Part shown: in pieces, positions 1 through 64,000 of the stretch
Position numbering within the stretch: the stretch's first letter is position 1
Layout of the letters: the number at the start of each line of letters is the position of its first letter
Assembly (NCBI RefSeq): GCF_027257155.1
Contig: NZ_JAPWDU010000009.1
Coordinates: forward strand, 62,001-126,000
DNA from: Cerasicoccus sp. TK19100
GTDB lineage: Bacteria > Verrucomicrobiota > Verrucomicrobiia > Opitutales > Cerasicoccaceae
Direction: 5' to 3'
DNA length: 64,000 nt
The notes under the pieces: generated by a model
The model's database searches: none
Told to the model about the DNA's origin: nothing
The model's input: the letters and a program-made list of their open reading frames with translations, nothing else
Made by a program: the position numbers and the translations under genes

Positions 1-1080
1 CAGCAGCTGTTTTATGTGCCGTTCCCGGATGATGGCCTGCGATACGATGCGTATGAGGAGTTCGATGGTCCGCGTTGGCCGGCTGTTTACGGCGAAGGCC
101 ATGTTACTTTGTGGCACAAAGGTAAATTTTCGGCTTACTCGATTACCATTGATGACAACAACTCACCGGACTTTCCATTCTGGTTGGAAGTCGGTGAAAC
201 ATATGGCTGGCGTCTCACGTGGTTCGTCATTGTTTACCCTTACACGTGGGATATTTACAACGACAAACCCGGCAACAACACCGGCTACTTTGGCACGCTT
301 GCAGAATGGAAAACGCTGCACGATCTCGGGCACGACATCCAACTACACGGAGCGTGCGGCTCAATGAACAATCAGACCAACGCCGAATACGAAGACCAAA
401 TTGTTCGATCGATTAACGTCATGGAGGAGGCGACGGGCACTAAGATTCTCACCTTCGCCTATCCCTGTGGTAAGCTGACGAATCCCGCCGGCACCGAGGA
501 CTATTTGGAAATCATTAAACGCTACACCATTTCGGCGCGCGGCGGCGTGGGCAATAGTGTGGCTTCCGTGCATCGGACTAACTACCACACGGTGCCGGGG
601 ATTGGCGTGAATGAGCTGACCGACGGCGGGCCTAACACACTCTTTACGCGCTACGATGATCGACGCAGCTACCTGTATTCGTCTTACCGGGGCTGGGTCG
701 TTACGCTTTATCATGGGATCTCCGATGAAGCCCCGATTCTTGAAACCCTCGACTGGGTGAAGGCGCATGAAGACGAGTTCTGGGTCGCCGCCTACACCGA
801 CGTCGCCAAGTATGCGCAACAGCGTGAAACTGCGACGCTTGACATTGGTGCCGTCGCCACGACCCGCATTGAATACACGGTTAGCGACCGCATGGATGAC
901 GCCATTTTCGACCACCCGCTAACGGTGAAAATTCGTGTCGACTCAACATGGTCCGACGTCAGCGCAACGCAAGATGGGCAAGCCATCACCGCTTACATAG
1001 TGCAGCACGAGGGCAATAACTACGTTTACAGCGAGCCGGTTCCTGATCGCGGCCTGGTCGTGCTTACGAAGATGCCGTAA
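1..1080 (+). CDS. Polysaccharide deacetylase-like protein (5' end outside window)
   Basis: The reading frame is open from base 1, so the gene begins upstream and the GTG at 16 is probably not the start. The visible 359 residues resemble a NodB-type carbohydrate esterase. They contain a SITIDDNN segment where the first metal-binding Asp of the family sits, HDIQLHGACG (a H-x(4)-H-like segment), and LTFAYPCG, which resembles the family FAYPxG motif. The C-terminal 90 residues look like a small beta-rich add-on. Such enzymes remove acetyl groups from cell-wall or extracellular polysaccharides. The family call rests on motifs only. The substrate is unknown, and catalytic competence cannot be judged without the N-terminus. 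Confidence 0.7.
   Translation, partial: QQLFYVPFPDDGLRYDAYEEFDGPRWPAVYGEGHVTLWHKGKFSAYSITIDDNNSPDFPFWLEVGETYGWRLTWFVIVYPYTWDIYNDKPGNNTGYFGTLAEWKTLHDLGHDIQLHGACGSMNNQTNAEYEDQIVRSINVMEEATGTKILTFAYPCGKLTNPAGTEDYLEIIKRYTISARGGVGNSVASVHRTNYHTVPGIGVNELTDGGPNTLFTRYDDRRSYLYSSYRGWVVTLYHGISDEAPILETLDWVKAHEDEFWVAAYTDVAKYAQQRETATLDIGAVATTRIEYTVSDRMDDAIFDHPLTVKIRVDSTWSDVSATQDGQAITAYIVQHEGNNYVYSEPVPDRGLVVLTKMP
107..121. repeat. CTTTG-N5-CAAAG palindrome, copy 1
   Basis: CTTTGTGGCACAAAG lies inside the deacetylase gene. Confidence 0.8.
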
Positions 1081-1109
1081 GCTTTGCAGTGCAAAGTAAG
1101 CTTGTTTTT
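1079..1109 (+). terminator. Possible terminator after the deacetylase gene
   Basis: A short stem (CTTTGC/GCAAAG, 1082-1096) follows the stop codon directly, and a run of five T lies at 1105-1109. Eight bases separate stem and T-run, so it is not a textbook intrinsic terminator. The stem is also one copy of the CTTTG-N5-CAAAG repeat. Confidence 0.35.
1082..1096. repeat. CTTTG-N5-CAAAG palindrome, copy 2
   Basis: CTTTGCAGTGCAAAG is intergenic, just after the deacetylase stop codon, and followed by TAAG. Confidence 0.8.
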
Positions 1110-1184
1110 CCGCTAGGCCAAAGGAATATTTTGCGGCAAGTGGGTGGGTCTAATTGCGATCAGAACGCAACCCGTAATCCGCAA

Positions 1185-2543
1185 TTACATGCCGGGCATG
1201 CCTGGCATACCGCCGCCACCTGCGCCCATTTGCTTGGCCATGCGCATCATTTGCTTCCGGCCTTTGCCACCCTTCATCATCTTCATCATTTTGCGCATCT
1301 GGCCGAACTGCTTGAGCAGCTGGTTCAGGTCACGCACTTCCATGCCGGAGCCATTCGCTATGCGTTTGCGGCGGCTGCCGTTGATGATTTGCGGGTTGCG
1401 ACGCTCGTGTGGCGTCATGGATAAAATCATGGCTTCGGTACGCTTGAGCTGCTGCTCGTGCTCGTCGCCAATCTCCAGATCGTGCGCGCCGGGGAGCATC
1501 TTCATGATGCCGCCGATGGAGCCCATTTTCTTGATCTGGCGCATCTGGCTGAGGAAGTCTTCCAGGTCGAAATCGGCCTTCTTCATCTTCTCGGCAAGGC
1601 GCTCGGCCTCGTCCTGATCGATGGTTTCCTGGGCCTTCTCGACGAGCGATACGACGTCGCCCATGCCGAGGATGCGCTGGGCCATGCGGTCGGGGTGGAA
1701 GACGTCGAACTCGTCCATCTTCTCGCCCGTGCCCATGAACTTGATCGGCACTTCGGTGATGGCCTTCATCGACAGGGCGGCACCACCACGGGCGTCACCA
1801 TCGAGCTTGGTCAGCACAATTCCGGTCAGCTGGACCGCTTCATTGAAATGCTGGGCGACGTTAACCGCCTCCTGGCCGAGCGCGGAGTCCGCGACGAGTA
1901 GCACTTCGTCCGGCTGGATCTCCTGCTTGAGCTTGATGATTTCCTGGACCAGGTCCTCATCGATCTGCAGGCGGCCAGCGGTATCGAAAATGATCAGGTC
2001 GCGCTCTTGCTCCTTGGCCCAGGCGAGGCCCTGCTTACCGATCTTCGGCACGTCCTTGGAATCGCGGTCGGTGTAGACCGGGATTTCCTCGCGCTGGCCG
2101 AGGGTTTCGAGCTGGTCGATGGCGGCCGGGCGATAGACGTCACACGCGATGAGCGCGGGCTTGTAGCCCTGCTTGACCATGCGCTTGGCGAGCTTGGCGG
2201 AGGTGGTCGTTTTACCCGCACCGTGCAAACCGACCATCATGATGCGCAGCGGCTTTTTCTGGACGAGCTCTGTGGTCCCTTCACCCAAGAGGCCGACCAG
2301 CTCATCGTTGATAATTTTGATGATCTGCTGGCCCGGGGTGACGGACTTCAGAACTTCCTGCCCCTCCGCCTTTTCCTTAACGTTGTTGATGAACTGCCGC
2401 GCGACCTTGAAGTGCACGTCCGCCGAAAGCAGCGCCGTGCGCACTTCCTTGAGCGCCTCGGCCATGTTTTCCTCGGACAACTTCCCGACCCCCCGCAAAT
2501 TGCGGATGGCGGATGTCATGCGGTCTGTTAAGGATTCGAGCAT
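1185..2543 (-). CDS. ffh: Signal recognition particle GTPase Ffh
   Basis: This is the cytosolic GTPase that, with SRP RNA, recognises signal sequences on ribosome-nascent chains and delivers them to FtsY at the membrane. The N-terminal helical bundle occupies residues 1-90 ([14 protein letters not shown]). The G domain carries the P-loop GLHGAGKT at about 105-112, then DTAGR, and [10 protein letters not shown]. The methionine-rich M domain covers about residue 300 to the end and finishes in a [11 protein letters not shown] tail. The length of 452 residues is normal. The ATG at 2543 lies at the expected start of the family N-terminus. No 4.5S/SRP RNA gene was seen nearby. Confidence 0.97.
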
Positions 2544-2561
2544 GGGAAGTGATCGGTAGTC

Positions 2562-2595
2562 ATTTAACTACGAATAGCGCAGATACACGCAGATA
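2562..2595. repeat. Dispersed repeat, AACTACGAAT class, copy 1
   Basis: The short intergenic sequence TTTAACTACGAATAGCGCAG is followed by a second CGCAGAT unit. Related copies lie at 32474 and 35853. It sits between ffh and leuD. Confidence 0.55.
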
Positions 2596-2599
2596 TCAA

Positions 2600-3199
2600 T
2601 TACACGCTGTAAAGCTTACCGGCGACGGCTTCGATGTCCTGCGGGTCCTTGAGGAGCAGCGCGAGGGCGTCCCACTCGGCGTTGAGCAGGGCTTCGCGGG
2701 CGGACTCGTTCATTTGCAGGTCGAACTCTTGGCCAGCGGCGGTGACCTTTTTGCCTTCGAGGTCGATGGAGATCTCGGTGCTCGGATCGGCGTCGACGAT
2801 CTTGACGAGGGCGTCGCGGTCGGCTTCGGAAACGCTCACGCAGGGGATGCCGAGCGTGGTCGAGTTGCCGAAGAAAATTTCCGCGTAGCTAAGGCCAATG
2901 ATCGCGCGGACGCCGAACTTGTGCAGGCTTTGCGGGGCATGCTCACGAGAGCTGCCGCAGCCGAAGTTTGAGCCCACGAGCATGATCGAGGCGCCGTCGA
3001 AGCGCTCTTCGTTGAGCGGGTGCTTCTTCTTGTTGCCGTCGCCATCGAAGCGCACGTCGTAGAAGGCGTATTCGCCGAGGCCGTCGAAAGTGACGCACTT
3101 CATGAAGCGCGCCGGGATGATGCGGTCGGTATCGACGTCGTCGCCGGGCACGGGAACGGCGCGGCCAGAAACTTGCTTAATTGCGGGAAGGGTGGTCAT
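2600..3199 (-). CDS. leuD: 3-isopropylmalate dehydratase small subunit
   Basis: This is the small (swivel-domain) subunit of isopropylmalate isomerase. With LeuC it interconverts 2- and 3-isopropylmalate in leucine biosynthesis. The 199-residue length is typical. Family segments are visible: DVDTDRIIPARFMK near residue 20, then NFGCGSSREHAPQSL, and IIGLSYAEIFFGNS. The large subunit LeuC is not downstream, so its gene must lie elsewhere. leuD is usually next to leuC, so its separation here is mildly unusual. Confidence 0.95.
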   Translation of the reverse strand: MTTLPAIKQVSGRAVPVPGDDVDTDRIIPARFMKCVTFDGLGEYAFYDVRFDGDGNKKKHPLNEERFDGASIMLVGSNFGCGSSREHAPQSLHKFGVRAIIGLSYAEIFFGNSTTLGIPCVSVSEADRDALVKIVDADPSTEISIDLEGKKVTAAGQEFDLQMNESAREALLNAEWDALALLLKDPQDIEAVAGKLYSV

Positions 3200-3299
3200 G
3201 ACTTATCTGGAAACCGACCAGCAAAGCGGTTCGTTGCGGCGGATTCAACGAAAAAGGACGCTGCCGCGAATCGTGCGCTGCGTTGCCGTTTACCGGAGG

Positions 3300-3329
3300 A
3301 TCGCGGCGCATCGGACCCTGCGCCGCGAT
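3300..3329. terminator. Perfect 11-bp hairpin between the FAD oxidoreductase gene and leuD
   Basis: ATCGCGGCGCA (3300-3310) pairs perfectly with 3319-3329 across an 8-base loop. It lies just after the stop of the minus-strand oxidoreductase gene and upstream of leuD. There is no T-run on either side, so it may be an RNA 3'-end stabiliser and not a classical terminator. Confidence 0.4.
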
Positions 3330-3343
3330 AGCCGGGAGAGTCG

Positions 3344-6229
3344 TTAGCTGCGGCTGGCGAGGACTTGGCCCGTTTCGCTGCTGAGGGTGTCGCTGGCGAG
3401 CAGGGCGGCGGCGTGGCGGGCGAAGTGGCCGCGCAAATCCTGGGCGTATTGGCTGAGGATGGCCGCTGCTCGGCCGTCGGCGTCGCCGCAGTTATACAGT
3501 GCGCGGGCCAGGTGCAGCTCGATCAGGGAGACATTGCGCGTCTGCGTGTTGCACATATCTTCGTCCACTGCGGCATTGTAAACGGCTTGGCTGGTCAATG
3601 CGTGGCCGGTGATGCCCGGTAGATCCAGCAGCGCGGCCAGGGCGGCCGCGGCTTCCGGGTTCGGGTGGCGGGCATTGAGCACCTCGCAAGCCATGCCTAC
3701 GGCGCGGAAGTGTGAGAACTCCATACCGCTTTGCAGCGTGGCAATTTTCTCCAGAATGACGGGCCAGGCGGATGCATCGCCGGATTCGGCAAGCGCGACG
3801 ATCAGGCCGTCGAGCGGAGACATGCTCATGCCAAATTGGCCCATGCCGGTGTAATTCCAGCCGGTGTCCCATTCGCTGTTGGAAATTTTCTCCGCGATCT
3901 CCGCTTGCGCTTGGTTATCACCCATCAGGGCGATGAGCTGTGCGTAACGCAGGGACTGCGCAGTGCGTTCGCCGCCGAGTGCGTTGTATGCCTGGCGAAG
4001 CAGGGGAAGGCTGCGGTCCTTTTCGCGCAAGATCAGGGCGACGCCGCTGGCCTGGTCCCAACCGTTGGCGACTTGTTCGGCGAGCACTTCGTCGGCCACG
4101 GGGAAGGTGTCCTCATCGGTCAGGACGCGCTCGGGCAAGCTGCCGATTTCCACGAGGTGGCGCTGGACTTCCTTCACGTCGATATCGCGCAGTTTCTGGC
4201 CGGTGCGCGCGGAAATCGCGCCCAGGTAACCTGCGGCATAGCCGTGGTTTTGCACGTCGGGCTGCATGCGGATCACGGGGAGCGCGTCGCGGTGCGCGCT
4301 GACGCCGAGTCCCGTTGCCATGACGCCTTCGAGGCCTTGCGGCAGCAGGCAGCGCAGTGGCACGTCGGCCCAGAGGCGGTCCTTGTTTGGCGGGATCACC
4401 ATGAAGCTTGGGTCGATGGTGAAGCCATGCGTGTCGAAGTTCGAGCTGGCCACACAAATGGTGTCCGGGAAGCGGCGCTGGAAGAGAATGTCGACCGCGG
4501 TGATTGAGTAATCGCCAAAGATTTGCCGGCGCTCACGGGAGTCCACGAGCTCGCCGGAGTCGAAGTCGTTCGGGAATTTCTTGCGCGAGCTGACGAAGAA
4601 CGCGGTCGCGTCGACCACGTCTGTGTCGTCGGAGAAGCTGTGGTCGGAGTTTTGATAATCGCGGTCGGGCTTGATGCCGGCGAGACCAACCCCCTGCACG
4701 GCCACGTGATCCTTACCAATGACGCGTGTTGGCGTGCCCGTCGCGGCAATGACGTCCGCGCAGCCGGTGCTGTCGATCACGGCCTTGGCCTTCACGAGGC
4801 CATAGCCGTTCGGGCCAGCCACCAGCACGCCGCAAATGGCGTTGTCGACGATCCATGTGCCGACACAAAAAGTGTTTAGCCAATATTCCGCGCCTTCGCT
4901 GGCACCAGTCTCGAGGAACCAGTGGGCCTTGGCTGAGACGGACCACGCGCCTTTGCCGCCCTGGAATTTCTTTTTGGGTTCGAGCTGGGCGACGCCCTTA
5001 TCGATCTCCGAGGTGAAGCCGACGCGGTTGCCATACCAATAGCGGCCGATCTGGCCAACGGTGCCGACGCCACCGAGTGCGGAGCAGGCTTCGAGGGCCA
5101 AGGTGCTGGCACCGGCGCGGGCTGCGCCAATGGCTGCGGGTGCGCCACCCGTGCCGCCGCCAACCACGACCACATCGTATTCGCCCAGGACGGGAGCGGA
5201 GGAGGCGTCAAACTGGATGGCCTCGGTGATGGGATCGTTGGGGCGTAGGCCTTGGGCCAGAGCGCGGATTTCGCCGGATTCAACCGTGACGGCTCCTGCG
5301 CAAGTGGCGGTCAGCGGGCCGGTGTATTTCGGAGGCAAAATGGATTGCAGTGCCGAGCCCAGGTTGCGACCCAGCGCGAGTGAGCGCGCGGGATCGGTGA
5401 AGATGTATTCGGCACCGGCGCTGAGCTGGGCGGCTTCGGTAAAGGCGAGCAGGCCGGGCTGCATCATCAGGCTGCGCAGCGCGGGCTGGGCGTCAGTGGC
5501 GGGCAGCGCGGGGCGCAGCGCGCTTTGGCAGCGGAACTCCTCGGGAGTCCAGCAGACACGCATGGCTTGGTTCAGCGCTTTGCCGCGGGCGGCGGGGGAG
5601 CCATCGCCGAAGTCGACCGTCAACTGGTAGCGACGGGCGGCGAGCTGCATTTCTTCAAATTCGTAGCCGGGGAGACGTTCGCTGGCAATGCCCTCGGCGC
5701 TGCGGCCTTCGCCCTCAGTGACGGTGACCCAGGTGACGGATTGCTCACCCTGCGGACGGTGGACTGGCGAGCCGGCCTGCTCCAACACGAGGCCATCGAG
5801 GGTGGCGTCGACTACCATGCGAGCGCGGACGCCCTGGCGACCACCACGGTGGGCGATGACGGCACCGGAGATGCGGCCTTCGGCATCGCGCAGCAGCCCG
5901 GCGGGCGAGGTGTTAAAGAGGAAGGGGATGTCTGCGTCGACGAGGGCCTGCTCCAGCGCGGTTTTTACCCGCAGGGGAGTCGGCGGCTTGGGGGCGGCGA
6001 AAATGCCGTCAGCGAGTGCGTCCTCTTGCTGGTGGTCGGCGGCTGGCCAAAAACGGTAGGCGCCGCAGATGTCTTCGCCCAGGTAGGTGCGCGGGGCGAC
6101 GACAAAGACGGACAACCCGCTCTGCTTGGCCTCAAGCGCGAGCGTGATCGCGCCGGATGTGCCACCAAGGATGAGCACGTCTACGGATTTTACGATGGGG
6201 AGCTGGTGCGAAGGGTCAATTGCGTTCAT
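3344..6229 (-). CDS. Large FAD-dependent oxidoreductase with two dinucleotide-binding motifs
   Basis: This protein of 961 residues belongs to the FAD-dependent oxidoreductase group (FAD_oxidored-like). Two Rossmann-type segments are present: DVLILGGTSGA at about residue 17 and DVVVVGGGTGGAPAA at about 352. The second has the cleaner GxGxxG, so it is the likelier FAD site, and the first is a variant. The C-terminal 250 residues look helical and repeat-like. I chose the ATG at 6229 (MNAIDPSHQ). The frame stays open to 6286, but that would run the gene into the divergent promoter region. No signal peptide is seen. Members of this group are common in Verrucomicrobia and often lie beside AraC regulators and carbohydrate genes. 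The substrate is unknown. Confidence 0.8.
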   Translation of the reverse strand: MNAIDPSHQLPIVKSVDVLILGGTSGAITLALEAKQSGLSVFVVAPRTYLGEDICGAYRFWPAADHQQEDALADGIFAAPKPPTPLRVKTALEQALVDADIPFLFNTSPAGLLRDAEGRISGAVIAHRGGRQGVRARMVVDATLDGLVLEQAGSPVHRPQGEQSVTWVTVTEGEGRSAEGIASERLPGYEFEEMQLAARRYQLTVDFGDGSPAARGKALNQAMRVCWTPEEFRCQSALRPALPATDAQPALRSLMMQPGLLAFTEAAQLSAGAEYIFTDPARSLALGRNLGSALQSILPPKYTGPLTATCAGAVTVESGEIRALAQGLRPNDPITEAIQFDASSAPVLGEYDVVVVGGGTGGAPAAIGAARAGASTLALEACSALGGVGTVGQIGRYWYGNRVGFTSEIDKGVAQLEPKKKFQGGKGAWSVSAKAHWFLETGASEGAEYWLNTFCVGTWIVDNAICGVLVAGPNGYGLVKAKAVIDSTGCADVIAATGTPTRVIGKDHVAVQGVGLAGIKPDRDYQNSDHSFSDDTDVVDATAFFVSSRKKFPNDFDSGELVDSRERRQIFGDYSITAVDILFQRRFPDTICVASSNFDTHGFTIDPSFMVIPPNKDRLWADVPLRCLLPQGLEGVMATGLGVSAHRDALPVIRMQPDVQNHGYAAGYLGAISARTGQKLRDIDVKEVQRHLVEIGSLPERVLTDEDTFPVADEVLAEQVANGWDQASGVALILREKDRSLPLLRQAYNALGGERTAQSLRYAQLIALMGDNQAQAEIAEKISNSEWDTGWNYTGMGQFGMSMSPLDGLIVALAESGDASAWPVILEKIATLQSGMEFSHFRAVGMACEVLNARHPNPEAAAALAALLDLPGITGHALTSQAVYNAAVDEDMCNTQTRNVSLIELHLARALYNCGDADGRAAAILSQYAQDLRGHFARHAAALLASDTLSSETGQVLASRS

Positions 6230-6323
6230 TATGCCATTAACATACGTGATGGCAATGCCGGTAGGCCACGCAAATTGCCTATACAAAGTGTGCGCTTTAT
6301 TGTATATTTAGCTCATCGCTTCA
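6230..6323. promoter_or_regulatory. Divergent promoter region with AT-rich dyad
   Basis: This 94-base gap separates divergent oxidoreductase and AraC regulator genes. An imperfect dyad, TATACAAAG (6280-6288) and CTTTATTGTATA (6295-6306), is the obvious symmetric element and could be the regulator's operator. This is an inference from position and symmetry only. Confidence 0.4.
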
Positions 6324-7136
6324 TTGCCAGACAGCTTTGGCCCGCCGCAATATAGCCTGGGGCTGACCTATGATAAGCACGTTGATCCTGATCATCGCGT
6401 GCATTTGATGACGACTGACCTTTACTATATCAGCTGGTATATTCGCTCGGGGCATGCGGAAATCAAGTGCAACGGCCAAACCTTTCAAGCCGGGGCAGGG
6501 CAATGGGTGTTCATTGACCCGTTTACGCGGCGTTCGCACCGGCTTTGGGGCGATCCGGTACTCGTTTCGATCCGATTTCGGCTGTCTTGGCGCGGGCTGG
6601 ATTACCTGCCGCCACAACTGGGCATACGCGTGGTCGATGGGGGCAACCTTGGGCAGCTTTTGGCTGCGGCTGAGGCGCTTTGTGAGGCTGATCAAGGCGA
6701 GCTGCCGCCGACTTCGGCAGCGTATTTTCGGCGGCAGTCTCTGTTTTTTCGCTATCTGGAGCAGTGGCGGCGTCAGCGGGAAACTTTTGGCGTGGCGGAG
6801 CATTTTCCCCGCGACCAGCGGGTGTTCGCGATCATTGAGCACCTGGCCTCACACTTGTCGATCCAGCCAATCGATTACGCTGGGCTGCAACGGGCAGTTG
6901 GGCTCTCGCGCGCGCAGATAAACCGCATTTTTCAACGAGAAACCGGGATGAGCCCGCGGCAATGGATGGTTGCGCGCTGCCTCGACGAGGCCCAGCAGCG
7001 CATCCGCCAGGGGAGCCAATCACTCAAGGAAATCGCGGCCCTGCTCGGTTTTTTTGACGCCTCACATTTCACCCGCTGGCACCGTCGGCAAACGGGACGC
7101 TCGCCGACGGATTGGCGGGAAATGCAGGATGTATAA
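6324..7136 (+). CDS. AraC-family transcriptional regulator
   Basis: The protein has 270 residues. The N-terminal half is a cupin-like sensing domain (HAEIKCNGQTFQAGAGQWVFI). The C-terminal 100 residues carry two helix-turn-helix motifs ending in IAALLGFFDASHFTRWHRRQ and TGRSPTDWR, the AraC signature. The first possible codon is TTG at 6324 and the next in-frame ATG is at 6408. The conserved strand-rich start (YSLGLTYDKHVDPDH) argues for the longer form. It is divergent from the FAD oxidoreductase gene, which it probably controls in response to a sugar-like ligand. Confidence 0.9.
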   Translation: MPDSFGPPQYSLGLTYDKHVDPDHRVHLMTTDLYYISWYIRSGHAEIKCNGQTFQAGAGQWVFIDPFTRRSHRLWGDPVLVSIRFRLSWRGLDYLPPQLGIRVVDGGNLGQLLAAAEALCEADQGELPPTSAAYFRRQSLFFRYLEQWRRQRETFGVAEHFPRDQRVFAIIEHLASHLSIQPIDYAGLQRAVGLSRAQINRIFQRETGMSPRQWMVARCLDEAQQRIRQGSQSLKEIAALLGFFDASHFTRWHRRQTGRSPTDWREMQDV

Positions 7137-7204
7137 TGTAGCACAGGCGTCTCGCCTGTGTCGCAGTTAGCGTGTTTGGGCCCAGGCGGGACGCCTGGGC
7201 GACG
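7137..7204. repeat. Paired-hairpin intergenic repeat (AGGCG type)
   Basis: There are two perfect 8-bp hairpins, CACAGGCG-TCT-CGCCTGTG at 7142-7160 and CCCAGGCG-GGA-CGCCTGGG at 7181-7199. The second is also a near inverted copy of the first, so the whole 68 bases form a nested palindrome between convergent genes. It could act as a bidirectional transcription barrier. Similar AGGCGGGACGCCT repeats are common in PVC genomes. Confidence 0.7.
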
Positions 7205-7206
7205 GC

Positions 7207-8244
7207 CTACTTGCGGCGACGCCAGGCGAGGAGGCCAAGCGTGGCCAAGCCCGCGATGAGGGCGTAGTCCGATGGCTCAGGCACGGTCAGCGTGTCGATG
7301 CCGGGTTGCTGGTAGCCGACGGACTGGTAAAGCGTGCCGCCATTGAGCAGCTCGCCGAGGCCATCAAGCTCCCCCAGAGAGTTGGCGACGGTGGCGAGGA
7401 TGTCCAAATTGTCGCCGGAGCCGTCGATGCCGTTCCACTGGGCCAGGGTGCCGGTGAACGTGCCAAAATCGGTCATGGACAGATAGAGGTCGCCAAATTC
7501 GTCGGCGTAGAGCCCGGCACCGCCAGAGCCACTGGGCAGCTCGGACAGGGTGTCGGCATCGTTGAGCCCGAGCGCGGTCCAGGACGGTGGGTCTGCCAGG
7601 AAGTCACTCAGCAAGGTGTTTGAGTAGCTGACAAGCAGGTTGGTGGTCAGGCCGTTGGTGGCAAAGATCAGGTTGCCCATCAGGTCGAAGGCGAGGTCAG
7701 CGGAATAGCCGCCGGTCTGGGCGAATTCGATGGCGTTAAAGCTGTTGCTGGAGTCCAGATAATAGAGGCTGTTGACGAAGCCCGGTGCCGCGACCACGAA
7801 AGCGTTGCCCGAGGCGTCGAAGCCAAGGTCATAATTGTAGCTGACGGTCGTGCGGAGATTCCAGGTCGGCGTGCCACTCAAGTTGGTGACTTCGTAAATG
7901 CGGTCGTCCGTGCCATCGAAGGTCGTGAAGCCGACCCACACTGAATTGCCATCCGGGGAGAGGCGGACAAAGCTGTTTGAGCCGCTGTAGCCGGCCGGTG
8001 CGCCCAGATCGGTCAGCACGCCGCCATTGGCGACGTCGTAATTGCGCAAGGTGCTGGAGTTGGCGTCCCAGCCGAAGGCCTTCGCGCCGCCATTGTCATA
8101 AACGTCAAATGAAGCCAGCGTGCGCGACGGCATGACCTGCCCGGCAACGTAGCCGCTGCTTGGATTCAGCGTCTGGGCTTGGGCAATCGGTGCGGCCACC
8201 AGGGCGGCGACAGACAGAAGAGAGGTGGTGAGGAGGTTCTTCAT
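7207..8244 (-). CDS. PEP-CTERM sorting-domain protein
   Basis: This 345-residue exported protein has an N-terminal signal peptide (MKNLLTTSLLSVAALVAAPIAQAQ) and a C-terminal VPEPS motif. A hydrophobic helix and a basic WRRRK end follow, which is the PEP-CTERM signal recognised by exosortase and usually linked to exopolysaccharide export. The central part is a series of short beta-strand units (for example SVWVGFTTFDGTDDRIYEV) suggestive of a propeller, with no recognised enzyme motif. A promoter-like AT-rich stretch lies upstream at about 8245-8300. Confidence 0.85.
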   Translation of the reverse strand: MKNLLTTSLLSVAALVAAPIAQAQTLNPSSGYVAGQVMPSRTLASFDVYDNGGAKAFGWDANSSTLRNYDVANGGVLTDLGAPAGYSGSNSFVRLSPDGNSVWVGFTTFDGTDDRIYEVTNLSGTPTWNLRTTVSYNYDLGFDASGNAFVVAAPGFVNSLYYLDSSNSFNAIEFAQTGGYSADLAFDLMGNLIFATNGLTTNLLVSYSNTLLSDFLADPPSWTALGLNDADTLSELPSGSGGAGLYADEFGDLYLSMTDFGTFTGTLAQWNGIDGSGDNLDILATVANSLGELDGLGELLNGGTLYQSVGYQQPGIDTLTVPEPSDYALIAGLATLGLLAWRRRK

Positions 8245-8367
8245 GTTGATTAAAGTTTCTGCTAGATTTATCGCTTTGTATAAGATTGCAATATCTTATT
8301 TGCAGTAAGCTGTCAAAAATAGCGCTCAGGGCACCTCGGCTGGCTGGAAATGGTTGTGGGGCTTGTC

Positions 8368-9156
8368 TTATGCGCCCACGCCGGGCAGCCATTCGAGGAC
8401 TTCCTGGATCATGTTGTCCCAGTAGCCCCATTCGTGCGTGCCGGCGTTCTCCGTGTATTTCAGCGGGATATCCAGCTCGGCGCACTTGGCGACGAAGGCG
8501 CGGTTGTGCTCGATGAGGAAGTCTTGGCGGCCACAGCAGGCGTAGAGCTTGGGCAGGTCGACTTGATTGGCCTTGGCGTCGGACAGGAGTTGGAAGAGGT
8601 CGGCCTTGGAGCCGGTGATTTCGCTTACCTTGTCTTTGAAGACGAAGCGCATGAACTCCTGGCGGGCAGGTTCATCGACATTGCAGAGGGCCTGCAGATC
8701 CACCGCGCCGGATAGGCTGGCGGCGGCGGCGTAACGCTCGGGGTGGGTCAGGGCGAGCTTCATCGCGCCGTAGCCCCCCATGGACAGCCCGGCGATGTAG
8801 TTATCCTCGCGCCGGTCGGAGAGCGGAAAAAACGACCGTGCCAGCTCGGGCAGTTCGTTTTCAAAAAAGTCCCCGTAGCGGGCTCCGCCGATGATGTTGT
8901 TGTAAAACGACAGGTTGGCCTGCGGCATGATGACGGCCAGGCCGAGGCTGGCGACGTAGCGCTCGATCGAGGTGCGGCGCATCCAAATGGTGTGGTCGTC
9001 CGAGCGGCCATGGAGCAGCCATAGTGTTTTGTGGCGGCCTTGGCCGACGGCACCTTCCATGCCGATTTGGCTGCGCGTGGCTTGCGGCAGGATCACGTTC
9101 ATGCTGGTGGACATGCCCAGCACCTCGGAGTAAAAATCACACTGGATAAACGCCAT
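8368..9156 (-). CDS. Esterase family protein (tributyrin esterase/EstA type)
   Basis: This is an alpha/beta-hydrolase of the esterase D / S-formylglutathione hydrolase-like family, 262 residues. The nucleophile elbow GLSMGG is clear. An Asp in CCGRQDFL and a His in AGTHEWGYW complete a likely triad. The family N-terminus MAFIQCDFYSEVLGMSTSMN fixes the start at the ATG at 9156, six codons inside the open frame. No signal peptide is seen, so it is probably a cytosolic carboxylesterase. Its natural substrate is unknown. Confidence 0.88.
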   Translation of the reverse strand: MAFIQCDFYSEVLGMSTSMNVILPQATRSQIGMEGAVGQGRHKTLWLLHGRSDDHTIWMRRTSIERYVASLGLAVIMPQANLSFYNNIIGGARYGDFFENELPELARSFFPLSDRREDNYIAGLSMGGYGAMKLALTHPERYAAAASLSGAVDLQALCNVDEPARQEFMRFVFKDKVSEITGSKADLFQLLSDAKANQVDLPKLYACCGRQDFLIEHNRAFVAKCAELDIPLKYTENAGTHEWGYWDNMIQEVLEWLPGVGA

Positions 9157-9196
9157 GGCCTCCAACAAAGGCAAAGCTCGGCCCGCGCGGCAAGCG

Positions 9197-10111
9197 TTAC
9201 TTGAGCGGGAAATGAACTACGGTCACCAGCTCGCGCTCGTCCGTCTCGCGCGGGTCGTTCTGGTAAGTTTCAAACGGCGGGTGCTGGCCACATTTAAAGA
9301 CCTTGCTGCGCTGGCGGGTGATACCTGCGGACCAGGCATTGCCGAGCAGCTCGTAGGGGCCAGTAAGTTTAATCGAGTAAACCTTGCCGCTGGGAATCTC
9401 ACCCCGCAGCAGCCCATCCGGGGTCTCGCCATTGGTCACGGGGATGCCGATCGTGTAGTCCACGCGCGCCTTGCCGATGTCCCACTTGTGGTAGATGGAA
9501 AAGGGCGCTCCCGAGGGCTGGATGCCGGCGGCTTCGGTCGCCTGCATGATGGTGGCGAAGTCCTCCTCCATGTGGGGGCCTACTTCGGCGATCGCGCACT
9601 GGCGGCGCAGGCCCAGATAATTGAATCCCGTAAATGACTCCTCACCAATGATATCCAGCTGCGACAAGCGGTCACCTTTTTCGATGTAATTGCGCAGCAT
9701 CTTGAGGCCGCGCTCGTAATCCATGCCGATCATGTTTTTCATCATGCCGGTCAGGAAAAAGAGAAAAATCGGCAGCGAGCTGTCCATTTTCCAGGTGACC
9801 TTAGTCTGTTCACCGGCATTGCCGAACTCGAAACGCACCTTGCTGACGGCCTTGAACGGCTTGATGAAAGTCAACCGGTAGTCGATGGCGACGCCCTCGT
9901 TTTCGGTGGTCACGGCGATGTTGCCCTCGCCAATATACTGGCCGATCCAGGCGTAGCTGCGGCCGTCTTTGGCGAAGTCCAGCTTGGCGTCGGGCTCGCA
10001 AATGAGCCACGGCGACCACTGTGGCCACTGGTGGAAATCCCGCACGGTGGCGTAAACTTTACCGCGCGGCGCGTTGATCAGGATGGACCGTTCGACGGAA
10101 TATTTGGGCAT
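9197..10111 (-). CDS. SRPBCC-domain plus GyrI-like effector-binding domain protein
   Basis: The protein has 304 residues. The N-terminal 150 residues match the polyketide-cyclase/SRPBCC ligand-binding fold (VERSILINAPRGKVYATVRD, then FHQWPQWSPW). The C-terminal half resembles the GyrI-like / AraC effector-binding fold, with GIPVTNGETPDGLLRG and EIPSGKVYSIKLTGPYELL. The start is placed at ATG 10111 (MPKYSVERS), because the longer frame would run into the acetyltransferase gene. The pairing of two small-molecule binding folds without a DNA-binding domain suggests a ligand-binding or scavenging role. Confidence 0.8.
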   Translation of the reverse strand: MPKYSVERSILINAPRGKVYATVRDFHQWPQWSPWLICEPDAKLDFAKDGRSYAWIGQYIGEGNIAVTTENEGVAIDYRLTFIKPFKAVSKVRFEFGNAGEQTKVTWKMDSSLPIFLFFLTGMMKNMIGMDYERGLKMLRNYIEKGDRLSQLDIIGEESFTGFNYLGLRRQCAIAEVGPHMEEDFATIMQATEAAGIQPSGAPFSIYHKWDIGKARVDYTIGIPVTNGETPDGLLRGEIPSGKVYSIKLTGPYELLGNAWSAGITRQRSKVFKCGQHPPFETYQNDPRETDERELVTVVHFPLK

Positions 10112-10230
10112 GAGTAGAGCGAGTGGTGGATTCTTTAAAACTAGGAATGTGTGTCGCTGAGGCGAGTTTTTTTGCCAGTTTCGGGGTGAATGGCGTTCGC
10201 TAAATGGTCGGCGGATGCGGACATCTGTGC

Positions 10231-10692
10231 TCAGCAAATGGCTGATTCCGGTTCCGGTAGCCAGCGCCATTGCTTGAGCTGGGTGGGCTGCCAGTCCTGG
10301 GAGGCGTAGAAGCTTTCGCCGCTGGTGTTGTTGATGTCGGCGAGAAGCTGGAGGCGCTTATAGCCTTTGACTTCGGCGGTCGCTTTGAGGTGGTCCATCA
10401 TTTCCTTGCCCACGCCTTTACCGCGAAAACTCGTGTGCACGACGACGTCTTCCACCAGGCCGACCACGCCGCCCTCGACGGTTGAAATTTGCTCCTGAAT
10501 CGTGGCCATGCCCGCGATCATGCCGCCCATTTCGACGACAAACACATACGCATCCCGCTTCTCATAAAGCAGTTGCAGGCCGGCGCGCTGTTTCTCGGCG
10601 TTGAAGGGGAAGTCACTCTCGACTTTGGATAGCTGGCGCAGCAGCTCGACGAGGGTGGGCAGGTCGGATTCTTTGGCGAGGCGAAATGCCAT
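10231..10692 (-). CDS. GNAT-family N-acetyltransferase
   Basis: This is a single GNAT domain of 153 residues. The acetyl-CoA binding motif A is seen as VEDVVVHTSFRGKGVGKEMM, preceded by the beta-4 strand GGVVGLVEDV. The C-terminal segment SGESFYASQDWQ holds the usual aromatic-rich motif B. The start is taken at ATG 10692 (MAFRLAKES), not the upstream codon. The substrate is unknown. Confidence 0.9.
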   Translation of the reverse strand: MAFRLAKESDLPTLVELLRQLSKVESDFPFNAEKQRAGLQLLYEKRDAYVFVVEMGGMIAGMATIQEQISTVEGGVVGLVEDVVVHTSFRGKGVGKEMMDHLKATAEVKGYKRLQLLADINNTSGESFYASQDWQPTQLKQWRWLPEPESAIC

Positions 10693-10778
10693 AAGTAACA
10701 ATTGTAGCAATTAAGTGGTTTGTAGCTCAATTGCGTAACGTCTATGACAGTCGGGTGCCAGCCGAAAGCCGGGGAGGC

Positions 10779-10919
10779 TCAGTTTTTCTTCGGCTTATCG
10801 CAGCCGCAGCTTTTGCCCTGGCAGCCCACCTTTTTACCTGCGTTTGACTTGCGCCAGTTCTGGAAAAGAAACACGGCGGCAGCAATCACAATGGCGGCGA
10901 CGATGATGGACTCGATCAT
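10779..10919 (-). CDS. Small FeoB-associated Cys-rich membrane protein
   Basis: This 46-residue protein lies 2 bases after the feoB stop. It has one N-terminal transmembrane helix (IIVAAIVIAAAVFLF) and then a short basic/cysteine tail with CQGKSCGC. It fits the FeoB-associated Cys-rich membrane protein type often encoded last in feo operons. Its role in ferrous iron uptake is unproven; it may bind metal at the FeoB pore. The identification rests on size, topology, Cys pattern and position. Confidence 0.75.
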   Translation of the reverse strand: MIESIIVAAIVIAAAVFLFQNWRKSNAGKKVGCQGKSCGCDKPKKN

Positions 10920-10921
10920 GG

Positions 10922-13156
10922 CTATAATCCGATGGCGGTTCCGACCTGATAAACGATGACCGCGCCAACCCAGGCAATGCTCGTCATGGCGACAAAGCTG
11001 CCGATCGCCCAGCTCCAGCCAATCTCCTTGGCCATGACGGCGACGGTGGCTCCACACTGCTGGCACAGCGCGAAAAACACCATAATCGCGAAGGCAACCG
11101 GGAGCGTGAAAATGGGTTGGCCGGCCTTGGGGCCATCCGGCCACTCGGCGTTGGCGAGAGTGGCGGTCAGGCTGGGCGATTCCTCGTCCACGTCGCCTCC
11201 GAGGCTGTAAATAATGCCGAGCGTGGAGATGATCACCTCACGCGCGGGGAAGCTGGCCACTACGCCCACGGTGATCTTCCAGTCGAAGCCGGCTGGCGCG
11301 AAGATGGGCTGGATCGTTTTGCCAATGCGCGCCATGTAGCTCTGGTTGATGTAGGCCGCGTCAATGGCGTTGGTCAATTCGGCGGAAAGTTCCGAATCCG
11401 GGTCGGCCAATTGGGTCTCGATTGCATCTGCGCCGACTTGCGCCAAGGCAGCTTGATGCACGATGAAGTCCTCGGTGACTTGCTGCTCCAGTGACTCGGA
11501 GCGCGGAAAATAAAGCAGCGCCCAGACGATGACCGTGATCGCGAGGATCACCGTGCCCGCCCGGGTAACGAATTCCTTGCCCGCGATGCCCATGCGGTAA
11601 AGCACGTCTTGCAGGCGCGGCACGCGGTAGGTCGGCATTTCCAGAACGAAGGGCTGCGGCTTGGTTTTGACGACGAACCGTGTCAGCACCCAGGCGGCGG
11701 GAACGGCCACCAGCAGACCCACGATGTGCATGACAAACAGCGACAGCCCGGCGATAAACGGCCCGTAGCGCGGCTCGACAAAGGCCCCGATCAGCAGGAT
11801 GTAAACGGGGAGCCGCGCCGAGCAGCTCATCAGCGGCGTCAGCAGGATCGTCACGATGCGGGCCTTGGGGTCCTCAATCGTGCGGGCCGCCAGGATGCCG
11901 GGGATCGCGCAGGCGTAGCCGGAGAGCATGGGCACAAAGCTCTTGCCGTTGAGCCCGCACCAGCCAAAGAGGCGGTCCATCAAAAACGCCGCGCGCGCCA
12001 TGTAGCCGGTGTCTTCCAGCAGCGCGATGAAGAAGAACAAAATGAGGATCTGCGGCAGGAAAATCACGAATGCGCCCACGCCTTCGATAATGCCGTCGGT
12101 CATCAGGCTGCCGAGCATTGGCCAGGGCTCCAGCCAACCGCCGACCAGTGCCTGCACCCAGCCTTTGCCGGCGTCGACAAGGTCCATCAGCGGGCCCGCC
12201 CAGGTGTAAACCGACTGGAAAACCACGTACATCATCGCGGCAAAAATCACCAGACCCCAGCCACGGTGCAGCAGCAACTTGTCGATGGACTCGCTCTTCT
12301 CGCGCTTGGGTTCGCTGGCTTGGCGGACCACGCCTTCGAGCAGCTTGTCCAAATGCTTGTAGCTGAGCACTGCCTCGGCCGCCATGGGGTTGAGCCCCAG
12401 CTTGCGGAGCTTTTCGCGGCCCTGGTTGACGGCTTGGCGAACGGCCTCGCCCTGGCTTTGCACGCGCTCCATGACGGCGGAACCGGCATCAAAAAGCATG
12501 CGGCGGATTTCCAGCTCGGTCAGCGGGACGGCCGTGTGGCCTTCTGCCGCTGCCTGAATGTCTTTTACGGCCTCGTTGACCTCTGCGGGCCAGGTCATCG
12601 GCGCGAGGCAGCGCTCTTGCGCAATGGCGGTGTTGATCGCGTCGCGAAGCTCGGCGATGCCCACGCTTTTGCGGGCAACGGTGGCGACGACTGGCACGCC
12701 GAGGCGCTTTTCCAGCACGGCGGTATCAATGGTCTGGCCGCGCTGCTCCAGGCCGTCGGACATGTTGAGCGCGATCACCATCGGCATGCCCAGCTCGGCG
12801 ATTTGCAGGGCCAGGAACAGGTTGCGCTTCAGGTTGGTCGCATCGACTACGCAGACGACCGCATCGGGCTTGTTGATGCCGGGCAGGTGGCCGCTGAGGA
12901 CATCCACCGCCACGCGCTCATCGAGTGAGCTGGCCGAAAGGCTGTAGGCACCGGGCAGGTCGATCAGCGTCGCCGGGCCGCCGTCCAGTTGGACAATGCC
13001 CATCTTTTTCTCGACGGTGACGCCCGGGTAGTTGCCCACGCGCTGACGCATGCCGGTCAGGCAGTTGAAAAGGGAGGTTTTGCCGGTGTTAGGGTTGCCA
13101 ATGAGCGCGATTTGTTTCGCGCGCTGGGCCGGGGCTGGGGCAGCGGAGACGGTCAC
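10922..13156 (-). CDS. feoB: Ferrous iron transport protein B
   Basis: This GTPase-coupled inner-membrane ferrous iron transporter has 744 residues, a normal length. The N-terminal G domain shows the P-loop GNPNTGKT (20-27), the G2 region VGNYPGVTVEKK, DLPGAYSL (G3) and LNMSD (G4). The C-terminal half is a polytopic membrane domain with the Gate and FeoB_C segments. Translation probably begins at GTG 13156, 15 bases after feoA stops, so feoA-feoB-small Cys protein form one operon. Confidence 0.97.
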   Translation of the reverse strand: MTVSAAPAPAQRAKQIALIGNPNTGKTSLFNCLTGMRQRVGNYPGVTVEKKMGIVQLDGGPATLIDLPGAYSLSASSLDERVAVDVLSGHLPGINKPDAVVCVVDATNLKRNLFLALQIAELGMPMVIALNMSDGLEQRGQTIDTAVLEKRLGVPVVATVARKSVGIAELRDAINTAIAQERCLAPMTWPAEVNEAVKDIQAAAEGHTAVPLTELEIRRMLFDAGSAVMERVQSQGEAVRQAVNQGREKLRKLGLNPMAAEAVLSYKHLDKLLEGVVRQASEPKREKSESIDKLLLHRGWGLVIFAAMMYVVFQSVYTWAGPLMDLVDAGKGWVQALVGGWLEPWPMLGSLMTDGIIEGVGAFVIFLPQILILFFFIALLEDTGYMARAAFLMDRLFGWCGLNGKSFVPMLSGYACAIPGILAARTIEDPKARIVTILLTPLMSCSARLPVYILLIGAFVEPRYGPFIAGLSLFVMHIVGLLVAVPAAWVLTRFVVKTKPQPFVLEMPTYRVPRLQDVLYRMGIAGKEFVTRAGTVILAITVIVWALLYFPRSESLEQQVTEDFIVHQAALAQVGADAIETQLADPDSELSAELTNAIDAAYINQSYMARIGKTIQPIFAPAGFDWKITVGVVASFPAREVIISTLGIIYSLGGDVDEESPSLTATLANAEWPDGPKAGQPIFTLPVAFAIMVFFALCQQCGATVAVMAKEIGWSWAIGSFVAMTSIAWVGAVIVYQVGTAIGL

Positions 13157-13171
13157 AATGCTTTGGAAAAT

Positions 13172-13402
13172 TTACGCGCCAACGGGCTCTACTTCGACCA
13201 GGGCGGCTTCGCGGCGGCGGAGGCTGATCTTTTGCCCGGCGAAGGTGATCGCGATCGGATCGCCCAAGGGCGCGACTTGCGACATCTGGATTTCCTGGCC
13301 CGGGAGCAGCCCAAAATTCGCCAATCGCTGGCTGACAGCGTGGTTGAAGTTGATGGTGGTCACCCGGCAACGGCGGCCGATTTTTAACTGATCTAGGCGC
13401 AT
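13172..13402 (-). CDS. feoA: Ferrous iron transport protein A
   Basis: This small SH3-fold cytosolic partner of FeoB has 76 residues. Family features are LANFGLLPGQEI and VAPLGDPIAITFAGQKISLR. It is the first gene of the feo operon. The upstream region 13403-13600 would hold the promoter, but no clear Fur or FNR box could be read by eye. Confidence 0.92.
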   Translation of the reverse strand: MRLDQLKIGRRCRVTTINFNHAVSQRLANFGLLPGQEIQMSQVAPLGDPIAITFAGQKISLRRREAALVEVEPVGA

Positions 13403-13770
13403 GACGTGTATTTGAGTCCGGTTATCGTAGAGGCGTGAAATCGGGTCTCAAGCCCAATTGGTGCCATTGGGGCGTTTTTTGCGCTCACTTGAAACGGTAA
13501 TAAGTCGCATTGCTCCGGGCAATTAGGGGCAGTGGTCCTGCGTCGGTGGGACTGAATGCCCAAAGGAACGCGAAGCGCGGTCTTCGCCGACACTCTCTAA
13601 CGCTTCGTGAGCGCAGGCATGCTGACGGCGTGCGCGGTTGGCTTTAGCCATCCGCATGTTGGCTATTTTTTGCCCGTTGGCCTGTTCTAGATGTCGGCCT
13701 TTAAAGAGTCCGACCTACGCCACTCCTTTGAGGATCGCGAATCGAGCAGGGAATGGCTTCAGCCAACCGC
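13403..13770. other. Intergenic region of 368 bases
   Basis: No gene is supported here. It separates the start of feoA from the end of the DUF420 gene. It holds the inverted-repeat element at 13634-13770 and, nearer feoA, the probable feo promoter. Small frames in it have no recognisable content. Confidence 0.6.
13634..13770. repeat. Inverted-repeat element (GGTTGGCT type)
   Basis: The arms GCGGTTGGCTTTAGCCAT (13634-13651) and ATGGCTTCAGCCAACCGC (13753-13770) pair with 16 of 18 matches. Each arm is itself a near palindrome. The element ends exactly at the stop codon of the DUF420 gene. It has the same architecture as the elements at 33665 and 34695. Confidence 0.7.
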
Positions 13771-14232
13771 CTAAGCTGGGGGAAACCACTGATACAGGAA
13801 AAAATACACCAACACGCCGGTCACGCTCACGTAATACCACAGGGGGAAGGTCCACTTGGCCCATTTTTGGTGCTTTTGATAGCGCCCCTTGAAGGCGTGC
13901 CAGAGGGTCACGAAAATCAGCGGCACGATGACCATCGCCAGCAGGACGTGGCTAATCAGCATTGGGTAATAGATCCACCGCCAGATACCCTCGCCAGCAA
14001 AGCTGGTATTGACTGCTTCACCTGCACCCGCGCGCAGCCCCTTGTGCAGCAGGTAGCAGATCAGGAACACGACCGACACCGTGAAGGCCGAGAGCATCAT
14101 GGCGCGGTGGGCCTTCATGTTTTTCTCGCGGTCGAGCTTGATCAGGACGAAGCCGACGGTCAGCAGCAGCGTCGCCAAGCCGTTGAGCGAGGCGTTGATG
14201 GCGGGCAGGGCATGGAGGAGGTCAGAGGTCAT
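13771..14232 (-). CDS. DUF420 membrane protein
   Basis: This 153-residue membrane protein has about five helices and matches the DUF420 family (YozB-like, often near cytochrome oxidase genes). The histidines in NMKAHRAMM, CYLLHKGLRAG, LISHVLLAM and VTLWHAFKG are typical. The ATG at 14232 is preferred to the TTG at 14238. The function is not established; a haem- or copper-related role in oxidase assembly has been suggested for the family. No oxidase genes are in this window. Confidence 0.85.
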   Translation of the reverse strand: MTSDLLHALPAINASLNGLATLLLTVGFVLIKLDREKNMKAHRAMMLSAFTVSVVFLICYLLHKGLRAGAGEAVNTSFAGEGIWRWIYYPMLISHVLLAMVIVPLIFVTLWHAFKGRYQKHQKWAKWTFPLWYYVSVTGVLVYFFLYQWFPPA

Positions 14233-14344
14233 ATTCAAAACCGAGCAGAAAAGGCAAGGCAGAGGGCAGTCGCGGAAAATTGCAAACCTGATCGCGCGGA
14301 ATTTGCGGTTGAGCTATCGCAAAAGCTGCCGATGATACGCGGCA

Positions 14345-14953
14345 ATGCGCTGCATTTTCGCAGTTTCCGGAATCCTGCTGGGGGCAACGGGCCTCACCGC
14401 CGGGCAATCGTGGGTGACCATTTTGCCGGACTACGTGGTGGTCGGCATCACCCGCATTGGCGCGGAACCGGCGGATGTCGTGGTGGAGTCGGCCGACGGG
14501 TTTTCCCAGCGCAGCCAAGTGGGGCGCTACCTGGGAGATTTGACCATTGAAGACGTGGTTAACCTTGATGGTGAGTGGTTTGTGGAAGTCCGCCGCGATG
14601 GCATGGACTACCTGCTCGCGCGCAAGCGTCCGCAGGAAGCACCGTTTCAAGCCGGTCCACTGGCCGATGCATTTAACGCAGGCATGATTGGCCGTGACGG
14701 CCGATTGACCAGTGAAGGCCGCAACGCCATCGCGCAAAACCTGCTGATCATCGCCAACGCCGCGCACTACTACACGAGCCACACCGGTGCCGATCAGGCC
14801 GACCTCACCCGTATGGCCGAAGATGGATTTTTCGAAATGGACCAGCTGACGCCTGTCATTGGCGAAGACTACTCGCAGATCACGGTCTCGCGCAAGGGTG
14901 GCGCGATTATGACGCGCACCGTTTTTGGCGAGGTGGTTCGCTGGGCGTATTAA
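14345..14953 (+). CDS. Secreted hypothetical protein
   Basis: This 202-residue protein starts with a probable signal peptide (CIFAVSGILLGATGLTAGQ). The rest is soluble. A C-terminal segment (MIGRDGRLTSEGRNAIAQNL and HYYTSHTGADQADLTRMA) resembles minor pseudopilin-type C-terminal regions seen in Verrucomicrobia, but no prepilin cleavage site is obvious. The function is not recognised. It is divergent from the DUF420 gene. Confidence 0.6.
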   Translation: MRCIFAVSGILLGATGLTAGQSWVTILPDYVVVGITRIGAEPADVVVESADGFSQRSQVGRYLGDLTIEDVVNLDGEWFVEVRRDGMDYLLARKRPQEAPFQAGPLADAFNAGMIGRDGRLTSEGRNAIAQNLLIIANAAHYYTSHTGADQADLTRMAEDGFFEMDQLTPVIGEDYSQITVSRKGGAIMTRTVFGEVVRWAY

Positions 14954-15005
14954 GGGGGGCGGATCGCCAATTGGGTGAGGGCGATTCGCGATTTTCCGCG
15001 CGTCG

Positions 15006-15033
15006 TTGACACCGGTTCTTTACGGCTTAGACT
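15006..15033 (+). promoter_or_regulatory. Probable sigma-70 type promoter of glpK
   Basis: TTGACA at 15006-15011 and TAGACT at 15028-15033 are separated by 16 bases, with the glpK ATG at 15051. This would leave a leader of about 10 bases and supports the downstream start. Predicted by eye only. Confidence 0.45.
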
Positions 15034-15050
15034 GTGATGAAAACCCCGTT

Positions 15051-16538
15051 ATGCCAAAACGTTACCTCCTCGCCCTCGACCAGGGCACCACCAGCTCACG
15101 AGCGATTGTTTTTAATGCCGACGGTGAGGCCGTCGCCTCCGCGCAAAAGGAGTTCCCGCAGTATTTCCCCGAATCCGGCTGGGTCGAGCACGACCCCAAC
15201 GAAATCTGGTCCAGCCAAAATGCGGTTGCCGCCGAGGCGCTCGGGCAGGCCGGGCTTCGTGGGCGCGACCTCGCGGGCGTGGGCATCACCAACCAGCGCG
15301 AAACCACCATTGTGTGGGACCGCCAAACCGGCAAACCCGTCCACCGCGCCATCGTGTGGCAGGATCGCCGCACCGCCGACTTTTGCGACAAACTGAAAAA
15401 GTCGGGCAAGGCCAAGGCGATTCTGGAAAAGACCGGCCTGGTGCTCGACCCGTATTTCTCCGGCACCAAGGTCCGCTGGATTCTCGACAATGTCGACGGC
15501 GCACGCGAGCAGGCCGAGCGCGGCGAACTATGCTTTGGCACCGTGGATTCGTGGCTGATTTGGAATCTGACCGGCGGCGAGGTCCACGCGACCGACCCCT
15601 CCAACGCCAGCCGCACGCTGTTGTTTAACATCCACACGGGTGAGTGGGACGATGAACTGCTCAAGTGGCTCGGTGTGCCCCGCGAAATGCTACCCGAGGT
15701 GCGCCCGTCGTCGGGAGATTTCGGGCAATGCGCGGACTTCGGCGGTGCGGCGATTGCCGGGGTGGCGGGAGACCAGCATGCGGCGCTCTTTGGCCAGACC
15801 TGTTTCAAAAAAGGCACGGCCAAGAACACCTACGGCACCGGCTGTTTCCTGCTCCAGCAAACGGGGGAAAAACCGGTTACCTCCAAGAATAATTTGCTCA
15901 CCACCGTGGCTTGGCAGACTAAAGGCCGCCGCCGTAAATATGCGCTCGAAGGCAGCGTGTTCGTCGGCGGGGCGGTGATTCAATGGCTGCGCGACGGCCT
16001 GCGGATGATCCATACCGCCAGCGAAAGTGAGCCGCTCGCGGCCAGCGTGAAGGACACCGGCGGCGTGATGCTGGTGCCGGCCTTTACTGGCTTGGGTGCG
16101 CCCCACTGGGACCCCGCCGCGCGCGGAACCATCGTCGGCCTGACTCGTGGCACGACGGCCGCCCACATTTGCCGCGCGGCGCTGGAGTCGATTGCGTTTC
16201 AAAGCGCTGAGCTGCTGGAGGCCATGAACGCGGACAGCGGGATTCCGCTTAAGGAGCTCCGCGTCGACGGCGGTGCTTCCAATAACGACCTGCTGATGCA
16301 ATTTCAGGCCGACCTGCTGGGCGCGCCAGTGATCCGCCCCAAAAATACCGAAACGACCGCCCTCGGCGCGGCATATCTTGCGGGGCTGGCGACGGGCGCC
16401 TTCGAAAACGAGCAAGCCATCGAGGCCCAGTGGCAGATTGACCGCACCTTCGAACCGCAGATTAAGCGCGACGAGGCTGAGTCCAAAATGGCCCTCTGGC
16501 GCGACGCAGTCAAACGCGCGAAGGGCTGGCCGGGATAG
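15051..16538 (+). CDS. glpK: Glycerol kinase
   Basis: This enzyme phosphorylates glycerol with ATP to sn-glycerol-3-phosphate in the cytosol. It has 495 residues of the FGGY family. The N-terminal phosphate motif [28 protein letters not shown] and the C-terminal [20 protein letters not shown] are all present. The start is ATG 15051 (MPKRYLL); the frame extends upstream, but there it would overlap the apparent promoter. No glycerol facilitator or GlpD gene is adjacent; a glycerophosphodiesterase lies 17 kb away. Confidence 0.96.
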
Positions 16539-16548
16539 GAATACGCAG

Positions 16549-16737
16549 TTTTTTAAACAGGAAGATCGGGAAGAACGGTAAGTGAAAAGCGATGATTTTA
16601 AACAGAAGGTAACAAAGATAACGAAGCTTTCAGCACGTAAGCCTTTGTTCTCTTTGTTACCTTCTGTTCAAAAAAGAAATCCTGCTGGCTTCTAGTCAGA
16701 CAGCTTCCCGTTCTTCCCGATCTTCCTGTTTAAAAAA
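16549..16737. repeat. 189-bp element with perfect 30-bp inverted ends (family A, copy 1)
   Basis: Bases 16549-16578 and 16708-16737 are perfect 30-bp inverted copies (core AGGAAGATCGGGAAGAACGG). A second inverted pair lies inside at about 16596-16626 and 16643-16674 (core ACAGAAGGTAACAAAG). The element fills the gap between convergent glpK and the envelope genes. It has no coding content. Copy 2 is at 23228-23438. Confidence 0.85.
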
Positions 16738-16764
16738 TTTCGGTGAGACAGTAAGCGCGGGGCC

Positions 16765-17538
16765 TCACTGTTGTTTCTTAAACTGCTCGTCGAGGTGGTC
16801 TTGAAGGAGCTTCAGGGTTAGCTCGTCGTTCATGTTTTCGCTGGCCTCGCGAAGAGATTTTGCGATGTCGGAGAGGCCGGTCTGCTGGAGGTCGCGTGCA
16901 ACGGTCTCGATGATCGGGCGCAGTGAGCGCACCTCGGTAAAGGTGGCCTCGTAGTTGAGGTTGACCGTGCGCGAAATGGTCTGGTCACCCATGGGGCTGG
17001 CCAACACGACGCGGCCGAGCTTTAGGGTGACTTCGCCAATGACGACGTTCTCCGGGACGGTCTGCCCCTCCTGGGTTGCCTGGTTGTGGATTTGCTCCAA
17101 GAACAGTTCCCAGTTTTCCTCGGCCGCTTCGATAAAGGCGTCGAGGTTGGAGATGTCGAAGTTCCCCTGATTGAAATTGAGCTCCTTGATGTCGAGGCGG
17201 ATCAGGCTCAGGGCGACTTGGTTTTCATTCCATTTCTCGCGGTCGAGGCCCAGGGTGAGCTCAGCGATGCGGAGAAAATCGCGGTCGACGAAGTCCTGTG
17301 GATTGTCGATCTCGATATCGGTCAGGGTGATGGTCTGGTCCTTAAAACTGACGGAGCCTTCGCGCACCTGCGTGGGAAAGCCGGTGGCCTCGGTGATCGC
17401 GGTCTCGGCGACCTTCGGTGCCATTTCATCCACCAGCCAAATGAGGCCCCCTACGACGAGGACCACGAAGATCACCAACGCCCCGATGAGCGAGAAAAAG
17501 CAGCCAATCGGCTTAGTGACGATTTTGATTAGGCCCAT
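16765..17538 (-). CDS. AsmA-like inner-membrane anchored protein
   Basis: This 257-residue protein has one N-terminal transmembrane helix (SLIGALVIFVVLVVGGLIWLV). A periplasmic beta-rich domain follows, with segments such as GSVSFKDQTITLTDIEIDNP and FLRIAELTLGLDREKW that recall the AsmA/TamB-like group. The start ATG 17538 is preferred, 12 codons inside the open frame; this overlaps the upstream gene's stop by 26 bases, indicating one transcript. AsmA-like proteins help outer-membrane biogenesis; the specific role here is inferred. Confidence 0.7.
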   Translation of the reverse strand: MGLIKIVTKPIGCFFSLIGALVIFVVLVVGGLIWLVDEMAPKVAETAITEATGFPTQVREGSVSFKDQTITLTDIEIDNPQDFVDRDFLRIAELTLGLDREKWNENQVALSLIRLDIKELNFNQGNFDISNLDAFIEAAEENWELFLEQIHNQATQEGQTVPENVVIGEVTLKLGRVVLASPMGDQTISRTVNLNYEATFTEVRSLRPIIETVARDLQQTGLSDIAKSLREASENMNDELTLKLLQDHLDEQFKKQQ

Positions 17539-18223
17539 ATGATGACTTCTTTTGTGTCTTTGGCGTGGTGACAAGCCAGCTTTTTCGTGGTGCCAGGTTG
17601 TCTTTATAGGTTACGCGATAGGCGTCGCCGTCGTCCTCCTCCAGAATGTAAATGTAAACCTGGGCCCCATCGGGGCGGTAAATGTTCACAAACAGCTGGA
17701 CCTCCACTGAGTCGTTGCTCACGCGGATTTGCAGCGGGCGGAGGAACTCCCAGCCAGGCGGAATGGGGCGCTGCGGGTTGGCGTAGTGGTAGGATTCCAG
17801 GGTTCTAAACGGCTTTGCCCGGTAGTTTTCAATGAGTTCCTGGGCCAGCCCAGCCATGCGGAGGGCGTCCTGCTCATTCAGGGTGTGCCGCAGGTTGAGC
17901 GCGGTGCGCATGCGCATTTTGGACTGCCGGAAGGAGTCGCGCATGGCCGCGAAAAACGCGCGGTCTTCCGGGGAGAAGTCGTCCGGGTTTTTCACGTTCA
18001 TGTCCTTGGCCATGCCGCGGACGTTGCTGATGTAGTTGGCCTTTTGCTCGGGCGAGAGCCGGGCCAGCTCCAGGCGCTCCTCATCGTCGTAGCCGTAGAG
18101 ATACACGATAAAACTCCACACGTCCTCGTCGGAGAGCGGCGGGGTGGACTGGGCTGGGAGCGTGGCCGACATCAGGCAAAACAAGCCCAATGCGGCCAGG
18201 TGTTTAAGCGCGGGCAAAGGCAT
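17513..18223 (-). CDS. Secreted hypothetical protein
   Basis: This 236-residue protein has a signal peptide (MPLPALKHLAALGLFCLMSATLPAQ). A helical middle with charged repeats (RLSPEQKANYISNVRGMAKD) is followed by a beta-rich C-terminal half. No family is recognised. It overlaps manA by 20 bases upstream and the AsmA-like gene by 26 bases downstream, so the three genes are translationally coupled. Confidence 0.7.
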   Translation of the reverse strand: MPLPALKHLAALGLFCLMSATLPAQSTPPLSDEDVWSFIVYLYGYDDEERLELARLSPEQKANYISNVRGMAKDMNVKNPDDFSPEDRAFFAAMRDSFRQSKMRMRTALNLRHTLNEQDALRMAGLAQELIENYRAKPFRTLESYHYANPQRPIPPGWEFLRPLQIRVSNDSVEVQLFVNIYRPDGAQVYIYILEEDDGDAYRVTYKDNLAPRKSWLVTTPKTQKKSSYGPNQNRH

Positions 18224-19157
18224 CCGTGATCAGCACGACGCTGTCTTCGGCGGCGACAAAGGTGAAGGCCGTATTGTAGGGCAAAAGCACGTTCACGCCA
18301 GTGCTGACTTCTGCGCCGTCTTCCACGTCGCGCAAGCCGCCGACGGTTACGCTGAGGAGGCGCGGCTCGTCGTTGGCGGCAAATTCCATGCGTTCGCCGG
18401 CCTTGAGCTCGTGCTTGGTGAGGTTGAAAATCTCGCTTTCGACCAGCGTTTGTTCGCCGGGTTGCGGCTTGATGGTCTCCGGCTCGAAGTCGTCGAAGTT
18501 GATGCACTTCATCGACTCCTCGACGTGCAGTTGGCGGGGCTTACCGTCCAGCCCGACGCGGCCCCAGTCGTAAACGCGGTAGGTCGTATCGGAGTTTTGC
18601 TGGATTTCGAGAATGAGGTTACCGCCGTCGATCGCGTGCAGGCGGCCGCTGCGGACAAACATGGATTCACCCGGCTGGACGAGCATGCGGTGGACGCATT
18701 CTTCGAGCGTGTCGTTCTTGAGGCGTTGCTCGAACTCCTCACGGGTCGCGCCTTTTTTCAGGCCAACGATCAGGCCAGCACCGGGATCGGCCTCGGCGAC
18801 ATACCAGTTTTCCGTCTTTGGCTCGCCGCCCAGGCTGGGGGCGATGTCTGCCGGTGGGTGGACCTGCAGGCTCAGGCGATCCTGGCAATCCAGCCATTTG
18901 ACGAGAATAGGGAACGGGGTCGTGGCGTCCCAGCCCGGGCCCATGATCTGGGCTGAGGCGGTTTCGAGTGCCTGGCGTATCGTCAAGCCATCGTAGCCGC
19001 CGCCATGCAGCAGGCTCTGGGCCTCCGGGCGGTCAACGACTTCCCAGGATTCGCCGTAGGGCTGCTCGTCGGGCAGGGTGCGGCCCAGTTTGGATTCGAG
19101 GCCACGGCCGCCCCAAACGCGCTGTTGGTAAATTGGTTCAAAGGAGATGAATCGCAT
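18204..19157 (-). CDS. manA: Mannose-6-phosphate isomerase, class I type
   Basis: This cupin-fold zinc enzyme interconverts mannose-6-phosphate and fructose-6-phosphate and feeds GDP-mannose and polysaccharide synthesis. It has 317 residues, typical of the short bacterial class. Key segments are VWGGRGLESKLG, ESWEVVDR, and the metal-binding LSLQVHPP, with a further Glu/His pair in TLEECVHRML. It is the first gene of a three-gene overlapping operon with two envelope proteins. Confidence 0.92.
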   Translation of the reverse strand: MRFISFEPIYQQRVWGGRGLESKLGRTLPDEQPYGESWEVVDRPEAQSLLHGGGYDGLTIRQALETASAQIMGPGWDATTPFPILVKWLDCQDRLSLQVHPPADIAPSLGGEPKTENWYVAEADPGAGLIVGLKKGATREEFEQRLKNDTLEECVHRMLVQPGESMFVRSGRLHAIDGGNLILEIQQNSDTTYRVYDWGRVGLDGKPRQLHVEESMKCINFDDFEPETIKPQPGEQTLVESEIFNLTKHELKAGERMEFAANDEPRLLSVTVGGLRDVEDGAEVSTGVNVLLPYNTAFTFVAAEDSVVLITDAFARA

Positions 19158-19431
19158 TGGAGCACAGCTTAATTACCCATGTGGCGGGGTCAAGTTAGGC
19201 CTTACGAGTTGGGCAGATTGGTAAGTTGGGCTCGTTCGAAGCGATACCGAATTATCATTGTTGAGCCTAGGGATCTCCGGATGTGCGGTTGGGGGTTAAT
19301 GCTTAGTCTACGTTGAAAAGATTCCTTTTTCGCTTTCGCTTTTGCCCGTGAAAACTCCATGATGGTTTGCGCTGTGACCTTATAGCTTGTTTTCGCCTGA
19401 CCGCTGGGTATTTTGATCACTTTACGTAATT

Positions 19432-22173
19432 ATGGCCGCATCCGGCAAAAAAACTAAATCCGCTCCTCAAAAGAAGTCCTTCGCACCGCGGGAGAAATCA
19501 CGTCCTTTGCTGGGCTTGGTCGTGCTCCTGGTGGGCTTGTTCCTGCTGGTGGCAATGATTGATTTCGAGCCCGCGCAGTCCGGTCAATTCGTGGCGGGTG
19601 CTGAGGGCGAAAACACGAAAAACCTCGCTGGTGAGATCGGCGCAACGACTTCCACGCTGCTCCTGCGTTTGTTTGGCGTGGTGTCCTGGCTCGTGCCGGT
19701 GGCCTTCATTTGGGTGTCGACGCTGTTGATCTTTAAGCGGGCACACCGCGTGCGTTTGCGCCTGTATCTTTCGATGGTGGTCTTCTTCCTGTCGTTGACG
19801 GGGATTGCCGCGCTCTTTGACCAGTGGGGCAAGGAGCCGGTGGATAGCTCGGGCGGGGTCCAGGTCGAGAAGGTCGTCGAGGCACCGGAGTCGAGCTCGT
19901 TCCCGCAGGGCATGGGCGGTCTGGCTGGCCGCGCGCTGTGCAACCAATACACGCTCCATTATTTAGGCGATTTCGGCAATGCGCTGCTCTTGTCTGCGAC
20001 CACGCTTTTTAGCGCGCTGTTTTTGTTCACGGATAACATTGGGGCCTACTTCCGCCGACGCCAGGAGCGGGCGGCAGTCCGCGCCGACGCCAAAGCCAAG
20101 GAGCTGGCCGTGCTCGAGAAACAAAAGGCCCGTGAGGAGCTGGAGGCCAAGCGCGCCGCCGAGGCCGAGGAGAAAAGAAAATCCCTCAAGAAGCCACCTT
20201 CGACCAAGAAGGCGATTTTGGCAGACGACGGTCCCAAGAACCCGCGTAAGCCCTTGCCAGCGGGAGAATCGATTTTGGGCGGCCCCGAGCCGGCGGTGGA
20301 TGACTTTATCCCCGATGCCAAGGAGTTCGACATCGAGGCCGAGCAATTTGAGGAAGAGGATGCGGACGATTTACCACCGCCGCCTCCTCCACGCGCGCCC
20401 GACAAGTCGAAGGAAACCCGGGCCCCGTTTACGCTTCCACCGCGGCCCAATAGCACGACGCCGCCCTTTAAGAACAAGGACGGCAGCACGAAGTCGCCCT
20501 TTAGTAAATCCACGACGCCACCCTTCCGCAAAATTGCCGATAAAAACGACGACGGCTCCGTGGTGCGCCGCGTGGGCGGCATCACCATTGTCGAAAGTGA
20601 GCAGACGGAAAAGGCGGACGACGATCGTCCGGACCGCCGTGGAGATTACATTTTCCCGCCAATGAGCCTGCTGGCCGACCCGCCCGCCAGCGCCAAGGAA
20701 GACCCGCAAAATTACGAGGAAATGGCCGCACAGCTCGTCCAGACTCTGGAGGAGTTTAACGTCAAAGTTGCTCCGGCGGAGGTGCTGACTGGTCCCGTGA
20801 TCACCCGCTATGAAGTGACCCCGGCACCCGGTGTCCGCGTGGAAAAAATTCTGAATCTCGACAAGAACATCGCTCTAGGCCTCAAGGCGGACGCGGTGCG
20901 CATCATTGCGCCGGTGCCGGGTAAGGGCACGGTGGGCGTCGAGGTGCCGAACCGCTTCCCCAAGCCGGTCTGCATGAAGGAAATCGTCGAGTCGAAGTCG
21001 TGGGCCAACGCCAAGGCGGAAATCCCCGTCGTGCTCGGCAAGGACGTGACGGGCAAGGCGATCGTGGAAGACCTCACCAAGATGCCGCACATGCTCATCG
21101 CGGGCTCCACCGGCTCGGGTAAAACGGTATGTATTAATGCGGTTATTGCCTCGCTGCTTTACCACGCGGGGCCCGAGGATTTGCGCTTCATCATGGTCGA
21201 CCCGAAGGTGGTCGAAATGCAGGTTTACAACGACCTGCCCCACATGTTGATCCCTGTCGTCACCGACCCGAAAAAGGTCCCCGGCGCGCTCAAATACCTG
21301 ATCAACGAGATGGAGCGCCGCTACCAGATTTTTGCCAAGGTGGGCGTGCGCAACATCGCCGGCTTCAACAAAAAGCTCTCCAAGGACAAGGAGGAGCAGG
21401 CCAAGCTGGAAGCGCTGGAGCGCGAGCAGGGCGGCGATATGACGCCCGAAGAGCGCGCCGCGCAGGCCACACTCGAAGTCCCGCGCGATGACGATATTTT
21501 TGAGATCCCGGAGAAGAAGCTGCCTTACATTGTCTGCATTATCGACGAGTTGGCCGACTTGATGATGGTGGCTCCGCAGGACATCGAGACCGGCGTCGCC
21601 CGCCTGGCGCAGCTCGCGCGCGCGGCTGGTATCCACTTGATTTTGGCCACGCAGCGCCCGTCGGTAAACGTCATTACGGGTGTGATTAAGGCGAACTTGC
21701 CGACGCGTATTTCTTTTAAGGTGGCGTCCAAGGTTGACAGCCGCACGATCCTCGACCAGCAGGGTGCTGAGGCGCTCATTGGCAAGGGGGACATGCTCTT
21801 TATCCCGCCCGGCACGAGTAATCTGGTCCGCGCACAGGGTGCCTTTGTTTCGGACGAGGAGATCAATGAGATCGTCGACTACCTCAAGGAACAAAACGGC
21901 GAGCCCGAATACGCGGAGGAGGTCCAGCAGCAAATCGAATCCGGCGGCGAAGACGGCGGCAGCAGTGCTGGTGGCGACTACGACGACGAACTGGTCCCCG
22001 AAGCGATCAACATTATTAAAACACATCAGCGCGCCTCGACGTCCTTCCTGCAGCGTAAGCTCAAGATCGGCTACAATCGCGCCGCGCGCATCATGGAAAT
22101 CCTCGAAGACGAGGGCATCGTCGGTCCGGACAACGGCTCCAGCCCGCGCGAAATCCTCGAGCCCATGGATTAA
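19432..22173 (+). CDS. ftsK: DNA translocase FtsK/SpoIIIE
   Basis: This septal DNA pump clears and aligns chromosome termini during division. It has 913 residues. An N-terminal membrane domain of about four helices (to residue 205) is followed by a proline/charge-rich linker (about 215-420). The motor domain carries Walker A IAGSTGSGKTV and Walker B YIVCIIDELADLMM. The C-terminal winged-helix gamma domain (SFLQRKLKIGYNRAARIME) reads KOPS sequences. The 274 bases upstream (19158-19431) contain nothing else recognisable. Confidence 0.96.
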   Translation: MAASGKKTKSAPQKKSFAPREKSRPLLGLVVLLVGLFLLVAMIDFEPAQSGQFVAGAEGENTKNLAGEIGATTSTLLLRLFGVVSWLVPVAFIWVSTLLIFKRAHRVRLRLYLSMVVFFLSLTGIAALFDQWGKEPVDSSGGVQVEKVVEAPESSSFPQGMGGLAGRALCNQYTLHYLGDFGNALLLSATTLFSALFLFTDNIGAYFRRRQERAAVRADAKAKELAVLEKQKAREELEAKRAAEAEEKRKSLKKPPSTKKAILADDGPKNPRKPLPAGESILGGPEPAVDDFIPDAKEFDIEAEQFEEEDADDLPPPPPPRAPDKSKETRAPFTLPPRPNSTTPPFKNKDGSTKSPFSKSTTPPFRKIADKNDDGSVVRRVGGITIVESEQTEKADDDRPDRRGDYIFPPMSLLADPPASAKEDPQNYEEMAAQLVQTLEEFNVKVAPAEVLTGPVITRYEVTPAPGVRVEKILNLDKNIALGLKADAVRIIAPVPGKGTVGVEVPNRFPKPVCMKEIVESKSWANAKAEIPVVLGKDVTGKAIVEDLTKMPHMLIAGSTGSGKTVCINAVIASLLYHAGPEDLRFIMVDPKVVEMQVYNDLPHMLIPVVTDPKKVPGALKYLINEMERRYQIFAKVGVRNIAGFNKKLSKDKEEQAKLEALEREQGGDMTPEERAAQATLEVPRDDDIFEIPEKKLPYIVCIIDELADLMMVAPQDIETGVARLAQLARAAGIHLILATQRPSVNVITGVIKANLPTRISFKVASKVDSRTILDQQGAEALIGKGDMLFIPPGTSNLVRAQGAFVSDEEINEIVDYLKEQNGEPEYAEEVQQQIESGGEDGGSSAGGDYDDELVPEAINIIKTHQRASTSFLQRKLKIGYNRAARIMEILEDEGIVGPDNGSSPREILEPMD

Positions 22174-22380
22174 TGTCACTGCCGCGGGAGTTCTGCGGCG
22201 GTCCTTATGATGTGTCAATATCCGGTAAATCGTCTTTAGGGATAGCATGAGGGAAAACCTACAGGACTGGAAAAATCGCGTATATTCTGGCAATAAACGC
22301 CTTATGACGCGACGATATTCATGAGTCGGATTAATTCCGTCTTGCGCCTTGGCGATATTTATCAACAACTCTAGGGGTTA

Positions 22381-23223
22381 ATGCCGAACATCGGGGACAG
22401 ATTAGAAGAAGCGCGCAAGCGACAGGGGGTTTCCATTAGGGAGGCCTCGGAGGCCACCAAAATCCGGGGTGACCTGTTATTGTCGTTGGAAAACAACAAT
22501 TTCGACTTCGACCTGCCCGATGTTTACAAGCGCGGCTTCCTCAAGCTCTACGCGCGCTACCTCAAGCTCGACACCGACAAAATCATGGCGGACTTCGAGG
22601 CCGCGATGCTCGGGCGCAGCAAGCACAAGCGCAGCGATTCGCGCGAATTCTTTGGCCGGATGGACCTCCCCGAGCGCACGACGCCGCTGGGTAGCAGTGA
22701 GTCCACGCCCCCCTTTGGGGATCACGAGGAGCCGAAGAACCCGGAGTCCAAGCCCGCCGAGCGCATGGAACAGCAGGCCGACACCTCACTTTATTGGAAG
22801 GTCGGCATCATATTCGTGGCGGTATTCGTCATCTTCAGTTTGCTGACCCTGCTTGTGCAGTCGATTTTCTCCAGCGACCCGGAAGAGACCGACCCGGGCA
22901 CCGAGACCACCATCACGGATAACAGTGGCGGTGGTCCAGGTAATAGCGCCGCCGCGAACGCGCCGATGAACGTTGTCCTGATCGGCTTGGGCGACACCAG
23001 CGTGGTGGTCAACACCGTCAACGGCGGCGAGCGCATCCGCGAGGCTTCCGGTTCACTCGAAGCCGGCGAAGACATCCCCTTTACAGCGAATGGCCCGATC
23101 ATGATCGTGGCCTCCAACATCGAAAACATCGCTGTGCGCATCAATGGCCGCGAGTACCGCGCCGATGGGATGAGCGGTTTGGGCCGCTGGTATTTTAAAG
23201 AGACCGGCCCGTATAATCCGTAG
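22381..23223 (+). CDS. RodZ-like helix-turn-helix membrane protein
   Basis: This 280-residue protein has a cytoplasmic Xre-type HTH (RLEEARKRQGVSIREASEAT). A linker, a single transmembrane helix (VGIIFVAVFVIFSLLTLLV) and a periplasmic C-terminal DUF4115-like domain follow. This is the RodZ architecture; RodZ links MreB filaments to the cell-wall elongation machinery. It follows ftsK by 207 bases in the same direction. The call rests on domain order; the exact role in this organism is inferred. Confidence 0.85.
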   Translation: MPNIGDRLEEARKRQGVSIREASEATKIRGDLLLSLENNNFDFDLPDVYKRGFLKLYARYLKLDTDKIMADFEAAMLGRSKHKRSDSREFFGRMDLPERTTPLGSSESTPPFGDHEEPKNPESKPAERMEQQADTSLYWKVGIIFVAVFVIFSLLTLLVQSIFSSDPEETDPGTETTITDNSGGGPGNSAAANAPMNVVLIGLGDTSVVVNTVNGGERIREASGSLEAGEDIPFTANGPIMIVASNIENIAVRINGREYRADGMSGLGRWYFKETGPYNP

Positions 23224-23227
23224 TGCG

Positions 23228-23438
23228 TTTTCCTAAACAGGAAGATCGGGAAGACCGGAAAGTTTGTGGCTCGAAGCCAGCAGGTTTTCGTGAACTGAGT
23301 TCGGTGCGTAGGGCTACGCTCCAGACGCGTTGCTACTTTCACTAACCCCAGGCTAGGCTGAATCAGCACCGTTGGTGCTCAAGCGTGAATCATTCAACTC
23401 ACCGCTTCCCGTTCTTCCCGATCTTCCTGTTTTAGAAA
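23228..23438. repeat. Element with inverted ends (family A, copy 2)
   Basis: The outer arms at 23228-23258 and 23408-23438 share the AGGAAGATCGGGAAGA core with the element at 16549, but pair less perfectly. The interior is mostly different. A shared GAAGCCAGCAGG segment lies in the opposite orientation, so this copy is inserted inverted. It also carries a CAGGCTAGGCTGAATCAGCA sub-repeat. It separates two convergent genes. Confidence 0.8.
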
Positions 23439-23452
23439 ATCGTTCTGCTCGT

Positions 23453-24034
23453 CTACTCGCCGATCTTGACGGCGGACTGGCCGGCACCGCTGGAGGATTG
23501 TGGGGCTGCGGCGGCTTCGGATGCTTGCTTTTTGCGGCTGAGCTGGATGCCGGCTTCGACGGATTCGATCTTCTCGGTGAGCGCGGTGACCTTCACGTCG
23601 CCTTCATCAAGTACGAGGGTCAGGATGATGGCCTTGGTCGCCTTGATCGGCAGGCCTTGCACGCGGGCATCTTCCTCGACATCGACGAACACCTTGGCCG
23701 ACAGGTTGTCATCGGCGATCTGCGCCTTTACGCCTTTGAAGTTGTAGCCGTAATATTCGGTGTTGGCGAAGGCTTCCTTGAGAAAGGGAACGTACTGCGG
23801 CAGGCGCATGGTGCGGGTGCCGGCGGGGCCCTCGACGATGGAGGAGATCATGGTGACCGTGATGTCTGGCGCGGCTTGCTGGATCAGCACGGCTGGGTCG
23901 CCCGAGAGATAGGCCCCGCGCCGTTCGTTGAGCACGTCCACCACGACCTTCTTGTCAATCGCGTCGACGGCATGCACTTGGACGGCGGGCAACAGCACTG
24001 CGGCCAGCGCCAGGAAACTCAGCAATTTTTTCAT
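23453..24034 (-). CDS. Secreted hypothetical protein (NTF2-like?)
   Basis: This 193-residue protein starts at ATG 24034 with a clear signal peptide (MKKLLSFLALAAVLLPAVQVHA). The body has alternating helix and strands (LNERRGAYLSGDPAVLIQQA, then beta strands), suggestive of a SnoaL/NTF2-like fold. The C-terminus is low-complexity Ala/Ser. The fold suggestion is weak and no catalytic residues can be assigned. Confidence 0.6.
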   Translation of the reverse strand: MKKLLSFLALAAVLLPAVQVHAVDAIDKKVVVDVLNERRGAYLSGDPAVLIQQAAPDITVTMISSIVEGPAGTRTMRLPQYVPFLKEAFANTEYYGYNFKGVKAQIADDNLSAKVFVDVEEDARVQGLPIKATKAIILTLVLDEGDVKVTALTEKIESVEAGIQLSRKKQASEAAAAPQSSSGAGQSAVKIGE

Positions 24035-24206
24035 GCGGGCAGCATCAAGGCGCAGCGTCGAAATGACAAGGTTTCTCGGCGCATTGTTGCCCGCTGCTAG
24101 GGTGCTTATTTTCTGCAAAAAATTCCAGGGCCGTTAAGTCAGCGTTAAGACGAAGTCTGCTAAATTGCACGACCGCACCAGGCAGGTGCACGGCAATCAC
24201 TCAGCT

Positions 24207-27200
24207 ATGAACTTTTCACAGTATCTTTCCCGGCAGGGCTTGCGCCTCGCTGTTCTCTCCACCCTGGCCCCGTTGGGCGCTGGCGCGACGATCGTGGTCA
24301 CCGGCTTCTATGATCCGGCCGAACCATTTTGGTCCGATGGCGGTGACGCGTCGACCGACGGCGGCATCGGTGTCTTTGCGGATGGTGGCCTGACCGTCGA
24401 TGGCGGCTCGGTGCTGGCCCTGGCCAATGGCGGCATCGGGGTAACCTCCGGCGCGACGGGCACGGCTTCGGTCAGCGGCAGCGGCTCGGCGTTTACCACG
24501 AGCTACCTAGGTGTGGGCGTGGAGGGCAATGGCTACCTGACCGCCAGCGACTACGGCTTGGTGTCGGCGGTGTCGGATTTGGTCCTTGGCTTCGATGCAG
24601 ACGCATCGGGCTACGTGACGGTGGAGACCAGCGCGCAGATAAATGCCGGTTACAAGATGCAGGTTGGCTACGACGGCTACGGCGAGCTAACCGTGCAAAC
24701 TGGTGGCTACGTCTCTAGCTACATCATGAATGTGGCCTCCTATGCTGGCAGCGAAGGCCTGATCACGGTGACTGGGGCCGGCTCGCAACTGGAGGTGCTC
24801 ACGGGCATTGAGGACAATGAAGCGGGTGACTTCATCGTTGGCCGCAACGGCGTGGGCACGCTGTCGATCAGCGATGGTGGCTCGGTCTTGGCGAGCTTCG
24901 TGGACCTCGGTTTTAACGGCGATGCGGAAGGTTATCTATACGTCACCGGGGCGGATTCTTCGTTGGACGTCAGCGATAACGTGATCATCGGCGACTACGG
25001 CTACGGCTCAATAAACATTAGCAATGGCGGCGCGCTTTATGGCTACGACATTATCTTTGGCTACGAATCCGAGGCCACGGGCGAGGGCATGGTGACGGGC
25101 GCGAATTCGCTCATCCAAGCCGATGACGACATCCTCGTCGGTCTCAATGGCTATGGGGAACTGACGCTTGAAAACGGCGCAGAAGGTGACGTCGCGGATG
25201 ATATTTACGTCGGCTACAATCCGGACTCGGAGGGCTATTTGACCGTGACCGGTGCGAACACCACCTTGACGCTGGGCGACAATTTATACGTGGGGGACGA
25301 GGGCTATGGCTCGGTAACGTTCAGCGATGGTGCCTATGCCGATGTGGATGATTTTTACCTGGCCGATTCGGAGGGGTCGACGGGTATCGGGCTGATCACG
25401 GACGCAGGTACCCAAGTGGATGTCGCGGACGATGTCGATGTCGGCTATGCAGGCTTGGCCGAGCTGACGATTAACAGCGGCGCGCTATTCAATGTGGGCG
25501 GCGATGTCACCGTGGGTTACGAGGATGGCTCCGATGGCGAGCTGTTGGTGACTGGCGCGGATACCACGATGGATGTGGTGGAAGACATTCGGGTCGGCTA
25601 CTACGGCATCGGGCAAATGACCATCAGCGACGGTGCCTCCGTAAGTAGTGACTACGGTATCGCTGGCGCTTTTGGTGGAGAGGGATCGGTGACGGTCGAG
25701 ACCGGCGGCTCCTGGACGACGGATCGCATTCTTTACGTGGACGGCGGCGAGGATGATCAACTCCTGGTGCAAAACGGTGGCCTGCTTTATCCGGATGACT
25801 TTTTCATTAGTGCGCATCCGGACGCAAAGGGAAGTGCGACCATCACCGGTGTTCTGTCTGAATTGGGCGTCACGGATGAGATTTCAGTTGGACGGGCAAG
25901 CTATGGAACGCTGTTAATCGATGACGGTTCCACGGCCAGTGGTTACCGTTTGCGAATCGGACATTTGAATGCGGGCGATGGCTACGTAACGGTGGACAAC
26001 GGTGCGAGCCTGACTCTGAGCGATTCGATTGAAGTCGGCACAAATGGGATGGGTAATTTAACCGTCAGCAACAGCGCAAGCGTAACGACTAACTACATGG
26101 AGGTGGGCTTATACGCATCGGGGACTGGCTCCGTAACCGTTGAAAGCAACGGCCACTTGACCGTAAATAACGACCTTAACCTCGGCAATAGTGGGTCGGC
26201 CTCCCTGTTGGTGCAAAGCGGCGGCATCGTGGATGCGCAAATCATTGATGTCGCCTATGTCGAGGATTCCACGGGTAACATCACCGTGCAGACCGGCGGT
26301 CAATTAAACTCAACAGGAGATATTGCGATCGGTGTGCTGAGCACGGGCACGATGGATATCCTCGATGGCGGGGTGGTGAATACCGGTGCCCAAAGCTACG
26401 TGGGTAACGGCGCGACGGGCGTGGGCGTGGTCAATGTCGACGGCGCAGGTTCGCAGTGGAACGGTGATCAAAGCCTGACGATTGGCAACGGTGGCACTGG
26501 CACGGTCAACGTCGCCAACGGCGGTAAGCTTAACTTCGGCTGGGATGTGGTCATTAAAGAAACGGGCACGCTGAACCTGACGGTGGATGGCAACGACATG
26601 GTCAACACCGGCCAGGCCGACGAGCCCGGCTGGGGCGACTTCCTGAATATGGGCCTCGTGACGCTGGTGGCAGACTCAACGCTGGAAGCTGGCGTCTACG
26701 AGCCGATCAATATCGCCGACGGACGCGAGTATTACAACTCCGGCACGGTGACGGCTGTTGGCGGCCTTTGGGACGATGCCACGCAACAGTTCACGGTAGG
26801 TGCCGTGGTGACGGCGGATACCGCGCCGTCGGACTTGAGCGGCCAGCGCGTCAGCTACTTTGACAACGCGCTCGTGGTCGGCTTTGGCAGTGATGCGGGC
26901 GAGCAGAGCTTTACCGCGACAAAGTCAGACGTGTCGTATATCAACGGTAACCCGGTCATCGACGCGTATCAGTTTGAGTCCGCCATCACGGGCACGACGT
27001 CGCTGTCGTTTGTAGTGGGCGAGGGGCTGGACGCAGCCACGATCAGTATCTGGTATCTGGCCGACGGCGAGACGGAATGGGTTCCCTACGATTCCGCGTT
27101 GTTTGAATACTACGGCGGCGTGATCACCGTTACGGTAGAGCATTTCAGCAGCTATGCCGTGGCAGTGCCGGAGCCCTCAGCCAACGCACTGGTCTTTGCC

Positions 27201-27248
27201 TTCGCGGTGCTGCTGATCGTGATCAAGCGCCGTCGACAGGCTGCGTAG
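24207..27248 (+). CDS. Large PEP-CTERM repeat protein (beta-solenoid)
   Basis: This 1013-residue exported protein has a signal peptide and then more than 15 tandem units of about 45-50 residues with the pattern VG..GYGELTI..GG.V. (for example VGYDGYGELTVQTGG, VGDEGYGSVTFSDGA). These match the PEP-CTERM-associated/autotransporter-type repeats that fold as a beta-solenoid. The last 150 residues form a separate domain and end in VPEPS, a hydrophobic helix and KRRRQAA, the exosortase sorting signal. The start is ATG 24207. It is probably displayed on the surface as an adhesin or matrix protein. Ligand unknown. Confidence 0.88.
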   Translation: MNFSQYLSRQGLRLAVLSTLAPLGAGATIVVTGFYDPAEPFWSDGGDASTDGGIGVFADGGLTVDGGSVLALANGGIGVTSGATGTASVSGSGSAFTTSYLGVGVEGNGYLTASDYGLVSAVSDLVLGFDADASGYVTVETSAQINAGYKMQVGYDGYGELTVQTGGYVSSYIMNVASYAGSEGLITVTGAGSQLEVLTGIEDNEAGDFIVGRNGVGTLSISDGGSVLASFVDLGFNGDAEGYLYVTGADSSLDVSDNVIIGDYGYGSINISNGGALYGYDIIFGYESEATGEGMVTGANSLIQADDDILVGLNGYGELTLENGAEGDVADDIYVGYNPDSEGYLTVTGANTTLTLGDNLYVGDEGYGSVTFSDGAYADVDDFYLADSEGSTGIGLITDAGTQVDVADDVDVGYAGLAELTINSGALFNVGGDVTVGYEDGSDGELLVTGADTTMDVVEDIRVGYYGIGQMTISDGASVSSDYGIAGAFGGEGSVTVETGGSWTTDRILYVDGGEDDQLLVQNGGLLYPDDFFISAHPDAKGSATITGVLSELGVTDEISVGRASYGTLLIDDGSTASGYRLRIGHLNAGDGYVTVDNGASLTLSDSIEVGTNGMGNLTVSNSASVTTNYMEVGLYASGTGSVTVESNGHLTVNNDLNLGNSGSASLLVQSGGIVDAQIIDVAYVEDSTGNITVQTGGQLNSTGDIAIGVLSTGTMDILDGGVVNTGAQSYVGNGATGVGVVNVDGAGSQWNGDQSLTIGNGGTGTVNVANGGKLNFGWDVVIKETGTLNLTVDGNDMVNTGQADEPGWGDFLNMGLVTLVADSTLEAGVYEPINIADGREYYNSGTVTAVGGLWDDATQQFTVGAVVTADTAPSDLSGQRVSYFDNALVVGFGSDAGEQSFTATKSDVSYINGNPVIDAYQFESAITGTTSLSFVVGEGLDAATISIWYLADGETEWVPYDSALFEYYGGVITVTVEHFSSYAVAVPEPSANALVFAFAVLLIVIKRRRQAA

Positions 27249-27249
27249 T

Positions 27250-27954
27250 TTATTCCCAGCTGCGGCGGATGGCACCGTCGCGGCGTTGGCCGACGGGGGT
27301 GCCAAGCACCTCCATGTAGACGAAAGCTTCGCGGGCGGCCTCGGGGTCGCGGAGGCCCTTGCGAATACGCTGGGCAAAGGCTCCGGTGCGTTTCTTACCC
27401 TTGGCGGTCTTCGCGCTGGAGCTAATATCGTTGCCCATCACGCTGCCGAGGCGCACTTTGGCAGCTTGGCGGGCTTCTTCGGCCCGGCGTTTGGTTGCTT
27501 CGACACGCTGGCGTTGCTCTTCGAGCTCGGCCTCGTAATTGCGAATAGGTTGGTGCTCCTGGTAGGTTGGCAGCGGCGGAGGCGAGGACTCGCCGGGGTG
27601 CCCGTAGTCCAGCGGTTTGCGCTGTGGCGTGGGTTGCGGTTGGGCTGGAGGCGGTGGCGGCGGGCCTTGTTGCGGTGCGGGTTGTTGACCGCGGCGCTCC
27701 GCGATTTTGCGTCGAATTTCCTCCTGAATGCGGCGGGTGCGTTCCTCGTCAGAGGCGGGTTGCGGCTGCTGTTGTTGGCGGCGGTATTGCTCCTCGCGGT
27801 GGTCCTGCTGCTGGGCAGGGGTGGGTGGCGGCGCGGCCTGCCGATGCTGCGGGGGCGGTGCCTGCTGCTCCTCCTCCTTTTTGCCGAAGATCTGGCCAAT
27901 CAGCCAGATGGCAAAGACAATGATGGGGACTATGATTTCACCGAGGCTATCCAT
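27250..27954 (-). CDS. Membrane-anchored proline/glutamine-rich hypothetical protein
   Basis: This 234-residue protein has an N-terminal transmembrane helix (IIVPIIVFAIWLIGQIF) and then a long Pro/Gln/Glu/Arg-rich low-complexity region. It ends in a basic region with RIRKGLRDPEAAREAFVYME. The last segment resembles short C-terminal motifs of Verrucomicrobia membrane proteins. It is convergent with, and only one base from, the PEP-CTERM repeat protein gene. No function is recognised. Confidence 0.65.
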   Translation of the reverse strand: MDSLGEIIVPIIVFAIWLIGQIFGKKEEEQQAPPPQHRQAAPPPTPAQQQDHREEQYRRQQQQPQPASDEERTRRIQEEIRRKIAERRGQQPAPQQGPPPPPPAQPQPTPQRKPLDYGHPGESSPPPLPTYQEHQPIRNYEAELEEQRQRVEATKRRAEEARQAAKVRLGSVMGNDISSSAKTAKGKKRTGAFAQRIRKGLRDPEAAREAFVYMEVLGTPVGQRRDGAIRRSWE

Positions 27955-27965
27955 GGGTTATCCAA

Positions 27966-28709
27966 TCATTCGCTGCTTGCGGGTGCGTGGCGCTGGGCCA
28001 TGTAGGTTTGCATTTTTTTCTGCATGGCGGCCGAGGCTTCCATGATCTGCGGCATCATCACCTCGATCGTGCGCGCCTGCAGGGCAGGGGCCTTGTCGAT
28101 CGTGGCTTGGCCGGCTGGCGTGCTGTAGAACTCGTTCATGCCGCGCAGTTCGTCGGAGGTGAAAACCTCGGCGTAGGCTTTTTCCATGCCTTTTTGCATG
28201 GAGGACCAGTCGATTTCCTTAAACATCTCGGCCATCGCCTTTTCCTGAAACGCCATCAGCTCCTCGTCGGTTTGGCCCATCTGCGCCATTTGCTGGCGCA
28301 TGGATTTACTCATGACTTCCATCTGCGAATCGAGCACCTTGCTGATGGTCTCCTCGAAGCGGATATTTTGGAAAAGCTCAGCGGCCTGCTCTTTGGCGAG
28401 TTCGGCTTCGCTGGGGCCACTTGGCGCGGACATGGCACCGAGGCCGACCCGGTATTCCTGCCCGTCTTTGGCGACGACCAACTGCTTGTGCTCGCGGTCG
28501 TAGCGCACGAGCTCATAGCCCTGGAACTCGCCGCCGACTTCGGCCCAGTGCGTCGTTTGGCCGCCGGGCGTGCTTAGGGAGAAGTTTACCGAGTCACCCA
28601 GGTCGAGCACGCCACGCAGGACGATCTCGTTCGTGTATTGCGCATCCTCGGCCTGCGCGATGGGCGCGAGGCAAAGGGTGGCGGCCAGGATGGCGTGAGA
28701 AAACTTCAT
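27966..28709 (-). CDS. Secreted DUF2059-type protein
   Basis: This 247-residue protein has a signal peptide (MKFSHAILAATLCLAPIAQA). The C-terminal 120 residues fit the DUF2059 helical pattern (YAEVFTSDELRGMNEFYSTP and GQATIDKAPALQ). A beta-rich N-terminal part precedes it. It lies 9 bases after the floA stop, in the same operon direction. The function of the family is unknown. Confidence 0.75.
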   Translation of the reverse strand: MKFSHAILAATLCLAPIAQAEDAQYTNEIVLRGVLDLGDSVNFSLSTPGGQTTHWAEVGGEFQGYELVRYDREHKQLVVAKDGQEYRVGLGAMSAPSGPSEAELAKEQAAELFQNIRFEETISKVLDSQMEVMSKSMRQQMAQMGQTDEELMAFQEKAMAEMFKEIDWSSMQKGMEKAYAEVFTSDELRGMNEFYSTPAGQATIDKAPALQARTIEVMMPQIMEASAAMQKKMQTYMAQRHAPASSE

Positions 28710-28718
28710 GGGCTTAGC

Positions 28719-29741
28719 TTACTGGTATTGGTTGCCGCCCTGGCCCTGTTCGGGCTTGGAGATCGACTCGCGCATATCGGTGTCGGCCTGGATGTTTTCG
28801 AGGCGATAATAGTCCATGACGCCGAGCTTGCCAGTGCGGAGGGCTTCGGCGAGCGCCAGCGGCACCTGGGCCTCGGCTTCGACGACCTTGGCCTGCATCT
28901 CCTGCACCTTGGCCTTCATTTCCTGCTCCAGAGCGACCGCGGCTGCGCGACGGATTTCCGCCTGGGCCTGCGCCATGTTTTTGTTGGCGATGGCCTGCTC
29001 TTCCTGGAGCTTGGCACCGATGTTGGTACCCACATCGACGTCGGCGATGTCTACTGAAATGATCTCAAACGCCGTGCCCGTGTCGAGGCCGCGCTCAAGC
29101 ACAACCTTGGAAATACGGTCCGGGTTTTCGAGGACGAACTTGTAGCTCTCGGAGGAGCCGATCGTTGTAACGATGCCTTCACCCACACGGGCGATAATGG
29201 TTTCTTCGAGCGCGCTGCCGACGTATTGGTCGAGGTTGGAGCGCACGGTCACGCGGGCGCGGGCCTTGACCTGGATACCGTCCTTGGCGACACCGTCAAT
29301 GGTCGTGCGACCGGATTCGCGTGCTGGGCAATCAATGACCTTCGGGTTAATCGAGGTGCGCACCGCTTCGAGCACGCTCTTGCCGGTGCCCTTGGTGGCG
29401 AGGTCGATCGCGCAGGCGCGCTCCCAGGTCAGCGTGATGCCGGCCTTGTCGGCAGCGATGATCGCTTGCACCGTTTGGATGACGTTACCCTCGGCCAGGT
29501 AATGCGCTTCGAGCAGGTCGGACTCAATGCTGATGCCGGCCTTGACCGCCGTGATGCGTGCTTCGACGATCAGCTTGTAAGGCACGCCGCGCAGGCGCAT
29601 GGCCACGAGGGTGGGGATGCCGACCGTCGCGCCCGACAGATACGAGCGCAAAAACGTCATGAAGAACGACGCGACCAGGAAAAGCATCCCGATTAGAATT
29701 AAGCCGAGAACGGCTAGAACGATAGTGCCGATGGTTCCCAT
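28719..29741 (-). CDS. floA: Flotillin-like protein FloA
   Basis: This membrane scaffold protein of functional lipid microdomains (SPFH-like) has 340 residues. An N-terminal hydrophobic hairpin ([18 protein letters not shown]) is followed by the conserved FloA core ([32 protein letters not shown]) and a coiled-coil Ala/Glu region ([19 protein letters not shown]). The partner NfeD-type gene is immediately upstream, the usual FloA-NfeD arrangement. Confidence 0.93.
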
Positions 29742-29780
29742 AATAGATGTGCAGTGTTGAGGTTTACTTAAATTGAGTTA

Positions 29781-30266
29781 TCACGAAATTTTTTTAACGA
29801 CAATGCGGAAGGCGTCGCGGCCTACGACCTCGACGGATTCGCCTTTGTTGAGAAAGCCGCTCTGCGAAAAGCCCTCGTAGCTCTTGCCGCCCACGACGAC
29901 GCGTCCGCTGGGGGCCATGGCCGTCACGGCCTCACCCTGCTGGCCGACCAGGCTGTCTTCCTCCGGGCCATCGTCGCTGCGCTGACCGTAGCGGATGCGT
30001 CCGCCACTGGTTTTGTGGAGGAACAGCTGTTTGCCGTATTTAGACTTTTCGAGCATTTTGAATTCGACCACGACCATCACGCCAATCACCACGACGGAGG
30101 CAATCAGGGTGAACACGGCGGGGATCAGCCCGTATTCATCGTAGGCGACGGCGGCAGCGGCGATCACCGCCACGGCACCCAGCACGCCCAGAATGCCACC
30201 GGGTGCCACGATCTCAAATGAGATCAGCACGAGGGCGGCGATGATGAGTCCGATGATGAGGAGCAT
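29781..30266 (-). CDS. Short NfeD-like membrane protein
   Basis: This 161-residue protein has four predicted transmembrane helices (starting IIGLIIAALVLISFEIVAPG) followed by a C-terminal OB-fold domain (LVGQQGEAVTAMAPSGRVVV), the hallmark of short NfeD proteins. It is adjacent to floA and is probably its partner in membrane microdomains. Two NfeD-type genes (this and 30720-32384) sit in the same cluster. Confidence 0.88.
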   Translation of the reverse strand: MLLIIGLIIAALVLISFEIVAPGGILGVLGAVAVIAAAAVAYDEYGLIPAVFTLIASVVVIGVMVVVEFKMLEKSKYGKQLFLHKTSGGRIRYGQRSDDGPEEDSLVGQQGEAVTAMAPSGRVVVGGKSYEGFSQSGFLNKGESVEVVGRDAFRIVVKKIS

Positions 30267-30290
30267 GGTCTTGGCTCGTTGTTTAGAAAA

Positions 30291-30704
30291 TCAGGATTGT
30301 GCGGCGGAGAGATCCTTCACCGCAGGCGGCGTATTCAGGTAGGTAGGCATGTATTGCAGAACCATCAGCAGGCTGACGACGAAAAACAGGTCCTGATACG
30401 GCGGAAAGAGAAAATATCCATAAAAGCTGATCGATTCCCCCATGGCGATCCCGATGATCGAGGCGACCAGGATTTGCTGCATCTGCTTTAAGCGGGGAAT
30501 GAAAAACCACCGGCACGCCGCAGCGATGATCACCGGCACGAACAGCATGGGCGCGAGCATGACTGCGGGCAGGACTGGCTCCGGGTTCTCGTTGTAGAGG
30601 AAAAACCGGTAGGCCACGACCGCAGCGCTCAGGGAGCCCCATACCATCCAGAATACAGCCTTGGTCGGCTGGTTGAATTGGAGGTTGTTTTCGACGATGC
30701 TCAT
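30291..30704 (-). CDS. Hypothetical membrane protein
   Basis: This 137-residue protein has about four transmembrane helices (for example AVFWMVWGSLSAAVVAYRFF and VMLAPMLFVPVIIAAACRWF). It lies between the two NfeD-type genes in the same orientation, 15 bases after the long NfeD stop. No family is recognised. Its position suggests a microdomain-associated membrane role. Confidence 0.65.
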   Translation of the reverse strand: MSIVENNLQFNQPTKAVFWMVWGSLSAAVVAYRFFLYNENPEPVLPAVMLAPMLFVPVIIAAACRWFFIPRLKQMQQILVASIIGIAMGESISFYGYFLFPPYQDLFFVVSLLMVLQYMPTYLNTPPAVKDLSAAQS

Positions 30705-30719
30705 GAAGGAAAATGCGGG

Positions 30720-32384
30720 TTATACGGCGCGGACGACGAGGGAGAAATCGCGGCGCTCGACGACTTCGATTGCTTGGCCGGAGTCGATGGTGCCGGTCAG
30801 CGCGGTTGCCTGAAAACGTCGGCCATCGATCTCGACCTGGCCACCGGGATGGAGGGATGTTGTGGTGATGCCGCGGTCGCCGGGTTCGGGTTGTTTGTTT
30901 TCCTCGCCCTCGCGAACGTCGATCAAACGGCCACCGCCTGCCATCGCTGGCGAGCGACCAGACACCGTTGCCCCCAGCACGAGTGCGCGCTTGAGCGGGG
31001 AGTCGGGTAGGAATTTAACAAAGGCTATCGCCGCGAGAAAGGCCACGATCAGCCCCACGGACACTTGGGCGATCGGTATATAAAAGACCTCGGCTGAAAT
31101 GCTGAAGCCCTTGGCTCCCTTGGGCCAGATGTCGGCCAGCGCCCAAATCAGCGATCCCATCACGCAGACACCGCCCAGCACGCCGGCAATGAGCGTGCCC
31201 GGGATCAGAAATATCTCCACGCCGATCAGCACAATGCCGACAAGGAAAATCAGCATCGGCTCATTGCCCGCCATGCCAGCGAAGTATTGGCTGGCGAATA
31301 CGATCAACAGCAGCGTGACGCCGCCGACGGCAAAAACACCGACGCCCGGCGTTTTCATCTCAAAGATCAGCAGGAGGATGCCCGCACTGATCAGGATCGG
31401 GGAAATCGTTTGAAACCACTTGGCGAATTGCTCGCTCCAAGTGACCTCGAAAGTGCGGATGTTGTAATTACCAGCGCCAAACTTTTGCGTCAGGAGGTCG
31501 TCGATGTCCTCGGCAATGCCTTGGGCGAGCAGGGATTGCGGCGGGTTGCCATAGAGCTCGACGGCTTCATCGGCGGTGATCGTCAGCAGCTCGCCTTCTT
31601 CTTTAATCACCGTGCCGTCGATCTCGAGTTCGAAGTTAATGTCCATCATCGCGCGCTGCACGTCGGCGCGGTAGCGGTGCTCTTTGGAAATCGCGCGGAC
31701 GCGGGCGCGCAGGTAGCTGTCGATCTTGGACTTGAGCGTCTCATTCAGGTCCTCGCCCTGACCGGTGATCACGGCAGCGGCACCCATGACCCCGCCCGGT
31801 GCGAACCAGATGTCGTCCGTGGCGATGGAAATATAGGAGCCGGCGGAGATGGCTTCTTTGTCCACGAAAGTCATCGTGGTCCCCTCGAAGTAGTCGAGTG
31901 CTTCCATCATTTCGAGGGTGGTGTAGAGGTCGCCGCCCGGGGTGTTCATGTCGAGCAGGATAACCTCTACGTCGTTGGCAATGGCTTCTTTAAGCGCCCG
32001 TCGGAGGATGTAAAGCTGCGGCTTGGTAATGGCGTCCTCAATCGGCACCACATACACATCCCAGCCGCCCTCGGGAGGCTCGGGGATCGTGCGCTCCAGC
32101 GAGCCGACGGTGGCGCGGGGGACGTCTGCGGTTACCGCCACGCTCTCCTCGGCTCCGGATTCTTCCGTGGTGCTGGCCGCATCGGCCTCGGGTTCCGGGT
32201 CGCGGGCTGCGGCAGATGTCTCCGGCGCATCATTACGGGCTGGAGCGTCGTTGGCTTGTTGTGCGAGTGCTGATTCCTCGGGGTCGCGGTCATTGTCCAC
32301 ACGGGAAGCCAGCGCTGGCAAAGTTAGCGAGCAGATGATCAGCAGCAGGCCCAACAGGCCCAACCATGGATAATGGCGGTTCAT
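30720..32384 (-). CDS. Long NfeD family protein (ClpP-like protease plus NfeD domain)
   Basis: This 554-residue protein has an N-terminal signal/anchor. A ClpP/crotonase-like serine protease domain (VILLDMNTPGGDLYTTLEMM, and AISAGSYIS with the likely nucleophile Ser) follows. A multi-helix membrane region comes next, and a C-terminal OB-fold (LHPGGQVEIDGRRFQATA) ends it. The start is ATG 32384; the TTG at 32393 is less likely. It belongs to the membrane-bound serine protease/NfeD1b type and forms an operon with the short NfeD and floA genes. Confidence 0.9.
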   Translation of the reverse strand: MNRHYPWLGLLGLLLIICSLTLPALASRVDNDRDPEESALAQQANDAPARNDAPETSAAARDPEPEADAASTTEESGAEESVAVTADVPRATVGSLERTIPEPPEGGWDVYVVPIEDAITKPQLYILRRALKEAIANDVEVILLDMNTPGGDLYTTLEMMEALDYFEGTTMTFVDKEAISAGSYISIATDDIWFAPGGVMGAAAVITGQGEDLNETLKSKIDSYLRARVRAISKEHRYRADVQRAMMDINFELEIDGTVIKEEGELLTITADEAVELYGNPPQSLLAQGIAEDIDDLLTQKFGAGNYNIRTFEVTWSEQFAKWFQTISPILISAGILLLIFEMKTPGVGVFAVGGVTLLLIVFASQYFAGMAGNEPMLIFLVGIVLIGVEIFLIPGTLIAGVLGGVCVMGSLIWALADIWPKGAKGFSISAEVFYIPIAQVSVGLIVAFLAAIAFVKFLPDSPLKRALVLGATVSGRSPAMAGGGRLIDVREGEENKQPEPGDRGITTTSLHPGGQVEIDGRRFQATALTGTIDSGQAIEVVERRDFSLVVRAV

Positions 32385-32473
32385 TATTTTCAATATTTTA
32401 CAACGAGCCGGTATGCCGAGACAATTACAATGCGCATCGCGTTTTGGAATCGTTTCAAGTGAGATGGATAGGG

Positions 32474-32580
32474 TTTAAAACTACGAATGACGCAGATTAA
32501 CGCAGATGCACATGATGCAGCTGGGTGAAGTGGACATGTCAAAAATTTGCGTTCATCTGCGATATCCGTAGTTGAAAAAA
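32474..32580. repeat. Inverted-repeat element with AACTACGAAT arms, copy 2
   Basis: The arms at 32474-32508 (AACTACGAATGACGCAGATT) and about 32545-32580 are imperfect inverted copies. They share the AACTACG, CGCAGAT and AACGCA units. Single-arm relatives lie at 2562 and 35853. It sits between divergent nfeD and mutarotase genes and could contribute hairpins to either leader. Confidence 0.65.
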
Positions 32581-32642
32581 ATTCTGTCCACATTCGGTTC
32601 ACACTGGTAATTACGCAAGCAAACGCACACTTTTAGCAGACT

Positions 32643-33563
32643 ATGGAAACGATCAATCTGAACGGCCACCAAATTCGCAAATGGACCATTGGTGCCTCCA
32701 CATTTCTCGCCTATCCCGAGGCGGGCGCGCGCCTGATGAACTGGCACCTGCAGATGGCCGATGGCTCGTTTCGCGACGTGATCCACTGGCCCGAGAATGC
32801 CGATCTGGACAACATGGCGAAGGTCCGCGGTGGCAACCCGGTGCTGTTCCCATTCTCCGCGCGCACTTTCAGTGAGGGTGAGATCGGCTTCTGGAAAGAC
32901 ACCGAGGGCGAGCGCCGCCCCATGGCCATGCACGGCTATGCGCGGCAGGGCAAATTCCGCATTGAGTCGATCCATGACAAAGGATTTCTCGCCATTTTTG
33001 AGCCCAGCGACGAATGCCGGGAAGCCTACCCGTATGACTATCAGTTTTCCGTGCGCTACCGCTTTGAGCAGCTCGCATTTTACGTCGATTTCGAGCTGAA
33101 AAACCTCAGCCAAAAACCGATTCCCTGGAGCGCCGGTCATCACTTTTATTTCTCTCTGCCGTGGCACGACGACCTCTCGCGCAAGGATTACATGATCACC
33201 ACCGGCGCGAAAAAAGCCTTCCGCCAAACCGACAGCGGTAAGCTGGAGCCGGTCAAAGAGTTTCCCGATCCCGCGAGCTTCGGCGATGACACGATTTGCG
33301 ACCTGATCCGCACCAAGCTCAAGACCAGCGAAGTGCGCTTTGGCCCGGCCGGCGGCGAGGAAGACATCGTGATCCGCGTCGGCGACGGCGGCCGCCCCGA
33401 CCCGTGGACGGCTCTCGTTACCTGGACGATCGCCGATGACAGCCCCTTCTACTGCGTCGAGCCCTGGATGGGCCCACCCAACGCCCCCGAAATCAAAAAC
33501 GGCCTGCACTTCGTCAACCCCGGCAAGAGCGAGGTCTTCAGCGTGCAGGTGTCACTCGGCTAG
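32643..33563 (+). CDS. Aldose 1-epimerase / galactose mutarotase-like protein
   Basis: This 306-residue beta-sandwich sugar epimerase-fold protein (mutarotase superfamily, LacX or D-hexose-6-phosphate mutarotase type) is predicted cytosolic. Key features are AMHGYARQGKF with the first His, SAGHHFYFSLPW with further His residues, and the C-terminal CVEPWMGPPN with the catalytic Glu. It interconverts anomers of an aldose or sugar phosphate. The precise substrate is unknown. Confidence 0.85.
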   Translation: METINLNGHQIRKWTIGASTFLAYPEAGARLMNWHLQMADGSFRDVIHWPENADLDNMAKVRGGNPVLFPFSARTFSEGEIGFWKDTEGERRPMAMHGYARQGKFRIESIHDKGFLAIFEPSDECREAYPYDYQFSVRYRFEQLAFYVDFELKNLSQKPIPWSAGHHFYFSLPWHDDLSRKDYMITTGAKKAFRQTDSGKLEPVKEFPDPASFGDDTICDLIRTKLKTSEVRFGPAGGEEDIVIRVGDGGRPDPWTALVTWTIADDSPFYCVEPWMGPPNAPEIKNGLHFVNPGKSEVFSVQVSLG

Positions 33564-33924
33564 CCAGCGTCCCGCGACTCGACTGAGCTCGCCGAAGTCT
33601 GGACCGTCGGATGCGTTGCATCCGGATTTGCCTTTGGGGCAAATGGCTAATCCAACTGATAAATGGTAGCGCGGAGCGTCTCCGCTCCGCAAGCTGCGGC
33701 AGACCGCATAATTATTTCTTCGGTTCGCTATTTGGCGCAATCCGCTTGCGCGAACATTCGATGCGCACTCTCTATCCTTGCGGAGCGGAGACGCTCCGCG
33801 CTACCTCTTGGGCAGGTATACAAGGCACCGCCTGCAAGTATGCCGCCACCCGGTAACGTTACCTTCTGGCGAAAATCAGATTTCCTTACTGACAAGGTTC
33901 GTTGGTTGTGGAAGATGACGCGCA
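33564..33924. other. Intergenic region of 361 bases
   Basis: No gene is supported here. It contains the inverted-repeat element at 33665-33805. Frames inside it have no recognisable content. Confidence 0.55.
33665..33805. repeat. 141-bp element with perfect 29-bp inverted ends (GCGGAGCG type)
   Basis: Bases 33665-33693 and 33777-33805 are perfect inverted copies. Each arm contains an internal palindrome, CGGAGCG-TCTC-CGCTCCG. The interior of about 83 bases is non-coding. The architecture equals that of 34695-34812 and 13634-13770, but the arm sequence differs. Confidence 0.85.
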
Positions 33925-34659
33925 ATGCGGATAATTGCCCACCGCGGAGCCTCTGGCTCTGCACCTGAAAACACCATGGCCGCCATTAACCGGGCCTGGG
34001 AAATCGGCGCTGATGGCGTCGAGGTCGATGTCCATTTGACCAAAGACGGTGTGCCTGTCGTGATTCACGACTCCGACACCAAGCGTGTTGCGGGCAAAAA
34101 GCTGGTCGTTAAAAAATCGACTTATGCGGAACTGAAGGAGCTGGACGTTGGCTCATGGAAAGGGCCGGAATTTGCCGGCGAGCGTATCCCGCGTCTGGAT
34201 GAAGTCCTCGCTTCGATGCCTGAGCGGAAGAATTTCTTTGTCGAGCTCAAGGATGACTCCGGCAACGACTTGGCGCGCGCTTTTGAACCGATTTTCCGCG
34301 ACAACCCACAGTTTGTCACCGAGCGCCAAGTGTTCCTGATGAGCTTTTACCCGGATGCGCTTTGGCCGATGGCAGCGCGCTTTCCGGACATCACGCTGCT
34401 GCTCCTCGTCGACAAGCTGAACCGCATTCCGCGCCGCATCCCCGAGCGCCTGCCCGACGACAGCCTACCGGTGCACGGTATCGGCTTCTCTCACAAGCTC
34501 AAGCTCGACGACGAGCGCCGCCAAGGCCTGATCGACGCCGGAGCCATCATGAATGTATGGACCGTCAACGACCCGGCCGACCTTGATAAATGGGAAACCG
34601 CCGGCTTCGACTTTCTGACCACCGACCACCCGGAGCTGTTCATCGGGCAGTCGGTGTAG
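33925..34659 (+). CDS. Glycerophosphodiester phosphodiesterase
   Basis: This cytosolic GDPD-family TIM barrel has 244 residues. It hydrolyses glycerophosphodiesters to glycerol-3-phosphate and an alcohol. The diagnostic N-terminus AHRGASGSAPENT provides the metal- and acid/base-binding His-Arg. GVEVDVHLTKDG and VVIHDSDTKR carry the remaining metal ligands. No signal peptide is seen. It could feed glycerol-3-phosphate metabolism together with GlpK. Confidence 0.93.
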   Translation: MRIIAHRGASGSAPENTMAAINRAWEIGADGVEVDVHLTKDGVPVVIHDSDTKRVAGKKLVVKKSTYAELKELDVGSWKGPEFAGERIPRLDEVLASMPERKNFFVELKDDSGNDLARAFEPIFRDNPQFVTERQVFLMSFYPDALWPMAARFPDITLLLLVDKLNRIPRRIPERLPDDSLPVHGIGFSHKLKLDDERRQGLIDAGAIMNVWTVNDPADLDKWETAGFDFLTTDHPELFIGQSV

Positions 34660-34694
34660 GAGTGGTGAATGGCGTTGCATACGAACGCGACGCT

Positions 34695-34812
34695 GGCGGA
34701 ACGCGAACCTCTGTGTTCGCATTTTAATCCATCACTTACGGCTTAAATTACGTCGAACTAGCTGCGAAAATTCAGATGGTTTATCAGCGAACACAGAGGT
34801 TCGCGTTCCGCC
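34695..34812. repeat. 118-bp element with perfect 26-bp inverted ends (GCGAACCT type)
   Basis: Bases 34695-34720 and 34787-34812 are perfect inverted copies (core AACGCGAACCTCTGTGTTCG). Each arm holds the short palindrome GCGAAC-CTCTGT-GTTCGC. It lies between convergent genes and may end transcription from both sides. Confidence 0.85.
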
Positions 34813-34840
34813 ATCCGCCCCTTTTTATAAAACCCGCAAT

Positions 34841-35797
34841 TTAAAAATCCCGTCCCTTGACCAGGCGCTCCCTCGGTGCGTCGACTTGGCGACCGGTCAT
34901 GGCGGCGTGCCAGGCACGGCAGAGGGCGGGGACCTCCATGAGGCGTAGTTGATCATCGAAGCGAAGCGGTGTGGTGCGCAGCTTGGAAAGCAAGGGCTGT
35001 AAGTCCAGCGTGAGATCGAGTGGGCGGTCGGCGGGGGCCTCGACGGGCTCGATCAGGTCCTCCGGCAGGTCGAAGTGCTGGAGTATTTTCTGACCTATTT
35101 CGTAGCGGGAAACTTTGTCAATGCCGCCCCAGTGGAAGATGCCGTGGAGGTTGGGGCGCTCGCAGAGCTCGGCGAGAACTTCGGCGAGGTTGTCCACCGC
35201 CAGCGGCTGGCGGATTTCGTTGGTAAAGAGCGTGGGGCGCTTGCCCTCGGCCCATTGTTTGAAGAGGCGCTCGTGGACGGAGCGTTCACCGCCGGGGCTG
35301 TTGCCGGTGAGAATCGTGATGCGCAGGACGGTCGCGAATTCCTTACCAAACTTCAGCACCTCGCGCTCGGCGAGCATCTTGGTCTGGCCGTAGAGGTTGC
35401 GCGGGTTGGGGGCGTCGCTGGTTTTGAAGGGGCCCTCCTCGCCGTCGAACACCATATCGGTCGACAGGTGGTAAAAGCGCGCGGACAGGTGGTTGGCCAG
35501 CATCGCGAGGTGGCGCGGCATGGCGACGTTGATCTTTTCCGCGCGCTCGGGGTTGGCCTCGACATCGGCCGGGTTGGAGATGGCGGCGCAGTTGACGATG
35601 ATGTCCGGAAACTCTTCCAGGATCAGCGCCTCGATGTCGGAGGTGGAGGACAGGTCGATCTGGCGACCCACGGCCTTCGGTGGCAGCGGTGCCTCCCGCG
35701 AACCCGACACTGCGATGATGTCATGGTTGCGCCGCGCGGCTTCTTTTAAGAACGCTGCGCCAGCAAGTCCACTGGCTCCGGTAACGATGATTTTCAT
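34841..35797 (-). CDS. RmlD-like NAD(P)-dependent sugar nucleotide reductase
   Basis: This 318-residue extended SDR protein resembles dTDP-4-dehydrorhamnose reductase. The N-terminal VTGASGLAGAAF binds NAD(P). The catalytic YGQTK (Tyr-x3-Lys) and Thr in YHLSTDMVFDG are present. It could act in rhamnose or other deoxysugar synthesis, but no rmlABC genes are adjacent, so the substrate is open. Confidence 0.82.
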   Translation of the reverse strand: MKIIVTGASGLAGAAFLKEAARRNHDIIAVSGSREAPLPPKAVGRQIDLSSTSDIEALILEEFPDIIVNCAAISNPADVEANPERAEKINVAMPRHLAMLANHLSARFYHLSTDMVFDGEEGPFKTSDAPNPRNLYGQTKMLAEREVLKFGKEFATVLRITILTGNSPGGERSVHERLFKQWAEGKRPTLFTNEIRQPLAVDNLAEVLAELCERPNLHGIFHWGGIDKVSRYEIGQKILQHFDLPEDLIEPVEAPADRPLDLTLDLQPLLSKLRTTPLRFDDQLRLMEVPALCRAWHAAMTGRQVDAPRERLVKGRDF

Positions 35798-35852
35798 GAG
35801 TGATTTGAATGCGGATTTCGGATTGGGGAATGCGGAGGAGAGTAGATCAGGA

Positions 35853-35888
35853 TTTTTTAACTACGAATGCCGCGGATGAGCGCAGATG
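35853..35888. repeat. Dispersed repeat, AACTACGAAT class, copy 3
   Basis: TTTTTTAACTACGAATGCCG is followed by a CGCAGAT unit. It lies beside the inverted repeats that enclose the zinc-ribbon gene. Confidence 0.5.
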
Positions 35889-35907
35889 TTGATGGGAAGG
35901 AAAAGTT

Positions 35908-36240
35908 AATTGCAGAGGACGCGGAGGACGCTGAGAGTTGTCTAAATTTCTATCCAATCAGGCAAGGGATCGTCGATTGGAGTTTTTACTTGGCATTTAA
36001 AACAGTAAGCGAAAACGCTATTTTGATCCCACATGTACATCGCGTTTCCTTTGCACGCTGAGCAAGGTGAGGACTTGTTCTCATTCTCTAAGGCAATTAT
36101 TTTTTCACATTCGCTGCAAAACCAGTAAGTGAAGTCGCTAAGTTCTTCATCCACCGCCCAAGTCATGGAATCATTTCCGCAATTTATGCAAACTTGGGTT
36201 GCCATATAATTTCTGCGCCCTCCGCGCTCTCTGCGGTTTA
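35908..36240. repeat. Imperfect inverted repeats enclosing the zinc-ribbon gene
   Basis: The arms at about 35908-35933 and 36212-36240 are imperfect inverted copies sharing GCAGAG, CGCGGAGG and CGC blocks. The interval between them is almost exactly the zinc-ribbon gene. This looks like a small cargo-bearing repeat element. Confidence 0.55.
35942..36205 (-). CDS. Small double zinc-ribbon protein
   Basis: This 87-residue protein has four CxxC pairs (CINC, CSEC, CSAC, CFKC), enough for two zinc ribbons. It has no other recognisable domain. Its base composition is more AT-rich than neighbouring genes. It is enclosed by imperfect inverted repeats at 35908-36240 and so may have arrived as a unit. 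Function unknown; such ribbons often mediate protein or nucleic acid contacts. Confidence 0.7.
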   Translation of the reverse strand: MATQVCINCGNDSMTWAVDEELSDFTYWFCSECEKIIALENENKSSPCSACKGNAMYMWDQNSVFAYCFKCQVKTPIDDPLPDWIEI

Positions 36241-36259
36241 AATCGTTTCGTCTAACCCG

Positions 36260-37450
36260 CTACCCGATGCTGGGCACGCTGACTTCCAGCTCGACTTCCG
36301 CGTCGTAATCCACGCCGTCGAGGCCGAAGCCGAACAGGCGCAGGAATTCGCGTTGGTAGTCTTCGAAGTCGGTGAGGGATTTGAGGTTATCCGTGTTGAC
36401 GCCGGGCCAGATGGCTTTGACGGCTTCCTGGACATCTTCGCGCATTTCCCAGTCATCGACGCGGATCAGGCCCTTGTCGTCGGTGACGACGCCAGCGCTG
36501 CCGTAAATCTTTTCGCGGAACATGCGGTCCATCTGTTCGATGCAGCCTTCGTGGATGCCCTTTTCCTTCATCACCTTGAAGAGGATGGAAATGTAAAGCG
36601 GCACGACGGGGATCGCGGAGCTGGCCTGGGTGACGACGGCTTTGTTGACCGATACGTAGGCGTCGAAGCCGGCGATGCGGAGCTCGGCAGCGGTAGCTTC
36701 CAGGTGTTCCTTGGCCTTGCCGATGGTGCCTTCGCGGTAAATCGGGTAGGTGACCTCCGGTCCGATGTAGGAATAGGCGATAGCCTTGGCGCCGGGGGCG
36801 AGGGCGTCCGCGCCACGCAGGGCGTTCATCCATAGGGTCCAGTCTTCGCCACCCATGACCTTTTGGGTGTTGGCGATGTCTTCCTCGGTGGCGGGGGGGA
36901 GGGACACGTCGAGGATTTGCTCCTTGTCGGTGTCGACGGTTTTGGCGGTAAAGTCACCGCCGATCGGCTTGAGCACGCTCTTGAATTTCTCGCCGCTATC
37001 GGGATCGACGCGGATTGGCGAAGCCAGCGAGTAGATGACCATGTCGACCTGGCCGAGGTCGGCCTTGAGTTGCTCAATGGTCTGGCGGCGGATTTCGTGG
37101 GAAAAGGCGTCGCCGTTAATGCTCTTGGCATAGAGGCCGGCTTCGGTGGCGGCTTGCTCGAAGGCAACCGAGTTATACCAGCCTGCGGAGGCGGGGCGGC
37201 CCTTGTCGCTCGGGCGCTCGAAGAAGACCCCCAGCGTGTCGGCACCGCTGCCGAAGGCCGCCGCAATGCGCGTGGACAGCCCGTAGCCGGTGGAGGCGCC
37301 GATGATCAGCACTTTCTTCGGGCCGCCTACGATGGGGCCGCGCGACTTGACGAGGTCGATTTGCTCCTGCACGTGTTGCGCGCAGCCGGTCGGGTGGGAA
37401 GTCACGCAGATAAAGCCGCGGACGCGAGGTTTTACGGTGGTCATGCTCAT
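36260..37450 (-). CDS. fabV: Trans-2-enoyl-ACP/CoA reductase FabV
   Basis: This NADH-dependent enoyl reductase catalyses the last step of fatty acid elongation and is the triclosan-resistant alternative to FabI. It has 396 residues, the usual length. The family start KPRVRGFICVTSHPTGCAQH and the nucleotide-binding segment VLIIGASTGYGLS are present. The active-site Tyr-x8-Lys is seen in YREGTIGKAK. The first ATG (37450) is followed by another at 37444; either may be used. Confidence 0.95.
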   Translation of the reverse strand: MSMTTVKPRVRGFICVTSHPTGCAQHVQEQIDLVKSRGPIVGGPKKVLIIGASTGYGLSTRIAAAFGSGADTLGVFFERPSDKGRPASAGWYNSVAFEQAATEAGLYAKSINGDAFSHEIRRQTIEQLKADLGQVDMVIYSLASPIRVDPDSGEKFKSVLKPIGGDFTAKTVDTDKEQILDVSLPPATEEDIANTQKVMGGEDWTLWMNALRGADALAPGAKAIAYSYIGPEVTYPIYREGTIGKAKEHLEATAAELRIAGFDAYVSVNKAVVTQASSAIPVVPLYISILFKVMKEKGIHEGCIEQMDRMFREKIYGSAGVVTDDKGLIRVDDWEMREDVQEAVKAIWPGVNTDNLKSLTDFEDYQREFLRLFGFGLDGVDYDAEVELEVSVPSIG

Positions 37451-37552
37451 TGGAGAAGAGACTAAAGAGGCTGTGGTTCAGGTTTAAAGGTTAAAGATGC
37501 GCGTTGGATGTTTTGACTTTACTCAGCGAAACGGCTGGCGCTTGATCACAAT

Positions 37553-38494
37553 ATGCCATCTTTTATTTTGACTAAGGCAACGGAAGACTTGCGCGCCAAT
37601 CGACGGTCGACGCTCTGGGTGATCGGGGTTTGTGTCTTCATTTTCTTTATTAACTACAAGTATTTCTATAACATGACAACCGGGCCACATCCGGTTGAGC
37701 TGGTGGACTTAGAAAACCCGGGCCCGGTGCGATACGGAATTGCGGAAGGTGAGTTCATTCCGGTTGGTGAGAAGGTGCCGACGTTAAAGGTGTTGGGCCA
37801 AGAGAGTAATATTGGAGGCGCAATCGGTTGGTATTATGTTTTTCCAATCCGGGACCGTTTTTTGTTGGTCTATGCTGATGACTCTTTTGATGGGAAGCAG
37901 ATAAGTGGAAAGCTAACGGATATCCCAGACGATCTTGGCGACCTGTCGGAGGCCGTTCCAGGTTTGTATCCGGTTATGTTGGACGGATACGTTGATTATG
38001 CGCTCAGCATGAATTTGTTTCTGATAATTGCGTTGGTGGTGTTTCCAATAGCTCTGTTTATATTTGTTCTTCAGTCGGTTAAGGGTGCCAATCCGGGACG
38101 ACACGCGCATATTCGCAAGTTGGAGAGGCCGGGTGCGAAGAGCTTTTCGGTTGTCGATGAGATTGATCGAGAGATGGAGGTTGACCCTAACTTCGCTGAG
38201 GGGGACTGGCTATATGTGTCGGATAAGTGGGTGATTATCTTGCATGATGGTTTGAGAATTTACCCTCGTGAAGACCTCATTGCTTATGGTCTTGAAGGCG
38301 ACAAGGGTTCCCAGCACCTGATGTTTTATTCGCGCCATGCATCAATTGGAGATCCGATGCACCTGCCGCAGAAAGAGGTTGAGAAATTGTTCTCTCTTTT
38401 ACGTCAATCGGTTCCAGAAAAATTGGTGACTGACATTAAAACTTTCGGTAAGAAATGGGACCCGAGTAACCCGCCTGCGTTCAGAAATTCTTAA
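37553..38494 (+). CDS. Hypothetical membrane protein
   Basis: This 313-residue protein has two predicted transmembrane helices (STLWVIGVCVFIFFINYKYF near residue 20 and LFLIIALVVFPIALFIFVL near 150). A periplasmic domain lies between them and a cytoplasmic C-terminal domain with VDEIDREMEVDPNF follows. Base composition is lower in G+C than the flanking genes. Its stop overlaps the start of the next gene. No family is recognised. Confidence 0.65.
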   Translation: MPSFILTKATEDLRANRRSTLWVIGVCVFIFFINYKYFYNMTTGPHPVELVDLENPGPVRYGIAEGEFIPVGEKVPTLKVLGQESNIGGAIGWYYVFPIRDRFLLVYADDSFDGKQISGKLTDIPDDLGDLSEAVPGLYPVMLDGYVDYALSMNLFLIIALVVFPIALFIFVLQSVKGANPGRHAHIRKLERPGAKSFSVVDEIDREMEVDPNFAEGDWLYVSDKWVIILHDGLRIYPREDLIAYGLEGDKGSQHLMFYSRHASIGDPMHLPQKEVEKLFSLLRQSVPEKLVTDIKTFGKKWDPSNPPAFRNS

Positions 38495-38796
38495 TGACTA
38501 ACCCTAAAGGGCTCATGACTTCGATTTTTGCTTTAAAAAGATTTCTGCCCGGCGTGAGATTTGCCGTCGTGGTGAATGCCGGTTCGGTGAAAAGTCATTC
38601 CAGGAAATCCCTACCCAAGGCATTTATGAATGCCATCCATGAGCGAGTGGAAGAAGGCGACTTGCGTTCGGGCGTCATTTATGGAGTCGAGCAAAAGGGC
38701 GGGCTTACACTTGATTTTTCGCCTGGCTTTCCCGCCAAAGTGCGTCAGCCACTACTGAATTCCTGGCACATTCATAAACAACGGTATGTTGCCTAA
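38494..38796 (+). CDS. Small DUF3634-like protein
   Basis: This 100-residue protein has a basic core, VVVNAGSVKSHSRKSLPKAF, and the C-terminal pattern LDFSPGFPAKVRQPLLNSW, which fits the DUF3634 family. It starts at ATG 38494 within the stop codon of the preceding gene, so the two are coupled. A second ATG 21 bases in is possible. Function unknown. Confidence 0.6.
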   Translation: MTNPKGLMTSIFALKRFLPGVRFAVVVNAGSVKSHSRKSLPKAFMNAIHERVEEGDLRSGVIYGVEQKGGLTLDFSPGFPAKVRQPLLNSWHIHKQRYVA

Positions 38797-40886
38797 TTCG
38801 TCCGGTTGCGGACGCGGTTGTAGAGTTTGCGCCAGTTGTTGTCGCGGAGCTCGCTGAGGTATTCGATGAGCATTTCGCGGTATTTGACGTTTTCCTTGAT
38901 GTTGTCCTTGGGGTTGGCGGTGGACTCAAAGTAGTCGTAGAACTTCGTCTTGTTGACGTCCTCCAGGTCGCGTCGGGCGAAATTAATCATGTGCTGGACG
39001 AAGAGGCGGGTCTGGCGCTCGTAGTAGTCAGTGGTTTGCTTGCGGTCGGCCATGGCCTCCAGGTAATCGTCGTAAATGGAGCGCAGTTCGCGGTTGTTGT
39101 AGAAGGCGTTGTTGTTGTTGAGGTATTGGTAGAGGGCCAGGGAGTCGTCACTGAACTTGGTGACGAGGTCGTGCTGTCGCTGCCACTTAAACCAGTTGAT
39201 CTGCTCCCACTGGGTAACGGAATCGATGCGGTAGCCGAACCAGCGGACAATGGAGCCGTCGCGGCTGACCTCGTTGCGAAAGGCCTCCTCCTCGGCGAAG
39301 TTCGAGGGCTTGTCTTTTTTAACGTAAGTTGCCACGGCGATGACTTCGCCAGTGTCGAGGTTGATGATTGGGCTGCCGCTGTTGCCGGGGACGAATTTTG
39401 CGTCGATCTCAACGCGGTCGGGGCCAATGCCAAGCACCTCGCCGGTGACCTGAGTGACCACACCGCCACCGAGCTTGTTGCCCGGGACGACGACCGGGTC
39501 GCCGATGTTAGTGGACTCGTCGACGCTTTCGGCGGCGATCAGCGAGGCATGCGGTTCTTCGACGGCGATCATCGCGATGTCGTGTCCGATGGCACCGTAA
39601 ATTTCGCCAGCCTTGACGGGGGTGCCGTCGACGGTGCGAATACGCAGCTGGCGATGGCCGGTCAGCACGTGCTGGTTGGTTACGATAAAGTCGCGGCCAC
39701 GGATCTTACAAAAGAAGCCGGTGCCGACGCCCTGGTCGCCTTCGATGACGACAATGGCAGCCAGTTGCTCGGGGGTGAGGATGCTGCGCTCGGGCGCTTG
39801 TTCGGCCTCGACTTCATCCTGGATTTGCTCGCCGGGCAGTTGGGCCATCTCGACATTGGCACCAGCCACGCCGCTAGCGGGCGCTTCTTCGATCTCGGCA
39901 ATTGCGGGTGGGTTGGGCGTCTCGGTGGAGCGCGGCGTCGCAGTGATGTCATCGCTGTTGGAGGGGGCCATGGGGGTCCGCTCGGCGGGCACGGGCGGCA
40001 TTTCCAGCGAGCCGAAAACGACATTACTGGGGTCCATGCTAAAGAAGTCCGGGCGCGGGCGGTTCAGGGCTAGCTCGTCGTCACTCACCGCGACACCGAA
40101 CTCCGGCTGCATCAGCACCGTGATGTTGGTGTAGTCGCGCTCGTCGGCGCGCTCGGCCATGACTTTGACTATCGCCAGCGGTTCACGCGTTAGCCAAACG
40201 GCAACGCCGTCGCCCATGGAGGTGCGCCAGGTGAGGATATCGGTTGGAACGCCGGCAAGGGTTTCTTCGCCGATCCACCAGACGTCGCGAGGAAAATTCG
40301 CGGACTGCATCAGCCAGTCAGCCTTGTCTTCGAGGGCGGGTGCGATGTCGGGGTTCGAGGCCAGCAGCCACTCGGGGGCGGGGTCGTAGTTGAGCAGCAG
40401 GTAATTGTTTTCGCGGATGGCGTTGGCAAGCGCCTGGGTGGTCATTGGCAGTGGCGAGGACGAGTAGTGGTCCACGGCGTGGCGCTGCGGCGACCAGTAG
40501 TCGATCGACGTAAAGCTGCGGCCCGCACTGATGCTCAGGATCTCCTGGCGCAGGGAAAAGGGATCGCGCTTAAAGGCAGTGGAAAACAGCTTATAGCGCT
40601 TGGTGCGGGTCGAGCCGCCACCTTCTTGAAAAAGAAAGCTTTGTGACTTCTTCTGCTCCTCGTATACCACCACGCGGACGGCCCCTTGGGCGCGGTAGGT
40701 GGCACACTTTTCGTAGGTCTCGCGGGTGCGCAGGAGAATGGGTAAGCCATCGCGCGGCTGCTCGAAGATGGTTCGGGCCTGCGGGGTGGGGAGGTTCTCC
40801 GGGGTTGCTGGCGCCTGAGCATGGGCGGTGGTTGCCACGAGCGCGGCGGTAATCAACGACTGGAGAATGCGATGCACAGTTAACAT
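38793..40886 (-). CDS. Secreted trypsin-like serine protease
   Basis: This 697-residue protein has a signal peptide (HRILQSLITAALVATTAHAQ). The N-terminal half lacks a recognised family. The S1-type chymotrypsin-fold domain spans about residues 385-550, with the His in VTNQHVL, Asp in GHDIAMIAV and Ser in PGNSGSPI, so the triad is complete. A helical C-terminal region of 150 residues follows. No PDZ domain is evident, unlike DegP. The ATG at 40886 is preferred; 40901 is possible. Confidence 0.82.
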   Translation of the reverse strand: MLTVHRILQSLITAALVATTAHAQAPATPENLPTPQARTIFEQPRDGLPILLRTRETYEKCATYRAQGAVRVVVYEEQKKSQSFLFQEGGGSTRTKRYKLFSTAFKRDPFSLRQEILSISAGRSFTSIDYWSPQRHAVDHYSSSPLPMTTQALANAIRENNYLLLNYDPAPEWLLASNPDIAPALEDKADWLMQSANFPRDVWWIGEETLAGVPTDILTWRTSMGDGVAVWLTREPLAIVKVMAERADERDYTNITVLMQPEFGVAVSDDELALNRPRPDFFSMDPSNVVFGSLEMPPVPAERTPMAPSNSDDITATPRSTETPNPPAIAEIEEAPASGVAGANVEMAQLPGEQIQDEVEAEQAPERSILTPEQLAAIVVIEGDQGVGTGFFCKIRGRDFIVTNQHVLTGHRQLRIRTVDGTPVKAGEIYGAIGHDIAMIAVEEPHASLIAAESVDESTNIGDPVVVPGNKLGGGVVTQVTGEVLGIGPDRVEIDAKFVPGNSGSPIINLDTGEVIAVATYVKKDKPSNFAEEEAFRNEVSRDGSIVRWFGYRIDSVTQWEQINWFKWQRQHDLVTKFSDDSLALYQYLNNNNAFYNNRELRSIYDDYLEAMADRKQTTDYYERQTRLFVQHMINFARRDLEDVNKTKFYDYFESTANPKDNIKENVKYREMLIEYLSELRDNNWRKLYNRVRNRTN

Positions 40887-41041
40887 GATATCACGAAGCA
40901 TCCATTGTTTGGCAAGCTTCGGTGTTTATAGGAACAGCGGTGTGGCAGAAAAGTTTATCTTTGGTTTATTAGGTAAGATAGTAATAATAAGCTTGCGCTT
41001 GCCAATCCTGTGCTTATCGATACCCAACTTTCTTTTCCGAA

Positions 41042-41650
41042 ATGCCCGAAACACCCGACAACATTTACCAGATATTCGACCGCATGCTTCCGCGGGCCGA
41101 CCGCGAGTCGGCGCTCAAGCAGCGCTCGCATGTCTTTTGGTTGTTCGGCCTGAGTGGCTCGGGCAAGTCGACGTTGGCGGTCGCCCTGGAGCGCGAACTC
41201 TTCCAGCGTGGTCTCTTTGCCCAAGTGCTCGACGGCGATAATATCCGCAGCGGCCTGAACAAAGACCTCGGCTTTTCCGACGAAGACCGCCTGGAAAACA
41301 TCCGCCGCATCGGCGAGGTGGCCAAGCTGTTTAAGGACGCCGGCGTGATCACGATCACTTCCTTCATTTGCCCGAAGGAGGAGCTTCGCCAATTGGCTAA
41401 GGAGATCGTGGGCGACGAAGATTTTTCCGACATTTACGTGAAGGCCAGCTACGAGCGTTGCCAGGAGCGCGACCCGAAAGGCCTTTATAAGAAAGTACAG
41501 GCTGGCCAGGTGAAGCAATTTACCGGCAAGGACAGCGGCTTCGAAGAGCCTGCCGCGCCCGCGCTGATCATCGACACTGAAAACGAAACCATTGAACAAA
41601 GCGTGCAGCGGCTGCTCGACTACGTGTTGGCCCGCGTGAGCGCGAAATAA
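41042..41650 (+). CDS. cysC: Adenylylsulfate kinase
   Basis: This cytosolic enzyme phosphorylates APS to PAPS with ATP. It has 202 residues. The P-loop GLSGSGKST is followed by LDGDNIRSGLNKDLGFSDED, the APS kinase signature, and by YVKASYERCQERDPKGLY. It is the first gene of a cysC-cysD-cysN operon, 8 bases before cysD. Confidence 0.95.
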   Translation: MPETPDNIYQIFDRMLPRADRESALKQRSHVFWLFGLSGSGKSTLAVALERELFQRGLFAQVLDGDNIRSGLNKDLGFSDEDRLENIRRIGEVAKLFKDAGVITITSFICPKEELRQLAKEIVGDEDFSDIYVKASYERCQERDPKGLYKKVQAGQVKQFTGKDSGFEEPAAPALIIDTENETIEQSVQRLLDYVLARVSAK

Positions 41651-41658
41651 TTTTTCCC

Positions 41659-42576
41659 ATGGAACACAAAAGCTACCAGGTTAACCACCTCAAACAACTG
41701 GAGTCCGAGGCGATCTACATCCTGCGCGAAACCGCAGCGCAGTTTGAAAAGCCCGCGCTGCTTTTCTCGGGCGGCAAAGACTCAATCGTCATGGCATGGC
41801 TGGCGCGCAAGGCCTTTTACCCGGCCAAGCTTCCCTTCCCGCTGGTCCACGTGGACACCGGCCACAACTTCCCGGAGACGATCACCTACCGCGACGACTT
41901 CGTGGAGCAGATCAAGGCGAACCTCGTCGTCGGCCTCGTGCAGGACTCGATCGACCAGGGCCGCGTGCAGGAAGAAAAGGGCCCCAAGGCTAGCCGCAAT
42001 GCGCTGCAGACCGTGACCCTGCTCGACACGATTGAGCAGCATGGCTACGACGCCTGCCTCGGTGGTGGTCGCCGCGACGAAGAAAAGGCCCGCGCCAAGG
42101 AGCGCTTCTTCTCGCACCGTGACGAGTTTGGCCAGTGGGACCCGAAGAACCAGCGCCCCGAACTCTGGAATATTTTCAACGGCCGCAAGCAGCACGGCGA
42201 GCACTTCCGCGTGTTCCCGCTCTCCAACTGGACGGAGATGGACGTGTGGCAATACATCAAGGCCGAGGAAATTCCGCTGCCGAGCCTTTACTTCGCCTCC
42301 GAGCGCGATGTGTTCACCCGCGACGGCGTGATCCTCTCGCAGACGGACTTCATTACGATGCTGCCGGAAGAGCAAGCCACCGCCCGCAAGGAAGTGGTCC
42401 GCTTCCGCACAATTGGCGACGCCACCTGCACTGGTGCCGTGCTCTCCACTGCGGCCACCATTGACGACATCATTGAAGAAGTCGCTGCCGCCCGCCAAAC
42501 CGAGCGTGGCACCCGCTCCGATGACAAGCGCTCCGAAACCGCCATGGAAGACCGCAAAAAGCAGGGTTACTTTTAA
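41659..42576 (+). CDS. cysD: Sulfate adenylyltransferase subunit 2
   Basis: This is the small, PP-loop ATP sulfurylase subunit. With CysN it makes APS from ATP and sulfate. It has 305 residues. The PP-motif LLFSGGKDSIVMAWLA, HVDTGHNFPETI, GGGRRDEEKARAKER and the C-terminal GTRSDDKRSETAMEDRKKQG are all present. cysN should follow at once, but a four-helix-bundle gene intervenes. Confidence 0.96.
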   Translation: MEHKSYQVNHLKQLESEAIYILRETAAQFEKPALLFSGGKDSIVMAWLARKAFYPAKLPFPLVHVDTGHNFPETITYRDDFVEQIKANLVVGLVQDSIDQGRVQEEKGPKASRNALQTVTLLDTIEQHGYDACLGGGRRDEEKARAKERFFSHRDEFGQWDPKNQRPELWNIFNGRKQHGEHFRVFPLSNWTEMDVWQYIKAEEIPLPSLYFASERDVFTRDGVILSQTDFITMLPEEQATARKEVVRFRTIGDATCTGAVLSTAATIDDIIEEVAAARQTERGTRSDDKRSETAMEDRKKQGYF

Positions 42577-42588
42577 TATGTGCCTTTG

Positions 42589-43042
42589 TGCTTAGTGCTT
42601 GTTTCTTGGTTGCCCACTGAATGGAACGATGAAGATCACGAAATTTGAGGAGATTCAAAGTTGGCAGTTGGCCCGAGAATTAACCAAGCACGTTTATCGA
42701 GTATCAGCGAAAGGGGAATTTGCCAAAGACTGGGGACTGAAAGATCAAATACGCCGAGCATCGAGTTCCATAATGCATAACATTGCTGAGGGCTTTGATG
42801 GTGGTTCGAGAGCCGAATTTATTCGATTTCTTGGCTACGCGCAACGATCTGCAACTGAAGTCATGAGCGAACTCTACGTCGCATCGGACCAAGATTACAT
42901 TAGCAACGAAGAATTTAACGACCTTTATAATAGAGCTAGAACAGTCAGATCAAAAGTCGGTGGCTTCATAAAATATCTGAAGGAAATGGAATCCTAATCC
43001 ACCTGACTGAAACTAAGAACCAAGCACCAAGAACTAAAACAC
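42589..43042. repeat. Imperfect inverted repeats enclosing the four-helix-bundle gene
   Basis: GTGCTTAGTGCTTGTTTCTT at about 42589-42608 and the segment ACTAAGAACCAAGCACCAAG at about 43012-43031 are imperfect inverted relatives built of CTTGGT/ACCAAG units. They enclose the four-helix gene between cysD and cysN. Related CTTGG-rich arms recur around the terminator at 44402. Confidence 0.5.
42629..42997 (+). CDS. Four-helix-bundle protein (23S rRNA intervening-sequence type)
   Basis: This 122-residue helical protein of the bacterial four-helix-bundle/23S rRNA IVP family shows the hallmark RRASSSIMHNIAEGF, GSRAEFIRFLGYAQ and KVGGFIKYLKEM. The start is ATG 42629 (MKITKFEE). Its base composition is more AT-rich than cysD and cysN, which flank it on the same strand. 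Members are often found as stray insertions in operons. Its biochemical function is not settled. Confidence 0.85.
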   Translation: MKITKFEEIQSWQLARELTKHVYRVSAKGEFAKDWGLKDQIRRASSSIMHNIAEGFDGGSRAEFIRFLGYAQRSATEVMSELYVASDQDYISNEEFNDLYNRARTVRSKVGGFIKYLKEMES

Positions 43043-43049
43043 ATTTCCT

Positions 43050-44324
43050 ATGAGCGAAGAACGCGGATATTTAGACATGGACCTCCTCCGTTTTACGACG
43101 GCGGGTTCCGTTGACGACGGTAAGAGCACGCTGATTGGCCGACTCTTATACGACTCAAAAAACATTTTCGAAGACCAACTCGAAGCGGTCGAAACCAGCT
43201 CCAAGGCACGCGGCGATGAGCATGTGAACCTTGCGCTGCTGACCGATGGCCTGCGTGCTGAGCGCGAGCAGGGCATCACGATCGATGTGGCTTATCGTTA
43301 CTTTGCCACGCCGAAGCGTAAGTTCATCATCGCGGACACGCCGGGGCACATCCAATACACGCGCAACATGGTGACGGGTGCCTCGACGGCCAACCTCGCC
43401 ATCATCCTTATCGACGCGCGTAAAGGCGTGATTGAGCAGACTTGCCGCCACGCTTTTATCGCGAGCTTGCTGCGCATTCAGCACGTCGTGATTTGCGTGA
43501 ACAAAATGGACCTCGTGGACTGGAGCGAGAAGCGCTACGAAGAGATCATTAAGGACTTCAAGGACTTTGCCTCGCGCTTGGATAATGTGGTCGAAGTGAC
43601 CTTTATTCCGATCAGTGCGCTCGAAGGCGACAACGTCGTCGATAAGTCCAAGAACATGGACTGGTATCAGGGGCCGACGCTCATGTATCACCTGGAGCAC
43701 GTTTACGTGGGCCCCGACGCCAACCATATCGACGCGCGCTTCCCGGTGCAGTGGGTGGTCCGCCCGATGTCCAACGAGTGGCACGACTTCCGCGGTTACG
43801 CGGGCCGTGTGGCTGGTGGTGTGTTCAAGCCCGGCGACGACGTAGTCGTTCTGCCGAGCGGATTTAGCACCAAGGTCAAGGCGATCCATACGCTGGAAGG
43901 CGAGATCAAGGAAGCCTTCAATCCGCTGTCGGTGACGATGACGCTGGAGGACGAAATTGATATTTCGCGCGGCGACATGATCGCCAAGCCGAACAATCAG
44001 CCCAAAGTCGACCAAGACATCGAGGCGATGATCTGCTGGTTCTCCGAGAAGAAAAAGCTCAAGGGCCGCGAGAAGCTGGTGCTGCGCCACACGACCAAGG
44101 AAGTGAAGGCGATCGTGAAGGATGTCCGCTACAAGGTGAACATCAACACGCTGCACAAGATCGAGGACGACCTCGAATTCGGGCTCAACGACATTGGCCG
44201 CATTTGCCTGCGCACCTCGTCGCCGCTCTTCTACGACAGCTACTCGCGCAACCGCCAAACCGGCAGCTTCGTGCTCATCGACGAATTCTCGAACGAGACC
44301 GTCGCCGCGGGTATGATCCTGTAA
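43050..44324 (+). CDS. cysN: Sulfate adenylyltransferase subunit 1
   Basis: This is the GTPase subunit of ATP sulfurylase. It has 424 residues of the EF-Tu-like family. The P-loop [19 protein letters not shown] is followed by [12 protein letters not shown] and VNKMDLVDW. There is no fused APS kinase domain, consistent with the separate upstream cysC. Confidence 0.95.
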
Positions 44325-44329
44325 GGGGT

Positions 44330-44470
44330 GCTCTGGTTCTTCGTGCTTGGCTCTCGGTTAGGGCCAAGTGTGGAAACTCGAAAGCAGAATTACTTTTAAA
44401 AAGACGCGGTGTAATCCGCGTCTTTTTTTCCATTAGCACCAGGCACCGAGAACTGAGCACCAAAACACAA
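44330..44470. repeat. Imperfect inverted arms around the cys terminator
   Basis: CTTGG/ACCAAG-type sequences at about 44330-44365 and 44433-44465 are imperfect inverted copies on either side of the terminator at 44398-44429. They resemble the repeats enclosing the four-helix gene. Confidence 0.4.
44398..44429. terminator. Strong intrinsic terminator of the cys operon
   Basis: AGACGCGG (44402-44409) pairs perfectly with CCGCGTCT (44416-44423) over a 6-base loop. It is flanked by a run of A before and seven T after, so it can work in both directions. It lies 70 bases after the cysN stop. Confidence 0.85.
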
Positions 44471-44528
44471 GGATGCCCCCGCGCCTTTTGCATAGACTTG
44501 TGGCGCGGACTGATTTTTGATCAGGGCT

Positions 44529-47500
44529 ATGGCTGAGCCCTGGCAAATCGCTGCGGACACCGGCGGCACTTTTACTGACTTGATTGGTGTGGACCCACGT
44601 GGGCGTCCGCATCGCGCCAAGGTGCTTAGTAACGCCAGTTTGCGGGCTATGGTGGCGGGTAAGTTCGGCGGTGGGTGGGTGCACCTGGAGTCGAGCTGGA
44701 GCTTTCCGGATCGCTTTTTCTGCGGCTTTTATGCGACGTTTCCCGGCGGCGAGTCCTTTCGTGTTATGGAATACCGTGCGCGCGATAAGGCGATGCTTCT
44801 TGAGTCTCGTGGTCCCTTGCCGCCGGGCAGCTTGATCGAGCTGTCGACCGGCGAGGAGGCTCCGATCCTTGGCGCGCGGGTCTTGACGCGGACGCCGGGT
44901 GATGAGCCGCTGCCGCCGATCGAGCTGCGTCTGGGCACAACGCGAGGCACCAATGCCTTGCTCGAACGCAAGGGTGCGCGCACTGCGTTTTTCGTGACGC
45001 GCGGCTTTGCGGATTTATTGACGATTGGCGATCAGCGCCGCCCGGATTTGTTTGCGCTCGATATTCGCCGGCCCAAGCCGCTGCCGTGCGAGGTGGTCGA
45101 AGTGGAGGGCCGACTCGATGCCGAGGGTGTTGAGATCGAGCCGCTGAACATGGGCCAAGCTTTGTGGGACAAAGTAAACGCCGCGCGTTCGGCGGGTTGC
45201 CAAGTCGCTGCTATTGCGCTGCTGCATAGCTATCAAAACCCGGCGCACGAGCAGGCGCTGGGAAACTTTTTGCGCGAAGCTGGCTTCGAGGTGGTGACGC
45301 TTTCGTCGGAACTGGCCCCATTCATCAAGCTGCTGCCCCGTGCGCAAACGGCGGTGGTCGACGCCTACTTGAGCCCGATCATGAACAGCTACTTGAATCA
45401 GGTGCAGGGTTCGCTGGGCAATGGCCGACTGCGCATCATGACGAGTGCTGGTGGGCTTTCCGCGCGGGAGGATTTTCGCGCGAAAGATTCGCTGCTGAGC
45501 GGACCCGCCGGTGGGGTAGTCGGGGCGGTGGCCGCTGGGAAGCAGGCTGGCTTTTCGCGGGTGATCGCGTTCGACATGGGCGGCACGAGCACGGACGTTT
45601 CACGCAGTGAGGGCGCGTTCGATTATCGCTCGTCGCACACGGTGGGCGATGCGTCAATCCTCGCACCTGCGTTAAAAATTGAAACCGTCGCCGCCGGGGG
45701 AGGATCTATCTGTGGTTGGGATGGGCGCAAATTATTTGTCGGGCCGGACAGCGCGGGCGCGCATCCGGGGCCCGCTTGTTATGGTGCCGGTGGCCCGCTC
45801 ACGGTGACCGATGTCAACCTACTGCTCGGTCGGGTGCTGCCCGCCGCGTTTAGCATCCCGGTTTATCCGGATAAAGCCGCCCGGGCGGCGGAAGAAATCG
45901 CACGTGAAGTTGGCATTGAGCGCGACGAGTTGTTGCAGGGCTTTTTGCGGATTGCGAACGAGCGCATGGCGGCGGCGATTGAAACTATCTCCGTGCGCGA
46001 GGGCTATAACCCGCAGGACTATGCACTCGTGGCCTTTGGTGGAGCCGGTGGCATGCATGCTTGCGCAATCGCGGACGAGCTGAATATCGACACCGTGCTT
46101 TTCCCGCCTCATGCCGGGGTGCTGAGCGCTTATGGCATCCAGCAGGCGGTGGTCGAGCGCATTGGCCAGCGCCAGATCATGCAGCCGCTGTCTGCCGTTA
46201 CGGGGAGCATCGAAACCTGGCTCGAAGATATCGCGACGGAGTTGCGCGCCGCGATGCAACAAGAAGGCATGACCGGTGCGGATCTGGTTGTTCGGCATCG
46301 CCGTGTAGCCTTGCGGTTAGCGGGGCAGGAGTCATCGATCACGATCGATTACGCCAACGATTTGGCCGACGCATATCAGCGTGAGTATGAATCGGTTTTT
46401 GGTTATTTCCCGGAAGGCCGAGAAGTCGAGGTCGTTGGGTTGGAAGTCGCTGTCTCGACGAAGCCCCCCGCGCTGGATGAGGAAACGTTTGCCGCAGAGC
46501 CCACTGTATTGTGTTCGCAAGGTGCGGATATATCAACTTGGTCGCGTGGGGAAATTCCCGTCGGCGCACTCGTTCGCGGGCCGGCAATTGTGCATGATGA
46601 TACCTGCACGCTTTTCATTGAGGCCAACTGGAGTGCGGTGATGGGCACGCATGGTACGCTGCGCCTTTTGCGTGAGGGCGAGCGTTCGCGGGACGAAGCG
46701 CTCAATGAATCCATCGCCCGCGAGCTGTTTACGAATCGCTTTCGGCAAGTAGTCGATGAGATGGGCGTGCAGTTGGAGCGGACCGCGGTGTCGACCAATG
46801 TGAAGGAGCGCCTCGACTTTTCCTGTGCGCTGCTCGATGCGCAAGGGCGGCTGATCGCAAACGCACCGCACATCCCCGTCCATTTGGGCGCGCTTGGTAT
46901 GTGCGTGCGGACGGTGGCGCAACATATGGAGATGTTGCCGGGCGATGTTGTGGTGACGAATCATCCGGGCTTTGGCGGCTCGCATTTGCCGGACGTCACG
47001 GTGATCACGCCAGTCTTTGTCGACGGCAAGTTGATCGCCTACGTTGCTAATCGTGCGCATCACGCGGAGCTTGGCGGGATTCGCCCGGGATCAATGCCAC
47101 CCAATGCCACGTGTCTGGCGGAAGAGGGGGTGGTGATTCCGCCTACGAAAATTTTTGAAGCCGGTGATAATTGCCTATGCCGCTTGGAGGCGATGTTGCG
47201 CGAGTCGCCTTATCCATCGCGTGCGGTTGCGGATAATCTCGCGGATATCAATGCACAGTTGGCCGCCAATCGTCGTGGAGGAACGCAACTGCTGGCGATG
47301 ATCGCCGACTACGGTACCGACGCCGTTGCGCACTACATGCAGGCGCTGTTGGATTTCTCCGAGCAAGCTTTGCGGGACCAATTGAAGGCGCTTCCGTCGG
47401 GGGTACTTTCATCGGTTTCTACCTTGGATGATGGTGCAGAGATTAATGTGTCGATGGAAGTCGCCGATGGTCGCATCCGGGTGGATTTTGCAAACACCAC

Positions 47501-48233
47501 GCTCCGCCATGAGGGGAATTTGAACGCAACGCCGGCCATTGTCACCAGCGCGTTGATTTACGTGATGCGTTTGTTGGTGAGAGAAGATATACCGCTCAAT
47601 GAAGGTTTGTTCGCTCCGCTGGACTTGCATTTGCCAAGGTGCTTTTTGAACCCGGAGTTTCCGCAAGATTCGCGTGAAGCACCCGCCGTTGTGGGGGGTA
47701 ACGTGGAGACGAGTCAACGTGTGGTGGAGTGCTGTTTGCGGGCATTGGGCGTGGTAGCCGACAGCCAGAGCACGATGAACAATTTTATCTTCGGCAACGA
47801 TGCAGTCAGCTACTACGAAACGATTGGTGGAGGCGCGGGCGCGGGTGATGGCTTTGACGGATGCTCGGGAGTCCACACGCACATGACCAATACCGCGATC
47901 ACCGATCCGGAAATATTTGAGCGACGTTACCCGATGCGCTTGTGGCGTTTCGGTTTACGTGAGCGTTCTGGCGGTGCCGGATATTGGCGCGGTGGAGACG
48001 GCCTCGTGCGTGAGGTGGAGTTTTTGGCACCAATGTCGGTGTCGTTGTTAACGCAGCATCGCGAGCGCGGCCCGATGGGTGCCAAGGGCGGCGGAGATGG
48101 CATGCCTGGCGAGCAGAAGCGGATTCTGCCCGGTGGCAATTATGAATTCCTTGCGTCATGTGTGGATTATGAGGCGCAGCCAGGCGAGCGGCTTTGTATT
48201 GAAACACCGGGCGGAGGCGGTTACGGAGTCTGA
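44529..48233 (+). CDS. 5-oxoprolinase / hydantoinase A-B fusion
   Basis: This 1234-residue single-chain member of the OPLAH family couples ATP hydrolysis to the opening of 5-oxoproline to glutamate. The N-terminal HyuA-like actin-fold part contains AADTGGTFTDLIG, RLGTTRGTNALLERKGA, MGGTSTDVSR and GGAGGMHA. The C-terminal HyuB-like part, from about residue 720, contains NPGFGGSHLPDV-like HPGFGGSHLPDVT and ends GGGGYG. The ATG at 44529 is favoured over the upstream TTG. The HDAC-family gene starts the base after its stop, indicating a shared transcript. Confidence 0.9.
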   Translation: MAEPWQIAADTGGTFTDLIGVDPRGRPHRAKVLSNASLRAMVAGKFGGGWVHLESSWSFPDRFFCGFYATFPGGESFRVMEYRARDKAMLLESRGPLPPGSLIELSTGEEAPILGARVLTRTPGDEPLPPIELRLGTTRGTNALLERKGARTAFFVTRGFADLLTIGDQRRPDLFALDIRRPKPLPCEVVEVEGRLDAEGVEIEPLNMGQALWDKVNAARSAGCQVAAIALLHSYQNPAHEQALGNFLREAGFEVVTLSSELAPFIKLLPRAQTAVVDAYLSPIMNSYLNQVQGSLGNGRLRIMTSAGGLSAREDFRAKDSLLSGPAGGVVGAVAAGKQAGFSRVIAFDMGGTSTDVSRSEGAFDYRSSHTVGDASILAPALKIETVAAGGGSICGWDGRKLFVGPDSAGAHPGPACYGAGGPLTVTDVNLLLGRVLPAAFSIPVYPDKAARAAEEIAREVGIERDELLQGFLRIANERMAAAIETISVREGYNPQDYALVAFGGAGGMHACAIADELNIDTVLFPPHAGVLSAYGIQQAVVERIGQRQIMQPLSAVTGSIETWLEDIATELRAAMQQEGMTGADLVVRHRRVALRLAGQESSITIDYANDLADAYQREYESVFGYFPEGREVEVVGLEVAVSTKPPALDEETFAAEPTVLCSQGADISTWSRGEIPVGALVRGPAIVHDDTCTLFIEANWSAVMGTHGTLRLLREGERSRDEALNESIARELFTNRFRQVVDEMGVQLERTAVSTNVKERLDFSCALLDAQGRLIANAPHIPVHLGALGMCVRTVAQHMEMLPGDVVVTNHPGFGGSHLPDVTVITPVFVDGKLIAYVANRAHHAELGGIRPGSMPPNATCLAEEGVVIPPTKIFEAGDNCLCRLEAMLRESPYPSRAVADNLADINAQLAANRRGGTQLLAMIADYGTDAVAHYMQALLDFSEQALRDQLKALPSGVLSSVSTLDDGAEINVSMEVADGRIRVDFANTTLRHEGNLNATPAIVTSALIYVMRLLVREDIPLNEGLFAPLDLHLPRCFLNPEFPQDSREAPAVVGGNVETSQRVVECCLRALGVVADSQSTMNNFIFGNDAVSYYETIGGGAGAGDGFDGCSGVHTHMTNTAITDPEIFERRYPMRLWRFGLRERSGGAGYWRGGDGLVREVEFLAPMSVSLLTQHRERGPMGAKGGGDGMPGEQKRILPGGNYEFLASCVDYEAQPGERLCIETPGGGGYGV
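45160..45174. repeat. CTTTG-N5-CAAAG palindrome, copy 3
   Basis: CTTTGTGGGACAAAG lies in the 5-oxoprolinase gene and is followed by TAAA. Confidence 0.8.
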
Positions 48234-49178
48234 ATGAAAACCGCGATTATCTATCACCCCGATTGTGCGCTGCACGATACTGGTGGTTATCATCCGGAGC
48301 GGCCCGAGCGTACGCAGGCCATCGAAAAAGCGTTGCGGGATAATTTTGCGGACAAGGATATTTACTGGCTGAAGGCAACGCCAGCGGAACTCTCACGCAT
48401 CGAGCAAATCCACGACCAGGGCTACGTGCGCAAAGTTGAGGAAGCATGCTTGAGAGGAGCGGATCAACTGGACCATGGCGATACGCATGTCTGTGTGGAT
48501 TCATTTGCGGTCGCGCGCCTGTCGGCCGGTGGCGCGATGCTTGCGGTAGACGAAGTGATGCAAGGCAAGGCGCGTAATGCGTTCAGCATCATGCGGCCGC
48601 CCGGGCACCACGCAGAGCATGCGCAGGCAATGGGCTTTTGTTTGTTTAATAACGTCGCGGTGGCGGCGCGCTATGCGCAGCAGCAATACGCGTTAAAGCG
48701 CGTGGCGATTATCGATATCGACGTGCATCATGGCAATGGCACGCAGCACGCGTTCTATAAAGATGGCACGGTTCACTTCACGAGTTTTCATCAGTACCCT
48801 TTCTATCCGGGGACAGGCTCGCGCAGTGAGACCGGTGAAGGCGAGGGCGTGGGCTCTACCTTGAATATCCCTCTCGTCGCCGGCGCGGAATATGAAGAGT
48901 ATCAGTTGGCCTGGGATGCTGAAGTGGAGCCGGCGTTAAAGGCATTTCAGCCGGAGCTGGTTCTTATCTCCGCAGGCTTCGATGCGCACCAGGATGATCC
49001 GTTGGCAAACATGCGTTTGCGCGATGAAGACTTTTACAAACTTACCCGGTTAATCAAAAACTTTGCGGCGCAAAGTTGTGCTGGGCGATTGGTTTCGGTG
49101 CTTGAGGGAGGCTATAATTTGGACGCGTTAGCACGGTCAACCGTGGAGCACGTGCAGTCGCTTTGCGATGGAGAGTAA
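48234..49178 (+). CDS. Histone deacetylase family protein
   Basis: This 314-residue protein has the arginase/HDAC fold. The active site is intact: GHHAEHAQAMGFCLFNN, the zinc site DIDVHHGNGTQ, and SAGFDAHQDDPL. Bacterial relatives include acetoin utilisation protein and acetylpolyamine amidohydrolases, so substrates may be acetyl-lysine proteins, acetylpolyamines or small amides. The ATG directly follows the stop of 5-oxoprolinase. A lysine-rich histone-like gene lies 440 bases downstream, making protein deacetylation an attractive but unproven idea. Confidence 0.93.
   Translation: MKTAIIYHPDCALHDTGGYHPERPERTQAIEKALRDNFADKDIYWLKATPAELSRIEQIHDQGYVRKVEEACLRGADQLDHGDTHVCVDSFAVARLSAGGAMLAVDEVMQGKARNAFSIMRPPGHHAEHAQAMGFCLFNNVAVAARYAQQQYALKRVAIIDIDVHHGNGTQHAFYKDGTVHFTSFHQYPFYPGTGSRSETGEGEGVGSTLNIPLVAGAEYEEYQLAWDAEVEPALKAFQPELVLISAGFDAHQDDPLANMRLRDEDFYKLTRLIKNFAAQSCAGRLVSVLEGGYNLDALARSTVEHVQSLCDGE
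49061..49075. repeat. CTTTG-N5-CAAAG palindrome, copy 4
   Basis: CTTTGCGGCGCAAAG lies in the HDAC-family gene. Confidence 0.8.
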
Positions 49179-49620
49179 GCGCGTTTTGGGCGCAAACTTT
49201 GCGTGGCAAAGTAACATGTTGGTGATGGTTAGGTAACTTTATGATTGATATTTAGTCACCGACTTGCTAACTACCCCATTAACTACGGGGTTTTAAGCCT
49301 TTGTCGTCAGCAAGTAGTGACTCAAATTTGCTTACATCACGCACCGATTATTCGGAAATTAGGATTCTGCTTAACGCAAAGTCCGAAGGGGATTGCCTCC
49401 CGTAATGCTAGCAAGTGCGGCCCAACTTCTCCTGACTTTTATCTCGCTTGCGCACATTACCCAACTGTGTCTGTGCGCACTTACTTTAACGAGCAGATGG
49501 CGCAAGTCGTGGCTGGCCTGAAGCTCAGTATGTTTTCTCTTCACCATCGATCGTGTGGCAATGCTTGCTGTGCGTAGATGATGTAGAGGCGCTACAAACC
49601 AAGAAAAGGACTAACCTGAT
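49179..49620. other. Intergenic region of 442 bases
   Basis: This is the gap between the HDAC-family gene and the histone-like gene. It contains a CTTTG-N5-CAAAG palindrome at 49197-49211 and a weak hairpin with ACCCC/GGGGT at about 49273-49291 followed by T residues. A 110-codon frame at 49245-49577 has no recognisable content. It must also hold the histone-like gene promoter. Confidence 0.55.
49197..49211. repeat. CTTTG-N5-CAAAG palindrome, copy 5
   Basis: CTTTGCGTGGCAAAG is intergenic after the HDAC-family gene and followed by TAAC. Confidence 0.8.
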
Positions 49621-50010
49621 ATGGCTACGAAAAAGAAAACAACTAAAGTAGTGAAAAAGGCCGCCACCAAGAAGGCTGCCAAGAAGCCAGCCGCCAAGAA
49701 GGCGGTTGTTAAGAAAAAGGTCGCTGCCAAGAAGGCCGTGAAAAAAGTCGCTGCCAAGAAGGCGGTAAAGAAGGCTGCTAAGAAAGCGGTCAAGAAGGCA
49801 TCCGCAAAAAAGGCTGCGGCCAAGAAAGCCGTGAAAAAGGCAGCCAAGAAGGCGGTTAAAAAAGCCGTTAAGAAGAAGGTCGCTAAAAAGGCCGTCAAGA
49901 AGGCTGCGGCAAAGAAGGCCGTGAAAAAGGCACCGGCGAAGAAAGCCGCCGTGAAGAAGGCACCCGTCAAAAAAGCGAAGAAGCCCAAAAAAGCGAAAAA
50001 GAAGAAATAA
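49621..50010 (+). CDS. Histone H1-like lysine/alanine-rich protein
   Basis: This 129-residue protein is composed almost only of Lys, Ala, Val and Pro in repeated KKA and KKAVKK units. It resembles the C-terminal tail of eukaryotic H1 and chlamydial Hc-type proteins. It probably binds and condenses DNA. There is no globular domain. The preceding bases AAAAGGA provide a plausible ribosome site. An HDAC-family gene lies upstream on the same strand. Confidence 0.9.
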   Translation: MATKKKTTKVVKKAATKKAAKKPAAKKAVVKKKVAAKKAVKKVAAKKAVKKAAKKAVKKASAKKAAAKKAVKKAAKKAVKKAVKKKVAKKAVKKAAAKKAVKKAPAKKAAVKKAPVKKAKKPKKAKKKK

Positions 50011-50039
50011 GTCTTAATTCGTAGCCTCGCGAATTCCTT

Positions 50040-50131
50040 TCTCGTCCGGCCTTCAGGGGCCGGGCGCTGAAAAGGGTTGCTTTGCGGGGCCGGATGCTGA
50101 TGCTTGCTGGGTTTAATTAAATATCAAACCC
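50040..50131. terminator. Hairpins downstream of the histone-like gene
   Basis: A CCGGCC/GGCCGG hairpin lies near 50045-50062, and a second, GGGTTT/AAACCC at 50109-50131, ends 3 bases before the aminotransferase ATG. The first may terminate the histone-like transcript. The second could shield the start of the next gene. Confidence 0.4.
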
Positions 50132-50134
50132 GAA

Positions 50135-51325
50135 ATGCCAGCATCTGAATTAAAATTATCCCCTTGGGCCAGTAACATCTCGCCATCCCCGACGCTTGCG
50201 GTCGACGCTAAAGCCAAAGCGCTGAAAGCAGAAGGCAAGGACGTCTGTGGATTTGGAGCCGGTGAGCCGGATTTTGACACGCCAGAATTTATCAAACAGG
50301 CGTGCGAGGATTCCTTGCGCCGTGGTGATACCAAGTATGCGCCCGCAGCGGGCATCCCTAAGCTGCGTGCGGCAATCGCCGAAAAGTACATCAATGAAAA
50401 CGGTGTTGCTGGCGTAAAGTCTGAGCAGGTGGTCGTCAGCCCTGGTGGTAAGTTTTCCTGCTATTTGGCGATCCTCGCTGTCTGCGGTCCGGGTGACGAA
50501 GTGATTATCCCGGCACCATACTGGGTGAGTTACCCGGAAATGGTGAAACTGGCCGGCGCGACGCCCAAGGTGGTTTTTGCCGGCGATGACCAAGGCTTTA
50601 AAATCACCCCCGAGCAGCTCAAGGAGGCAATCACGCCCAAGACGAAACTGCTGGTGCTCAATAGCCCGTCAAACCCGACAGGCGCGCTATACTCCAAGGC
50701 CGAGATCGAGGCAATCATGGCCGTGGCGATCGAAGCCGGCATCTACGTGATGTCCGACGAGATTTACGAATACCTGCTCTATGATGGTGTGGAGTTTGTC
50801 TCGCCAGCGAGCCTGAGTGAAGAAGCCGCAGCGATCACGATTACGGTCTCCGGTTTTTCCAAGACCTTCTCGATGACGGGTTGGCGTTTGGGCACGCTGA
50901 TGGCACCGATGCCGGTGGCCAAGGCAGTGGCAAACTTGCAGAGCCAAACTTCGTCTAACGCCACGACCTTTGTGCAATATGGTGCCTTGGCCGCGATGGA
51001 AAATCCGGAGAAGGCAAAGTCGGCAATCGCAGAAATGCTCACCGTTTTTGACCGTCGTCGCTTAACCTTGCTCAATGGCCTGAACGCGATCGACGGCGTT
51101 CGCTGCGACCGGGCTCAAGGCGCGTTCTACCTGTTCCCGAACATTTCTTCCTATGGCCTGAACTCGACAGACTTCTCCGCGAAGCTGCTTGAGCAAGAGC
51201 TCGTCGCGGTTGTGCCGGGTGTCGCGTTTGGGGCCGATGACTACGTCCGCCTGTCTTACGCGACTTCGGACGAAGTCATCAGCAAAGGCTTGGAGCGACT
51301 CACGCGTTTCTGCGGCGCTCTATAG
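50135..51325 (+). CDS. Class I PLP-dependent aminotransferase (aspartate aminotransferase type)
   Basis: This 396-residue fold-type I aminotransferase resembles AspC/aminotransferase Ib. [14 protein letters not shown] near residue 42, [12 protein letters not shown] and the PLP Lys motif [15 protein letters not shown] are present. It transfers amino groups between aspartate or a similar amino acid and 2-oxoglutarate. The start ATG 50135 gives [14 protein letters not shown], which suits the family. A strong terminator follows. Confidence 0.92.
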
Positions 51326-51349
51326 TTTCATAACAGATTTCATTGCGAA

Positions 51350-51379
51350 AGCGGGGGATGGTTCGTCCCCCGCTTTTTT
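51350..51379 (+). terminator. Intrinsic terminator after the aminotransferase gene
   Basis: GCGGGGGA (51351-51358) pairs perfectly with TCCCCCGC (51366-51373) across a 7-base loop, followed by six T. It is a classical rho-independent terminator. Confidence 0.9.
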
Positions 51380-51504
51380 GTTACGATTGTTGCCTGGGCA
51401 GATGTAACATTAAATTGCTTGGAATTTTTGATGATCCGAATGATCTAGTTTACGTGCGCGAAACATGACCGTTTCTTGTTTGTGACGCGCTCTCTTGCTA
51501 TATC

Positions 51505-51990
51505 ATGCCCATTGAGATCGAAAGAAAGTTCATTGCCGATAAGGAGAAACTTCCAGCGGCGAAAAAGAGCACCCGCCTTGAGCAGGGGTATATCGACCGC
51601 GACAAGGCGACGGTTCGTGTGCGAGTCAGTGGTGACGAGTGCTTCTTGACGATTAAGGGCGCTGTCTCCGGCAAGAGCCGTTTAGAGTACGAATACGCCA
51701 TTCCGCTGAACGAGGGGCGCGAGCTGATTCAGCTGCTTTGTGGCAAACCGGTCATTGAGAAAACGCGCCACTTGATCGACCACGGTGGACATACTTGGGA
51801 GGTGGATGTGTTCGATGGGGAGAACGCCGGTTTGGTGGTGGCTGAGGTGGAACTCGACGCCGAAGACGAGCGGGTGGATTTGCCTGATTGGGTTTCGCGC
51901 GAGGTGACTTCGGAGCGAAAGTATTCCAACGCCTCATTGGCCGAAAAGCCTTTTAGCGCCTGGACTGAGGAGGAGAGAGCGGGCTCATGA
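51505..51990 (+). CDS. CYTH-domain triphosphate tunnel protein
   Basis: This 161-residue CYTH-fold protein starts with the diagnostic EIERK motif in MPIEIERKFIADK. Alternating charged strands TVRVRVSGDECFLTIKG and LEYEYAIP line the metal-triphosphate tunnel. Such enzymes hydrolyse inorganic triphosphate or nucleoside triphosphates, or act as short polyphosphatases. It overlaps the next gene by 4 bases (ATGA). Confidence 0.9.
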   Translation: MPIEIERKFIADKEKLPAAKKSTRLEQGYIDRDKATVRVRVSGDECFLTIKGAVSGKSRLEYEYAIPLNEGRELIQLLCGKPVIEKTRHLIDHGGHTWEVDVFDGENAGLVVAEVELDAEDERVDLPDWVSREVTSERKYSNASLAEKPFSAWTEEERAGS

Positions 51991-53639
51991 AGACTTCTTC
52001 CGGATTTAGCATCCCGATGAGGCAGGAGGGTCGCAATCTGTTGCGCGATATCAAGACCAAGCTTTCCCTGCTCGGCGGTGGTAAGGAACGCCGTCGCTGG
52101 AGCATCCTGGATACCTTTGACTGGCGTTTGCTGTCAGCCGGCACGGTGCTGATGCGTGATCGCAAAGTGTTCGAACTGCACAATTGCGTGGGCGATGAAC
52201 TACTGGCACGTGAAGAATTTACAACCTCGCTTAAATCGCTTTACGGCGATGATTTTCCGAAGGGAACTTTGCATGACAAAGTAAGCGGCCCGATCTCGAT
52301 TCGCGCAGTAATGCCGCGTGCGGAATTTATTCGTGAGGTTGAGTGCTACCGCCTGGAAAATAAGGACGGCAAAACGACGGTGCGCCTGGAGATGGAAACG
52401 CTATCCCGACCAGTCCCAAGTGGTAAGCCCATGCCGTTTCAAAAGTTACTTCGCGTGGTCGCACTCAAAGGGTATGAACGTGATGCCGATGCGGCGTCGC
52501 GAACGATAGCTTCGCTCGGCTTGGAGGCGCATGCGGATACGCGCCACTATGCCTTTGCTGCGCTGGAGGCATCTGGCGTGACGCCGTTTGACTACACCTC
52601 GAAGATTAAGCAATCGTTGTCGCCGGAGTTGACTGCGCGCGAGGCGTGCCGGCAAATTCTGGCCGCTTCGCGCGATCAAATGGAGGCCAACATCAGTGGT
52701 ATGCTCGCGGATATCGACTCCGAGTTTCTGCACGACTTTCGCGTGGCACTGCGGCGGACGCGTTCCCTGCTGCAATTGGTGCGCGGAGTTTACCCGGAGG
52801 AACTGGTGGATAAGTTTAAGCTTGAGCTAGGGGCGGTGATGCGGGGCACCAATCGTCTGCGCGACTTGGATGTTTATTTGCTAGAGCAGGATGCTTACGC
52901 CAAGCTTTTACCAAAGGGGTTGCGCCCCGGCTTGGATTTGTTTTTCGCCGATCTGAAGACGGAACGCAAAGCAGCCTTTAAGAAATTTACCCGTGAGTTT
53001 CAGGGCGCTGGCGTAACCCGGAAGCTGAAGGCTTGGAACGCATTTTTGGAGAAGGGGGCGGCTCAAGCATACGAGGAATGTCCGACCGGTAATGCGCCAG
53101 TCAAGGTGTTGGCGAACCAGTTGCTGATGAAGCGCTTTAAGCGAATCATTAAAGACGGACGTAAAATCAGCAACGAAACGCCGGATGAAGCGGTGCACGA
53201 TTTGCGCATCCAGTTTAAAAAATTCCGCTACCTGCTGGAGTTTTTTAAATCGCTCTACGATGCCAAGGAACTGGATTTTCTCATCAAGCGATCGCGCAAA
53301 ATTCAGAATGTGCTCGGTGCATTTAACGATGTGTGCGTCCAGCAGGAGACGATCACGCATTACTTGACTGCGGTCGATTTGAAGCGCGCCGAGGCGGTTC
53401 AACTCTGTGCTTCGCTGGGCGCTCTGGTCGCCGAGCTTGAACGTAAGCGACTCGCCGAACGTAAGAAGTTCAAGGCGGCCTTTGCGACGCTAGATCATCC
53501 CAGTGTGCTTGCCGTTTCCGAGCATCTGTTTGCGCCAAGCATTGAGGCTCCGCGGGAAACCGAGTCGGTAACGCCAGTTAGCAAACCGTCAGCGAAGAAG
53601 AGAACCAGTAAGCGCGCACAGAAGAAACCAGCATCATGA
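51987..53639 (+). CDS. CYTH-like plus CHAD domain protein
   Basis: This protein has 550 residues. Residues 1-190 look like a degenerate CYTH half (LDTFDWRLLSAGTVLMRD); the EIERK signature is absent. Residues about 205-520 form two CHAD repeats, with the first HDFRVALRRTRS at 249-260 and a second VHDLRIQFKKFRYLLEFF near 401-418. CHAD helices carry conserved His/Arg/Lys and bind polyphosphate granules. The C-terminus is a basic Lys/Ala/Arg tail. It starts in the ATGA overlap with the CYTH gene and ends in an ATGA overlap with the ParA gene. Confidence 0.88.
   Translation: MKTSSGFSIPMRQEGRNLLRDIKTKLSLLGGGKERRRWSILDTFDWRLLSAGTVLMRDRKVFELHNCVGDELLAREEFTTSLKSLYGDDFPKGTLHDKVSGPISIRAVMPRAEFIREVECYRLENKDGKTTVRLEMETLSRPVPSGKPMPFQKLLRVVALKGYERDADAASRTIASLGLEAHADTRHYAFAALEASGVTPFDYTSKIKQSLSPELTAREACRQILAASRDQMEANISGMLADIDSEFLHDFRVALRRTRSLLQLVRGVYPEELVDKFKLELGAVMRGTNRLRDLDVYLLEQDAYAKLLPKGLRPGLDLFFADLKTERKAAFKKFTREFQGAGVTRKLKAWNAFLEKGAAQAYEECPTGNAPVKVLANQLLMKRFKRIIKDGRKISNETPDEAVHDLRIQFKKFRYLLEFFKSLYDAKELDFLIKRSRKIQNVLGAFNDVCVQQETITHYLTAVDLKRAEAVQLCASLGALVAELERKRLAERKKFKAAFATLDHPSVLAVSEHLFAPSIEAPRETESVTPVSKPSAKKRTSKRAQKKPAS
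52267..52281. repeat. CTTTG-N5-CAAAG palindrome, copy 6
   Basis: CTTTGCATGACAAAG lies in the CYTH-CHAD gene and is followed by TAAG. Confidence 0.8.
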
Positions 53640-54385
53640 AGGTATTAGCAGTTTATAATATTAAGGGCGGGGTCGGCAAGACTGCTGCGTCGGTAAACCT
53701 CGCGTATCTTTCTGCGCAAGCAGGCAACCGGACGCTTTTATGCGACTTGGATCCGCAGGGCTCTTCCTCGTATTACTTTCGGGTTCGGCCGGATAAAAAA
53801 CATGGCCCGAAGCGTCTGTTGCAAGGCGGCAAAAAACTCGACCGCGAGATCCGTGAATCGGATTACCCGAATTTGCATTTGTTGCCTTCAGCGATGGCTT
53901 ATCGTAATCTCGATATCGAGCTCGATCACTCGAAACGCTCGAAGAAGCGGCTGAAAGATTCGCTCAAGAGTTTGGTGGGCGAGTATGATGTGGTGGTCAT
54001 TGATTCGCCGCCGAATGTTACTTTGCTCAGCGAGAATATTTTCCGCGCGGCTGATGTAATCCTGGTGCCCGTTATTCCCACGACGTTGTCTATGCTCACC
54101 TACGGGCAAATCATCGACTTCTTTAAAAAGGAAGGACTGAAGACGCAAAAACTGCGCGCGTTCTTCTCCATGGTGGAGCGCCGCAAAAAAATGCACCAGG
54201 ATACGATGGTGCAAATGCGTAAAAAGGATAAGCGTTTCTTGAAACCGGAGATCCCGATGGCGGCTGCTGTTGAAAAAATGGGACTGCACCGGGAGCCGCT
54301 TTTTGGCTTCGATTCTCGCTCCGTGGCGGCCAAGGCCTACCGTGATCTGTGGGACGACGCCTCGATTTTGCTCAAAGAGGCGTAA
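53636..54385 (+). CDS. ParA-family ATPase (orphan)
   Basis: This 249-residue deviant-Walker ATPase has NIKGGVGKTAASVNLAYL at the N-terminus, DLDPQGSSS, and VVIDSPPNVTLLSEN as Walker B. Members without ParB position cellular cargo such as carboxysomes or chemoreceptor arrays. The gene is coupled by a 4-base overlap to the CYTH-CHAD gene, hinting that polyphosphate granules or the CHAD protein are its cargo. No ParB or parS gene is visible nearby. Confidence 0.88.
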   Translation: MKVLAVYNIKGGVGKTAASVNLAYLSAQAGNRTLLCDLDPQGSSSYYFRVRPDKKHGPKRLLQGGKKLDREIRESDYPNLHLLPSAMAYRNLDIELDHSKRSKKRLKDSLKSLVGEYDVVVIDSPPNVTLLSENIFRAADVILVPVIPTTLSMLTYGQIIDFFKKEGLKTQKLRAFFSMVERRKKMHQDTMVQMRKKDKRFLKPEIPMAAAVEKMGLHREPLFGFDSRSVAAKAYRDLWDDASILLKEA

Positions 54386-54460
54386 TTTCGTTGAAATTTT
54401 TGCTGAACTGAGAGTTGACAGCGGGCGCAGAAAGTTTTTTCTTTTTCGCTTCCCTTTAAT

Positions 54461-54538
54461 GGTGGATGTAGCTCAGTTGGTTAGAGCACCGGTTTGTGGT
54501 ACCGGGGGTCGCGGGTTCAAGTCCCGTCTTCCACCCCA
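54461..54538 (+). tRNA. tRNA-His (GTG anticodon)
   Basis: This 78-nt cloverleaf has the extra 5' G(-1) opposite C73 typical of tRNA-His, the GTG anticodon at 54496-54498, a GTTCAAG T-arm, and an encoded CCA end at 54536-54538. One T-T mismatch lies in the acceptor stem (positions 6-67). A TTGACA element at 54415-54420 may be its promoter. Confidence 0.95.
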
Positions 54539-54610
54539 TTTTTCTGGAGCCTACTCCGGGTATTGAGATTTACGGTATTTGGGACCGTCCGGAATCTTCT
54601 GGAATAGTAA

Positions 54611-55075
54611 TTGCTGGTCGTTGCCGTGGACAAAGAATTTTTATCTTGGGCTGAATTTGGCGAGCTCGTTTCCAAGCTGACGGCTGCGGTAACTGAGCTG
54701 CATGAGCAGCGTCCGTTCGATCGAATTGTCGGAATCAGCCGTGGAGGGCTACCAATCGGCGTTAGCTTATCGCACCGACTTAATCTGCCGTTTACGCCGG
54801 TTGAGGTAAAAAGCTACAAGGCGGACAACAGCCAGGGGGACATTATCTTGGACACGCCCCAAGAAGTACTGTCGCGTTGTCGGGGGCATGTTTTGCTAGT
54901 GGATGATCTGGCCGACAGTGGCAAAACGACAGACTTTTTAATGAGTCACCTGCGCGAGTTGACGCAGCCGGAGATCACCATTGCGACGCTGTATTATAAA
55001 AGAACGTCGATCGTGAAGCCGCAATTTTACGTCGAAGAGACGGCGAAGTGGATTGTCTTTCCCTGGGAGGCGTAA
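54611..55075 (+). CDS. Purine-type phosphoribosyltransferase
   Basis: This type I phosphoribosyltransferase has up to 154 residues. The PRPP-binding loop LLVDDLADSGKT and the preceding FDRIVGISRGGLPIGV are typical of the Gpt/xanthine-guanine or hypoxanthine group. It attaches a base to PRPP. The start is uncertain: TTG 54611 or GTG 54626. It leads a plus-strand operon with formamidase, DUF3891 and RidA genes. Confidence 0.85.
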   Translation: MLVVAVDKEFLSWAEFGELVSKLTAAVTELHEQRPFDRIVGISRGGLPIGVSLSHRLNLPFTPVEVKSYKADNSQGDIILDTPQEVLSRCRGHVLLVDDLADSGKTTDFLMSHLRELTQPEITIATLYYKRTSIVKPQFYVEETAKWIVFPWEA

Positions 55076-55092
55076 TCGCTTATTGTTGAAGT

Positions 55093-56040
55093 ATGGAGCA
55101 CTTTTTGGATCGATCGGTAGTGGTGAATCGGTGGAATCGCGATTATCCGCCGCGGTTAACGATTAAGCCCGGCGATACGATTGCTTTCGAAATGCGGGAC
55201 TCCAGTGACGGGCAAGTGCAGCCTGATATGTCGGCGGAGGATTTTGAAAAGATCGACAAGATGCGAATTCATGCGCTGACGGGGCCGGTCTGCATCGAGG
55301 GGGCCGAACCCGGGGATCGGCTGGTTCTCGACATTTTGGAATACCAGCATGAGGGGTGGGGCTGGAGTGGCTTGGTCGACGGGCTCGGCTTACTGGCGGA
55401 AGATTTTTCCGGTCCGTTTTTGCAGACTTGGCGTTTCGAGAATGACGTGACGAAGTCGATGCCAGGTTTAACGATTCCGCTTCGTCCGTTTTGCGGGATC
55501 ATCGGCGTTCAGCCAGCCGAAGTTGGTGAATTTCGGACGCGGCCACCAGGCGTGTTCGGGGGCAACCTCGATGTACGGCATTTGGTGGCGGGTAGTCGCT
55601 TGCATTTGCCGGTGCAAATTCCGGGCGCTGGCCTGTGCGCGGGTGACGCCCATGCAGCGCAGGGAGACGGCGAAGTTTGCCTGAACGGTATGGAGGCACC
55701 CATGACGGTGCGCATGAAAGTAAATTTGGTTAAAGACAGTCCGCTACCGGGGCCATACCTGGAGTGCCCGGGTGAGCTGGAGCCGCGGGAATTTGCTGAG
55801 CATGGATACCATGTTTTTATCGAGTCGGATGCAGACCCGCGTGAAGCCAGTAAGCGTGTGGTTCGCCGCGCGATTGATTACTTGGTCAAGCGGCTGGGGC
55901 TCTCACGGGAGCAGGCATACGTGACGTGCAGCGTCGTGATCCGCCTGAAGATCAGCCAGCTGGTCAACGCGCCGACGATGACGATCTCGGGCTATTTCCC
56001 GGAGGCGGTTTTTGATGAAAGATCGGAGGTGCTGCCGTGA
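55093..56040 (+). CDS. Acetamidase/formamidase family protein
   Basis: This 315-residue FmdA_AmdA family protein hydrolyses short amides such as formamide to the acid and ammonia. Conserved segments are GPVCIEGAEPGDRLVLDIL, GIIGVQPAE, GGNLDVRHLVAGSRLHLPV and GAGLCAGDAHAAQGDGEVC. The last two match the DxR and GDxHxxQGDGE signature carrying metal ligands. It is the second gene of the phosphoribosyltransferase operon. Confidence 0.92.
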   Translation: MEHFLDRSVVVNRWNRDYPPRLTIKPGDTIAFEMRDSSDGQVQPDMSAEDFEKIDKMRIHALTGPVCIEGAEPGDRLVLDILEYQHEGWGWSGLVDGLGLLAEDFSGPFLQTWRFENDVTKSMPGLTIPLRPFCGIIGVQPAEVGEFRTRPPGVFGGNLDVRHLVAGSRLHLPVQIPGAGLCAGDAHAAQGDGEVCLNGMEAPMTVRMKVNLVKDSPLPGPYLECPGELEPREFAEHGYHVFIESDADPREASKRVVRRAIDYLVKRLGLSREQAYVTCSVVIRLKISQLVNAPTMTISGYFPEAVFDERSEVLP

Positions 56041-56864
56041 TTCGCATTGAGGAGAAAGATGCTTGGCTGTTGCTCGGTCATTGTGCGCACGCTAACTTGG
56101 CGGGTGAGTTTGCGCGGCATTGGAAGAACGATCTTTTTCTGCCACCAGAACCATTTGCGCATATTTTGGATGCCGTGGCGCGGCATGATGACAGCTGGGT
56201 GGCTGTCGACGCCATGCCCGTGCTGACGCCCGAGGGTAACCCTTCGGCATTTTCCAGTGAGCTGGTCGGGACGTATGATGCTTTCGAGGAGATCGACTTG
56301 GCTGATTATTTGCGGGTGCGCGGCGAGGCGACGGAAAAGGCGGCTGATCGCGATCCCTATGCGGCGATTTTGATCTCCATGCACACCGTAAATTTGCTGA
56401 CGGAACAGGCGGACTTGAGCACCTTGACGCCGGAGGAGGCGGAAGTTCACGCAGCGTTTATTGAGGGGCAGCTTCAGCGGCAGCAGGCGTTGATTGACCA
56501 GTTGAGAAAAACCGATTTTCCACAAAGCGCACTGGAGGAGTCGTCGCTGCGTCGCGGCTTTGAGTTTCTGCAAGCGTGCGATAGCTTGTCGCTGCTGGTG
56601 GGCGTGGATTTCGCTGAAACGTCAACACTGCGGCATGCCCAGGCAACGCGAAACGGCGGTAAAGTCGTCATCGATTTTACCCCAATGGGGGATGGTGTGT
56701 TTGTGCTGGACCCATATCCATTCGATGAAGTTGGCCTTAGCTTTTTGATCCCGTATGTGCGCGTGCCCAAGGCGGCGACGTCTTGCTTGGCTGATTTTCA
56801 AGCGGCCTTTCTTAACGCGGAGAGCGTTAAGAAGAAGATAACCTTTATTGCTAAATCTCAATGA
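56037..56864 (+). CDS. DUF3891 family protein
   Basis: This 275-residue protein fits DUF3891, with HANLAGEFARHW and AVARHDDSWVAV giving several His/Asp residues suggestive of an HD-type metal site. It starts at GTG 56037 inside the stop of the formamidase gene and shares a 4-base overlap with RidA. Function unknown. The HD-like pattern hints at a metal-dependent hydrolase. Confidence 0.78.
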   Translation: MIRIEEKDAWLLLGHCAHANLAGEFARHWKNDLFLPPEPFAHILDAVARHDDSWVAVDAMPVLTPEGNPSAFSSELVGTYDAFEEIDLADYLRVRGEATEKAADRDPYAAILISMHTVNLLTEQADLSTLTPEEAEVHAAFIEGQLQRQQALIDQLRKTDFPQSALEESSLRRGFEFLQACDSLSLLVGVDFAETSTLRHAQATRNGGKVVIDFTPMGDGVFVLDPYPFDEVGLSFLIPYVRVPKAATSCLADFQAAFLNAESVKKKITFIAKSQ

Positions 56865-57325
56865 GTAGCCCGGAGAGTAGACTTGAGGCCTTAAATATTG
56901 TGCTACCAGCGCCGCCATCTCCCGGCGGAAATTACCTGCCGTATCGGCGCGAGGAACGCCTGGTATTTTTGGCGGGTGTTATTAGCGCATCGGCGACTGC
57001 GGGTGAGTATTTAGGGCAGGTAGGTAATGAGCTTTCGCTTGAGGATGGTTACGGCGCAGCGCGTCTTTGTGCGCTTAATGCGCTCGCGGTTATGCGGTCG
57101 ATCACGGGCTCGCTCAACGATGTGGAGAAGCTGCTCTACGTGGGCGGATACGTGAATGCAATTCCTGCCTACGGCCAAAGCCCATCAGTCATCAACGGCG
57201 CATCGGATCTCTTTGTCGAAATTTTTGGCGACGATGGGAGGCATGCGAGGGCCGCAGTCGCGGTCGCTGGTTTGCCGAAAAATGCCGCCGTGGAAATTCA
57301 GGTAAATCTCAAACTTAAAGCTTAG
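56861..57325 (+). CDS. RidA family protein
   Basis: This 154-residue protein of the YjgF/YER057c/UK114 superfamily has LPAPPSPGGNYLPYRR at the start. LNALAVMRSITGSLNDVEKL and HARAAVAVAGLPKNAAVEIQ are the conserved core with the ligand Arg and a C-terminal Glu. RidA members deaminate or hydrolyse reactive enamine/imine intermediates. Its stop codon overlaps that of the convergent creatininase gene. Confidence 0.9.
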   Translation: MSSPESRLEALNIVLPAPPSPGGNYLPYRREERLVFLAGVISASATAGEYLGQVGNELSLEDGYGAARLCALNALAVMRSITGSLNDVEKLLYVGGYVNAIPAYGQSPSVINGASDLFVEIFGDDGRHARAAVAVAGLPKNAAVEIQVNLKLKA

Positions 57326-58074
57326 AGCAAGGTCTGGATTTGCCGATGTAGCATATCGGCAACCGCGTTGTGCCATGCTTCGCCATCCTTCGCGCTCGCT
57401 TGAGTGGCATCGCCGAGAGTTCCAGAGGGCGTGAAGTCGGCGGTCTTCCAAGCGAAGGTTGCGGGTGCGTTCTCAGGGGCGATGAGTCCTGCGGGAAAAC
57501 GTTCGTCGATCCAGTGGCAGTCTGCCTTTTTCCTATCAACAAGCTCTGGGTGAATGGCCAACATTAGCGAAGTTTCATACTGCCCCGCGTGAATACCGAA
57601 GCGCTCCTCGCGCTCGCTCAATTCTGTGGCCGGATGCGATGATAGAATACCGATCTCGACGGTTGTGGTTTGGGCAATCTCCAACGCGGTGGTACGCAAT
57701 ACGGGTGAGTTTCCACCGTGAGTGTTCAGGACGGCGATGCGGCGAAATCCCCACTGTTCCAATTGCTGAACTGTTCCGAGCATTTGGTCGCGCAGCGATT
57801 CGGCGGAGATACTGAGCGTGCCGGGGAAGCCGTCGTGCTCGTTGCTCTTACCGACTAAAATCGGTGGCGCGATCCAGACCGGATCGTTATTGTCTAGGCG
57901 CGTTAACACGCGCTTTAAAAATGCGTGACCGAGAAGTGAATCGACGCCAATCGGCAGGTGGGGACCATGCTGCTCGATGGCCCCCGTTGGCAAGAGCACC
58001 AGCGATTTCGGATCGCGCGCGGCATCCGCGATTTGCACCGGAGTCATGGACAGAAGCTGACGCTCAAGGCTCAC
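57322..58074 (-). CDS. Creatininase-family amidohydrolase (intact active site)
   Basis: This 250-residue protein has the creatininase fold. Metal ligands are intact: Glu34 and His36 in GAIEQHGPHLPIGVD, Asp45, His119 in NTHGGN, and Glu167 in HAGQYETS. Family enzymes open creatinine, but the fold also includes archaeal ArfB, which removes formate from formamidopyrimidine nucleotides. It starts at GTG 58074, overlapping the previous stop by 4 bases. It is the last gene of a six-gene operon that also holds a GTP cyclohydrolase II-like gene, which makes a deformylase role plausible. Confidence 0.9.
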   Translation of the reverse strand: MSLERQLLSMTPVQIADAARDPKSLVLLPTGAIEQHGPHLPIGVDSLLGHAFLKRVLTRLDNNDPVWIAPPILVGKSNEHDGFPGTLSISAESLRDQMLGTVQQLEQWGFRRIAVLNTHGGNSPVLRTTALEIAQTTTVEIGILSSHPATELSEREERFGIHAGQYETSLMLAIHPELVDRKKADCHWIDERFPAGLIAPENAPATFAWKTADFTPSGTLGDATQASAKDGEAWHNAVADMLHRQIQTLL

Positions 58075-58622
58075 GATTGTGCCTCCGGTGTATAGGGTGT
58101 GATGGGCGGAAAATTCAATGCTTCGCGGAGAATGTTTGCCAGCGATGGTTGGCTTGATTGCGCGTCGGGATCCAGGAATAGATTGAAGACCTGCATGTCG
58201 GTTTGGATGCGTAACTCGCGAGCGATGGTATCTAGCCAGTCTCCGAGTGCGGAGTTGCTGTGGACAAAGGCGATCTTCGCAACGTTTGAGCGATGGACTG
58301 ATTGGGCGATTTCCATGATGGTCCGTGATGCATTGGGCAGTGAAGTTCCGAACGCTACGCCAGGCACGATGTTCGGAACATGCCGGAAAGCAGGCAGGAT
58401 GCGAATGCCGCCCGCCGCCACATCGATTTCATGAAGCGCGTGGTTCAGTGATTGCCATAGGCTTTGCTCCGCAAAGTTTAATGGCTGGTCAGGCTTATTG
58501 GCGAGCAATGCGCAAACGGGCTGAATCGCCATCTTGGGAAGCTGTAACGAGTCCGCTTGAAACGCCGGCCATGGCAGCGTGTGCCAGGCTAAATGATCAT
58601 TAATTGGTATCAGTTTCGTCAT
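58071..58622 (-). CDS. Degenerate creatininase-like protein
   Basis: This 183-residue protein resembles the central part of a creatininase-family protein (GVAFGTSLPNASRTIMEIAQ, then KIAFVHSNSALGDWLDTIAR), aligning with the NTHGGN region of its neighbour. It lacks the N-terminal EQHG metal motif and the C-terminal HAGxxETS motif. It retains one His (121). It overlaps the intact creatininase and the amidohydrolase genes by 4 bases each. It may be a non-catalytic partner or an eroded paralogue. The family call is an inference from pattern and position. Confidence 0.6.
   Translation of the reverse strand: MTKLIPINDHLAWHTLPWPAFQADSLQLPKMAIQPVCALLANKPDQPLNFAEQSLWQSLNHALHEIDVAAGGIRILPAFRHVPNIVPGVAFGTSLPNASRTIMEIAQSVHRSNVAKIAFVHSNSALGDWLDTIARELRIQTDMQVFNLFLDPDAQSSQPSLANILREALNFPPITPYTPEAQS
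58462..58476. repeat. CTTTG-N5-CAAAG palindrome, copy 7
   Basis: CTTTGCTCCGCAAAG lies in the degenerate creatininase-like gene. Confidence 0.8.
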
Positions 58623-59848
58623 GCTTTCCGCTGGTGGATGGTGTGCCCGTTGCGCACGGTTTGCCGAATGTCAGCTGGTTGGCATCGGGTGACGATGGTT
58701 GCCGCGCAGTGGTGGGAGGTGCGTAGCGTCGGCGACGAAAAATCGAATTCAACAAACGAAGCGGGCAAGCCAACCGACAACTCGCCCGGCAGTTCGCTGC
58801 CCCATCGCGTGAGGGCTACATTGCTGGTCACCATTTTTAAAGTAACCGTTGGGTCGATCTGATTCTGATTGCCGAACTGCGAGCGTGCGAGTTTGTAGGT
58901 GAAGTCCAGCTCTGCCATCAGGTTGGCCCCATTGAGCATCGCGTTGTCTGTGCCCAACAGCAGTGGCACGCCAGCCTGAAGGAGCTTCGCCACCGGGGGC
59001 AACGGGAGCCCAAGTGTGGCGTTTGCGCGCGGGTTGATTGCCACAGGAATGTTAGCGCTTACGATACGTGCAATCTCTTCGTCATTGGCGACGGTTAGAT
59101 GGACGATTAAATCGGGCTGAAGAATTTCGATCGCGCGTTGCAGGTCGCCGAGTTCGGTTCGCGCAAGGCTGGTGTCGCGATAGGATGCATCTTCCAGGCA
59201 ATGAATGGTCTTGGCTTTGTTAGCCTCCGTGCAAATGGAGGCGATGGTTTGCCAAGCCGTATCGGTCTGGTCGTTCATCGTGCTTTCGGAGAAGCCATCG
59301 GACTCCTGCAAAATCTCATGCAGTTCCGCGATGAATGTATCGGGCAGTGGTTCCTGATTTTTCTCCAACTGCTCAGCGGAAAAAGGGACGCCGTCGAACT
59401 GGCTTAGGATTACCGAGTGCACACCGACTGCTTGCGCGGTTTCGCGCAATCGGCGGCAGCCCTCAAGGCCTTGCTCGCGAAAGTCGAAGTGGGCGATTGT
59501 TCCCGATGCAGCCATTGCTTGAAGATAGCCCTTCATCGCGTCCAGGTGTTCATTCCTTGGTACCGTAGCGAGTGATTGGTATTTGAATCCGTTAGGCCGG
59601 AAGAAAGCCTCGGCGAGGGTGAGGCGCGTTGCGGCATCCGCCAGAAAACAGTCGCCCACATGGGTATGGCCATTAACAAAGGCTGGTGCGATGACCGGGC
59701 GTTTGCCAATGGGCTGAGGTGCCTTGCCTCTGATGTCCATCCGCGTGATTCTACCGTCCTCATACTCGAATGAAGAGCACAGGAACGGCTCCAGTTCCGG
59801 GCCTGATAAAACCACGCAGTCATTGATTCGTCCGGAGCGTTCAGTCAT
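58619..59848 (-). CDS. Amidohydrolase (cytosine/guanine deaminase-like)
   Basis: This 409-residue amidohydrolase-superfamily TIM barrel has likely metal ligands His61 and His63 in VNGHTHVGD, a His/Glu pair in IHCLED, a His in LIVHLTVAND, and the Asp in LGTDNAMLNG. The pattern fits cytosine deaminase, SsnA and atrazine-chlorohydrolase relatives that deaminate heterocycles. It overlaps amidase by 8 bases and the degenerate creatininase gene by 4. In this operon it is a candidate for deaminating a pyrimidine. Confidence 0.88.
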   Translation of the reverse strand: MTERSGRINDCVVLSGPELEPFLCSSFEYEDGRITRMDIRGKAPQPIGKRPVIAPAFVNGHTHVGDCFLADAATRLTLAEAFFRPNGFKYQSLATVPRNEHLDAMKGYLQAMAASGTIAHFDFREQGLEGCRRLRETAQAVGVHSVILSQFDGVPFSAEQLEKNQEPLPDTFIAELHEILQESDGFSESTMNDQTDTAWQTIASICTEANKAKTIHCLEDASYRDTSLARTELGDLQRAIEILQPDLIVHLTVANDEEIARIVSANIPVAINPRANATLGLPLPPVAKLLQAGVPLLLGTDNAMLNGANLMAELDFTYKLARSQFGNQNQIDPTVTLKMVTSNVALTRWGSELPGELSVGLPASFVEFDFSSPTLRTSHHCAATIVTRCQPADIRQTVRNGHTIHQRKA

Positions 59849-61133
59849 CTTGAGTCGTCGTGGTGAGCAGTTGAAATAAAGACGGTAAAATTTGCCGCCA
59901 ACGGCTAGTGGGCATTAAGCACTGAATGCCGATGGTTGTCGAGGCCGACGATGGCAGCGGAATGGTTAGCACGGGAAGTCCGGCGAGGCTGGCCGGCGCT
60001 GTTTGCCGGAGCAGTTCCTCGCGCTGGACCTCGGTCATCGTTTGTTTCGGCGTGGGAGATTCGGTAACTGGGAGTAGCGCAATATCGCAGTGTTGAAACA
60101 TCTCCTCCAGGTCTTGACAGATCGATTGACGGACGGCGTGCGCTTCGGAAATCTCTTCGCTGGTCCATGCTTCAGCGCGGAGAATTCGGCGTAGCACCGC
60201 CGGGTCATATTGCTTGCGGTGGTTGCGTATCCACGGCCGGTGTAGTGCATAGGCTTCGATACTTTGCAATACAGAGAAAGCCTTGGATACTTGTGGCGCG
60301 AAGAGTTGATGACGCTCGTGCCGCGCATCGATGCAGCCGTTAAATTGATCGCCAATGCCTTTCAACGTAGTATCGCTCATTGGGCCAATGGCGATCACGC
60401 TCAGAGGCTTACTTTCGTTGCTCGGGACCAAGTCGAGTAATGCCAGTGATGCCTGGGCGAGGGTGCTCAGTTTCTTGGTCATCCATCCGACCGTGTCGAA
60501 TGACGGGGCGAGTGTGATGCAGCCTTTGCGCGCCCATTCGTTGGGCGGTAAGCGTAGGCCATAGAGCCCGCAAAATGCTGATGGAACGCGAATCGATCCA
60601 CCGGTATCCGTGCCAAATCCGATGTCCGCGAACCCTTTGGCAACGGCCCAAGCGCTGCCACTACTGGAGCCTCCTGAGACCAACTGCGAGTCGCCGGGAT
60701 GCGGGCAATTTCCACAGTGAGGGTTGGCTCCATCCAGCCCGTAGGCGAACTCGTTCATCTGTGTTTTACCAAGTATTGCCAAGCCCTTTGCTTTGATCGT
60801 TTGCACGAGTGGGCCATCCGCATGTGGCCCGGGGCGTACGGTTTCCAGGAACACTGACGAGGCGTTCGTGGGGTATCCGGCCAAGTCGAAGTTGTCTTTG
60901 AGAACGCACGTTAGCCCGCTCAATGGCTTGTTGGCAATGGCTGCATGTTCGGCGGACTTAATTGCTTCGATGCGTGGCGTTATCGTTGCAAAAACCGCGC
61001 GCTTGGTTGCTGCATCGAGGCTATCGACTTGGCGGTAAAAAGTCTGAATGGAATCGTGGTTGCGAGCGTGGGTAGTCGACTGGCTGCTGGCGGCCATTGC
61101 GCCCTTACCGTGGTGCTCGCGATCAACGCTCAC
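59841..61133 (-). CDS. Amidase signature family protein
   Basis: This 430-residue amidase has the Ser-Ser-Lys triad: Lys79 in CVLKDNFDLAG, Ser156 in SGGSSSGSAWA, and nucleophile Ser180 in GTDTGGSIRVP. Relatives include GatA, allophanate hydrolase and indole-acetamide hydrolase. It starts at GTG 61133, in a GTGA overlap with the SIS gene stop. It could cleave a linear carboxamide or ureido product of the amidohydrolase step. Confidence 0.88.
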   Translation of the reverse strand: MSVDREHHGKGAMAASSQSTTHARNHDSIQTFYRQVDSLDAATKRAVFATITPRIEAIKSAEHAAIANKPLSGLTCVLKDNFDLAGYPTNASSVFLETVRPGPHADGPLVQTIKAKGLAILGKTQMNEFAYGLDGANPHCGNCPHPGDSQLVSGGSSSGSAWAVAKGFADIGFGTDTGGSIRVPSAFCGLYGLRLPPNEWARKGCITLAPSFDTVGWMTKKLSTLAQASLALLDLVPSNESKPLSVIAIGPMSDTTLKGIGDQFNGCIDARHERHQLFAPQVSKAFSVLQSIEAYALHRPWIRNHRKQYDPAVLRRILRAEAWTSEEISEAHAVRQSICQDLEEMFQHCDIALLPVTESPTPKQTMTEVQREELLRQTAPASLAGLPVLTIPLPSSASTTIGIQCLMPTSRWRQILPSLFQLLTTTTQDD

Positions 61134-62188
61134 TCGGTGGCATCCTTTAGGGTGAATGGTTGGTTGAGCGCATAGCCTTCGCCATCCAGCCCCTTGCCCG
61201 GCCAGTCGATAAGGTTTGCGCCAGAGCGCCGTGCGGCTTCGGCGACGATCTGGTTTAGCACGCTCTCGTAGTAGAAGATTGCGAATGGCTCGGGTAGTGG
61301 CGACGTGATCACGTGTGCCGTATTGATTCGGTTGAACAGGTCAGACGTGTCGTTAACGAGTGCTTGCTCAGCCGCTTCGGCGCTGGTGAATAGCCAACGG
61401 TGGGCCGGTGTTACGATTTCGGCTTGAAAAGGACCGTGTGAATAATCGAACAGATCACGCACGCGCGGCGCGGGCCGAAAGATGGTTTCGAGCACTTTGG
61501 CGCTCAAATTTTGCGCGTAAAGCTGAGTCGGATTGGCGAAATAAAAATCTACGCCGGCCAAGAGCTCATCCGCCAAAGTGTGGATCGATTGTTGAGCTCG
61601 GAAGTCCGCTTGGATCGCCGTAAGAATCTCGGGCTTCGGTAGCTTTTTATTACCAATGTTGGCGGCGATTATCAATGCCGTTGCCATTGCGCAGACCGGG
61701 CCGATGACGCGCGGCAAAATTTCAAATTCGTTTTCCAGCGGGTGTCGAACGATTGTCGCGCCTTGCTTGGCCAAGGTTTGCAGTAGCTCGGCTCGGTCAC
61801 CTTTGCCGGCTTGGGATTGGCCTTGCTCTGTTGATGATGTCACCAGTGTAAGGCCTGAAAACTGCCTGCGCTGGGCAAGCGCAATCTGAGCGTTTGGGGC
61901 CAGCCCTTGTGTAAACACAACCAAGTGGCGAGCATCACGACGCTGCGCTGGCATGCTGTAAAACTGATTCAGCGGGAGGAATTCGGCGCGAACGGGTGTC
62001 CACAGATTGAGCAAGCGCACGAGGTAGCGGGCCGCAGCTTCAGAGCTTCCCATGCCGGTTGCCACGACGCCTCTGGATGCGGCAAGAGGTTCGAGCGATG
62101 GCAATTCCAGCCCGAGCGTTTGATCCAAATACTCCGGAATCTGTGCAAGCCTTTGGCTTAGCGTTTCGTGACCCAAAGTGTCCGCCAT
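61130..62188 (-). CDS. SIS-domain protein
   Basis: This 352-residue double SIS-type protein has VVATGMGSSEAAARYLV near residue 41 as the phosphosugar-binding loop, and a second half with DYSHGPFQAEI and TSDLFNRINTAHVITSPL. It lacks a glutamine amidotransferase domain, unlike GlmS. It probably binds a phosphosugar such as ribose-phosphate or an aminosugar phosphate. It begins 3 bases after the cyclohydrolase-like gene stop. Confidence 0.75.
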   Translation of the reverse strand: MADTLGHETLSQRLAQIPEYLDQTLGLELPSLEPLAASRGVVATGMGSSEAAARYLVRLLNLWTPVRAEFLPLNQFYSMPAQRRDARHLVVFTQGLAPNAQIALAQRRQFSGLTLVTSSTEQGQSQAGKGDRAELLQTLAKQGATIVRHPLENEFEILPRVIGPVCAMATALIIAANIGNKKLPKPEILTAIQADFRAQQSIHTLADELLAGVDFYFANPTQLYAQNLSAKVLETIFRPAPRVRDLFDYSHGPFQAEIVTPAHRWLFTSAEAAEQALVNDTSDLFNRINTAHVITSPLPEPFAIFYYESVLNQIVAEAARRSGANLIDWPGKGLDGEGYALNQPFTLKDATE

Positions 62189-62191
62189 ATG

Positions 62192-63784
62192 CTAAACCTC
62201 GGACTCCAGGAAGATCCAGTTGACGACGTTTAGCCCGCTGCGGTGAAGAGCCTGCGCGTATTCGTTTTTCTGGACCAAGCTGTTGGGGGAGTTCATCACC
62301 ATCTGAATATTCAGACTCGGTAGGTGGCTCTTCAACACTTGAAACACGACTTCGTAATCGCGTTGGTCGAAGGGGATGCCGAGCTTACGGTAAGAGTCGC
62401 GTGTGCCGCGACTGAGGTTCTGCTCCATCAGCATGCGGTCGATGGCAAACGCGCCAAAGCCGGCCCCGCGACCATCCTGATAAACGAGGACCACTGCGCC
62501 GCTTCCGTAGCGGACGATGTGTTGGATCGCACGGTTGTACTTTTCTTTGTTGTCGTCCACCTTGACGGGGAAGCGGTTCAGGATCGACTCACTTTGAATG
62601 CGGACAATCGGGCTCTCGTAGGTCTTGGGATTGCCGTGGGTGAGCACGACCAAGTCATCACCCGTGACGACATCATAATAGACATGGACGCGAAACCAGT
62701 AGGGCTCAATCAGCAGGCCGCGAAGGGGATTACCGCCCTCGGTTTGGTCCAGTGCCTTCATCGACTTGGGATCGATTTTGAGCATAATGCGATTGCCGCG
62801 CAGAGACTCAAATTTCTTCACCAACGGATGGATGCCCTGGGTGTATTCGTCGATCTCGTGGTTGCCTAAAATGCCGCGCAATGTCTCGTAGCTAACGACG
62901 ATCTCGTCGTCGATCGGGCGCACTGGCAGCAAATAGCTGGCCATGTAAATGAAGCGCTCGGCCTGCTTGAGGCGACTGGGCTTGAAGGGGACGACTGGTT
63001 CCGGCAGCTTGATGTCGGCCAGGGGAATTTCGTTGGGTCGGGAAAGGGTGTGGCCGGATTCTTTCTTGGACTTCAGGTAGAATAAATTGAATGGACCCGG
63101 CTCAAACTCGATGGTTTCGGCGCGCGCTACCTTTAGGCCATTGCGCTCCATGGCGGCCACTTTATCCGGGTTGTTCGTCAGGATGACCCACTCGGCCTCA
63201 ATGCCAAGAATATGCACGATGTCGGCAATGTTCTGATACTGGCGGTAGTCTTTCTTTAAACCGAGCAGGCGGTAGGCGTCGAAGGTGGACAGTGTGTCGC
63301 CACTGGCTTGAACGAGCATGCGGTCGCGCGCCTTGGCCGAATAGCCCACGCCGCGGCCTTCTTGCAAAAGGTAAAACAAGACGCCTTGGCCACTCTTGGC
63401 GATTTTTTCCATCGCGCCTTCGAGCTGTTGCACGCAGTCGCAGTCACAGCCACCAAGTGTCTCACTGGTCACGCAGCTGGAGTGCAGGCGCGTGTAGAGG
63501 AGGTCGGCTTTCTCAACATCACCAAAGGTTAGCGCGATGATATAGCCCTTGTGAATGATGTCTTGAAAAATGCACGCCCGGAAGTCGCCAAATCGCGTGG
63601 GCACAGCGGTGTGACCAATGAAAACCGTGGCCCCGTGGACCGGGTGATCATAGTAATTCCCGGCTTCCAACTTGGAGGCTTGCTCGGCGTAGCGCTTGAG
63701 TGATTCCGCCAAGTTACTTGGATCTATTGGTTGCGGGTCGCCGGATTCAGGTTCGGTGGTGGTAGCATTGGTGGAGCGACACAT
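62192..63784 (-). CDS. Tandem GTP cyclohydrolase II-like protein with altered catalytic tyrosine
   Basis: This 530-residue protein has two RibA-like modules and no DHBP synthase domain. Module 1 (about 50-245) keeps zinc cysteines 104, 115 and 117 (RLHSSCVTSETLGGCDCDC), QEGRGVG, the Asp179/Arg181 pair, and TNNPDK. The E. coli Tyr105 position is Arg155 (KARDRML). Module 2 (about 330-525) keeps DGRGAG, Arg450 at the tyrosine position, and Asp473/Arg475, but the zinc cysteines are gone (Ser400). Ordinary GCH II is about 200 residues. The Tyr change suggests GTP turnover may stop at the formyl-pyrimidine product. Residue assignments come from hand alignment. Confidence 0.82.
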   Translation of the reverse strand: MCRSTNATTTEPESGDPQPIDPSNLAESLKRYAEQASKLEAGNYYDHPVHGATVFIGHTAVPTRFGDFRACIFQDIIHKGYIIALTFGDVEKADLLYTRLHSSCVTSETLGGCDCDCVQQLEGAMEKIAKSGQGVLFYLLQEGRGVGYSAKARDRMLVQASGDTLSTFDAYRLLGLKKDYRQYQNIADIVHILGIEAEWVILTNNPDKVAAMERNGLKVARAETIEFEPGPFNLFYLKSKKESGHTLSRPNEIPLADIKLPEPVVPFKPSRLKQAERFIYMASYLLPVRPIDDEIVVSYETLRGILGNHEIDEYTQGIHPLVKKFESLRGNRIMLKIDPKSMKALDQTEGGNPLRGLLIEPYWFRVHVYYDVVTGDDLVVLTHGNPKTYESPIVRIQSESILNRFPVKVDDNKEKYNRAIQHIVRYGSGAVVLVYQDGRGAGFGAFAIDRMLMEQNLSRGTRDSYRKLGIPFDQRDYEVVFQVLKSHLPSLNIQMVMNSPNSLVQKNEYAQALHRSGLNVVNWIFLESEV

Positions 63785-63835
63785 GCGCAGAACCTAGCAA
63801 CGATTATGCCACAAGTCAATCTGCCCGCGCACGTG

Positions 63836-64000
63836 TTACGAAGCGACCGGGCCAGCGCTTTCGCCGGTAAAGAGCTTGGCGGGGACGACGATGTCTTGAA
63901 AATAGGATTCTTCGGTGTCGCGGTAGATGAGCTCACCCGCTAAGCGGCCGATTTCTTCCGGGAGCGAACCAGCCGAGGCCAGCGTGGGCCACTCGGAGTC
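63836..64000 (-). CDS. C-terminal end of a LacI-like transcriptional regulator (partial)
   Basis: The visible 54 residues (SLPEEIGRLAGELIYR, then FQDIVVPAKLFTGES) resemble the last strand-helix-strand of a LacI/GalR-family ligand-binding domain. The start lies outside the window. It is codirectional with and 51 bases upstream of the six-gene operon, so it may regulate it. The family call rests on a short segment. Confidence 0.55.
   Translation of the reverse strand, partial: DSEWPTLASAGSLPEEIGRLAGELIYRDTEESYFQDIVVPAKLFTGESAGPVAS

Follow-up and report, generated by a model that had tools for sequence, protein, structure and literature searches.

The window analysed here is a 64,000-nt stretch of Cerasicoccus sp. 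TK19100 (GCF_027257155.1, NZ_JAPWDU010000009.1, positions 62,001-126,000, forward strand), whose GTDB lineage is Verrucomicrobiota; Verrucomicrobiia; Opitutales; Cerasicoccaceae. Ten open reading frames form two convergent operons at positions 54611-63784 of the window (Table 1), and their coordinates agree with the ten genes, positions and tight spacing given in an initial annotation of this DNA. On the minus strand, a 3-base gap separates GCH2 from SIS, after which SIS and AMI overlap by 4 bases, AMI and AHY by 8, and AHY/CRNd and CRNd/CRN by 4 each. On the plus strand, PRT and FMD are 17 bases apart, and the gene for the DUF3891 protein overlaps both FMD and RID by 4 bases. The 3′ ends of the two operons, belonging to CRN and RID, also overlap by 4 bases (57322-57325). 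A gene labeled as a LacI-type regulator (L004:337-1401) lies 51 bases upstream of GCH2; going by existing gene labels rather than a profile scan, it has no counterpart upstream of GCH2 in the related loci L026 or L207.

Table 1. The ten genes of the two convergent operons, in window coordinates, with the assignment of each product and its basis
Gene	Position	Strand	Length (aa)	Assignment	Basis
GCH2	62192-63784	-	530	Tandem GTP cyclohydrolase II-like	Pfam PF00925
SIS	61130-62188	-	352	Double SIS-domain phosphosugar isomerase/deglycase-like	AlphaFold model and Foldseek
AMI	59841-61133	-	430	Amidase-signature hydrolase	Pfam Amidase
AHY	58619-59848	-	409	Amidohydrolase-superfamily deaminase/hydrolase	Pfam Amidohydro_1
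CRNd	58071-58622	-	183	Degenerate creatininase-family partner of CRN	Orthologues matching Creatininase
CRN	57322-58074	-	250	Creatininase-family hydrolase, candidate deformylase or ring amidase	Pfam Creatininase
PRT	54611-55075	+	154	Purine-type phosphoribosyltransferase	Pfam Pribosyltran
FMD	55093-56040	+	315	FmdA/AmdA-family amidase, candidate deformylase/formamidase	Pfam FmdA_AmdA
DUF3891 protein	56037-56864	+	275	Possibly a divergent HD-type metal hydrolase	Pfam DUF3891
RID	56861-57325	+	154	RidA/YjgF-family, candidate enamine/imine deaminase	Pfam YjgF_endoribonc

Pfam matches were obtained for eight of the ten window proteins, the exceptions being SIS and CRNd. None of the ten passes an NCBIfam equivalog cut-off, and their substrates are accordingly putative. 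GCH2 matches GTP_cyclohydro2 over two stretches (185.1 bits, cut-off 23.3), scoring above the broader subfamily model PRK00393 (182.2 vs 148) and below the RibA equivalog domain TIGR00505 (157.5 bits vs 205.85); its PDB relatives are 2bz0, 4i14 and 4rl4. The zinc and catalytic residues of the N-domain are intact, with C104, C115, C117, E142-G-R144, D179, R181 and K208 invariant in 74/74 full-length cyclohydrolases compared. GCH2 thus keeps the RibA equivalents of the zinc cysteines, EGR, Asp126/Arg128 and Thr149/Lys154, to which we presume the same roles apply. Unlike RibA, it has a degenerate second domain lacking zinc ligands, a feature of all 74 full-length homologues, and Arg155 occupies the position of E. 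coli Tyr105, again as an arginine in 74/74. Work on Tyr105 has reportedly been done with Streptomyces coelicolor GCHII proteins. The same genome also carries a separate GCHII gene (a 385-aa frame at G000:C4:297060), and the tandem GCH2 is therefore probably dispensable for riboflavin.

Among the minus-strand partners, the AlphaFold model of SIS (pLDDT 93.4) is a predicted double SIS fold that matches the GlmS isomerase domain and NagB-II SIS proteins in Foldseek (best E 2.3e-11; E about 1e-10). AMI matches Pfam Amidase at 200 bits and has biuret and allophanate hydrolases among its PDB relatives; in Cerasicoccus maritimus (L026), the nearest named relative, it is fused to a FAH-family domain. 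Relatives of AHY include 8-oxoguanine deaminase and guanine deaminase, and its residues H61, H63, H216, E219, H250 and D301, presumably functional, are invariant in 9/9 sequences. By its profile match (Pfam Creatininase, 222.1 bits vs cut-off 31.3), CRN is a member of the creatininase superfamily, with E34, H36, D45, H119 and E167 invariant in 9/9; its specific activity is only a candidate assignment, as it scores 100.4 against 235 on the creatininase equivalog TIGR04448. The CRNd-CRN pair recurs among the loci of relatives, and CRNd orthologues in L206 and L196 match Creatininase at 49.8 and 31.2 bits, of which only the L206 score passes the cut-off of 31.3.

On the plus strand, the best solved relatives of PRT, 1vdm and 4z1o, were deposited as purine phosphoribosyltransferases. 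PRT falls under every NCBIfam cut-off, the best being that for xanthine phosphoribosyltransferase (52.6 vs 138). FMD matches FmdA_AmdA at 206.6 bits and stays below the formamidase FmdA equivalog NF045496 (158.4 bits vs cut-off 500), and RID matches YjgF_endoribonc at 67.6 bits. The DUF3891 protein matches its Pfam family at 145.6 bits, with H18, H50-D51 and D182, candidates for the H..HD..D motif of HD hydrolases, invariant in 12/12. Foldseek gives no match at E<=0.001 for its predicted model (pLDDT 90.0); a second structural comparison is topped by HD-superfamily proteins, weakly (Z<=6.0). The modeled fold possibly represents a divergent HD-type metal hydrolase, although the likeness may be a mere common arrangement. 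We found no paper mentioning the family in the open-licence literature, as far as its text was accessible.

The surroundings of GCH2 were compared across 80 loci, with flanks of up to 10 kb on each side. In Cerasicoccus maritimus NBRC 105382 (L026), all ten genes have homologues side by side. RID lies near GCH2 in 21/80 loci, AHY and CRN in 8/80 each and FMD in 6/80; the last three counts are low because these genes are often located elsewhere. Split sets form a second operon, with the order DUF3891-AHY-FMD-RID in L192/L193 and RID-FMD-CRN-CRNd-AHY-DUF3891 in L194. SIS was not called in 32/80 loci, of which 10 end within 1.2 kb after GCH2; loci without SIS include a group in which GCH2 adjoins CTP synthase.

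At least one nucleobase permease or purine-type nucleoside, deaminase or phosphoribosyltransferase gene is present in 46/80 loci. These comprise the PF00860 nucleobase permease (26 loci), NUP (18), an adenosine-deaminase-family protein (18), an HPRT-like protein (14), adenine deaminase (8), a phosphorylase-superfamily nucleosidase (7) and PRT (3), with PRT or the HPRT-like protein filling the phosphoribosyltransferase role according to lineage. A TonB receptor is also among the genes beside the cluster in relatives. The share of purine-context genes is 10% at 0-2.5 kb from GCH2, 18% at 2.5-5 kb, 7% at 5-7.5 kb and 3% at 7.5-10 kb. Judged by profile scores, the purine specificity of these context genes appears soft. 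The sole match of the permease representative is to the broad PF00860, with none among the NCBIfam models; the representatives of the HPRT-like (90 vs 150), adenosine deaminase (116 vs 217) and adenine deaminase (356 vs 473 bits) families score under their NCBIfam cut-offs, and that of PNP_UDP_1 is accepted by the MTA/SAH-nucleosidase model (80.5 vs 73.8), not by a purine phosphorylase model. Given these weak labels, we made a stricter count that leaves out the permease and nucleosidase, which gives 34/80 loci. Both the purine genes and the FAH-family hydrolase are seen in relatives and are invisible from the window itself.

In a sample of 288 Verrucomicrobiota genomes, GCH2 is present in 15. 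AHY and DUF3891 each occur in 14/288, the same 14 in both cases and all of them GCH2 genomes, and both are absent from all 273 genomes lacking GCH2 (hypergeometric 7e-23, uncorrected for kinship). The remaining genome, G113, has GCH2 without SIS, AHY or DUF3891. This co-occurrence holds even for genes placed on separate contigs or separated by hundreds of kilobases: the distance from GCH2 to DUF3891 is no more than 12 kb in 9/15 genomes, and AHY is on the same contig at 0.47-1.1 Mb in G169, G298 and G124. Some of the context loci (L026-L105) come from the same genomes (L026/G003, L099/G186, L098/G169), such that locus and genome counts are not independent.

A panel of 18 genomes with GCH2 and 20 without, the latter hand-picked among genomes with no match at E<=1e-40, shows a similar pattern; the 288-genome counts are independent of this choice. 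SIS is found in 17/18 vs 0/20, AHY in 16/18 vs 0/20, DUF3891 in 15/18 vs 0/20, CRN (E<1e-50) in 16/18 vs 0/20 and FMD in 15/18 vs 3/20, these five being the partners covered genome-wide. One genome of the group without GCH2, G012, encodes a GCHII with one domain, at 35% identity. Exceptions on the other side are G018, with GCH2 and SIS and without AHY, DUF3891, CRN or FMD, and G004, with GCH2, SIS and AHY and without DUF3891, FMD or CRN. The FAH family was rejected as a pathway marker, being found in 34/38 panel genomes; owing to this near-ubiquity, only its position and fusion count as evidence. The ten-gene unit is real, and its members tend to be inherited together. The initial annotation had proposed a linked pathway with GCHII-like, deformylase-type and phosphosugar-type enzymes, and had made it depend on conserved linkage in relatives; both linkage and genome-wide co-occurrence are strong, which supports this proposal as far as sequence comparison reaches.

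Xanthine-dehydrogenase-type MoCoBD_1 has no match in the TK19100 genome itself (97% complete). Across the panel, it occurs in 4/18 genomes with GCH2 and 7/20 without (Fisher p 0.48), and mutual exclusion between the GCH2 pathway and xanthine dehydrogenase was not found. There is accordingly no clear replacement of xanthine dehydrogenase across the phylum.

We propose, with a probability of about 0.6, that these ten genes form the core of a previously undescribed purine-catabolism pathway working on nucleotides. Its observed basis is gene content, linkage, co-inheritance, nucleobase and purine context, and conserved residues, together with the predicted SIS fold; from these we infer the substrate, the products, the sequence of reactions and the parts played by CRN as against FMD and by DUF3891. 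In many relatives, neighboring enzymes would release and deaminate purine bases, and a purine-type phosphoribosyltransferase (PRT here, the HPRT-like enzyme in other lineages) would join the base to PRPP. The zinc-bearing N-domain of GCH2 would then open the imidazole ring of a 6-oxopurine nucleotide, most likely GTP, with ITP, XTP or a monophosphate as alternatives, probably yielding a formylamino-pyrimidine (FAPy) ribonucleotide. CRN, FMD or both would take off the formyl group, SIS would split the phosphosugar from the ribosylamine and AHY would deaminate the pyrimidine. AMI, with CRN/CRNd, may open and trim the ring, after which RID would hydrolyse the enamine or imine product; in lineages with FAH in the cluster, the FAH-family enzyme would perform the last step. 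DUF3891 may act as an HD-type metal hydrolase on an early phosphorylated intermediate. It also weighs against this scheme that the use of GTP in catabolism is costly and that the neighboring genes could be plain salvage genes.

The closest parallel is URC, in which a base enters via a phosphoribosyltransferase and a GCHII homologue, the UTP cyclohydrolase URC1, opens the nucleotide ring for catabolism. The Cerasicoccus cluster would share this logic of phosphoribosyltransferase entry followed by a GCHII homologue acting on a nucleotide. It differs in its purine-type partners, in the zinc-less second domain of GCH2, in having no DUF1688 (URC4) among its ten proteins (Pfam), and in adding SIS, CRN, FMD, AHY and DUF3891. 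A creatininase-type protein beside a cyclohydrolase also recalls ArfB and BrbF; the latter, annotated as a creatininase, deformylates a FAPy nucleotide in riboflavin synthesis, according to the available part of PMC9478397. In contrast, CRN reaches 19.6 bits on the ArfB FAPy deformylase model NF033501 (cut-off 180), has the degenerate partner CRNd and would stand in a catabolic setting, and its likeness to BrbF is by description only. Known bacterial purine routes, in the sections of PMC12507026 at hand, are oxidative via urate and allantoin, reductive, or by xanthinase, and act on free bases, mostly via xanthine dehydrogenase. The end would be the same here, nitrogen and carbon from purines; the means differ, with PRT and a cyclohydrolase in a genome devoid of MoCoBD_1 matches.

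If GCH2 and the hydrolases instead served purine salvage and nucleotide-pool housekeeping, clearing purine nucleotides that have been damaged (oxidised, ring-opened or FAPy forms) instead of feeding on purines, this would accord with the deaminases related to AHY, with the weak resemblance of DUF3891 to HD nucleotide hydrolases and with the one nucleosidase cluster that resembles MTA/SAH nucleosidase. Housekeeping has no need, however, for the adjoining TonB receptor, adenosine deaminase, NUP and permease, and absence from 273/288 genomes of the phylum would be unexpected; we consider it unlikely. Somewhat less credible is a GTP-derived specialised metabolite, with the hydrolases tailoring the pyrimidine, as for the GCHII-like enzymes of some pyrimidine- or purine-like antibiotics. 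GCHII homologues are indeed used in specialised metabolism, and the compact operons and patchy spread (15/288) would suit one, yet no synthetic, tailoring or export family is found by Pfam among the ten, the partners in relatives are permeases and nucleoside- or base-degrading families, and the genome-wide set is kept even where loci are split, which is unusual for a metabolite cluster. Between the nitrogen salvage and the specialised metabolite from GTP that the initial annotation had offered, catabolism is thus favored and the metabolite is not; with uptake, nucleoside-cleaving and deaminating genes as neighbors, purine catabolism with entry via the phosphoribosyltransferase is the better description of the cluster.

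We regard it as improbable that the tandem GCH2 acts on UTP in URC-type pyrimidine catabolism: with 27 bits, it stays far below the cut-off (403) of PRK07198, which we take to be the URC1-type model, and URC membership was rejected on this score. The linked phosphorylase, deaminase and phosphoribosyltransferase families are purine-type, and DUF1688 is missing among the ten, as noted above. Points in favor of this reading are that the UTP cyclohydrolase is a GCHII homologue (Zhang 2021, as cited in an excerpt of PMC12507026) and that RutC, a Rid protein, works in uracil use, as stated in the accessible portion of PMC8113886. Least probable, and very much so, is that the cluster supplies precursors of riboflavin, deazaflavin or pterin by another route. 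In favor are the BrbF pathway, which combines GCHII chemistry with a creatininase-annotated deformylase, and the archaeal pathway with its separate deformylase (PMC9478397, in part). Riboflavin synthesis was nevertheless rejected on account of the separate GCHII gene, and no rib or fol family other than the cyclohydrolase is found by Pfam among the ten, in line with the earlier argument against ordinary vitamin synthesis. To our knowledge, none of these three routes makes use of enzymes such as the amidase, AHY or SIS.

The initial annotation did not recognise the cluster as a described pathway, and we likewise found no description of it in those parts of the open-licence literature that were accessible. 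For the purine-catabolism reading in its fullest form, we see an even chance: purines would first be converted to nucleotides, which a two-domain GTP cyclohydrolase would then break open, making a FAPy nucleotide, in a hydrolytic route using neither xanthine dehydrogenase, urate nor oxygen, and DUF3891 would gain its first function. If true, such a redox-free path through nucleotides would do for purines what URC does for uracil, and DUF3891, the tandem GCHII and the creatininase pair would each gain a role. It would also explain how some Verrucomicrobiota without xanthine dehydrogenase may use nucleic-acid nitrogen.

The genome of Cerasicoccus sp. TK19100 (G000; 5.07 Mb, 97% complete) has its best match among the named collection in Cerasicoccus maritimus NBRC 105382 (Verrucomicrobiota, Puniceicoccales), with which its tandem GTP cyclohydrolase II-like protein (GCH2) shares 91% identity. 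The window spans bases 62001-126000 of contig 9. The initial annotation had proposed two convergent operons as a GTP-derived pyrimidine pathway, and its ten ORFs and their spacing are borne out by coordinates in the window. The genes encode GCH2, a double SIS-domain protein (SIS), an amidase (AMI), an amidohydrolase (AHY), a creatininase-family hydrolase (CRN) and its degenerate partner (CRNd), a purine-type phosphoribosyltransferase, an FmdA/AmdA-family amidase (FMD), a DUF3891 protein and a RidA-like protein. Eight of the ten proteins have direct Pfam support. SIS has a confident predicted model matching the GlmS isomerase domain and NagB-II, and CRNd was identified through orthologues, one above and one slightly under the Pfam Creatininase cut-off. 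Neighboring features are listed in the table; the GCH2 operon seems to border on a sugar-use locus.

Features in the window, its flank and related genomes
Location	Feature	Remark
Window 44529-48233	1234-aa protein, hydantoinase/5-oxoprolinase-like start (by eye)	~6 kb before plus-strand operon
Window 49621-50010	129-aa lysine/alanine-rich repetitive protein, like bacterial histone H1-like proteins (by eye)	
Window 51505-54385	Overlapping genes resembling CYTH protein, CHAD-type protein and ParA-like ATPase (by eye)	
Window 54462-54538	tRNA-His	After CYTH/CHAD-type/ParA-like genes
L004:337-9438	LacI-type regulator (Pfam), then large proteins resembling alginate/heparin lyase-type polysaccharide enzymes (by eye)	Directly beyond window's right end
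L026:12646-14667 (C. maritimus)	AMI fused to FAH-family domain, 673-aa frame	FAA_hydrolase 251 bits, Amidase 186 bits
G000:C6:449117	One FAH homologue, outside the cluster	Family in 34/38 panel genomes
L100:3539-4966	37% identity over tandem protein	Proteobacteria-titled; 5 kb contig
G006:C37:397163-399987	FmdA-family match ~1.2 kb from MoCoBD_1 (xanthine-dehydrogenase type) match	Genome without tandem protein

The gene set tends to be inherited as a unit. Across 288 genomes of the phylum, GCH2 occurs in 15 (E ≤ 1e-40), AHY in 14 (E ≤ 1e-50) and DUF3891 in 14 (E ≤ 0.001), the latter two in the same genomes, namely the GCH2 genomes less one (G113); the hypergeometric p for co-inheritance, 7e-23, is uncorrected for kinship. 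These 14 genomes span nine genera and five families, one of them (f42) outside the window's order, and the other four families (f1, f11, f14, f22) also include set-free genomes. Within the window's genus, the set is found in two genomes (G000 and G003) and absent from two (G001 and G002). In a panel of all 18 GCH2-positive genomes and 20 hand-picked GCH2-negative ones, SIS was present in 17, AHY in 16, DUF3891 in 15 and close CRN (E < 1e-50) in 16 of the positives, versus none of the negatives, five of which carry weaker CRN paralogues; FMD was found in 15/18 positives versus 3/20 negatives. Among the exceptions, G113 has only GCH2 and CRN of the set, G018 only GCH2 and SIS, and DUF3891, FMD and CRN were not found in G004.

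Physical linkage is unnecessary for the set: AHY is kept though far from GCH2 in G169 (0.47 Mb), G298 (0.72 Mb), G124 (1.09 Mb) and G121 (4.17 Mb as numbered, or ~0.56 Mb if the 4.73 Mb contig is circular). Four further loci (L192-L195) have much of the remaining set on a second operon.

We fetched 80 related loci with flanks of up to 10 kb on each side, called genes with our own script and clustered them, comparing one representative per named cluster with Pfam and six of these with NCBIfam. Near GCH2 we found SIS in 48 loci, RidA in 21, amidase in 16, DUF3891 in 12, AHY and creatininase in 8 each, FMD and FAH in 6 each, and the window-type phosphoribosyltransferase in 3. Also nearby were a PF00860 permease (26 loci; a soft label, as the family includes non-purine permeases and there was no NCBIfam match), a TonB receptor (23), NUP (18) and a phosphorylase-superfamily nucleosidase (7), whose representative scores above the cut-off of the NCBIfam MTA/SAH-nucleosidase model. 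The labels adenosine deaminase family (18), HPRT-like (14) and adenine deaminase (8) are best matches yet fall under the NCBIfam cut-off (one representative each). At least one nucleobase/purine gene occurs in 46/80 loci (34/80 without counting permease and nucleosidase), at least one gene of the hydrolase set in 31/80, and both kinds in 21/80. Nucleobase/purine genes make up 10% of all genes at 0-2.5 kb from GCH2, 18% at 2.5-5 kb, 7% at 5-7.5 kb and 3% at 7.5-10 kb. A single locus, L032, combines AHY, CRNd, CRN, FMD, amidase, RidA, GCH2 and SIS with the nucleosidase, HPRT-like protein, NUP, permease, both deaminases and the TonB receptor, with no DUF3891 within the locus. Judged by these annotations, the context is one of nucleobases, mostly purine-type. 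The nearest solved structures to the window's phosphoribosyltransferase are purine phosphoribosyltransferases, and an HPRT-like protein adjoins GCH2 or SIS in other lineages; two such types at the same place argue that PRPP-dependent entry belongs to the pathway.

Five loci (L081, L087, L088, L090, L091) form a subgroup with adenosine deaminase, NUP and TonB receptor genes divergent from GCH2, a CTP synthase (by eye) on its downstream side and no called SIS gene. In these loci GCH2 may function without the remaining set. The Proteobacteria-titled match (L100) may be a misplaced bin.

Over the stretch that starts at the zinc site and ends with the Tyr105 position, the GCH2 N-domain aligns to E. 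coli RibA (2bz0) without gaps. Among 74 sequences (the window's and one protein of at least 480 aa from each of 73/80 loci), Cys104, Cys115, Cys117, Gln120, the EGR triad, Asp179, Arg181 and Lys208 never vary, Thr203 is kept in 73, and the RibA Tyr105 position is Arg155 in all. In Streptomyces coelicolor, a GCHII homologue that carries Met here reportedly halts at the formylamino-pyrimidine (FAPy) nucleotide. The prediction by analogy is that the GCH2 family, with its Arg, may halt there too; the creatininase and formamidase linked to it would then be accounted for. Two Pfam stretches mark the C-domain as a further GCHII domain. In a by-eye alignment with the N-domain, none of the 74 has Cys at the C-domain positions for the zinc cysteines (400, 411 and 413). 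The DGRGAGFG stretch (437-444), Asp473 and Arg475 of the C-domain are nevertheless invariant, so this half is under selection, perhaps as a nucleotide-binding or subunit-interface half.

AHY keeps H61, H63, H216, E219, H250 and D301 in 9/9 sequences, matching the metal pattern known from amidohydrolase deaminases. Among the solved structures related to AHY are atrazine chlorohydrolase, MTA/SAH deaminase and 8-oxoguanine deaminase. CRN keeps E34, H36, D45, H119 and E167 in 9/9. In Sinorhizobium and Brucella, a protein annotated as creatininase acts as a FAPy-nucleotide formamidase (PMC9478397). The nearest amidases to AMI include biuret and allophanate hydrolases. FAH genes adjoin AMI in L099 and L206 and share a cluster with it in L192; Pfam detects no FAH domain in the window's AMI. 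The FmdA-family match in G006 hints at a wider role of this family in purine breakdown. DUF3891 has invariant His15, His18, His50-Asp51-Asp52, His116 and Asp182 (12/12). Its predicted model (pLDDT 90.0) gave no Foldseek match at E ≤ 0.001; a second structural look placed HD proteins on top (HDOD 3hc1, Z 6.0, rmsd 4.3, 155 aligned), with further matches to HD-GYP 9rbz, a small alarmone hydrolase, PhnZ and PDEs, which is suggestive of an HD-type protein.

In the uracil catabolic pathway (URC), the UTP ring is opened by a GCHII homologue, and the ten-gene set would work alike, but its model score and gene content place it outside URC. Riboflavin synthesis is probably not the role of the set either, and G000 has a separate GCHII gene. 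URC and its UTP cyclohydrolase are cited in PMC12507026, where established purine routes act on free bases, whereas the ten-gene set is proposed to act on nucleotides. We found no description of the pathway in the one open-license library searched, which covers few subscription papers.

From the observed gene content, linkage, co-inheritance, residues and predicted SIS fold, we infer the following chemistry. A base and PRPP would yield a 6-oxopurine nucleotide, whose imidazole ring GCH2 would open, with formate then removed by CRN or FMD. SIS deaminases and deglycases act on aminosugars, and SIS would likewise release the phosphosugar from the ribosylamine. If guanine was the purine, AHY would remove the 2-amino group; AMI and CRN/CRNd would open and trim the pyrimidine, and RidA would act on the enamine by hydrolysis. 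The Rid protein RutC deaminates 3-aminoacrylate (PMC8113886). This is probably how the ten-gene set operates.
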